Origin: Thraustochytrium sp. TN22
Taxonomy: Eukaryota; Sar; Bigyra; Thraustochytrida; Thraustochytriidae
DNA: 36,583 nt
Assembly: GCA_013306675.1 (NCBI GenBank)
Contig: JABLUY010000309.1
Coordinates: 1 to 36,583, forward strand
Reading direction: 5' to 3'
The translations under genes were made by a program, and so were the position numbers. How positions within the stretch are numbered: the first letter of the stretch is position 1; each line of letters starts with the position of its first letter. Shown here piece after piece: positions 1-36,583 of the stretch. Under the pieces are notes generated by a model, which was not told where the DNA came from, ran no database searches, and worked only from the letters and a program-made list of their open reading frames with translations.

Positions 1-40
1 CGCCGCGCCGCGCCGCGCCGCGCCGCGCCGCGCCGCGCCG
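1..40. repeat. CGCCG pentanucleotide microsatellite at left edge
   Basis: Eight perfect tandem copies of CGCCG open the window and grade into CCGCA/CCGCC imperfect repeats up to about 62. The same motif family closes the window on the right. Both edges may therefore be assembly break points rather than biological boundaries. Confidence 0.9.
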
Positions 41-62
41 CCGCACCGCACCGCCGCCGCCT

Positions 63-589
63 CCCTTGCTCTGACCTACTGACGCTGCCGGGCTGCTTGA
101 TTCGGGTCTGGCTGGAGCCGCGCGCCGCCGCCCAACCGCCGCGCGCCTGGGAAAAATCGGCGAGGGCCCCCCAGCTGCGCTGCGCCACTGGGCAGGGTAC
201 CCGGCCCATGCTGAGGTGGACCCCCGAGCTGCGTCGCCCCCACAAAGCCATGGCAAAAATCGGCGGCGCTCCGCCGGCGCTCCTGGGCGGAGTCTGCCCG
301 CGGCGACGGCGGCGGCGGCGGCGTGCGGTGGGGCGGAGGGCGAGAGCGCGGCGGGGCGGCGGCGAGGGCCGCACGCGCGGCCGACGCTGAGGGCGTGCAC
401 AACAGAGTCAAGGCGGCTAACGTCAACTTGCTATCAGGGTCAGGGAGTCAGACTGCCTTGCTGGCGGGTGCGTGGGTGGGGTGAGCTCTCCTGCCTCGCC
501 AGCGCGCTGCGCACGGCCGCAAACGCGTTCATGTCCGCGCTCACGGTCCGCGTCGTGCTCACGTCCACAGTCATGAAGCTTGGAGCCTG
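63..589. other. GC-rich spacer without a recognisable gene
   Basis: This stretch lies downstream of the decarboxylase gene. It has open frames on both strands, but they are Arg/Pro/Ala-rich low-complexity translations of GC-rich DNA and none resembles a protein family. A short motif, AAAAATCGGCG, occurs at about 153 and again at about 254 in similar surroundings. It could be a remnant duplication or a promoter element of a gene beyond the left edge. I see nothing else here. Confidence 0.5.
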
Positions 590-1990
590 TTACTTGGAGT
601 CACATGCCGGCAGACACGCCCACTGGCGAATGGCCTCCGCGACGGGCTGGATCTCCTGCACGGCGCGAAAGGTGATTGCGTCGTCTGGGCCGGAGTAGGC
701 GAAGACGGCCGGGCTCTGGCGACTGCAGTGCGTGGTGCGAATGCTGAGTGCGTTGCCGCCGGTATCGGCGAGCGCGACGATGTCGCCAACGTCCAGCTCG
801 GGGATCTTGGCGTCGCGCACGACGACGTCGCCCGCGAAGCAGAGCGGGCCGGCAATGTCCGTGGGCACGTAGTCCTCCGGCGCCGCCGTCTTGGGCGCGC
901 CGTCCGGGCCGAACGCAAACACGCGGTGGTGCACGAAGGTCTCCGGGCAGTAGCACGCGCGCATGAAGACGTCCGAACCCGCATGGATGAGCGCGATGCG
1001 GCCGCCATCGTAGCTCTTGGTATACTCCACACGTGACGCGAGCATGGCGAACTTGTGCTGCGCCGCGGCGCCGAACTCCGTCACGACGCGATCGAAGACG
1101 GCGCCGTCGAAGATCTCCGGCACCGCCTCGCGCAGCGCGTCGGCGTAGGGAGCGAACCCGGACACCGGGTTCGCGACCGTAAAGTCAACCGCCAGGCCGC
1201 CGCCCATGTCCAGCACCTTGATTTGCCGAGACCCGGCGCGCTCGTTCACCTCGCGCGCAAAGTCCACGGCCGTGCGCACGCCGGCCACGAGCTGGTCCAG
1301 CCCCATGCCGCCCGAGCCGGTGTGCACGTGCACGCAGGAGATCCACGAGCAGGCCACCACACGCTTGAGCAGCGTCTCGCGCGCCTCGCCCGTCTTGGGC
1401 AGCGGCACGCCAAACTTGGACTTGCCGGTGGACACGCTAAAGGCGGCGATCGTGCCCGCGCCCACGAGCGGGTTGATGCGGACGCCGATGATGCCGGACT
1501 CCGGCAGCGTCACGCGCGAGCGCAGCGCCTCGACGCGCTCCAGCTCCTGCAGGTTGTCAATGTTCAGGTGCACCCCCTTGCGCAGCGCGTACTCGATTTC
1601 CGCCGCCGTCTTGCAAGGGCTGTCGAACACCACGCGGTCAGGCGCGAAACCGAGCTTCAGCGCATGCACCACCTCGCCAATTGACGCGCACTCTGCGCCG
1701 TGGCCCAGATCCCTCGCGCGCTGCAGAAAGTACTCCAGCGGGTTCGCCTTGACCGCGCATGCGTGCATGAAGTGAGCCTCCTTGAAGGTCTCCTCGCGCA
1801 TGTGCCGCAGGTTCGCCTCCCAGGCGTCCTGGTCGTACAGGAAGGCGAACGGCTTCTCCCGAACCTCCGCCTCTAGCGCCTCCAGCGACACCTCTTCGTT
1901 GCCATCCCGAACGCCCACGCTTCCCAGCAGGCCCTGCTGCGCCGCCGCCTTGACGGCGGCCAGTTGACGCGCCGTCGCCGCCTCGTCCAT
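590..1990 (-). CDS. LysA/ODC-like fold-type III PLP decarboxylase, substrate unclear
   Basis: A 466-residue protein of the alanine-racemase-like (fold III) PLP decarboxylases, which include diaminopimelate, ornithine and arginine decarboxylases. Visible landmarks are the PLP lysine K81 in AVKANP, the barrel motif HVHTGS (about 221-226), the glycine loop MGGGL (262-266) and the conserved cysteine C384 in GPLC. The overall order and the GPLC...D and SRxxPA segments look most like LysA. However, residues that in LysA bind diaminopimelate differ: the EPGR motif reads TEFG (304-307), the Glu after the active-site Cys is replaced (CFAGD), and the C-terminal GAYG/YNSR segment reads GGNA/HCSR. The true substrate is therefore open. 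The frame remains open upstream of the chosen ATG, but that part is low-complexity and contains no domain. The gene is divergent from CFAP57. Confidence 0.85.
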   Translation of the reverse strand: MDEAATARQLAAVKAAAQQGLLGSVGVRDGNEEVSLEALEAEVREKPFAFLYDQDAWEANLRHMREETFKEAHFMHACAVKANPLEYFLQRARDLGHGAECASIGEVVHALKLGFAPDRVVFDSPCKTAAEIEYALRKGVHLNIDNLQELERVEALRSRVTLPESGIIGVRINPLVGAGTIAAFSVSTGKSKFGVPLPKTGEARETLLKRVVACSWISCVHVHTGSGGMGLDQLVAGVRTAVDFAREVNERAGSRQIKVLDMGGGLAVDFTVANPVSGFAPYADALREAVPEIFDGAVFDRVVTEFGAAAQHKFAMLASRVEYTKSYDGGRIALIHAGSDVFMRACYCPETFVHHRVFAFGPDGAPKTAAPEDYVPTDIAGPLCFAGDVVVRDAKIPELDVGDIVALADTGGNALSIRTTHCSRQSPAVFAYSGPDDAITFRAVQEIQPVAEAIRQWACLPACDSK

Positions 1991-2958
1991 GTTGCTCTTG
2001 CTCTGCCACTCACTCCGTCGCTGCGCCCTGCTGCTCTCCTGGCGACGCTGTGCACCCCTGTCTGCCCGCGCGCGACCCGGACCTGCTCGCCCGCGCACGG
2101 CTGAGCGAGGGCAGTGGGCTTTCGTGTTCTGGCTGCGCCGCGCCGCCGAGCGCCTCTGCGCCGCGCGGTGCGGACTCGGAGCCGACCAGCAGCGGCGACG
2201 TTCCGGCGCCGTACGCCGCACGCTGCGCCAAGTCGTACGCGGCACGGCGCGCAGGACAGAGCCTGGGCAGAGAGAGCAATAAAAATGACAATCGCCTGGT
2301 GCTAACGCCTGACTTGTGTCGCACTGGCACTTTGGCGCTCGGGACTCGGACTCAGCCCGGACTCGGACCGTGACTCGACATTCGAAAGGCTTGGTCATGC
2401 GAGACCTTGAAGTTGACAGCGTTGACGCCGCCGTTGACGGCATCACGCCGTTGATGGACGACTCGGATGTGCCCGAATGAGTCGGCACTTTGCAAGGGCA
2501 ATGCGCGCCTCGCTACTCCAAGCAGTGGACGATGCTTTCTCTGGTGACAGGGCTCCAGGCAGGCCTCGCGCCTGCATGACATGACGCCTACCATCCAACT
2601 TGAACCCACCTCCGACATAAGTTTCTTTCATGGCCAGGCCTTCGCAGGCCACGAAGGGTGCGCGGCGGCGCCGGCGCCGGACGCCGCCGGTTTTCGTCAC
2701 GGTGGTACCAGTCCAGTAGCCAGGCCATGATAGGCCGTGATAGTACCCTGGTACACACCGTCAACGGCCATACTCCCAGTGGAGTCTGCGTTTTCTACTA
2801 CTACTTACTCTTACGCGTCGTCTTGTCACTGCCTGGCGCTCAGCTCGCTACCTTGGGCGCAGCTCGCTGCCTTGCGCACAAGAGCCGTGCGTACTACGAG
2901 CAGGTCGTAGGGGTCGCAGTCTCGAGGCACCGACGCCGCGGTGGTCGCGGCGGAGGCG
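1991..2958. other. Divergent intergenic region between decarboxylase and CFAP57
   Basis: About 970 bp separate two divergent starts and should hold both promoters. An AT-rich island (AATAAAAATGAC, near 2279) stands out in the GC-rich background, but its distance to either start makes a core-promoter role uncertain. A short plus-strand ATG frame (2397-2480, 27 codons, acidic) could be an upstream ORF. A GTACCCTGGTAC palindrome lies near 2744. No gene is recognised. Confidence 0.5.
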
Positions 2959-5900
2959 ATGGAGGGCGTCGAGGGCGGCGCTGCGCAGGCGCAGGCACAA
3001 GGACAGGCGCAGACTCAGACGCAGACACAGACGCAGGCTCAAGCTCAGGCAGGCAGGCCGCAGGATGATGGTTTGGCAGCTACGGCGGGCGCGACGCGCG
3101 CCTCAACGCCCGAGGAGGACGTTTACACGACGCTGGCCATGGAGGCCTCGGTGGGTCTCACGGGCGGCGCGCGCGACGCCGTATGTTACCTGAGCGATCG
3201 CGAGATCGCGTACCCAGTGGGCAAGCGCGTGGCGTACTCAAACGTGGAAACACTGGAGATGGGTTTCCTAGCGCAGCAAGCGCGGACGACGGCCATGTGC
3301 GTGTCTCCGAACCGGCTGGTGCTGGCCGTGGCACACGAGTGCGAGGAGGCCGGGTCGGCAAGTGCAATCACCATCTACCATGTGGCGACGCAGAAGCGCA
3401 TGCGCGAGCTGCGCGTGGCCGGCTGCATCGGCGACGTGGTGAGCATGGCCTTCTCGGCAGACTCCAAGTTCCTCTTTGTCTCCGTGGGGTCGCCTCGGTA
3501 CGAGGTGTTCTACTGGAAGTGGGACGGCGAGAAGCTACTGGCTCGGTCGCGGAATCCGTCGCTCGGCACGCGTGTGCGCTTCCACCCGACCGACCCTTCC
3601 GTAGTGACGGTGTCCGGGCCGGGTATGCTGCGCGTGTGGAAGCTCGGGTCGAACGGCCAGCTCAAGCTGCAGCCGACGATGCAGCCGCAAAAGGAGACCG
3701 GTGAGGTCTTCGTGGATCATGCCTGGTTCGATGACAAGACGCTGCTCGTGCTGCACGAGCGCGGCCTGTGCACGGCGTTCGCGGCGGACTTCTCTGCCGC
3801 CACGCAGACACGCTGCGTGAAGCTGTCTGCGGCACAGACCATCCGCTTGCAGGCGCGCGAGGTGGGCGACTACGTGCGCACCGAGGCGCTCGCTGTGCAC
3901 GAGCGCGGCTTCGTGGCGGCGGGCAGCGCGGGCCTTCTCTTCGTGTACGAGGAAACCACCGAGGGCCAAGACGAGCCCTTCATGCATGTCAAAACGTTCC
4001 AAACCACCAAGAAGGAGATCATCACCAGTGTCTCCGTCTCGCCCTCGGCGGACAACCTGGTGTGCACGACGCGGTGCAACGCGATCATGCTCTTCCCGCT
4101 CGGCAACGTCGACATCATTCTGGAGAATGAGGACCCGTTTCGGTCCTTCCCCTTCGTGCCGCACCGCGGTCCGGTCACGGCGATGGACGTCTGTCTGGGC
4201 CCGCGGCCGCTCATGGCTACGACCGGCCCCGACAAGCTGCTGCGCATCATCAACTACGAGACGCTGGATTGCGAAATCGCGTTCCATCTCACGCCGGGCT
4301 ACGGCGACCCGGTGGCGGTGGCCATTCACCCGAGCGGCTCGCTGGTGGCCGTTGGCTTCAAAGAGCACGTGCGCCTGTACGACTTGCTGCTCGGCCAGCT
4401 GCGCGAGAAGGGCTGCCTGTATCTGAAAAACTGCATGTGCGTGCGCTTCTGCCACGGTGGCCAGTATCTGATGTGCACCACGAACCTCTCGGTGAACCTG
4501 TACGGCACGTACACCGCGTCGCTCTTGCACTCCTTTGCGGAGCACCTCGGCAAGGTGCAGGATGCAGTCTTTAGCGCCAATGACAGCGTCGTTGTGTCCG
4601 TGGCCGTCGACGGCTCGGTCTTCGCGCGCCGTAGCGAGGATGGCCTGCTCCTGGAGGGCCTGTCTACCGGGTTTGAGACCTGCCAGCTCACGGCGGTGGC
4701 CGTCACGCGCAAGGCGGACCGCGTCGTGGTGGCCGGATCCGACGGCTCGATCCGCGAGATCCAGGACGGCGTGGAGACCATCCAGCTTTTCTTGACGGAT
4801 AGCCCGGGGGGCGTCAAGTTGCCCTCGGACGAGGGTCTGCCGGGTAGCGGCGGGTTTGGCGCCGGTGGCGGTGGTGGCGGCGCAACGTCCCCGCTTGGCG
4901 TGGCGGCGCCCAATTCGGTGGTGTCCGCAGGCTCGCCGGCGCTCGCGGCGTCCAGTATGGACGGCGAAGGCGAGGCTGAAGTTTCGGAACGGCCGTCAAG
5001 TCCGTGGCTGCCGCGGCCGCCCGCGGTGACCGCCGAGGAGGTGGTGACGAGCCTGGTGCTCAACGTGGAGGAGAACGTGCTCTTTGCCGGGACCTCGTCC
5101 GGCGAAATCCGCGTGTACCCATTCCCGCTAGACGCGAACCGCGGGCGTTACCACAAGATCCAGGCGCACAGCGAGGCGGTGACGCAGCTTCGGCGCTCAT
5201 TCGATGGACGCTTCCTGTTCTCCAGCTCCCGCGACGGCACGTGCTTCGTGCAGAAGCTCTACCTGACATTCCCCGAGGCGACCGAGGAGGAGGAGAAGCT
5301 GCTGAACCTGCGTAGGGGCTTCCGCGCCGACGTGAGCCTGTGGCGCAACGACGCAGATGCCGTGCTGGTCTCGCATCGCGAGTGGCTCGACAAGCAAAAG
5401 GCGGTCGAGGACCTGCGCAAGGAAATGCTGAGCGCGCAAACGGCGCACGAGTACGCCATGCACATGAAGGACACCGAATGGATGGAGAATGTGCGCAATG
5501 CGCGCACCGAGTCCAGCAAGGCTGTGGCCAAGGAGCGCGGCCGCTTCGAAGACCTCCAGGTGCGCTACGAGCAGTTCGTGCAGAAGCACATGGAGGAGAA
5601 GCAGCGCCTGGAAGCCAGCCGCGTGCGCACTGCGCAGACCATCGAGAATGAGTACGAGAAACGGCTTGGCGACGCGCTCCGCCGCGTTGACGAGCGCTCC
5701 GAGGCCATCGAGAATCTGCGTCAAAAGACGGACGAGATCCTCGTCGCGCAGGAGACCAAGCACGTGGAGGAGCTGGAGGGCATCCAGCGCTCACTGGGCG
5801 AGGAGGTGCAGCATCTGCAGAAGCAGGTTGACCAGCTCGAACGCGAGCTCTCCATGGAGCGCGAGCGACACGCCGAGACTGTGGCGCAGCAGCAACAGGA

Positions 5901-7314
5901 GTATGACCTGGAGCTGCTGCAGCTCAAGGGCGCCGTGGAAAAGGCCGTGCAGAAGGAGCGATCCAATCTCGCCATCAAGCAAGGCCAGCTCGTGGAGCAG
6001 CAGAACAAGTTCCAGCGCTTGCGCAACAAGGTGCACACCATGAAGCAGGCCAAGGCCGAGGGCGACGCGCGCATCAAGGCGCTTGAGACCCAGGTGGAAA
6101 GCCTGCAATCTACACTGCGTCGATACGAGGCCAACCTGGAGCAGCGGGAAGTGGCCTTCCGCGAGAAGGAGAAGACCATCCTGCACCTGCGCTCCAATCA
6201 AAAGACGCTCGATAACTTCCGCTACGTGCTGGACCACCGCATTGAGATCCTTACCGAGGAGAAGGGTCCGATCAAGCAGCACATCGCCAAGCTTGAGGAG
6301 CACATCAAGGCCATGTACACGGAGCTCGTCGCGGAGTTTGAGCGCAAAAAGGTGGCGGAGCGCCAGATGAGCAGCAAGCAGATGAAGCTCGACGCGCTCA
6401 CCAACGAGGTCAGCAAGCTCCGCTCCGCCTTGCGCGACCGGGACCGCGAGGTCGGCTCGCTCACGCACACCATCACGACTTGCGCCAAAACCTCCGACAC
6501 GAAGCTCGCGGTCACGCTCCTCGCCGAGGCCTACCGCACGCACGTGCTCAAGGAGTCACCCGTGTCGGCGCCGCGCAAATTGGCGCGCTCCACGGCTTCG
6601 GCGCCCTCCTTGCCCTCGGTTGGCACCGCTGGAAGCGGCGCCTCGCACGCTGGGGTCCCTGGCTCGAGCACGACGACGCCCCTGGGCGGCCCCGCGGGCG
6701 CCAACGGCGCCTCCGGCCCTTCTGGCGCTCCAGCTACGCAACCTTCTGTCGCGCCGGACGCCTCCGACACTGGGCCTGCGGAGAACGCCTCGGGTGGTGC
6801 AGGTGGTCTCCCCTCAAGTGCCGCGGGCGAGGTGGACGACGTCACGGCGTCCGAGGACCGCGCCTCGCTCGAAGAGGCAGCCCGTCAGCGCGACCAAATG
6901 CACAAGACCGTCGAAACGCTGCAGAAGGCTCTTCGCGTCGCGGAGCGCAAGACGCACATGAAGACCAAGCGCCATGTGCACGAGAACGCGCTGCTTATCA
7001 CCGAGTGCAACCGCCTCCGCAAGGAGGCCGTCGCCTTCAAGCTGCGCGCCGAGGAGCTCGAGTCCAAGCTCGCCAAGGTTCAAGTCAGCTCGTCGAACCA
7101 GGACCAAGCCGACGACGCGCTGCCGCCCTCGCGCAAGACCGGACTCGTCACCCGTACGCGCCTTGTGCCGGGAACCGCCGCTTCAGACGACGAGCCGTAC
7201 ACCGACGAGGATGTGCGCCAGGAGGACGTTGGCCGTCCCGCGACGCGCCTCGGCGTGCCGGGCCGCGGCAAGCAGCGCATGCCGAGTCTGCCGCGCAGGC
7301 CAGGCAGCAAGTAA
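2959..7314 (+). CDS. CFAP57: Cilia- and flagella-associated protein 57 (WD40 plus coiled coil)
   Basis: A 1451-residue protein. The N-terminal ~25 residues are a Gln/Ala/Thr low-complexity run. Residues ~45-770 form divergent WD40-type repeats with a Gly/Ala/Ser-rich insert at ~620-670. Residues ~775-1190 are a long heptad-rich coiled coil, followed by a Pro/Ser/Gly linker (~1200-1290) and a second short coiled coil (~1298-1374). The order of WD repeats then coiled coil, and the segment QKTLDNFRYVLDHRIEIL inside it, match CFAP57/WDR65, an axonemal protein linked to inner-arm dynein regulation. It is somewhat longer than the human protein (about 1250), through the inserts and tail. The start is the first ATG in frame; an upstream GTG at 2941 is unlikely to be used. 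The stop codon lies within a GTAAGT donor-like sequence, so a spliced alternative C-terminus is possible. Presence of this gene implies a flagellated stage. Confidence 0.9.
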   Translation: MEGVEGGAAQAQAQGQAQTQTQTQTQAQAQAGRPQDDGLAATAGATRASTPEEDVYTTLAMEASVGLTGGARDAVCYLSDREIAYPVGKRVAYSNVETLEMGFLAQQARTTAMCVSPNRLVLAVAHECEEAGSASAITIYHVATQKRMRELRVAGCIGDVVSMAFSADSKFLFVSVGSPRYEVFYWKWDGEKLLARSRNPSLGTRVRFHPTDPSVVTVSGPGMLRVWKLGSNGQLKLQPTMQPQKETGEVFVDHAWFDDKTLLVLHERGLCTAFAADFSAATQTRCVKLSAAQTIRLQAREVGDYVRTEALAVHERGFVAAGSAGLLFVYEETTEGQDEPFMHVKTFQTTKKEIITSVSVSPSADNLVCTTRCNAIMLFPLGNVDIILENEDPFRSFPFVPHRGPVTAMDVCLGPRPLMATTGPDKLLRIINYETLDCEIAFHLTPGYGDPVAVAIHPSGSLVAVGFKEHVRLYDLLLGQLREKGCLYLKNCMCVRFCHGGQYLMCTTNLSVNLYGTYTASLLHSFAEHLGKVQDAVFSANDSVVVSVAVDGSVFARRSEDGLLLEGLSTGFETCQLTAVAVTRKADRVVVAGSDGSIREIQDGVETIQLFLTDSPGGVKLPSDEGLPGSGGFGAGGGGGGATSPLGVAAPNSVVSAGSPALAASSMDGEGEAEVSERPSSPWLPRPPAVTAEEVVTSLVLNVEENVLFAGTSSGEIRVYPFPLDANRGRYHKIQAHSEAVTQLRRSFDGRFLFSSSRDGTCFVQKLYLTFPEATEEEEKLLNLRRGFRADVSLWRNDADAVLVSHREWLDKQKAVEDLRKEMLSAQTAHEYAMHMKDTEWMENVRNARTESSKAVAKERGRFEDLQVRYEQFVQKHMEEKQRLEASRVRTAQTIENEYEKRLGDALRRVDERSEAIENLRQKTDEILVAQETKHVEELEGIQRSLGEEVQHLQKQVDQLERELSMERERHAETVAQQQQEYDLELLQLKGAVEKAVQKERSNLAIKQGQLVEQQNKFQRLRNKVHTMKQAKAEGDARIKALETQVESLQSTLRRYEANLEQREVAFREKEKTILHLRSNQKTLDNFRYVLDHRIEILTEEKGPIKQHIAKLEEHIKAMYTELVAEFERKKVAERQMSSKQMKLDALTNEVSKLRSALRDRDREVGSLTHTITTCAKTSDTKLAVTLLAEAYRTHVLKESPVSAPRKLARSTASAPSLPSVGTAGSGASHAGVPGSSTTTPLGGPAGANGASGPSGAPATQPSVAPDASDTGPAENASGGAGGLPSSAAGEVDDVTASEDRASLEEAARQRDQMHKTVETLQKALRVAERKTHMKTKRHVHENALLITECNRLRKEAVAFKLRAEELESKLAKVQVSSSNQDQADDALPPSRKTGLVTRTRLVPGTAASDDEPYTDEDVRQEDVGRPATRLGVPGRGKQRMPSLPRRPGSK

Positions 7315-7390
7315 GTGTTCCGTCGTTGCCGGCCTGATGTGTGTTTGCATGTGTGACCGAATTGTTCAAACCTTGCGTGTCTGCTTGATG

Positions 7391-7414
7391 TCTCTCTCTC
7401 TCTCACTCTCTCCC

Positions 7415-7456
<42 letters not shown>
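7391..7456. repeat. (CT)n microsatellite downstream of CFAP57
   Basis: About 66 bp of CT dinucleotides, imperfect at first and pure from about 7419. The tract starts 76 bp after the CFAP57 stop on its sense strand. It is followed at once by GCTAAC and then CTAGACAG, which resembles a polypyrimidine tract, branch point and 3' splice site, although the usual order places the branch point before the pyrimidine tract. Confidence 0.9.
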
Positions 7457-7459
<3 letters not shown>

Positions 7460-7620
7460 AACATGGCTAGACAGTAAGCTTGGGGACTATAGTACTTACT
7501 CGCTGTGCGCCTCTCCATTCTCTCATCTTGTCCGGTCGTCACCCTTTCTTTGTGCGGTATTTCTCTCGAGTGATCGCCGCTACGGCAGCCCTTGTCGTCG
7601 CCTGCCTTGCGCCTAACTAG

Positions 7621-7647
7621 TCTCTCTCTCTCTCTCTCTCTCTCTCT
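7621..7647. repeat. Second (CT)n microsatellite between convergent genes
   Basis: A pure 27-bp CT tract lies in the 362-bp gap between the CFAP57 and SLC30A9-like stop codons. Apart from the two CT tracts the gap holds no gene. It must contain both 3' UTRs. Confidence 0.9.
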
Positions 7648-7676
7648 TTCATTCTCCCACCGTGTACCAGTCGAGC

Positions 7677-9347
7677 TCAACGAGAAGGGTTGCGCTTGAA
7701 CTCTCGCGCGATCTCACTATCCACCTTGCGCATCTCAGCCTGCTCGCTGGTGTAAAAGGGAGACTCGTTGGTAGTGTCGTCTGGCAACGCCTCGACGTCC
7801 GAGTATTTCGAGTCCGGCTCGAGCTCGATGAAGGCGGCAGCCGGGTACGTCTGGCGGATGGCGCCCTCGATGTCGCGTACCTCGCGCTCGACCAGACGCG
7901 TCACGTCCTCAGCGTACCAACTCATGAGGACCTCGACGTCCTCGCGGTCCGTGGCGGTCATGAAGAGCGGCGCGTACTTGTCCTCCAGGTGCGCCGCCAG
8001 GTAGGTGCCGTCAAAGTCGACCTCGGCCTTGTAGGAAAAGGTCGACGGGCCGACCCATTGGCTCTGCACGCCGTAGACGGCCTCCACCGAGGGGCGACGG
8101 ATGAGGATCTGCCGGATACCGTTGAGCGTCTCCTGGTCGATGGCGTGGCCGAGCAGGAACTTTTGGTTCATGCGCACAAGCTGCAGCGCGACGAGGCCCA
8201 GGAGCGCGCCGATGCCAAGGCTGGCCATGGCGTCCCAGTACACGGAGCCCGTGAGGTGCGTGGCGCCCACGCCAAGCGTGGCAAGGATGACGCCCGTGCA
8301 GGCGGTCATGTCCTCCATGATGACGGCCATGATGAAGGGGTCGCGGATGGAGCGAACGTAGCGCCAAAGTGAGACGTCGCGCGGGCGCGTCTCGTTGAGC
8401 TCCTTGAGCGTCATGCCCAGCACCCAGCCGTCAACGGCAAAGGAGACGCCCAGCACGCCCCAAAGCGCCAGAGATGTCTCCACCGCGTGGCTCTCCGGGT
8501 GCAGCAGGTTGTAGCCACCGTGAAAGATGGCGACGCCGGCCCCGGTCCAGAACATGCCCAGCGCCGACACGAGCGCCCAAAAGAAGGCGGCACGCCCGTA
8601 GCCGTACTGAAAGCGGCCGTCCGGCTCGTTCGACGACTGGTGCAGACCGGCCAGCAGCAGGGCCTGGTTGCCCGAGTCCGCCAGCGTGTGGATCGCCTCG
8701 GATAGCATGGCGGCCGACCCGGTCTGCCACCACACGCCAAACTTGAGCAGCGTGATGAAGGAGTTGCCCACCAGCGCGCGCTGCACGGTCTTCCAGTTCA
8801 GCGGCGGCGACGAACTGCTGCCGGGCCTCACCGCTGCGCCGTGCACGGCGTGCTCGGGCGCCCCCTCGTCTTGCTTCTTCGTCTCACCGCCGGTCGGCGG
8901 CGCCGCGGCCGACGAGAGCAGCGCTGGCCGCGTGAGCAGCCAAGCCCAGGCTGCCGACGGCGGCCGCAGCGCCGGTCGCACCTCGGCCTGCCGTGGCGCC
9001 TGCTCCAGCCCCTTGAGAGGCACCTGCAATAGCAGGCGTCGCCGCGTTCGCACTGGCGCCGACGTCAGATGGTGCAGCTGCTGCAGCTGCTGCAGCTGCT
9101 GCGTCTGCGCAGTGCGCGGCGCCTGCGTCCGCCTCTGATCCTCCACCAGCCGGTCCCGCTGCAGCTGCACGAGCGCCGCGCCGCGCGTCCGCGCGCCCGC
9201 CGCGCTCGCGTGCGTGCGGCAGCTGGACCCTAGCCCTCCCAACGCCGCCGGTCGCGCCATGGGCTCCGCGCGCGCCGCCGCGCCCGCCCGCGCCGGGCCC
9301 GCCCGCGCCGGGGCCGCCAGCGCCGCTCGAGCCAGCGCCGCCGCCAT
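7677..9347 (-). CDS. SLC30A9: SLC30A9/ZnT9-type zinc carrier, probably mitochondrial
   Basis: A 556-residue cation diffusion facilitator. Residues 1-180 are Ala/Arg-rich with few acidic residues at the very start (consistent with a mitochondrial presequence), then a Gln/Leu repeat and a low-complexity linker. The CDF domain begins near N184. Its TM2 carries the metal-site motif HTLAD (H220, D224), and TM5 carries MEDMTA (E345, D346) where most ZnTs have HxxxD. That Glu variant is typical of the ZnT9 branch. The segment KAEVDFDG and the C-terminal region match ZnT9 as well. Human SLC30A9 exports zinc from mitochondria; the same role here is inferred. The gene is convergent with CFAP57. An internal ATG at residue 30 is a possible alternative start. 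Confidence 0.85.
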   Translation of the reverse strand: MAAALARAALAAPARAGPARAGAAARAEPMARPAALGGLGSSCRTHASAAGARTRGAALVQLQRDRLVEDQRRTQAPRTAQTQQLQQLQQLHHLTSAPVRTRRRLLLQVPLKGLEQAPRQAEVRPALRPPSAAWAWLLTRPALLSSAAAPPTGGETKKQDEGAPEHAVHGAAVRPGSSSSPPLNWKTVQRALVGNSFITLLKFGVWWQTGSAAMLSEAIHTLADSGNQALLLAGLHQSSNEPDGRFQYGYGRAAFFWALVSALGMFWTGAGVAIFHGGYNLLHPESHAVETSLALWGVLGVSFAVDGWVLGMTLKELNETRPRDVSLWRYVRSIRDPFIMAVIMEDMTACTGVILATLGVGATHLTGSVYWDAMASLGIGALLGLVALQLVRMNQKFLLGHAIDQETLNGIRQILIRRPSVEAVYGVQSQWVGPSTFSYKAEVDFDGTYLAAHLEDKYAPLFMTATDREDVEVLMSWYAEDVTRLVEREVRDIEGAIRQTYPAAAFIELEPDSKYSDVEALPDDTTNESPFYTSEQAEMRKVDSEIAREFKRNPSR

Positions 9348-9563
9348 GGCCGTGCGCCCGCGCCGTGCGCCCGCGCCGCGCGCGAGCGAGCGAGATCGAG
9401 CGATGGATGCGCGCCGGAGTGGACGATGAGTGACGGCTTGTGACGAGTGACGAGCTTGTTCGCGGTGCCCCGGTGCCGCTTTCTGGGACCCGGCCGACGA
9501 TTTTGATGCTACTGGCCGCCGCTGCGTCGCGGGCGAGTCGAGCCGACTCAGATCACATCATTG
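9348..9563. promoter_or_regulatory. Upstream region of the SLC30A9-like gene
   Basis: GC-rich sequence directly 5' of the minus-strand start, with repeats of GCGCCCGC and GAGCGAGC. No defined promoter element is recognised; the role is assigned by position only. Confidence 0.3.
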
Positions 9564-9672
9564 GCAAGCAAGCAACTTGAAGCAAGCGAGCAAGCAACTT
9601 GAAGCAAGCAAGCAAGTCAAGCGAGCAAGTCAAGCGAGCAAGCAAGCGAGCAAGCAAGCGAGCAAAAGCGAG
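9564..9672. repeat. AAGC/GAGC tetranucleotide-like tandem repeat
   Basis: About 110 bp built from AAGC and GAGC units (GCAAGCAAGCGAGC and similar). A higher-order unit, CAAGCAACTTGAAGCAAGC, occurs twice, then CAAGTCAAGCGAG twice. It is a degenerate microsatellite in the long gene-poor stretch. Confidence 0.85.
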
Positions 9673-9914
9673 AAGGGGAGCTCGCGATTCAGGGATTTGG
9701 CGAGCAAGCGTTGGACGCCTTACTACTGTTAGCGCGTGAACGGGAGAGAGGCGGGTTCACTTGCTGTGAGTGCATGAGGCCTTTGCGTGTCAAGAAGCGA
9801 GAAGAGCTGGCGAATGTGAGCCCAATCAGCGAACCAAGTCAGCGAACCAAGTCAGTGAGCCAAAAACTTAGTCTGGCGAGAGAAAAAGGGCGGCAATGCG
9901 CTCTGCCTGCGAGT

Positions 9915-9952
9915 GCCAGCTTGCCAAGGCTCGGTGCGCCACTGGGGCACAA
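9915..9952 (+). repeat. Copy A of a diverged direct repeat
   Basis: GCCAGCTTGCCAAGGCTC followed by GGTGCGCC, one mismatch and CTGGGGCACA. It recurs at 10230-10275 with a 9-nt insertion (TTAGGCCTC) at the same place. The two copies are 315 nt apart, so they lie in the same reading frame. Read in that frame both give the peptide QLAKA...RCA(T/S)GAQ. Confidence 0.8.
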
Positions 9953-10186
9953 CCAACTTGATGCTTGAAAAGAAAAGCGCAACGCCACGTTGCCATGCTG
10001 TCCCTTTTGCTATTCTTGCATGGTACACCAGTCCGGCCAGAAAAAAGGCACGCGATGAATGCGCTGCGGATCAGCTCAGAGAGCGTCGGCAGCTGCAATG
10101 GAGGCGGACGGCCGCCGACGAGTTGGTGAGCGCGTCGGTACCGAGCGCGCCAAGAGCCCCGGCGCTCGAAGTGGAGTCAGCCATGA

Positions 10187-10678
10187 TGGTCGAGAGAAGC
10201 CAAGTCAGCACTTCGCAATGCATCCGAGGGCCAGCTTGCCAAGGCTCTTAGGCCTCGGTGCGCCTCTGGGGCACAGCTACACCGCGCATGCTGCAAGCCC
10301 GCAGGCTCTGCAATGCCTGCGCATCAGCACGCGCATGAAGGGCACGTGCTGCGAGGCAAGGCGGGCTTCCTCTTTGCAGATGGAAGCACCAGTGACCACT
10401 GGGCCCACAACTCGTAAGTTTCGGTTCCGTTGGGTCACCAACCTCCGGACGATGACTCGGACTCGGACTCGGATGTGGGCCCGCCGACAGCGTTGAAGAC
10501 GGCCCCCAGGAGGGCGCAGCCTGCCTTGCCTTTGCTCTACGAGGAGATGTTAGCTCCGAGCGGCCCCGGGCCAGAAGTCCTCCAGAGAGATACAACGTTT
10601 CTCCGCGAGCGGCTGCGAGACAGAAGCTTGCTCGAGGTCACCCCGCCCGAAGCCTTCTACCGCTTGTACGCTTGCTAG
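10187..10678 (+). pseudogene. Possible decayed protein-coding segment, family unknown
   Basis: One plus-strand frame stays open from 10187 to 10678, interrupted by a single TAA at 10415-10417. Before the stop it contains GKAGFLFADGSTSDHW; after it an acidic DDDSDSDSD run and then PPEAFYRLYAC. The composition is protein-like and unlike the Arg/Pro-rich translations seen in spacers. There is no good ATG near the beginning (an ATG at 10313 is internal). The TAA sits in a GTAAGT donor-like string, so an intron is an alternative to decay. A further open stretch in another frame (10740-10871) may be its frameshifted continuation. I do not recognise the family. Confidence 0.3.
10230..10275 (+). repeat. 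Copy B of the diverged direct repeat
   Basis: The second copy of the 9915 element. The difference is an in-frame 3-codon insertion plus two substitutions, which would be expected of duplicated coding sequence rather than of neutral spacer. Confidence 0.8.
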
Positions 10679-11498
10679 CTAGAAACCGCCTGGTTCGGGG
10701 AGTACCGCGCTCGCGCGCCCGCCGCGGCCGGGCCCGGACATGGGCCAGCTAGTCGTTGAGCCCTGGCAAGCCTACATGCATACGTTCATCAAGGCCGGCC
10801 GAAGCCCGGTCGGCGATGAAACGTGCGATTGGCTCGAAGGACTCGACGCACCGAGCCGCTGTCGCGAGTAGTGAGTACGTCGCCACGGCAGGCAGCAACC
10901 TGAGGAGCACGGTGAACGGTCCTCTCACGTCCGTTTCCTCAAATGAGTTACGAAATCCTGTCTCTGCCCCCATTCTCCCTCAGTGTCGTCCTCCCTCGTG
11001 CGCCGCGGCGCCCCCCTGGCGCGCCTCAAGAACCCCCTCCAAGGGGCGCCTGCGCAAGGCGGTCAGGCGCAGCGCGGCGTCCTCCGGGGCGCGCCCGCAG
11101 CGCCAGGGGAGTGAACCTCCGGCGCCCACTGCGGCGAGCGTGAGGGGCGGCGCACTGGCGCTGCGGGCGCAGAAAGACGTTGAGTAGAAGGCGCACAAGC
11201 AGAAGCACGCCGCGGCGACAGCGCGCCCGCGTCCAGAGGGGCGCGGTCAACGGCCAGGTCGCGCGCAGCAGAGGCGCCATGACGGGCAATAGAGAGAGGG
11301 AGTGGAGCGGCGTCGCGGCGTCGCTGCAGAACGGCAAGGGCGAGCCTGCGTGCGTGCGTGCCTGCGTGCGTGCGCGAGTGGGGCGAGGCGAGGCGAGGCG
11401 AGGCCGCCTGCGCTGCGCGAGCGAGCATTGCGAGTGAGCGCGCGAGCGAGCGGAGCTCGGAGCTGAGAATTGCGCGCACTTACGCCAAAAAAATCAAG

Positions 11499-12569
11499 AT
11501 GCAGAAGCTGCAGCTGCTCGTGGCCGTGGCCGCGCTGGCCCTGGCGCCTAGCGCTGTTCTGGGCGCCTGCCCGAACTCGTGCAGCGGTCATGGTCGCTGC
11601 GGCACGGATGACGTGTGCGCGTGCTACCCGAACTGGATGAGCGGTGACTGCAGCGAGCGGCGCTGCCCGTACACCAAGGCGTGGGCGGACGTGCCGGACA
11701 CCACGGTCACGGGCCGCGCCGCACACCACTACGCGGAGTGCGCCAACCGCGGCACCTGCGATCGCTCGCTGGGCGAGTGCGTCTGCGACGACGGCTTCGA
11801 GGGCGAGGGCTGCGAGCGCATGTCGTGCCCCGGCGGCTCAACCTGCAACGGCCACGGCACGTGCGAACTCATGTCGGACGTACAGACCCTCGACATTGAC
11901 GGCTCCACGCTCAACACCTACTCCGGCTGGGATGCCGCCAAGGTGCAGGTGTGCAGGTGCGACCCGGGCTACTCCGGCTATGATTGCATGGAGCGCAAGT
12001 GCAAGCTCGGCAACGACCCGCTCACGCTCTACTCCTCCGTCGGCGTCCAGGAGGTCGACGAGGTGCAGACCGTGACGCTCACGGTCGGCACTGGCTTCAA
12101 GGCCGGCTCGCAGTTCCTGCTCGGCTTCACCGACTGGCGCGGCGAGGAGTGGCTCTCGCGCCCCATCTCGGTCGAGACGACCACGCTCTACCCGATCGCC
12201 ATCAAGGAGGCCCTGCTCTCCATGCCCCAGCGTGCCATCGACGACGTCGCAATTAGCGTCACCACCGACACCTCCGCCTCCAAGGTCTTCACCGTCACCT
12301 TCACCAGCGACGAGACCCCCGGCAACCAGCCCATGCTCACCCTCTACACGGATGGCTGCACGTCAAACGGCTGCCAGCCGTACTACGCGGGTGTCCTCAA
12401 CAGCGACGACGCCGCCCCCACCGTCAAGACCGTGGCGCAGACCACCCAGGGCACCGGTGAGCGTTCCGTTTGCTCCAACCGCGGCATTTGCGACGCCGAG
12501 CTCGGCGTCTGCGAGTGCTTTAGCGGCTTTTACGGCCAGGCCTGCGAGAAGCAGACCCTCGTGCTCTAA
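11499..12569 (+). CDS. Secreted EGF-repeat protein of SIG1/Ocm (mastigoneme-like) type
   Basis: A 356-residue protein with a clear signal peptide (basic start, hydrophobic 6-20, cleavage likely near A23). Three EGF-like units follow with the CxxxCSGHGxC / CxCxxGxxGxxC pattern (about 24-57, 57-111, 111-166). Next is a ~120-residue beta-rich insert opening with GNDPLT and containing EVQTVTLTV, then a last EGF unit up to the C-terminus. A GDDP-type domain alternating with EGF repeats is a pattern I associate with stramenopile SIG1/Ocm mastigoneme-related proteins. These are tubular hairs of the anterior flagellum in heterokonts. The protein has no membrane anchor and is shorter than the known ones. 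A Tyr-Ala-Lys-Lys-rich stretch upstream of the ATG also stays open, but the ATG is directly followed by the signal peptide, which fixes the start. Confidence 0.75.
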   Translation: MQKLQLLVAVAALALAPSAVLGACPNSCSGHGRCGTDDVCACYPNWMSGDCSERRCPYTKAWADVPDTTVTGRAAHHYAECANRGTCDRSLGECVCDDGFEGEGCERMSCPGGSTCNGHGTCELMSDVQTLDIDGSTLNTYSGWDAAKVQVCRCDPGYSGYDCMERKCKLGNDPLTLYSSVGVQEVDEVQTVTLTVGTGFKAGSQFLLGFTDWRGEEWLSRPISVETTTLYPIAIKEALLSMPQRAIDDVAISVTTDTSASKVFTVTFTSDETPGNQPMLTLYTDGCTSNGCQPYYAGVLNSDDAAPTVKTVAQTTQGTGERSVCSNRGICDAELGVCECFSGFYGQACEKQTLVL

Positions 12570-12590
12570 TTGGCTCGCGCTTTTTGCCCA

Positions 12591-12640
12591 AACAGACAGA
12601 AAGACAGACAGACAGACAAAATGACAGACTGAAAGACAGC
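12591..12640. repeat. (GACA)n-like tetranucleotide repeat
   Basis: About 50 bp of AGACAGAC/AGACAGAA units with interruptions, starting 22 bp after the stop codon of the EGF protein. It is a microsatellite in the 3' UTR. Confidence 0.85.
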
Positions 12641-13405
12641 CCTTACCTTTCCTACCAGCCGGTCGAAAGGACAGCTTGTACGAGTCGTGCCACAAGACAG
12701 GCAAGGACTTGCTACGATCTAGCCGCTCCGCTCAGGCAGGCTTTCTGCTTTGGGTCATTCGGTCAAAGGGATCGCTTGAATTTCTCGCTCTTTCTTGCTT
12801 GATGCAAGCAACCATGTCTCGGCTCGCTGCTCATTTGGAAAGGACGCGCAGTTAAGCTCTCTCTGGTCAGACAGAGAGCAGATCGAGACTTTTGCCCCGG
12901 GTTCCCCTGGTGCCTCGCACTAGCAAGGCTCGTTCTTCGCTGCGTCCACGTACGCGCGCCAGTTTCTCGACGCGAGCGAGATGCACTTCATTCGCCAGCA
13001 AATTACTTTCTCATTCGATTTTCAGCGCCATGTCCGCGTGCAGCGGCCCAAGGCCTCCCGACAGATGTTCAGCTGCCACACCTTGCCCTCCAAGGCGTTG
13101 CCACGTCTCGTCTCTTCGTAGCCCGCCTCGCCGATCGCGCGGAATTGCTTTGATCGATCGATCATTGCGTAATACGGGCTTCGAGCACAGTTTGTTTCCG
13201 TCTTGCACATGCTTTGCCTGGCTCACTTTGTCACAACAGCCCTGGTTTCTTTTGACAACTTTTCTCGAGGGCACCCAGCTCCTTTTTTTTGTCTCGCGCT
13301 GCCCTCGCGCCGCCAGCGTTCGCACTCCCTCGCATGTCATTGCGCTGGCTTTGCATACACTATTGCACCCCTTGGTTCTTCCAGCAATTTGCTCCCGTCT
13401 CTTGG

Positions 13406-13445
13406 CCGGACCCTCGCTTGCTCCTCCGGACCCTCGCTTGCTCCT
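13406..13445. repeat. Perfect tandem duplication of a 20-mer
   Basis: The unit CCGGACCCTCGCTTGCTCCT occurs twice head to tail without a mismatch (13406-13425, 13426-13445), which suggests a recent slippage duplication in the spacer. Confidence 0.9.
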
Positions 13446-13772
13446 CGCTGCTGGCAAGGAGAGCAACTTGTTACCACAGCACTCGCTGGCATTTCCCGTA
13501 GGTTCGTCATCGGCCAGCTCTGCCCAGCGGTTGTCGCTCCGAGCTATAGCTTCGAGCTGGGTGACTTATCTGACTCGGGACTTCACTGCGGGCAAATTGG
13601 CGCAAAGAAAAGAGCCTCTCAGGTTCAGGTGTTGTTCGCCCGGCAGCCTCGAAGTCCGGTTCCGGGACTGGCGCAACGGACCAGCGATGGGAGAAGACTC
13701 TGAGGAGAGCCTTGAGGTGGTGGGCACGGCAGCAATGCAGTGGCGGGCGCGACGACGGGCGCTCGCGCGCGA

Positions 13773-15317
13773 ATGCGTGGCGCTTCGCGCGGCGCCAGCG
13801 CCGCATCCGTCGTGGCGGCGGTGCTGACGGCCTGCGCGGCGACGCAGAGCCGCGCGAGCGTGGTGCTGCACGTGCCAGGCACCGATGGCGTGACTGTCTT
13901 TGAGGAGACGCTGCCGTACAGCGCCTTTGTCGGCGTGCGCTCCACAGAAAGCGTCTCGCCGGAGAGGCTTGGGCAGCCGATGACGGTGGCGGATGCCGCG
14001 CTGGTGGATGACCTGTGCGAGGCCTTCATCGCAGGCGACATCCCCGACCTGAGCGGCCAAATATTTGTCGTGCACACTGACCTTGACTACCAGTGCAGTG
14101 GCCGCATCGGGAATGCGGCCAACTACAAGTTTATGGAGCCGTGGTGCATGTCAAACGCAACGCTGATTGGAATGGGCACGACAAACTGGGCCATGTGGAC
14201 GCATCCAGGTGACTACTTTCGCAGCATCCTTGCCGGGGAGGCGGGTACCGCTGTTGCCAATTGCTTCTGGGTGCACAGCGCAAATGACCTGAGTGAGGAG
14301 GCGAGCGCAGCCCTGGAGCAAGCGCGGCAAGCGCCGGCGCAGCTTCTGGCCGACGTGGTCATGGACTGGGCGCCTTCAGTGGAACTACGGCGCGACGCGG
14401 CGACGACCATACAAATGGTCATCCCGACAATAGGCTTTCTCTTCGCAACCCTGCTGGGGGCGCACGTCCTCGCGCTGCGCTTGCGGCAGCCATGGGCCCG
14501 CTTGCGCTTCGAGCACGTCGCCGTGCTGGTGCTCACCACCATCTCGTGCGCCGTGCTCTTCGTGCTGCGTGTCATGACGCTCACCAGCGACGCCGGGATG
14601 CCCTTTCACCTTTTCCTCTACCAAGACTTCTTCTTGCTTGGGACATGCGTCTCCTTCCTGCTTGTTCTGGTGTACCGGAGCGCGGTGAACAGGCTTTCCG
14701 GCCGGGGCTCGGTTTCGCTCAAGACGCGCGTTGGGTTCGGCGCTCTGGCGCTGGGCCTCTTCGTGGCAGAGCTTCTAGGGGACGTGACGCTACTCGGGTA
14801 TCACTCGGGCCAAGGCGAGCTCACGCTCAGCAGAGCCGCCATCTTTCTCGGCCTCCAAGTCGTGGCAATCGTGCTGCTGTGGCGCGGCACGTTGCAAGCG
14901 GCCAACCTGCTCCGAGACGCCGCGAACGTGCCAATGCCGATGGCGCAGCCGTCCTCCGCCGCGCTTATGCATAAGGTCGAGAGAAGGCTGCGGTTCTGGG
15001 TCCGGCTGTCCGCGCTGGCCGCAGCAGGGTCCACCGCGACGCTCGCCATGGTCATGATGGGCATCCATCTCTCCGGGAGTTACTTTTTGCTTCGGTTGTG
15101 CTTTGACTGCAGCAAGATTCTCAACGCTGTGTCCGAGATTGAGGTGTGCAGGCCGATGGCCTCTCACCATAGTTTCAAGTCGCAGTCTGCCTCCCGAGGG
15201 CGCGTGGTGGCGCCCTCCCAAGCAACCCGCAAGAGCACCGTGAGCAATGAGCACTTTGAAGCCAAGACAGCTAGCACATCAGCCAGCACGATGCAAGAGG
15301 AGCTCATCTCCCGATGA
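13773..15317 (+). CDS. Seven-helix membrane protein with N-terminal ectodomain
   Basis: A 514-residue protein. An Ala-rich hydrophobic N-terminus (residues ~8-28) looks like a signal peptide. It is followed by ~180 residues of probable luminal or extracellular domain with five cysteines and one NAT glycosylation sequon. Hydrophobic segments then appear at about 212-236, 248-270, 278-302, 320-345, 354-372, 409-430 and 435-455: seven in all. The cytosolic tail is ~60 residues, Ser/Thr-rich with basic clusters. This topology is that of a GPCR-like receptor, but I find no diagnostic motif of a named GPCR class and do not assign a ligand. The ATG chosen directly precedes the signal sequence; the frame opens further upstream only through a GTG. 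It is convergent with RPL17, 132 bp away. Confidence 0.7.
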   Translation: MRGASRGASAASVVAAVLTACAATQSRASVVLHVPGTDGVTVFEETLPYSAFVGVRSTESVSPERLGQPMTVADAALVDDLCEAFIAGDIPDLSGQIFVVHTDLDYQCSGRIGNAANYKFMEPWCMSNATLIGMGTTNWAMWTHPGDYFRSILAGEAGTAVANCFWVHSANDLSEEASAALEQARQAPAQLLADVVMDWAPSVELRRDAATTIQMVIPTIGFLFATLLGAHVLALRLRQPWARLRFEHVAVLVLTTISCAVLFVLRVMTLTSDAGMPFHLFLYQDFFLLGTCVSFLLVLVYRSAVNRLSGRGSVSLKTRVGFGALALGLFVAELLGDVTLLGYHSGQGELTLSRAAIFLGLQVVAIVLLWRGTLQAANLLRDAANVPMPMAQPSSAALMHKVERRLRFWVRLSALAAAGSTATLAMVMMGIHLSGSYFLLRLCFDCSKILNAVSEIEVCRPMASHHSFKSQSASRGRVVAPSQATRKSTVSNEHFEAKTASTSASTMQEELISR

Positions 15318-15449
15318 AGGAACCGCCGTAATCAAGGCGGCGAGCAGCCCAGCACACTCCAGCCAGCAAGCAAGAGAGATGTCGCAGGCAGCCAAAGAGC
15401 AAGGCCAACGGCAGCAAAAGAGCAAGGATAACGGCAATGACTAGTGTGT

Positions 15450-16034
15450 CTACTCCTCGTCACCCCCGCCAATGGGCACCTTGGCGCGGCGGAGCTGAGC
15501 CATGCGCTTGCGGGTCAGCAGGGGCTCCTCCTTGGCCTCCTTCTCGACCGAGTCGGGCTTGACGGCGGCGATAAGCTCAACGTGGCACGGGTTGCGCATG
15601 TAGGGGCCGATGCGGCCGTGCGCGCGGAAAGTCCGCCGGCGCATCTTGATGGCGAGGTTGACCTGCACGTGGCGGATGTACAGGTTGTCAATGTCGAGGC
15701 CCTTGCTCTCGGCGTTGGCGCGGAGGTTGGCGAGCAGGTCGAGCATGAACTTGACCGACTTGACGGGCCAGCCGACCTGGTCACCCGGGGCGTTCACGAG
15801 CTTGGCCTGGGCGTGGCGGCCGCAGCCGGCACGGTGCTGCTTGAACGGGATGGCGCGCTGGCGGTCGAGCACGAGCTCGAGGTAGGTCACGGCCTCGTCC
15901 ACCTTCTTGCCGCGAATAAAGCGACCCACGTTCATCATCTTCTTGAAGTGGGTGCGCAGCTGCGAGGCGCGCGCCTTGCACGAGGTGGAGGGATCATACT
16001 TCTCCTCCGCCGAGTACGTGCTGTTGCGGCCCAT
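15450..16034 (-). CDS. RPL17: 60S ribosomal protein L17 (uL22)
   Basis: A 194-residue protein of the large cytosolic ribosomal subunit. Features of eukaryotic uL22 are the start with SCKARASQLRTHFK, the RFIRGKKVDEA segment, CGRHAQAK, the conserved loop KMRRRTFRAHGRIGPYM, and a basic C-terminal tail ending in GGGDEE. Length fits the family (about 184 in animals). uL22 contacts 25S rRNA and its loop lines the exit tunnel. The gene has no intron here. It is divergent from the SCAMP/cNMP protein with 367 bp between the starts. Confidence 0.95.
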   Translation of the reverse strand: MGRNSTYSAEEKYDPSTSCKARASQLRTHFKKMMNVGRFIRGKKVDEAVTYLELVLDRQRAIPFKQHRAGCGRHAQAKLVNAPGDQVGWPVKSVKFMLDLLANLRANAESKGLDIDNLYIRHVQVNLAIKMRRRTFRAHGRIGPYMRNPCHVELIAAVKPDSVEKEAKEEPLLTRKRMAQLRRAKVPIGGGDEE

Positions 16035-16401
16035 CTTCCCTCGGGGCGACGGCGCTCTTGTCCTGCGTCACGGTCACGTCATCATCACGTCACTGTCAGT
16101 CTCCTGCCTCTTTCCCAGCCTCGTTCTCGCCCTGGCCATCTCTCCCGCCGCCACCAGCAGCGCGCAGCCGCAGCAGCAGCCGCCGCAGCCGCTGCAGCGA
16201 CCCCTGCGCCACCACCCGCGCCGCGCCCTGTGGCGCGCCCCGCGTGCGCATCGCATCCCTCGTCCCGCCTGGCCCGCGCGGCTCGCGCGGCTCGGCGCGA
16301 GGCATCACGGGGCGGGCCGGGTCGCGTGCGGCGGCGAGTCTCTCGCTGCGCGCGCGGCGCGCAGGAGGCGCGGGGGGCCGCGGGCGCGCGGCGAGGGCGC
16401 C
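16035..16401. promoter_or_regulatory. Divergent promoter region of RPL17 and the SCAMP/cNMP protein
   Basis: The 367 bp between two divergent start codons must contain both promoters. A repeat of GTCACG/ATCACGTCACTG appears near 16070-16096 next to the RPL17 end. The rest is GC-rich with CAGCAGC and CGCGC runs. No TATA box is visible. The reading frame of the downstream gene stays open through this stretch, but the encoded sequence is Arg/Pro/Ala-rich and has no domain. Confidence 0.5.
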
Positions 16402-19400
16402 ATGGGCGGGCGGCACTCGCGGTACTCGGGCACCTTCCGGCAGCGGCCGAGCAGGCACGCGTGGAGCCGCATCCAGGATGTGAACTACGTGGAGGAGGAT
16501 GAGGACGACAGCGACAACGAGCGCCACCAGTGGGACATGGACCGACGCGTGATGGACGAGACGTCCGATTGGCCGCGCATGTGCCCCGTGCTGCACCTCA
16601 ACATCCAGAAGGACTTCCCCCTGGAGAAGCAACGAGGGCTGGTGCGCGCCATGTATCGGTTCTGGCAGTTCAGCTTCGTGGCGCTCCTGGTGAACTTCGT
16701 GGCGACCATGGCCACGCTGCTGACGTCCAACGTGACGAACCCGGGAACCATGACGCAGAGCTTCGTGATCGCCATCGTGTACCTCTTCGGCGAGTTCTTC
16801 CTGGTCTTCCGGCCGGCGTACTGGGCGCTCCGGCTCGAGTCCAACATCCTCTTCGTGTGGACCTACATCATGTTCGTGGCGCTCTTCGCGCTCTTCGGCT
16901 TCATGCTCTCGCAGGCGCTGGGCCTGGTCAGCGTGCTGGCGGAGCCGCTGGCTCCCGGCAGCAACCTGCCCGTCAAGATCAACCCCATCTTCCCGGTGAC
17001 GCTCTTCAGCATCTTCGCGGCGCTCTCCCTCTTCAACATCATCTGGATCTTCTACTTCTTCAGCCAGATGTTCAAGTTCCACACCATGAGCGACCAGAAG
17101 AAGCTCGAGCTCTACAAGAAGCAGAAGCGCTCGCCCTGGCTCTCGCGCTGGTTCGGCGGTGGCGACGGCGATCTCTTCGGCGATGACACCGACGCCGACG
17201 GCAAGCCCAAGAATGTGTGGCCGTGCACGCTTCACTACGAGCAGGTCGACCGCGAAATTCTCAGCGACGACGAGGACGACGGCGCCAAGGGCAAGAAGAA
17301 TAACAAGAAGAAGGCCTCGCGCTCGCGCAAGAAGCCACGCGGACACAAGATGGAGCGCAAGCTGCTGACCATCCCGGGCCAGCTCGCACTTTTCCCCACT
17401 GACCGCAAGGTCGTCTTCAAGTCGGATGAGGCCATCTTCAACAACGTCTTCAAAGTCACCGTGATGCTCGTCAACATCAGTGCACTCAAGAAGGAGGGCG
17501 ACCTCATCCTCAACGTCGTGGAGCTGCTCTCGGACGAGGCCTTTGAGGAGGACCTCAACGAGTACCGCACCGTACAGGCGCGCTGCTCCTCCGACGTCAA
17601 GACGCTGCGCAACATCCACGTCGACTTCGACCTCAAGCAGAGCCGCGACGAGTGTTACAAGAAGGTCAGCGCCGTCTGGCGCGCCGTCAAGAAGAAGGAG
17701 CAGGTCTACATGGCAATGGACGAGGAGAACCTGCGCGAGATGCGCCTGCGCTCCAGCCGCCGCGCCCGTGAGCGCGCCTCGCAGCACCTGCTCACGCACG
17801 CGGACTGGAAGCTCATCGTCAGCCTGGTCTCCCGGGCCCACTTCAAGGCCGGCATGGACATGCTCAGCAAGGGCACGCACCTGCAGCACCTCTTCCACAT
17901 CACCGAGGGCACGGTGACCATCTACCTCGACACCGCCTCGTACGGCGCTGTGGGCAGTGGGGCTGCCTCCCGCGTCGGGGGCTCCCAAGTGGAGGATGAT
18001 GACTTCGACCTGCAGGCTGCACTCTTCCCCGAGGCGGATCAGGAAAACCTCCTCGACAGCCTGCGCGACACCGAAAAGGTGAATCGCAAGAAGGCGGCCG
18101 CCGCGCAGTCGGCCGCGGATCTCAGAGAGCCAGCCTCCATCCCGCGCTACTACTCGGTCACCTTCAACAACCGCAAGCTCGGCTTCTCCTACGTCAAGCG
18201 GAAACGTTCGTATAACCTCGGCGACTTTGAGGACCTCAGCGGCAAGCACTACCAGACTGTGACCAACAAGCACCGCTTCAAAGACAACTACGCCGCCGTC
18301 GTGCACCACGTCAAGGACGGTAGCGACGCCGCCAAGGCCGAGGTGCGCGTCGGCGACGAGGTCGTCAAAGTTGGCCTCCTCAATATCGAGGAGGCTGAGT
18401 TCACCCAACAAGGCATCACCACCTTCATCAAGGAGAACCGCTACCCGCTCGACATCACCTTTCGCCGCCCGCCCGAGTTGGATCTGCAAGTCGACGAGGC
18501 CGGCTTTGTGGCGCCCGACCCAAACCTTGTCCCGGCGCAGGTGCGCCAGGCCATGCGCGAGCAGGACCAGATCGAGGAAGACTACGGCATGCTGCCCACC
18601 GTCTTTCTGGCGCCCATCCAGCCGGGCTCCGTCTCCAGTCCGGGCTACTCGGCGCGCAGCGTGCGGGGCGCCAGCGGGGCGCTTGCGCCCATTGGCTCCT
18701 CGGCCGCGTCAATGCGCACTGACGAGAACCGCTCCGTGCGCCGCCCGAGCTACTCGGCCGTCCCATTTGGCACCGCCTACGATACCAGCGACGAGGAGGA
18801 AGAGGAGGAGGACCTTGATGACCACGGCGACGACACGGGCGACCTCATCTCCTTTGACGAGGACCCCTACATCCGCCCCAAGCAGCCCGACTTGGCCGAC
18901 GGCTTGCCGCAGGATGACCAGACTTACTCTTCTCGTCAGGGCGGCGGCCGCAACGCGGGCCGCGGCGGCGGCGGCGGCGGCGGCGGCATCGGCAACGCCA
19001 ACGCCAACAATGGCAACGATGGCAGCAACGGCGCGAACCCGGCGGCCGGCCCTCGTGGCGGCCTCTTTGAGATGTCGCGGCTGGACCTGGCCGAGGCGTA
19101 CGCGGCCAAGCAGGACGACTTCAATGCCGGCGAGGTGACGGAGTTCCAGGCCTCGGCGCCCCTCCTTGATGCGGAACCGCGGCGGCTCTCGGACCTGAAC
19201 GCCTACACCGAGGCGCAGCTGCGTCGCGCCGGCCGGCTGCCGCCGCCGCCGCCCGAGGAGGATGAGGACATGGTGGGCGTCTCGCACCCGCAGAGTGGAC
19301 TGCTGGCGCGCGGCCGCGCCTTTCTCTTCGGGCACCCGGTCACCTACGACAAGCTGGAGGAGAACCGGCTGCGCGAGCAGCTGGCCGGCGATGACGGCGC

Positions 19401-21069
19401 GGACGCCGACACCATCTCCATCATCGTGGGCGACGCCGAGTCAGACCTGGGTCCGGCAGGCCGCTCCGGCAGGATCGCGCCGGCCCACAGCCTGACGGAC
19501 GACGAAGACGAGGACGGTGAGGGCGGCGACGACCTCTTCCGATCCGTGCCGGCCTTCGAGCCGGTCGGACACTTTGACAAGGGCGACACGTACGGAATCA
19601 TCCCATGGATCCTCAATCACCCGGTCTCGGTCGTGCATCTCAAGGCCAAGACCGACGTAACGGTTCACATGATCAACGTGGACGAGCTGTCGCGCGTCTT
19701 CCGGCGCAACCCCACGCTGGCGCTGTCCTTCTTCAAGTACGTGGCGGCCGCCATAGGCGAGCGCGCTGACCGCGACGAGGAGGTCCTCTGCGATCAGATT
19801 TCTGACGACCTCGTCAAGCGCGACGCCAAGGTCGCCAGCAACAGCCAGCTCACGCGCAAGCTGGACAACAAGCCCATCCGCTCTACGGTATCCACGAGCT
19901 TTGAGAAGCGCGCGCAACTCTCGGACCAGGCGCGCCACTGGTTCCAGCAGGACTTTGACATGGAGTACGACTCCGTCATGTTCGACAAGCCCTGTAAGGC
20001 GCGCATCGTCGGCGACCGCAACGTGCAGCGCGGCAACGACTGGCACGGCTCCAGCACGGAGGCGGCCACTGCCGTCATGGAGCCTGGTCTCCTTTTTATG
20101 ACGCACTTCCACGTCTGCTTCCGCTCCAGCAAGCGCTCGCTGGACCTCGGCAGCCTGCGCCGCCGCCCGCGCCTCTATGGCAAGCTTCACATCGACGATG
20201 TCTTCGACATTAGACGCGAGGGCGACAATGGCGAGAGCATCTCCATCATCACTGACGACGTGCGCCTCGACGTGCAGTTCGACGAGGCTCGCGACGCGCA
20301 GCTCCTGGAAGACTGGATTAACAGTCTCATTGCCAGCAGTTCCGTCGTGGAGCAAGCGCCAAATAGCTACACCTTGCCGGGCGATGTCTACGGCATATCG
20401 TCCGGCCAGGTCAAGTCCGAGGACCTCCCGGACGGCGTGGACGCCGACCCGATCAACGTGCTTTACACGCAACAGCGCGACCTGCGCACGGAGTTCCTCA
20501 TCTTGACACAGACTTTGCAGCAGGTGCTCACCAAGCAGGACCGCTTCAAGATGTTCCACGACGGCAGCTCCGTGGTCCTACGCCGCGGCCAGAGCGTGCT
20601 CACGGCCGCCAAGCAGGCCGCGCACCGCCCAACGTCCGAGTCTGACGATGCCTACAGGCGCCGCCCCCAGACCTCGCGAAAGGCCATGCTTGCCGACGGC
20701 CCCAACGGCCTCTACCTGGTCGGCAGCGGCGAGCTCGTGCTGCAGCGTGAGGTCAACGGCCGCCGCATTCAATTCGCCACGTACAAGGTCGGCACCGTCT
20801 TTGGCGTCGAGCGCTTCCTTACCGACGCGCCCTCGCCCTTCACGGTCAAAGTCGTCTCCAAGACCGCCCTGCTCAAGTTCGCGCCGCGCGACCGCTGCAT
20901 GGCGCTTATGCGCTCCGACCTCGCGCTCGCCTCGCGCTTCTATCAGTATTGCGCGCTCCTGCAGATGCAGCGCCTGCGCGGCCCCATCATGAGCAAGCCC
21001 ATCGACCTTGCCGAGGACGGCCCCATCGTCAAGACCGACGGCGGCCGCCGCGGCTGCTCCATTCTCTAA
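16402..21069 (+). CDS. SCAMP-like tetraspan protein with cNMP-binding, PDZ and GRAM domains
   Basis: A 1555-residue protein. Residues ~55-235 resemble SCAMP: an amphipathic KDFPLEKQRGLVRAMY segment, then four hydrophobic helices including FRPAYWALR. A basic linker and a possible PH/GRAM-like region (~325-450) follow. A cNMP-binding-like fold seems split: its first half is at ~465-515 (HITEGTVTIYLD) and its second half at ~1057-1125. Between them lie a PDZ-like domain (~583-690, with KLGFSYVKR and VRVGDEVVKV) and long acidic/Gly-rich linkers. A GRAM/PH-like domain is at ~1177-1314, and a last cNMP-binding-like domain at ~1370-1520. The protein ends in CSIL, a CaaX box predicting geranylgeranylation, and starts MGGRHS, which fits N-myristoylation. 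The role is unknown; a membrane signalling scaffold in trafficking is inferred. Canonical cAMP-binding residues are not evident. Confidence 0.75.
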   Translation: MGGRHSRYSGTFRQRPSRHAWSRIQDVNYVEEDEDDSDNERHQWDMDRRVMDETSDWPRMCPVLHLNIQKDFPLEKQRGLVRAMYRFWQFSFVALLVNFVATMATLLTSNVTNPGTMTQSFVIAIVYLFGEFFLVFRPAYWALRLESNILFVWTYIMFVALFALFGFMLSQALGLVSVLAEPLAPGSNLPVKINPIFPVTLFSIFAALSLFNIIWIFYFFSQMFKFHTMSDQKKLELYKKQKRSPWLSRWFGGGDGDLFGDDTDADGKPKNVWPCTLHYEQVDREILSDDEDDGAKGKKNNKKKASRSRKKPRGHKMERKLLTIPGQLALFPTDRKVVFKSDEAIFNNVFKVTVMLVNISALKKEGDLILNVVELLSDEAFEEDLNEYRTVQARCSSDVKTLRNIHVDFDLKQSRDECYKKVSAVWRAVKKKEQVYMAMDEENLREMRLRSSRRARERASQHLLTHADWKLIVSLVSRAHFKAGMDMLSKGTHLQHLFHITEGTVTIYLDTASYGAVGSGAASRVGGSQVEDDDFDLQAALFPEADQENLLDSLRDTEKVNRKKAAAAQSAADLREPASIPRYYSVTFNNRKLGFSYVKRKRSYNLGDFEDLSGKHYQTVTNKHRFKDNYAAVVHHVKDGSDAAKAEVRVGDEVVKVGLLNIEEAEFTQQGITTFIKENRYPLDITFRRPPELDLQVDEAGFVAPDPNLVPAQVRQAMREQDQIEEDYGMLPTVFLAPIQPGSVSSPGYSARSVRGASGALAPIGSSAASMRTDENRSVRRPSYSAVPFGTAYDTSDEEEEEEDLDDHGDDTGDLISFDEDPYIRPKQPDLADGLPQDDQTYSSRQGGGRNAGRGGGGGGGGIGNANANNGNDGSNGANPAAGPRGGLFEMSRLDLAEAYAAKQDDFNAGEVTEFQASAPLLDAEPRRLSDLNAYTEAQLRRAGRLPPPPPEEDEDMVGVSHPQSGLLARGRAFLFGHPVTYDKLEENRLREQLAGDDGADADTISIIVGDAESDLGPAGRSGRIAPAHSLTDDEDEDGEGGDDLFRSVPAFEPVGHFDKGDTYGIIPWILNHPVSVVHLKAKTDVTVHMINVDELSRVFRRNPTLALSFFKYVAAAIGERADRDEEVLCDQISDDLVKRDAKVASNSQLTRKLDNKPIRSTVSTSFEKRAQLSDQARHWFQQDFDMEYDSVMFDKPCKARIVGDRNVQRGNDWHGSSTEAATAVMEPGLLFMTHFHVCFRSSKRSLDLGSLRRRPRLYGKLHIDDVFDIRREGDNGESISIITDDVRLDVQFDEARDAQLLEDWINSLIASSSVVEQAPNSYTLPGDVYGISSGQVKSEDLPDGVDADPINVLYTQQRDLRTEFLILTQTLQQVLTKQDRFKMFHDGSSVVLRRGQSVLTAAKQAAHRPTSESDDAYRRRPQTSRKAMLADGPNGLYLVGSGELVLQREVNGRRIQFATYKVGTVFGVERFLTDAPSPFTVKVVSKTALLKFAPRDRCMALMRSDLALASRFYQYCALLQMQRLRGPIMSKPIDLAEDGPIVKTDGGRRGCSIL

Positions 21070-21142
21070 ACTTGATCCGTGCGCTTCGCCGTGGAAAAAG
21101 AAAAGAGAAAAAAAGAAGAAAACCAACACTGTGCGATCTCTT

Positions 21143-21194
<52 letters not shown>

Positions 21195-21841
21195 GTATGT
21201 GTTGTTGTCTCGTGTCTCGCCTCGCGGACGTGCGTGAGGCAGCTCCACGGGTCACGTATCGTGGCAATACCCCAACAATCTCATTGAGGTGCATGCCATG
21301 TCAACGTCTAATCTCTTCTCCATACCCTGCGTTGCTAGCAGAAAAGACCTCGAACCCGGACGCTCGTCGGGTCCGAGTCGTATCCCAGCCTAGCTAGCGT
21401 GGGCCACCACCACTTGCTGCATCGTCAGGCCACTCCTCCTGCCCACGGAGCTGCAGAGGCTGACTTTCACTGTCAGTGAGGCCGGGCCGCGGCAGCAGGT
21501 GCTTGAAGTTGACATTGATGCAAATGGCGCTGCGTCTCTGCGAGCAGCGCGAAGTGGCCGCTCGTCCTCGTCCAGCCACCATGGCCAGCCACCACTTCTC
21601 TAACCACCGCGCAGCTCTCATGCTCGGCGCCTGCCTAACCACCGCGGCAGCACATCACAGCCGACAAGTCGAATCAGATCAATTCAAAGCAGATCAAGAA
21701 GCCAGGAGGGCGAGGGCGCGGCGCGGCGCGCGCGCGACGGGCGCGGCGGCGCAGGGGGCAGCGCGCCAGCAGAGGTAGCGACAAAGCGCGGGCGAGCCCG
21801 CGCGGGCCGTGGCGACCTTGCCCATCGACGCCAAGGACGGC
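21070..21841. other. Intergenic region upstream of the transposase-nuclease gene
   Basis: About 770 bp. It starts with an A-rich stretch (21092-21125) and a CT microsatellite in the 3' flank of the SCAMP/cNMP gene. A plus-strand frame from 21394 to 21603 is open for 69 codons without an ATG and reads protein-like (LTFTVSEAGPRQQVLEVDID); it may be a relic or an exon missed here. The 12-mer CTAACCACCGCG occurs at 21599 and at 21634. No terminal inverted repeat of a transposon was recognised by eye. Confidence 0.45.
21137..21190. repeat. (CT)n microsatellite downstream of the SCAMP/cNMP gene
   Basis: About 54 bp of CT/TTTCTC repeats, pure from about 21153. It begins ~68 bp after the stop, on the sense strand, exactly like the tract behind CFAP57. 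Confidence 0.9.
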
Positions 21842-24800
21842 ATGCTGGTCGGCGACGGCGCCTCCGGCAAGACTCTGGCGACGAACTTGCGGGCAGCCAA
21901 AGAGGCGGCGGACGAGCCGGCGATCGCTTCCACGGACGGCGCCAGCGAGACGGACTCCAGCAGCGACCTCGCGGAGACGCTGGCGGCGCTGAGCCAGGAG
22001 GAAGCGCTCAGCACCTTCGGCAAGGGCACCATGGGGCCACGCCGGAAGAGCACGCGGCACTCGATGTCGAGCGCCGCTGCTGCAGACATGACGCCAGCGG
22101 CCGCGGACGAGTCGATGTCTACCAGCGCAGCGACGTCGAGGACCGGGAAGCACACCAGGCTCGCCAGTGGCGGCGCGGCCGCTCCTGGTGGAAAGGCCTC
22201 GAATGCGTGCAGCTGGTGTAGGTCCACCACGCACAAGCGCAGGAGCTCTCTCAAGTGTCCGTTCAATAAGGCAAGGCTGGAGGGCGGCGACGTCGTCGTC
22301 GTCGGCGTCGGCGGCGGCAACCATGATGGGAACATCGACGAGGACATTGAGCAAGAGGCAAGGGCGGAGGACGGCTCCGAGGATGGCGTCGAGGAGGACG
22401 CCGACGAGGCAGCGTCAATCGAGTACCAATGGACCCCGCTGCCGCCGCCAAGACACATCGAACTGGCATGGGAGGAGGATGTCCGATCCACCGTGGCGCG
22501 TGGACGTGGCAAGGCGCAGGTAAAGTACATCTACGACAAGCTTCGGGACGCGGCGTCGAGCATCGGCCACCAGTCGCCCAAGCTAGAGATCCTGGTGGTC
22601 TTCCGACTGATCGCAGGTAAGCTAGTCGACCAGATGTATACGTCGGCGAGCATCAACCTTGCGCGCCGCGGCTTGCCGGCTCTGGCACCTCACGAGTTCT
22701 GGGTCTTTCTGGCGAGCTTTCTGTTTTACCACTTGACCGGGATGCGCTTGGAGCGCTGCCTGCGGTACATGCGGGCGCACGGGCTCATGTACTACGGGCC
22801 GACCTTCCAGTCTCTGAGCAAAGAGCGGTTCTCCGCCATCCTTGCGGCCATTACCATCGCGGACCTGCGCAGCGAGGGCACCGCAGCGCAGCTCTTCGGT
22901 GACGATCTGGCCTTTTTCGAGATTCTCGCTTTTGAGGCGACGCGGACTTTCACGCTCGGCCCGGACTCAAGCGTGAGAGTGGACTCGAACCTGCTCAAGA
23001 CGGAGGTCGTCAGCTCAGATGAGGGCGTCAGGGCCGAGCTCCAGCACCTCGCGGCGGTCGACTCCGTCCTGCACATGACCTATGCGGTCCGCCACCAGCG
23101 CAAGGGGGGCTGGACGCAGGATCGCCTTCTTCGAGAAGTCATGGGCGACCTGCGCAACTTCCCGCAGAATGAACTGGGCTGCATGGTGGCCCTGGGCAAG
23201 GAGTACCGCAAGACTGACATTGTGGCCTCGCTTCTGAGCAGTGGCTGCAGTTTCTGCAAGGCCGTGGACGGAGCCGAGAGCCCGTGGGTCGCCGAGAGCA
23301 GTCTGTCCAAGGAGGAGGCCAAGGACGCGGGCGACAGGAACGACGTCATCGCGGACGACCCTCGCCTGGGTGAGGCGGTCTTCACGATGATGCGCACGGC
23401 CGGCGGTGGCGCAAGTGCGGCCGACGTGGCGTCGCCTCCTTCAGCGACGCCCTTCGCCTATGCCTTTCGCTCGCGCGGGCGCGAGCGCGAGCGCGCCGAC
23501 CTGCATCGCTTCCTCGAGTGCAACACGGGCCACTCTGCCATGATGCGGAGCACGCTCGTCATGGTCCCCAGGGCGGTGGAGCCGGGGAGAGCGTCCTTGA
23601 CACTCTATCTCAAGAGCCCGGACGGCGTCAAGGCCGATGGCGTTGCGGAGGTCGAGGCGGAGCTCAGCAAGAAGTGCATCCCGTTGACGTGCTCCCGGGA
23701 CAGTGAGGACTGGCACGTCTTGCGGCGCTTCTCTGTCACCGCCAGCCTTGGTCGGGCGCTCGCGCCGCGCGACTTTGGCATGCGCGCCCTCGTGTACCAG
23801 GAGGATGACGCCGCGGCCATGCAGACCGCCGAGCTGAGCGAGGAGGCCATCGCGTCGAAGGCTGCGCGCACCTGGGTGCCGGACGGGCCTTCGTTGCCAG
23901 ACGCGGAGACGGGCTCGGACGCCGTGCGCGTGCTCTGGAATGCGCGGCCAGAGTGGTGCGTGGATGCCTTCGAGTGCGGTCTCTTCGAGCATCAGAACGT
24001 GGCCGGGCTCTCAGCAACGCCGGACGCCATCGTCCGCATTCACAAGCCAGGGGACGGCGAGTGGGAGGCAGCGCCCATTGTGTGCAGCGCCGACGTTCAG
24101 AGCGCTGACATGCTGCCGTCCGAGGTGCGAACTGCCGCGAAGGAGCTCGCGAGGACCAAGGGCAGCAACTTTTTTGCATGCACGATCGGCGACGAGATTT
24201 GGTGGAAGTTCATCACCCCTGAGCACCGGGCGCGGTTGATTCACAATGCAGTCGTGCTCAACGCCGAGTACGTCCTCTACGTGGTAGGTACCTCCGTGGA
24301 GGTCGACTTTAGCTGCCTGGTCAGCGTGCCCTTCGCCGCACGTCTCGTTTACCAAGGCGCTCTCCAGCAGTGGGTCAGGAAACTCACGTCCTGGGCGTAC
24401 GAGAACCTCGCCAAGGACGAGGCGCCTTGCGAGCCGCCGGAGATCTTCAGCGCCCGCGACAGGGAAGTCTTCTCCAGCCATTTCGCTCTGTGGCGGGCGG
24501 TGCGCACGCGTGTGGCTAACCTAGGGCCTCTCCGCCCTGTGGATCGCTTCACGTGCGTTCCGGCTATGGTCAGCGAGGACTTTGCGCTCTCCGGGGAGGC
24601 TTCCGTGGACGAGACGAGTTGCTTTGTGGCGCCCCCGCTCAAGGCGGATGGTATGAAGCTGACGCCGGACCAGACGTTTGCTTTGCGCATCTTCCGTGAG
24701 GTCGTCATCAACGCTTCCATCCTGCACCGCGCGCAGGGCGCTCAAAGCAAGGGCGCCGTGGACACTCTGCTACAGGAGATGGGCGACGCTGCGATGAGGG

Positions 24801-25525
24801 CGGCTGCCATTACTGAAATCATGCACGAGATCATTCCAGCCATGTTCCAGCACAGCGCGGCCTTGGCGCGCTCGCAGGCCGCGGCCACGCCGGGCGCTGA
24901 AGGTCTGCGCTCACCCTCGGCGCGTGCTAGCCTGCCCGCGTCACCCGCATCGGGCAATTCTTCTCCTGGGCAACCGACTCAGCAGGAGCAGCGACAGCTT
25001 GACGACGGAAGCAAGCGATCTCGCGAAGAATACGAAAAGGAGACGGCGAGCGAGGTGGCGACTTCCGCTGCCCTTGTGGCGGCAAGTGAGAGTGATAGCC
25101 TCGACGCCTTGGCGATGCACGTGCGCGGCGCACGCCCGGCAAGGACTTCTGACATTAGGCAGTTCTTCAACGGTGAGAAGCCGTCGCGGCTCCGCCTCAG
25201 CACCGAGATCGCGCACGAGACGATCGACTTGACTGACAGCGCAGATCTCAAGATCGGTGCCACCATTCAAGGCGGAACGCCCTACAGGGTGACCAGGACT
25301 TCGCTCTGCGTGGTGTGCGGCGGCAGGGCCGGACGGATGTGCTCCACGTGCGGCGTGCCTTTGCACACTATTCGGACCAAGACCGCCGGGGAAACTTGCT
25401 TTCACCTCTTCCACAACCAAGACGTGCTGGAAGCCATCGTGGACGTCAAGGATGACATTCCGGCCAAGAAGCGCCGGGCCTCTCTGCGCAGGAGTCTCCG
25501 CTCCGCCACGCCGAGCAAGTCATAG
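21842..25525 (+). CDS. PiggyBac-type transposase-like protein with YqaJ-like nuclease domain
   Basis: A 1227-residue protein, best read as transposon-derived. An acidic/Ser N-terminus is followed by a zinc-knuckle-like motif C123-x2-C126-x4-H131-x7-C139-P. Residues ~229-480 resemble the piggyBac DDE_Tnp_1_7 domain (HEFWVFLASFLFYHLTGM at 284; RFSAILAAITI; later ALGKEYRKTDIVASLLSSG). The usual second Asp of the D(R/N)xY motif is G452, and the first region reads VDS at D381. Residues ~620-830 resemble the YqaJ/lambda exonuclease fold: W624xxxRRFSVTAS, then SATPD728AIV, then D751-x-Q753 where ExK is standard. A Ser-rich linker (1010-1060) leads to a C-terminal Cys/His cluster (C1156-x2-C1159-x7-C1167-x2-C1170 ... 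CFHLFH at 1186) like the piggyBac CRD. It is uninterrupted by stops. Activity, mobile or domesticated, is unknown. An in-frame stop at 21776 precedes the start. Confidence 0.65.
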   Translation: MLVGDGASGKTLATNLRAAKEAADEPAIASTDGASETDSSSDLAETLAALSQEEALSTFGKGTMGPRRKSTRHSMSSAAAADMTPAAADESMSTSAATSRTGKHTRLASGGAAAPGGKASNACSWCRSTTHKRRSSLKCPFNKARLEGGDVVVVGVGGGNHDGNIDEDIEQEARAEDGSEDGVEEDADEAASIEYQWTPLPPPRHIELAWEEDVRSTVARGRGKAQVKYIYDKLRDAASSIGHQSPKLEILVVFRLIAGKLVDQMYTSASINLARRGLPALAPHEFWVFLASFLFYHLTGMRLERCLRYMRAHGLMYYGPTFQSLSKERFSAILAAITIADLRSEGTAAQLFGDDLAFFEILAFEATRTFTLGPDSSVRVDSNLLKTEVVSSDEGVRAELQHLAAVDSVLHMTYAVRHQRKGGWTQDRLLREVMGDLRNFPQNELGCMVALGKEYRKTDIVASLLSSGCSFCKAVDGAESPWVAESSLSKEEAKDAGDRNDVIADDPRLGEAVFTMMRTAGGGASAADVASPPSATPFAYAFRSRGRERERADLHRFLECNTGHSAMMRSTLVMVPRAVEPGRASLTLYLKSPDGVKADGVAEVEAELSKKCIPLTCSRDSEDWHVLRRFSVTASLGRALAPRDFGMRALVYQEDDAAAMQTAELSEEAIASKAARTWVPDGPSLPDAETGSDAVRVLWNARPEWCVDAFECGLFEHQNVAGLSATPDAIVRIHKPGDGEWEAAPIVCSADVQSADMLPSEVRTAAKELARTKGSNFFACTIGDEIWWKFITPEHRARLIHNAVVLNAEYVLYVVGTSVEVDFSCLVSVPFAARLVYQGALQQWVRKLTSWAYENLAKDEAPCEPPEIFSARDREVFSSHFALWRAVRTRVANLGPLRPVDRFTCVPAMVSEDFALSGEASVDETSCFVAPPLKADGMKLTPDQTFALRIFREVVINASILHRAQGAQSKGAVDTLLQEMGDAAMRAAAITEIMHEIIPAMFQHSAALARSQAAATPGAEGLRSPSARASLPASPASGNSSPGQPTQQEQRQLDDGSKRSREEYEKETASEVATSAALVAASESDSLDALAMHVRGARPARTSDIRQFFNGEKPSRLRLSTEIAHETIDLTDSADLKIGATIQGGTPYRVTRTSLCVVCGGRAGRMCSTCGVPLHTIRTKTAGETCFHLFHNQDVLEAIVDVKDDIPAKKRRASLRRSLRSATPSKS

Positions 25526-25774
25526 CGAGACATGCACACCACCACTGCAAAAGAATTGAAAAACATGTGGTACCAGTACCCCAAAATGGTTGCATCGTGT
25601 TGAGAGGTCCTGCGCACCACAGCGTTGCCCTGGAATTCATGGCGTGGTCTCGCCACCTGCCAGCTCTGTACCTTTGTGCTTTCTAACCTGCGAGGCAGGT
25701 TGTCTTTTCGCTCTTTTCGCCTCCTCGCTTGACGTTTTGGGTCTCGGTTCGCTTCATTCGTCTTCTCTGTCCAT
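25526..25774. other. Convergent 3' region with a small hairpin
   Basis: The 249 bp between two stop codons hold both 3' UTRs. A perfect 7-bp inverted repeat with a 3-nt loop (AACCTGC GAG GCAGGTT, 25685-25701) is followed by a T-rich stretch. The sequence is clearly less GC-rich than the genes. Confidence 0.5.
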
Positions 25775-28078
25775 TCAGAAGAAGATTGCGAGGAGCGCGA
25801 GGCCCCCGACGACAAGCAAAAAGAGGATGACCTCAAGCAAAGGATTGAGCCAGGCCGCCTTGCGAGGCCGCTCGGACTCTTCGTGCGATTCTGATGGCTC
25901 AGAAAAGGAGGAAAAGTAGAGCGGAATGTATGTGCCCGTGCGGTGGTTGCTGGTGTTGTTGAGATGCTCGTTCTCGAGCCGTACGAGCCCCCACATGGTA
26001 CGGCGCGCGACCTCGGCAAAGACGAGCGAGGTGGTGGAGAAAATCCAGGTGTTGCCGATGGACTTGGCCGGAAGCAGCGTGCCAGTCCACAGGAGACGCA
26101 TAAAGAAGTCGAGAACAATGAAGATATAGTACGGCGCGCGGCTGCCGCGGAAGACCGGATCGAGCAACATGAGTCGCTTCCGCAAGAGGCCGTGGGAGCA
26201 CCTGCCAAAGCCCCAGTCCATGCCAACATCCCAGGTAAAGGTGAAGAGCGAGGTGAGCGCGAAGACCGTGATGAAGGCAGTGTGCCACGAGGCCGGGACG
26301 TCCGCATGCATGTCGAGGAGGTTCGGGCGCATGGCGGAGAAGATGACAACGGTGTGAGAGAAGCCGTACTTCATGGCATTGAGCAAGTAGGGCCAGTTCT
26401 TGCCGGTCACGTAGAGCCGGCTGAGATTCTGGCCGAGTCGCAGCCAAAGCGGCCAGCAGGTGACGATCGGCACGATGACTCGGCCCATGACGAAGCTCTG
26501 CCCGCACACGCTGACGTCTTGCGTGAGGTCGCGCGCGAAGGCTCTTGGGCCGGCGACACTGAAGCTACAGGTGATAAAGGCAATGTCAACGAGAATCTTG
26601 GTGGAGCTCGTGAGGTAGTCTGCAATAAAGGCCACGAGAAAGCCGCTCTCGGAGAGGCCAAACACAAAGACGAAGGCCGCATAGAGCGCCCCGGTGGTCG
26701 CCCTGCGTAGGCCCCGGCGCCGCACCCGCGGCAAAAACACCTTGCGCAGGAACCAGGCGACGAAGACGACCAGGTAGAGCAGCAGTAGCACGAGCGGAAA
26801 GACGCCGGCCGAGGCTGCACGCTCATTGTTGTGCAGCTCCTTGATGAAGATGATGAGGTTGAAGAAGTAGCAAATGGTGGCAAGCGCGGCCCAGCGGAAG
26901 AGGTCGCGCGTGCTGGGGAAGGCCCGTGAGGAGACCGAGAAGATGACCGGGAAATTGATGCGGCTCTCGCGCCAGGCCGCGATCTGGAGGACGCCGCCCC
27001 AGTAAAAGAGTAGGATGGCGCCTAGCGCGCGGTAGATGCGAAGGCCGTCGCTGTTGTGGAAGATCACGTTCTCAGCGTCCTGGTCGACAACCACCACCGA
27101 AAAGGCCCAGCACGCCAGACCGAGCGCCATGCCGCACCAGGCACCGACGCCGACGAGCCCCCAGTCAGGCATCTGCCCGCGCTTCTCGAGCATGGTGTAG
27201 GAGGCGACCTTGACGTTGCCGCCGTAGAGCTCCTCCGCGCAGACCTCGACGATGCGCGGCATGAGCTTCTGCAGGCCCTGCGCATTGGCGAAGTCGCTCT
27301 TTTCCAGCACCTCCTTGCGCAGAAACAGGCCGAGCGGCTTGCCGTGGAGGTAAGCGCCGGCCACGCCCGGCATCTGCAGGACGGCGGATAGTGTGCTGTA
27401 GTTGCGCACCGCGTACGACGAGAGGTAGTGCGCGAGGCGGTACACCTCCGTGAACTCCGGCCCGAAGGTTTCCCTGCGCCTGCCGAGGGTGGATTGCTCG
27501 GTCTCCTTGGGGTTCTTTCGCGCCTCCTGCTCGGCCTTTTGGCAGTTCTCGCGCGCCTCCTCGAGGCGCTTCTCGACCACGTCGACCTCCTCCCTGAGCG
27601 CTTTCGTCACCTTGGCCACCTCCTTGTCGAAGCGCATGACGAAGCGGCCAATGTCGGACTTCTCCAGCATGTGGGAGCCCTCCTTGACGTCCTCCGCCGT
27701 TGCGCCGTAGTTCGCCTCCGCCTCATCCTCTCCTAGCTCCTCGCCCGAGCTCAGGCTCGACAGCCTGCGTCTCAGCAGGCTCCAGCGCTCCGCGTCCCGG
27801 CCCAGGTCCACGGACTCCTCGTCGCTGTCCTCCCGCTCGACGCAGCACGCCCAGCGCCGCAGGCGTCGCGCCGCCTCGCTCACGCGGTCCACCAGCGCCT
27901 CGCCGTGCCCGCCCAGCCCCAGCTCGTCCGCGTCGCCGTTCAGCGCCTGCCGCTGCAGCTGCAGCGCCAGCTTCTCCAGCTCGTCCACGTCCGCGTCCTT
28001 GCCCTCCAGGCTCGGGTACCCCTTCACCGACGTCACCGCCAGCGCCAGCGACAGGTCCGTCAGGCTCCCGTCCTCCAT
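25775..28078 (-). CDS. EXS-domain (XPR1/PHO1-like) membrane protein with degenerate SPX region
   Basis: A 767-residue protein. The C-terminal ~450 residues contain many hydrophobic helices and the EXS signature TFTWDVGMDWGF (~640), as in XPR1, PHO1 and yeast Erd1/Syg1. These are phosphate exporters or Golgi phosphate/glycan-sorting proteins. N-terminally, residues ~140-240 have a helical region (RFDKEVAKVTKALREEV and LSSYAVRNYSTLSAVLQ) that aligns in order with the middle and last helices of SPX domains. The canonical MKF start and the Lys-rich KxxKxxK surface that binds inositol pyrophosphates are not visible. Phosphate export is therefore plausible but control by InsPs is doubtful. The extreme C-terminus ends in another hydrophobic helix (LLEVILFLLVVGGLALLAIFF, split: ~746-766), so the protein may be tail-anchored at that end. 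It is divergent from the Cys-rich secreted protein. Confidence 0.8.
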   Translation of the reverse strand: MEDGSLTDLSLALAVTSVKGYPSLEGKDADVDELEKLALQLQRQALNGDADELGLGGHGEALVDRVSEAARRLRRWACCVEREDSDEESVDLGRDAERWSLLRRRLSSLSSGEELGEDEAEANYGATAEDVKEGSHMLEKSDIGRFVMRFDKEVAKVTKALREEVDVVEKRLEEARENCQKAEQEARKNPKETEQSTLGRRRETFGPEFTEVYRLAHYLSSYAVRNYSTLSAVLQMPGVAGAYLHGKPLGLFLRKEVLEKSDFANAQGLQKLMPRIVEVCAEELYGGNVKVASYTMLEKRGQMPDWGLVGVGAWCGMALGLACWAFSVVVVDQDAENVIFHNSDGLRIYRALGAILLFYWGGVLQIAAWRESRINFPVIFSVSSRAFPSTRDLFRWAALATICYFFNLIIFIKELHNNERAASAGVFPLVLLLLYLVVFVAWFLRKVFLPRVRRRGLRRATTGALYAAFVFVFGLSESGFLVAFIADYLTSSTKILVDIAFITCSFSVAGPRAFARDLTQDVSVCGQSFVMGRVIVPIVTCWPLWLRLGQNLSRLYVTGKNWPYLLNAMKYGFSHTVVIFSAMRPNLLDMHADVPASWHTAFITVFALTSLFTFTWDVGMDWGFGRCSHGLLRKRLMLLDPVFRGSRAPYYIFIVLDFFMRLLWTGTLLPAKSIGNTWIFSTTSLVFAEVARRTMWGLVRLENEHLNNTSNHRTGTYIPLYFSSFSEPSESHEESERPRKAAWLNPLLEVILFLLVVGGLALLAIFF

Positions 28079-28703
28079 CCCGCCGCGCCGCGCCGCCGCC
28101 GCCCGCCGCCGCCGCCGCCGCCGCCGCCGCGCGCGCGCGACCGGGCTCTGCGCGCCGCCCCAGGCACCTCCGCCTCGCTGTCCTCAACCTCAGTCGCGGC
28201 CACAAAGAAAGAACTCCGGCAGCCGGGGCGCGCGCGGCCGGCGCGCGGGCGCGCGGGGGCCGGCGCGCGCGCGCGCGGCTACGTCTCGCCGTGGCCGGGC
28301 CGCGCGGCGCGTGACCCCGAGGGAGCGGAGGATGGTGGATGATGGATGATGGATGGCGGTGGATGCTCGCTCGGCTGCCCGGGCCGCCGGGCAGCACGCG
28401 GGCGGCCGGGCGGCCGGGCGGGCCGGCAGGCGGGCGTCCGTCCTCCTTCGCGCGGGCCTGCGCCGCCGCTGCCGTTGCCGCCGCGCGCGGCCCGGCGCCA
28501 CGGCTCGGCGCATGGCGCCAGGATGCCGAAGCCGCGGCGCTTGGCGCGCAAAGCCCGAACTCCGCCTGAGCGCCTCTCGCGCGAGAGCGGGCAGCGCGGC
28601 CGCGAGGCGAGCGAGGCGGGCGAGGCGGACGGCGGGCGGGCGGGCAGGCAGGCAGGCAGGCGGGAGCGCGTCCGCGCGCCCGTGACCTGCGACCTGCGAG
28701 AAG
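28079..28703. promoter_or_regulatory. Divergent GC-rich promoter region with simple repeats
   Basis: About 625 bp between divergent starts. It contains (CCG)n at 28081-28130, alternating GCGCGC runs, a GGATGATGGATGATGG-type repeat at 28331-28360, and (GGGC/GGCA)n near 28635-28665. Open frames here are Arg/Ala/Gly low-complexity. No TATA box is seen. Confidence 0.45.
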
Positions 28704-29396
28704 ATGCGCGCCGTGATGGCCGCGGTGGCGGCCGCCGCGGCGGCGGCGACGACGGCGGCGGCGGCGAACCAGCCCAAGGAGGAGCTGCAGCCGCACTGGC
28801 CGGGGAGCTTCCGCGCGGACTTCACGAGCGACTGGCTGCAGACCAAGGGCGAGTTCGCGATCCTGGTGGAGGGCCGCCACGCGTCGGAGCGCATCGTCAT
28901 GGAGGACGGCTCGCACGACCATCTGTGCAGCACCTTTCACAAGGGCACGGCGTGCACGCAGCTCACGACGCAGGGCTTCCGGTTCCTGGACTTCCCGGAG
29001 ATCGACGACTGCTGCCGCTGCTGCACGTACACGCAGGGCTCGTATGAGTGCGGCGGACCGCTCGGGCCCAAGTGGCTCACGGGCGCGGCCTACCTTGGCA
29101 ACGAGACCGTGAACGGCCAGCTCTGCACCAAGTGGTCGGTGATTGGGCTCGACCCGAAGCACCCGAACTACTACTGGGAGTCGGTGGACACCGAGGAGCC
29201 AGCTGCGCTGCAGTGCTTCAACTACTTGCGCACGCCGGAGGAGCGCGCCGACAACCAGTACCTCTTCGTGCCGGACTCGGTCTCTTTGAGCGTTGAGGCG
29301 GCCATCTTCGAGATCCCGGACCGATGCAAGAACTCGCGCTACTGTGGCGCCCCGGTGTGCGCCACTGGGCCGGAGCTCGTGGCTGCAGAGGAGTAA
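28704..29396 (+). CDS. Small secreted cysteine-rich protein, family unknown
   Basis: A 230-residue protein with an Ala-rich signal peptide (residues 1-~20). The mature part holds 13 cysteines, among them the cluster DDCCRCCTY, an NET glycosylation sequon, and aromatic-rich segments (WSVIGLD, NYYWESVD). The alternation of beta-type hydrophobic strands with WLTGAAYLGN and a C-rich centre is reminiscent of ependymin-like or LolA-like beta-sandwich secreted proteins, but I cannot assign it. The first ATG is followed four codons later by a second one; either may be used. It is convergent with the ABCB6-like gene, with 193 bp between the stops. Confidence 0.7.
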   Translation: MRAVMAAVAAAAAAATTAAAANQPKEELQPHWPGSFRADFTSDWLQTKGEFAILVEGRHASERIVMEDGSHDHLCSTFHKGTACTQLTTQGFRFLDFPEIDDCCRCCTYTQGSYECGGPLGPKWLTGAAYLGNETVNGQLCTKWSVIGLDPKHPNYYWESVDTEEPAALQCFNYLRTPEERADNQYLFVPDSVSLSVEAAIFEIPDRCKNSRYCGAPVCATGPELVAAEE

Positions 29397-29589
29397 GATA
29401 CAGAGCAAGGCGAGACGCGCCTTGCCAGGCCCCATCCTGTTTCTTGTTCAAGTTCAAAGCGAGACCTCACATGCCAAGGCAATTGCATGATTGTAAAGAT
29501 CGTGACCACGTTTTAAAAGGTAGCTTTTCCCGTCCCGCTCAGTTGGCGCCGCCGCCCGCCGCCGTTGCCGCCGCGGTCGCCGCCTCATC

Positions 29590-32208
29590 CTAGTTCTGCT
29601 GCTGCTGCTGGTTGTCGCTTCGCTCCTGCGCGAGCATCTCGGCCTCCAGCCGCGAGTTCCAAAGGCTGGCATAGGCTGAATCCTTGGCGAGGAGCTCGTG
29701 GTGGGTGCCCTTCTCCAGGACACGGCCCTTCTCGAGCACGACGATCTGCTCGGCCGACTGAATGGTGGACAGGCGGTGCGCGATGACCATGGTGGTGCGG
29801 GCCGCCTTGGTGACGCTGGTGGTGCCCTCGGTGAGGTTGTTGAGCGCAGCCTGCACGCTGCGCTCCGTGACGTTGTCAAGCGCGGAGGTGGCCTCGTCCA
29901 ACACGACGATGGGCGGGTCCTTGAGTAGGCAGCGCGCGATGGAGACGCGCTGCTTCTCGCCACCGGAGAGCTTGAGGCCGCGCTCGCCGACCATGGTGTC
30001 GAAGCCCTTGGGCAGCGACAGGATAAAGTCGTAAATCTGCGCGGACTTGCACGCCTCGATGATGGCCTCGAGCGAGGCGGTCTGGTCGCCGTAGCGGATG
30101 TTGTGCAAGATGGTGTCGTTGAAGAGCACCGTGTCCTGCGGGACGACACCGATGGCGCTGCGCAGCGAGTGCTGCGTGACGGTCTTGAGGTCCTGGTCCG
30201 AGATGAGTACCTGGCCCTGCAGCGGGTCGTAGAAGCGGAAGAGCAGGCGTGCAAGCGTGCTCTTGCCGCTGCCCGTGGAGCCGACGATGGCTGTTGTCGT
30301 GCCGGGTGCGACGGTGAAGGAAACCTCGTGCAGGCCGGAGGTGGGCGGCTGCGTCGGGTAGTGGAAGGAGATGGAACGGAACTCGATCGAGGCGCCAGGG
30401 CGGCCCGAGGGCACGGCCACGAGCGGGCGCGCGTCGGGGGCGTCCGTGAGGTCAGGCTGCTCCGCAAGCAGCTCCGAGAGGTTGGTCATGTCCACCAGCG
30501 CCTGGATGACGGCGTTATAGACCGAGCCGAGGAAGCTGAGCGGCGCGAAGAGGTTGCTAATGTAGCTGGCGATGGATACGAAGCTGCCGATGGTGAGGCG
30601 GCCCGAGCCCGTGAGCACCTCGTGCGCAGCCATGCAGAGCGAGAGCGCCGTGCACACCTGGATGATGGTGTTCTGCGTCGAGTTGAGGAAGGACAGCGAG
30701 TACGCCGTATTGACCGAGTACTTTTGGTAGTTGAAGATGGACTCCGTGTAGCGCTTGATCTCGTACTTTTCGGCCGTAAAGTACTTGACGGTCTCGTAGT
30801 TGATGAGGCTGTCGGAGGCGCGCGCCGAGACCTCGTTGTCGTGCAGGTTCGTCTTCTCGCGGAACTTCTTGCGCCAGAGCGTGATTTGCACGGTGAGCGT
30901 CGAGTAGGCGACAAAGGAGATGAAGGCTGTCGCGGACACCGTGGGGATGTCAAAGTGCGAGTAAAAGATGACGAAGACCACGACGCACTCGGCCACCGAC
31001 GGCAGCAGGTACAAGAAGAGGTAGGTGACGAGCGTGTTGGCTGCGCTGACGCCGCGGTCCATACTGCGCAGCACGTTGCCCATGCGCTTCTTGAGGTGCC
31101 ACTCGAGCGAGAGTGCGTGCAGGTGCGTGAAGGTCTCCTCGGCCACCTCCACGTAGGCGGTCTGCTTCACCTTGAGGTAGACGACATTCTGCATTTCCTT
31201 GAGCAGCTTGCTGGCCAGCGTGAGCCCGGCGTAGAGAACCACGTGCTCAAAGACCGTGCTTTCGGTCGTGCCGGGGTCCGAGAGCTCCTGGACCGCCTTG
31301 CCAATGTAGAGCGGGCTGGCTAGGTTGCATGCCTTGCTGAAGCCAAGGAAGACCCAGGTCATGACGCAGCGCATCTTGTTCATGAACCCACGCGGCCAAA
31401 AGTACGGCTTCATCACCAACATGAGGCCCCGGTTCGACAGCTGCGCCTTTTTACCGGGCTCCTCCTCATCACCCGCCTGCTTTGGGAGCGAGCTGGCCGG
31501 GGCGAGCTTGACGCGCACGCGGCCCGCGCCGCCCAGCAGCGGCACCCGGTTGTTGTTGCTGCTGCTGCTGCCGCCATTCGTGGCGGCTGAGCTTGTGGTG
31601 CCAACCTCCGGGTCGACCGCGGCGGAGTCCTGCTCCGGATCGCGGTCGGCCCAACGGCCGCGCTCTTCGAGCCAGCGGCCGGCGGCATCGAGTGTCACCA
31701 TCTCCGCGACGCCTAGCGCGATCCAGGCAAAGAGCCCGACGCAAGCGCGCGTCGAAGCGGCAGTCGTCCAGTCAAAGGCGATGAGCTTACCGGCCGCATA
31801 CACGAGCGCCGAGTACGAGGTCCAATAGCCGACCCTGGTAGTCCACGCATAGGCCGGGCCGAGCATGCTGGCCACCACGACGAGCGCCATGACGGCGCTG
31901 CGCACCACAACGAGCGCCAGAACATCCGACAGATCGCGCGACAGGTCAAACTCACGCAGCGAGTAGGCCTTCTTCGTGCCGGGCGCCGCTGCGCCATACA
32001 CCGCAGCCACCACGTCCAGCGTCGCGCACACGGTCAAAACGCCCAGGTTCGCGCGCAGCCGCCGCACCTCCAGCCGGTCCTGCTGCAGCGTCTCCTCGGC
32101 GCTCAGGCCCGCATCCACGAGCGCCTCGCCGTCCTCCTCGTCGCCAGGCAGCCGCCGCTGCTGCGGCGCCAGGTTGCCGCGCCCGCCGCGTCCCGCGCCG
32201 CGCCCCAT
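29590..32208 (-). CDS. ABCB6: ABCB6/HMT1-type ABC half transporter
   Basis: An 872-residue half transporter. Residues ~50-180 are an extra N-terminal membrane domain (TMD0-like, about four to five helices). An acidic/Ser linker follows, then the exporter TMD (~280-570). The NBD (~600-850) has Walker A GSTGSGKST, the signature LSGGEKQR, Walker B IVVLDEATSALD and the H-loop IAHRLST. The TMD segments RASDSLINYETVKYFTAEKYE and the loops around it match the ABCB6/HMT1/ATM1 group. The presence of TMD0 argues for ABCB6/HMT1 rather than ATM1, which lacks it. Members export metal-ligand conjugates, porphyrins or glutathione-linked iron-sulfur compounds from mitochondria, vacuoles or endosomes; the substrate here is unknown. 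No mitochondrial presequence is obvious: the start is Gly/Arg-rich. Confidence 0.88.
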   Translation of the reverse strand: MGRGAGRGGRGNLAPQQRRLPGDEEDGEALVDAGLSAEETLQQDRLEVRRLRANLGVLTVCATLDVVAAVYGAAAPGTKKAYSLREFDLSRDLSDVLALVVVRSAVMALVVVASMLGPAYAWTTRVGYWTSYSALVYAAGKLIAFDWTTAASTRACVGLFAWIALGVAEMVTLDAAGRWLEERGRWADRDPEQDSAAVDPEVGTTSSAATNGGSSSSNNNRVPLLGGAGRVRVKLAPASSLPKQAGDEEEPGKKAQLSNRGLMLVMKPYFWPRGFMNKMRCVMTWVFLGFSKACNLASPLYIGKAVQELSDPGTTESTVFEHVVLYAGLTLASKLLKEMQNVVYLKVKQTAYVEVAEETFTHLHALSLEWHLKKRMGNVLRSMDRGVSAANTLVTYLFLYLLPSVAECVVVFVIFYSHFDIPTVSATAFISFVAYSTLTVQITLWRKKFREKTNLHDNEVSARASDSLINYETVKYFTAEKYEIKRYTESIFNYQKYSVNTAYSLSFLNSTQNTIIQVCTALSLCMAAHEVLTGSGRLTIGSFVSIASYISNLFAPLSFLGSVYNAVIQALVDMTNLSELLAEQPDLTDAPDARPLVAVPSGRPGASIEFRSISFHYPTQPPTSGLHEVSFTVAPGTTTAIVGSTGSGKSTLARLLFRFYDPLQGQVLISDQDLKTVTQHSLRSAIGVVPQDTVLFNDTILHNIRYGDQTASLEAIIEACKSAQIYDFILSLPKGFDTMVGERGLKLSGGEKQRVSIARCLLKDPPIVVLDEATSALDNVTERSVQAALNNLTEGTTSVTKAARTTMVIAHRLSTIQSAEQIVVLEKGRVLEKGTHHELLAKDSAYASLWNSRLEAEMLAQERSDNQQQQQN

Positions 32209-32680
32209 CCTGCCGCCGCGACCGAGCCTGCTGCTCGCGAGGCCGCCGAGGATCAGATATTGCAGCCCGCCCGCCAGGGCCGTCGCCGCCGGCGAGTTCG
32301 CCTGCAGCGCGGCACAGAGAATCGATGCACGTTCGCCACGGAAGCAAGGTGCCTAGCCTGCATCACTCTTCTTTTTCGTAGTTCATGGGAGCAGGGCTGC
32401 CGCCGGCCACCGGACGCGACGCCACACGCACGTCGGGCGGAGCTCTCCAAGAGTCTCCGGTTCCGAAGAAGCACTCGCAAGCACTCGTCCGTCACTCTCC
32501 GGGTTCCTGCACGTGCTCGCACACATGACTCGGAGATGCCGCCTACAGGGATTGGCTTCTCATTTTTATACTGGTACAGATCGATCGCAGGGCGGGTGCG
32601 GCCCAGCCGGGCTTATCGCGGCTCAATGGTGGGAGGCTTTGCAGCCCTCGCCTTCATTGTCCTCATCCACGCTCGTTGCG
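32209..32680. other. Spacer between ABCB6-like and kinase genes
   Basis: 472 bp between two minus-strand genes: the 5' flank of the ABCB6-like gene and the 3' flank of the kinase gene. No coding sequence is recognised. Confidence 0.5.
32563..32570 (-). promoter_or_regulatory. TATAAAAA, possible TATA box of the ABCB6-like gene
   Basis: Read on the minus strand the sequence is CCAGTATAAAAATGAG. It is the only such AT-rich TATA match noted in the promoter regions of this GC-rich window, and it lies ~355 bp upstream of the ABCB6-like start in the right orientation. Its use depends on a long 5' UTR. Confidence 0.3.
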
Positions 32681-35600
32681 TCAGGGCAGGTTGAAGGAGG
32701 TCATGCAGGCCTCATAGTTGAGGCCCTCGTCATCGAAGCGCGGGCAAGGCGTGTTGGTGTAGTTCTGAGGGCCAGAACGCTGGAAGAAGATGCACTGGAG
32801 CTCATTGTCTGGCAGCATGGCGCGCGTGGCGTCACAGTCCAGGGCGGAGAGCTGCAGCTGGCACGTGTTGGTGCGCGGCTGAAAGGCTACGCCCGTGCAG
32901 ACCTCGTTTTTGCGGCAGCGGTCCAGGCAGACAGCGAGCGAGCAGCCCGTTCCACTGTCGTCGCTGCACACGGTGAGCGTCTCGGAAGAGCCGGACGCCA
33001 CGCAGGGGCCCATGAGCACCTGCTGGAAACAACCGGCGTCGGTGCGGTCGGGCTCATCCGGGTACATGTCCGCGTCCATATTGATGCAGCGCGGCGGTGT
33101 GGACTGGCGGTAGTTGGCGTTGGCAGGACAGTCGAGCCGCGAGGAGGTGAGCGAGCTGTCGCCAGCGTCCACGGCGTAGCAGCCATTGCGCATCGCAACA
33201 GTGTACGAAGTGGGCGCCGTGGTGCGCGCGCAATCAATCTCATGGTACGTGAGGCGGCACGAGTGCTCGCGATGACCATACTCAAAGCCAGTACAGGCGT
33301 TTGTTGACATGCAAGCGGCCGCACAGTAGTTCCACGAGCAGCCCTTCATCGGCGCGTCCTCCTCGCGATCGCAAAGAAGCTCCGTGTCGCGGTCGACGCC
33401 AGACGCGGAGCGGCAGCGGTTGAACGCCACGAGTGAAACACAGGCCTTGTCTCCGCGCGTTGGCGCGGGCGTCGGCTCTTCTTCAAGGCACTCGATCGAC
33501 ACGGGTTCGCTGCTGAGCGCCGGAACCCCGGTGTCAACGACGCAGCCACCCAGAGTCCATTCGATGCCCGAGCACCTGAAGTTGACCCAGCCCGAGCGGA
33601 CGTAGTTGATCGGGGCGGAGCGCGAACCTGAGACCAGGCCACGATTGTAGCCCGAATCCAGCGAGCGGCACGCTACGGTAGCTGCGTCATCGTCAAAGGT
33701 CCCGTCCTGCATGACGACGACCCAGACGCCGAGCGTGGAATTCCAGACCTCGATGTAGCCCGGGTTTCCGAAGAGTCGCGCGTCATCCGAAGCGGCCGTC
33801 GGACGAATCGAAATAATTGTCGGGCTCCCGGTGGTGGGTGGGGCCGTCGTTGGCCGCGGGGTGGGCTGCTGCGTGGGTGGCGCCGTGGTTGGTTGTGCAG
33901 TCGGCTGCTGCGTGGGCGGCGCCGTGGTCGGCGCTGCAGTCGGCCGCCGCGTAGGAGCACGAGAGGGCGCTGTCGTGGGCCGCAATGTGGGGGTCGCGGT
34001 GGTCGGGGCCGGGCTCGGCGAAGGCGTCTCGCCGGGCACGGTTGGCGCCCGCGTGACGGGTGCCCGTGTGGGCGCCCGCGAAGTCGGCGCTCGCGTTGGG
34101 GGGGTTGCCGGCGCGGCCGACGGCAGGACGCCCCCGCAGAGGACCTTGGCTGCAGCTTCGCAGGTGTTTCCTGCGTCGACAAAGGTGCAATCGAGGAGCT
34201 GCGTCGCGTCGGACCCGCAAATGACCGTGTGAAGCGAGACCTGCATCGGGCTTGGGGTCACGTCGGCCTTGGGCGCCGGGGCGCCATCATCGAAGCCCAG
34301 CGTGCGGCACGCGAGCGCGGCGACGTCGTCATCCAGCGTGTCACCGCACACTTGTCGCCACGTCTGGCCCTGGTCGAAGCTAAACTCGAGCAGCCCGGGG
34401 TTGCCGTTAATGAGCCGCAGCGAGCGGGACGCCGTCACGGCGATGACCTGGACGCCGTCCGTGGACCCGTCCGTGGATCCATCGCCCCCAGCGCCGTCGT
34501 CGCCGTCCCCGCCGCCGCCGCCGCCAGCCACCACGACGCCGACCACGACGCCAATCACGACCAGCAGCAAGAGCAGGCACAGCACGCAGAGGTTGCGCTT
34601 GCGGGCATACCACGGGGGCGGGGGTTTGTCCGCGCCGTCCTTGCCGCTCACCACTGCGGTAGGCGAAGCTGCAGGATTTGCGCCGGCCAGAGCGGGCCCC
34701 GCCGCCGGCCCGTCTTGCAGCAGGCCGCCATCATAGTTGCCGTCCTCGCCATTCTCGTCGTCCATGTTGAGGACCACGTCCGCCTCCTTGGCGAAGCTCC
34801 TAGCGGCAGGCACCGGGACGTTTGCCGGCGCCGGCGCCGGCGCCGGGACAGACGTGGCGGTGGTGGCACTAGCGCCGGTGCTGTAGGGCGAATCGAAGTC
34901 GGAGGGTTTCAGGCTCGAGGGCGTGGCCGGCGCAGGCAGCACGGCAGCGCCAGAAAAGGCAGCGCCAGAGAAGGCGGCACCGGCGGCGGGAGCGGCGCGC
35001 GGCGGAAGCGTGGGTGGCGCGCGCGAGGGCAGCGGCCACGTCTCGGTGTCGAGCGCCTCGCGGAGCTGCGAGGCGGAGGGCCGCTGGCTGCGATCCATGG
35101 TCCAGCAGGCCTCGATAAGGTCCATCATCCAGCGCGTGTAGGTGGGCTCGCGCAGCTCCAGGAGCTCGCCGTTTCGTACAGCGAGGAAGATGGCGCCGAG
35201 TGTACAGCCTTCCCAGGGCGGGCGGCGCTCGAACATCTCCCAGATGACAACGCCAAAGGCGAAGATGTCGGTACGGAACGAGAGGCGCGCGGGCGTGGCG
35301 AGCTGCTCGGGCGCCAAATACTGCGGCGTGCCAGCCGGCGTGGCGTCCATGGTGGTGCGCGACTGCGCCATCTTGGAGCTGATGCCGAAGTCGCAGAGCT
35401 TGACCTGGTCAAGGCGGCGCGAGAGCAAGACATTGCGCGGCTTGAGGTCGCGGTGGATGATGAGGCGGCGGTGCAGGTACTCGAGGCCGCAGGCAATGTC
35501 GGCGCCGATGCGGCGCACCTGCGCAAACGGCAGGTCGTAGGCCGCCTTGTCGTAGATGACGTCGTGCAGCGAGAGCTCAGAGCGCTCCATGACGCAGTAG

Positions 35601-36526
35601 ACGCCGCCGGGCGCCTCGGCGATGCCGAGCAGGCCCAGCAAATTGGGGTGCTGGATGGAGCGCCAGATCTTGAGCTCGTCGATGGCGTCGGCGAGCGCCT
35701 GCGTGTCGGTGGCGGCGCCGGCAGCGCGGTTGCCCGCGAGCTCCACGGACGCGATGCGCTTGACGGCGGCCGGCCGCCCGCGGAAGGTGGCTTCGTGGAC
35801 GTCGCCGAAGCCGCCCTTGTTGATGAGTCCGCCCACCTGCAGTTCCTCGCTCTTCACGTCCACCTCGCCGCTCTTGGCAGACTGCAGCATGGCGGCCACG
35901 AGCTCGCGCACGGCGGCCGGGCCGCCGCCGCCGGCCTGCGCCGCGGCGGCCTCCAGCAAGCCGCGGTCCACAGCGACGTGGCGCTGCAGCAGGCCGGCGT
36001 CCATGGCCAGCGCACCGCGGCTGGCGCTCGCCACGGACTCGTCCAGCTCGCGCGCCGCGGTCCGCTCGTCCGGGACATTGCCCTGCACACGCAGGAGGTC
36101 GCGCAGACCGGCGTCGTCTTGCAGTCCCAGGCTGTACACGGCCGTGGTGAGCTCGCTCTGCAGCTGCTGCAGGTGCTTGCGCAGCGACTCGCCCACGGTT
36201 TTCGCCGCCACGGCCCTGTGCAGCGCCTGCACCTGCGCCGGCGGCTGTGTGGCTCCTGCCGCTGCCCTGGACAGGTCGTCCACGCGCCGCACGCACACCA
36301 GCGCCTCCGTCAGCTCGCTCAGCGCGGCGTCCAGCGCCACGGCCCACCGTTCTCCTCGCGCTGCCGCGCCCGCGCCGCCGCCGCGCGCCGCTGCCGCGCC
36401 GGCCGCGCTCTCGGCCGCGGCGCCCAGCGCGCCCAGCGCCGCGCCCAGCGCGCCCCCGACCGCGCCCAGCTCGTCCGCCGCCGCCGCCGCCTCGCGCGCC
36501 AGCGCCGCCGCGCCCGCGCCCTCCAT
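32681..36526 (-). CDS. Inverted receptor kinase: TKL kinase, TM, SRCR and PAN domains
   Basis: A 1281-residue protein without a signal peptide. Residues ~1-220 are Ala-rich helices. A TKL-type Ser/Thr kinase spans ~230-495: glycine loop NKGGFGDV, K256 in AAVKR, HRD D360 in HRDLKPRNVLL, DFG D379, GTPQYLAPEQ and TDIFAFGVVIWEM, so all catalytic residues are present. After a Pro/Ala linker, one TM helix (~645-668) follows an RKR cluster. Then come an SRCR-like domain (~690-796), a Thr/Pro-rich mucin-like stalk with TTAPPTQQPT repeats (~799-905), a second SRCR-like domain (~907-1014), and two PAN/apple-like Cys-rich repeats (~1025-1130 and ~1180-1265). Basic residues before the TM and no signal peptide suggest N-terminus inside (type II): kinase in the cytosol, adhesive domains outside. 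Ligands are unknown; carbohydrate or protein binding is inferred from SRCR and PAN. Confidence 0.82.
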   Translation of the reverse strand: MEGAGAAALAREAAAAADELGAVGGALGAALGALGAAAESAAGAAAARGGGAGAAARGERWAVALDAALSELTEALVCVRRVDDLSRAAAGATQPPAQVQALHRAVAAKTVGESLRKHLQQLQSELTTAVYSLGLQDDAGLRDLLRVQGNVPDERTAARELDESVASASRGALAMDAGLLQRHVAVDRGLLEAAAAQAGGGGPAAVRELVAAMLQSAKSGEVDVKSEELQVGGLINKGGFGDVHEATFRGRPAAVKRIASVELAGNRAAGAATDTQALADAIDELKIWRSIQHPNLLGLLGIAEAPGGVYCVMERSELSLHDVIYDKAAYDLPFAQVRRIGADIACGLEYLHRRLIIHRDLKPRNVLLSRRLDQVKLCDFGISSKMAQSRTTMDATPAGTPQYLAPEQLATPARLSFRTDIFAFGVVIWEMFERRPPWEGCTLGAIFLAVRNGELLELREPTYTRWMMDLIEACWTMDRSQRPSASQLREALDTETWPLPSRAPPTLPPRAAPAAGAAFSGAAFSGAAVLPAPATPSSLKPSDFDSPYSTGASATTATSVPAPAPAPANVPVPAARSFAKEADVVLNMDDENGEDGNYDGGLLQDGPAAGPALAGANPAASPTAVVSGKDGADKPPPPWYARKRNLCVLCLLLLLVVIGVVVGVVVAGGGGGGDGDDGAGGDGSTDGSTDGVQVIAVTASRSLRLINGNPGLLEFSFDQGQTWRQVCGDTLDDDVAALACRTLGFDDGAPAPKADVTPSPMQVSLHTVICGSDATQLLDCTFVDAGNTCEAAAKVLCGGVLPSAAPATPPTRAPTSRAPTRAPVTRAPTVPGETPSPSPAPTTATPTLRPTTAPSRAPTRRPTAAPTTAPPTQQPTAQPTTAPPTQQPTPRPTTAPPTTGSPTIISIRPTAASDDARLFGNPGYIEVWNSTLGVWVVVMQDGTFDDDAATVACRSLDSGYNRGLVSGSRSAPINYVRSGWVNFRCSGIEWTLGGCVVDTGVPALSSEPVSIECLEEEPTPAPTRGDKACVSLVAFNRCRSASGVDRDTELLCDREEDAPMKGCSWNYCAAACMSTNACTGFEYGHREHSCRLTYHEIDCARTTAPTSYTVAMRNGCYAVDAGDSSLTSSRLDCPANANYRQSTPPRCINMDADMYPDEPDRTDAGCFQQVLMGPCVASGSSETLTVCSDDSGTGCSLAVCLDRCRKNEVCTGVAFQPRTNTCQLQLSALDCDATRAMLPDNELQCIFFQRSGPQNYTNTPCPRFDDEGLNYEACMTSFNLP
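33810..34130 (-). repeat. Coding repeat: TTAPPTQQP mucin-like stalk
   Basis: Within the kinase gene, tandem codon repeats encode APT(S/T)RAPT and TTAPPTQQPT(A/P) units, a likely O-glycosylated spacer separating the two SRCR-like domains. Confidence 0.8.
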
Positions 36527-36530
36527 CGCG

Positions 36531-36583
36531 CCTCGCCTCGCCTCGCCTCGCCTCGCCTCGCCTCGCCGCGCCGCGCCGCGCCG
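36531..36583. repeat. CCTCG/CCGCG pentanucleotide repeat at right edge
   Basis: Seven copies of CCTCG followed by three of CCGCG and a partial unit, up to the end of the window. It starts 4 bp upstream of the kinase ATG and so would lie in its 5' UTR. It mirrors the CGCCG repeat at the left edge. Confidence 0.9.

Follow-up and report, generated by a model that had tools for sequence, protein, structure and literature searches.

A piggyBac-like transposase family with an inserted YqaJ-type nuclease in Thraustochytrium sp. TN22 and its probably domesticated member P0001

PiggyBac transposons have CCC ends, and domesticated piggyBac genes of the PGBD type are single-copy, transposase-derived genes without termini. 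The piggyBac transposase is characterized by a catalytic triad, D268/D346/D447, and a Cys-rich domain (CRD) (PMC7351741). Two precedents for a transposase accompanied by a nuclease are KolobokE and ISL2EU. In KolobokE, a DDE transposase has a downstream PD-(D/E)xK nuclease similar to lambda exonuclease, as in the family described here; Kolobok elements have 4-bp duplications, 5'-RR ends, TTAA targets, and a C/DxxH signature (PMC9587614). ISL2EU, a member of the PHIS superfamily, encodes YqaJ in a separate ORF, carries a THAP domain, and duplicates 2 bp, the AT of A|AT|T (PMC4482050); the parallel with a separate YqaJ ORF, drawn in the initial annotation of the present locus, agrees with this description. 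A piggyBac-YqaJ fusion is not described in the available excerpts of the literature found to name both piggyBac and YqaJ, nor in the literature on YqaJ and transposases (among the matches listed) or on piggyBac and thraustochytrids or Aurantiochytrium.

The P0001 frame and its relatives

The analyzed window is a stretch of 36,583 nucleotides from Thraustochytrium sp. TN22. It contains the P0001 frame, in which, judging by its relatives, a zinc knuckle is followed by a piggyBac-like DDE region, a YqaJ-type PD-(D/E)xK nuclease, and a piggyBac-like Cys-rich domain.

21842..25525, forward strand: ORF P0001 (1,227 aa), present once in the genome; belongs to the piggyBac-like/YqaJ family
22208..22258, forward strand: N-terminal zinc knuckle, C123/C126/H131/C139
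22409..23521, forward strand: residues 190-560, DDE-like region of the RNase H transposase type, with homology to L031 and L032, in which it is intact
22982..22984, forward strand: D381, the catalytic D1 position, retained (VDSN in P0001, IDDE in relatives)
23195..23197, forward strand: G452, replacing catalytic D2 (ADRGY in L031 and L032)
23471..23473, forward strand: S544, replacing candidate D3 (D561 in L031, D560 in L032; D3 assignment tentative)
23699..24271, forward strand: YqaJ-type PD-(D/E)xK nuclease region, residues 620-810
24023..24025, forward strand: D728, nuclease Asp, retained
24092..24100, forward strand: D751-x-Q753, replacing ExK of L031 and L032
25307..25414, forward strand: C-terminal Cys-rich domain CxxC...CxxCxxPLH...CFxxFH, piggyBac type

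As initially annotated, the frame is unbroken: starting at an ATG, it contains no stop in 1,227 codons, compared with approximately 31 stops expected from its own base composition, and the other two forward frames contain 24 and 30 stops. The third-position GC content is 0.81, compared with 0.585 in the flanking intergenic DNA and 0.845-0.897 in four neighbouring frames. Thus, given the host-like third-position GC and the lack of stops, P0001 looks like a genuine coding sequence. The named residues were all found in place (C123, C126, H131, C139, G452, W624, D728, D751, Q753, and C1156). Misassembly joining two genes, which the initial annotation had considered, is ruled out, as L031 (1,213 aa) and L035 (1,227 aa), independent loci on other contigs, each encode the DDE, nuclease, and CRD parts in this order within one frame.

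Searches with P0001 alone gave no match in Pfam, even at E values up to 10, or among PDB chains; thus, domain names are unsupported for this protein alone, and support comes through its relatives. In this respect, the initially proposed combination of domains in one frame stands for the DDE-type region, the YqaJ-like block, and the piggyBac-like CRD when relatives are considered, and is unsupported when P0001 is considered by itself. AlphaFold models of P0001 pieces, predicted from the single sequence without an alignment, have pLDDT of 37 (the YqaJ piece) and 39, too low for an assessment of the fold.

Paralogs of P0001 in the same 37.9-Mb eukaryotic genome align with it at 21-30% identity; a separate comparison puts its nearest relative at 31%. 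The DDE-nuclease-CRD unit is a family with several lineages in this genome and no isolated fusion event. Both catalytic sites, the DDD-like one and the nuclease D-ExK, are intact in L031 and L032. The candidate DDD residues are D402/D480/D561 in L031 and D392/D470/D560 in L032, corresponding to D381, G452, and S544 in P0001, with the identity of D3 being tentative. The initially noted glycine at the second Asp and DxQ in place of ExK are thus true substitutions relative to L031 and L032, and by alignment P0001 lacks D2, probably D3, and both Glu and Lys of the nuclease. The CRD pattern is present in P0001, L031, L035, L050, L051, and the second frame of L032, and a motif similar to the zinc knuckle, CGSTxH...CPL, occurs in L031 and L032 and is absent from L035. 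In L034, an AP2 reading corresponds to a weak match (E 0.22). Scans with two short peptide patterns each, covering viral and genome contig collections that do not include eukaryotic genomes, yielded no relatives outside this genome.

Assignment of the nuclease, DDE region, and CRD

The assignment of the nuclease block to YqaJ by profile comparison is firm. The hhalign comparison for the YqaJ part of the family profile yielded 96.2% (P 2e-9) with colinear W..R..ITgT, SPDG, and EIK motifs; the reversed profile and all 60 shuffles scored lower, and wrong-family controls yielded 0.1-0.2%. In the Pfam search with L032, the unrelated SgrT (33 residues, E 0.0016) outscores YqaJ (E 0.021).

The assignment of the DDE part to piggyBac is weaker. 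Its hhalign comparison with piggyBac-derived proteins of the same genome yielded 21% (P=0.001) with D1 in register, a score reached by none of 60 shuffles. In Pfam, L031 matches DDE_Tnp_1 with E 2.3e-4, just under the cut-off, and L035 matches DDE_Tnp_1_7 with E 0.011, also below the cut-off; P0001 has no match to it. The PDB search with the DDE profile produced no piggyBac chain; its top match was a plant peroxidase (E 0.025), and thus PDB E-values of 0.016-0.043 are insignificant alone. For the family profile, the top PDB match is piggyBat 9c0f (E 0.023), located in the CRD. The zf-Tnp_2 family was matched by P0001 only (E 0.1), ranking third behind two other zinc families, and the CRD pieces of L031 and L035 matched no transposase zinc family in Pfam.

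The best explanation for these alignments is a family whose single polypeptide combines three modules: a putative DDD transposase part resembling piggyBac, an inserted nuclease of the YqaJ (lambda-exonuclease) type, and a zinc domain at the C-terminus that is again piggyBac-like. Another scenario is a different DDE superfamily, KolobokE-like or unnamed, that gained a lambda-exonuclease-type module and a convergent zinc domain; it would account for the weak DDE match to piggyBac and for L031 and L032 scoring on DDE_Tnp_1 rather than DDE_Tnp_1_7. However, the 5'-CCC ends of L032 are not the 5'-RR of Kolobok, no C/DxxH is found in the 220-230 residues beyond D2 in L031 or L032, the CRD pattern is that of piggyBat, and the D1 motif IDDELVGGR resembles IDEQLLGFRG of the piggyBac chain. 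Such an origin seems unlikely.

Termini and target duplications

The transposon L032 measures 4.13 kb and has 5'-CCC terminal inverted repeats, with CCCAATC at both ends. Besides four full copies, its family includes at least 46 near-identical copies of an internally deleted 2,337-bp form, each full-length for that form. The 4-bp target duplications are perfect in 17 of 21 distinct insertions (13 ATAT, two ATAA, one CTAT, one ATAG, and no TTAA), including 12 of the 14 insertions in which, by a 12-base check, neither flank is element sequence. All 42 flanking tetramers are N-TA-N. A 2-bp (AT) duplication is rejected by the four perfect cases ATAA, ATAA, CTAT, and ATAG. Near-identity of the copies and their clean duplications suggest very recent activity of L032. 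A DDD site of the L032 type would cut and join 5'-CCC ends at N-TA-N, mostly ATAT, yielding 4-bp duplications like those of piggyBac at TTAA, and the nuclease may process the ends of the transposon or of the donor by trimming or resection.

The internally deleted, L031-related element L053 is 92% identical to it at the DNA level in the 3' part and 80% in the 5' part. Comparison with L053 suggests that the right end of L031 is at ...GGTGGG; a duplication matching this end was not found.

P0001 is present in a single copy. The inverted-repeat scan revealed no N-TA-N or CC-ended candidate among the longest 25 of 149 pairs, and the scan with the L032 ends produced two weak matches only, compared with 1.7 expected by chance. 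The search for duplications paired with inverted repeats recovered the L032 ends and yielded no N-TA-N or CC-ended candidate at P0001; it required an exact duplication and 10/14 matching end bases, so that degenerate termini would be missed. Hence, the flanking TTAA and inverted repeats envisaged initially were not detected at P0001 in these searches, and the mobile relative resides at ATAT-like N-TA-N sites.

Origin of P0001 and comparison with known systems

We consider P0001 to be an immobile, catalytically degraded, probably domesticated descendant of the transposase family, with a probability of about two-thirds. Domestication, initially mentioned as a possibility, is consistent with the single copy, the open host-like frame, the degraded sites, and the termini searches. 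Because P0001 keeps its domains but has lost D2, probably also D3, and in the nuclease both Glu and Lys, its likeliest activity would be DNA binding, with transposon-end-like or host sites as possible targets. Its nuclease may still retain activity, given that DxQ nucleases can be active.

P0001 could also be a functionless remnant, now decaying, of an element that used to be mobile, its open frame having survived by chance. The lost catalytic residues, the undetected termini, and the long end branch (1.22, compared with 0.52 for L032 and 0.72 for L031) fit this scenario, and the branches of other altered members are longer still (L050, 1.58; L034, 2.02; L051, 2.4). Speaking against it is a stop-free frame of this length with third-position GC of 0.81 and the nearest relative at only 31% identity; L034, L035, L050, and L051 likewise keep frames of more than 1,000 codons. 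Decay is the less probable alternative. The initial suggestion that cleavage has passed from the DDE site to the nuclease is highly improbable: P0001 has lost D2 but retains D728 and the acidic D751, and DxQ sites can be active in some PD-(D/E)xK nucleases (BglII has ExQ), but L031 and L032 keep both sites, all four aligned lineages without the full DDE residues (P0001, L035, L050, and L051) have an altered nuclease site too, P0001 shows no sign of mobility, and, where one site is intact, both are.

The family may tentatively be viewed as a distinct branch at or beside piggyBac, with an obligate in-line YqaJ and N-TA-N targets, whose altered copies (P0001, L034, L035, L050, and L051) were repeatedly kept by the host as DNA-binding proteins, though this is doubtful as a whole. 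Several altered relatives with intact frames may mean that this one small genome has domesticated transposases more than once. Transposases that carry an exonuclease-type module of their own could reveal how end processing or donor-site resection is gained by a DDD enzyme, and the apparent very recent activity of L032 makes this question testable.

The family shares with the piggyBac superfamily (6x67, piggyBat 9c0f; DDE_Tnp_1_7, zf-Tnp_2) the DDE-type region with D1 in register, the CxxC/CxxC/LH/CFxxH pattern of the C-terminal zinc domain, and, in L032, the 5'-CCC ends and a 4-bp duplication with a TA core. It differs in the YqaJ nuclease inserted before the CRD, in the N-terminal zinc knuckle, in the L032 target, which is ATAT and also ATAA, CTAT, or ATAG instead of TTAA, and in sequences falling below Pfam thresholds. 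Kolobok, which likewise has 4-bp duplications, is distinguished by its ends, targets, and C/DxxH, as L032 has 5'-CCC and N-TA-N, and the signature was not found after D2 in L031 and L032. As in ISL2EU, the transposon encodes a YqaJ nuclease, but here it lies in the transposase frame, and the L032 duplication is 4 bp. The order W..R..iTaS, SPDG, EIK of YqaJ/lambda exonucleases (L042 of this genome, phage proteins, 3syy) is shared by L031 and L032; here, however, the nuclease is embedded in a transposase, and the catalytic E and K are changed in P0001. Finally, P0001 resembles PGBD-type genes as a single-copy transposase-derived gene with no termini found, and differs from them in carrying a nuclease block and in the loss of residues at both sites.

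P0001 and its relatives in the host genome

The frame P0001 (window positions 21842-25525) has the appearance of genuine coding sequence: its GC3 is host-like, and it stays open over a length in which about 31 stops are expected. All residues listed for it in the initial annotation are present. At the DNA level P0001 is single-copy (apart from the self-match, all hits were just 33 to 72 bases long), and the search for flanking inverted repeats, proposed as a check, recovered no end-like terminal sequences. The window is an entire contig (C232) of a 37.9-Mb genome in 453 contigs, with a GC content of about 65%, and P0001 has eukaryotic neighbours on both sides:

15907-21069, + strand: SCAMP/cNMP-binding frame, upstream of P0001
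25775-28078, - strand (opposite to P0001): EXS-family gene, downstream of P0001

In the upstream neighbour, a single open frame joins a SCAMP membrane domain to a cyclic-nucleotide-binding domain. Another single frame (32681-36583, - strand) combines a protein kinase domain with SRCR repeats and has a weak match to PAN. Giant PUFA-synthase frames are a thraustochytrid trait. The genome search gave no match for a light-harvesting protein and two for the dehydratase domain PS-DH, within open frames of 3,044 and 5,691 amino acids, which suggests a host that is non-photosynthetic and resembles a thraustochytrid.

The proposed genome-wide paralogue search did reveal relatives of P0001.

Relatives of P0001 in its own genome (locus; contig; source)
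L031 (1,213 codons); C239; protein search of the genome
Multi-copy group at four places (L003-L006, L032, L033); C394, C81, C109, C33; protein search of the genome
L034; C11; protein search of the genome
L035; C151; protein search of the genome
L050; C322; added by searches with L031 and L035
L051; C111; added by searches with L031 and L035

The protein search also found many copies of a shorter form of the family, and the searches with L031 and L035 added a partial L031-like copy. P0001 shares 29-30% identity with L031 and L032 and 21-22% with L035, L050, and L051. A tree of seven proteins pairs L031 with L032 (support 83/91) and L035 with L050 (99/99), and does not fix the position of P0001. 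The end branches of the tree measure 0.52 for L032 and 0.72 for L031, both catalytically intact, 0.97 for L035, 1.22 for P0001, 1.58 for L050, 2.02 for L034, and 2.4 for L051. L034 (positions 1-6711, - strand) is a very long open frame of 3,580 amino acids with a degraded family member, repeats resembling the C-terminal Cys-rich domain (CRD), and AP2-like repeats (Pfam AP2 E-value 0.22 only).

Domain assignment

In a profile comparison (hhalign), the nuclease part of four family members aligned with eight YqaJ proteins over 166 columns (probability 96.2%, P = 2e-9). The YqaJ set comprised one protein of the same genome (L042) and seven phage proteins, chosen from the 20 that were listed out of 337 phage records with a match. 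Neither the reversed profile nor any of 60 column-shuffled profiles reached this score (best shuffle 21.9 vs. 70.2), and wrong-family controls gave 0.1% and 0.2%. In Pfam, L032 matched YqaJ below the cut-off (E-value 0.021), scoring higher with the unrelated short family SgrT (0.0016), also below its own cut-off.

The DDE part was compared with three proteins of the same genome that exceed the DDE_Tnp_1_7 cut-off, whose profile matches piggyBat (E-value 2.3e-7). The probability was only 21% (P = 0.001), and the two sides aligned in register at the first catalytic Asp; none of 60 shuffles scored as high (best 23.0 vs. 36.1). Matches of single proteins were to DDE_Tnp_1 for L031 (2.3e-4, 21.4 bits, cut-off 23) and L032 (0.013), and to DDE_Tnp_1_7 for L035 (0.011). 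Besides the family, the genome has three piggyBac-derived genes (L038, L039, L040) with DDE_Tnp_1_7 over the cut-off. They have long low-complexity extensions and apparently changed acidic catalytic residues; no YqaJ block was seen in them.

The P0001 protein alone had no match in Pfam or PDB. The best PDB match of the family profile was the piggyBat CRD (E-value 0.023), followed by a lambda-type exonuclease (0.043), which was also the sole match of the nuclease profile alone (0.016); values of this size are not decisive, since at 0.025 the DDE profile alone matched a peroxidase, and it retrieved no piggyBac. The CRD piece of P0001 hit Pfam zf-Tnp_2 at 0.1, behind zf-HIT and Auto_anti-p27 (0.03-0.04); those of L031, L032, and L035 had no zf-Tnp_2 match.

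A mobile member of the family

The L032 element spans 4,127 bp between flanking tetranucleotides and has the ends CCCAATC...GATTGGG. Its four full copies (L032, L033, L005, L006) differ at 1 to 35 of 4,127 bases. At least 46 full-length copies were counted of an internally deleted 2,337-bp form that shares these ends, a lower bound, as 40 of 108 candidates were scored; 40 copies had a score equal to that of the query.

The loci examined contain 28 places with both element ends, 21 of them distinct when identical flanks are counted once (as for L015, L021, and L025 on three contigs); L012, L026, and L028 yielded no both-ended copy. Perfect 4-bp duplications flank 17 of the 21 (13 ATAT, two ATAA, one CTAT, one ATAG), and the remaining pairs are TTAT/ATAT (twice), ATAT/CTAT, and ATAT/ATAG. 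Random re-pairing of flanks yielded on average 11.1 perfect pairs and reached 17 in 0.02% of 5,000 trials. No exact duplications of 3, 5, or 6 bp occur at these places, and TA is central in all 42 flanking tetranucleotides.

Some copies adjoin, or sit inside, the end of another copy. A 12-base check gave 14 places with both flanks free of element sequence; 12 of them have perfect duplications, with L010 and L013 among these still lying next to other copies. Perfect duplications also flank five of seven nested places. In L004, L015, L016, L023, L024, L027, and L032, copies have inserted within or next to another copy's AT-rich right end, at an ATAT or ATAG that belongs to that copy. This end is a possible hot spot of self-insertion.

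The reading frame of L032 changes at a single place between nuclease and CRD (L032:4762-4771). This change is fixed, as the letters between the two domains are identical in all 33 sequence matches, which outnumber the places because loci overlap. It may be a frameshift that became fixed while another copy drove the burst, or a programmed shift in an element that has spread recently.

L031 may belong to a once mobile lineage, judging from an internally deleted L031-like copy (L053:1625-3163; 80-92% DNA identity). The right end is perhaps ...GGTGGG.

Fate of the catalytic sites

Residues were compared in six aligned lineages, with L034 left out. L031 and L032 retain the DDE aspartates D1, D2, and candidate D3 together with the nuclease D, E, and K. 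P0001 keeps D1, with Gly at D2 and Ser at candidate D3; in its nuclease site D is retained, E is replaced by D, and K by Q. L035 keeps D1 and D2 and has lost D3 and the nuclease E. Both sites are changed in L050 and L051, where the DDE alignment is unsure. Thus, both sites are intact in two of the six lineages and altered in the other four. L034, read by eye, has SPAA at the nuclease Asp.

The initial annotation had raised the possibility of the nuclease taking over from the transposase site. This idea fails, because the intact relatives retain the two sites together, and the altered relatives in the alignment have lost residues from each. We read P0001 as an immobile derivative retained by the host. 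Since its zinc domains are kept and its catalytic residues changed, DNA binding would be the simplest function, as far as sequence can tell.

Among the open-licence papers searched, none was seen to describe an in-line YqaJ module within a piggyBac-like transposase. As far as we have seen, the novel features are the piggyBac-like setting, a module placed ahead of the CRD, N-TA-N as the target, and the existence of several altered paralogues.
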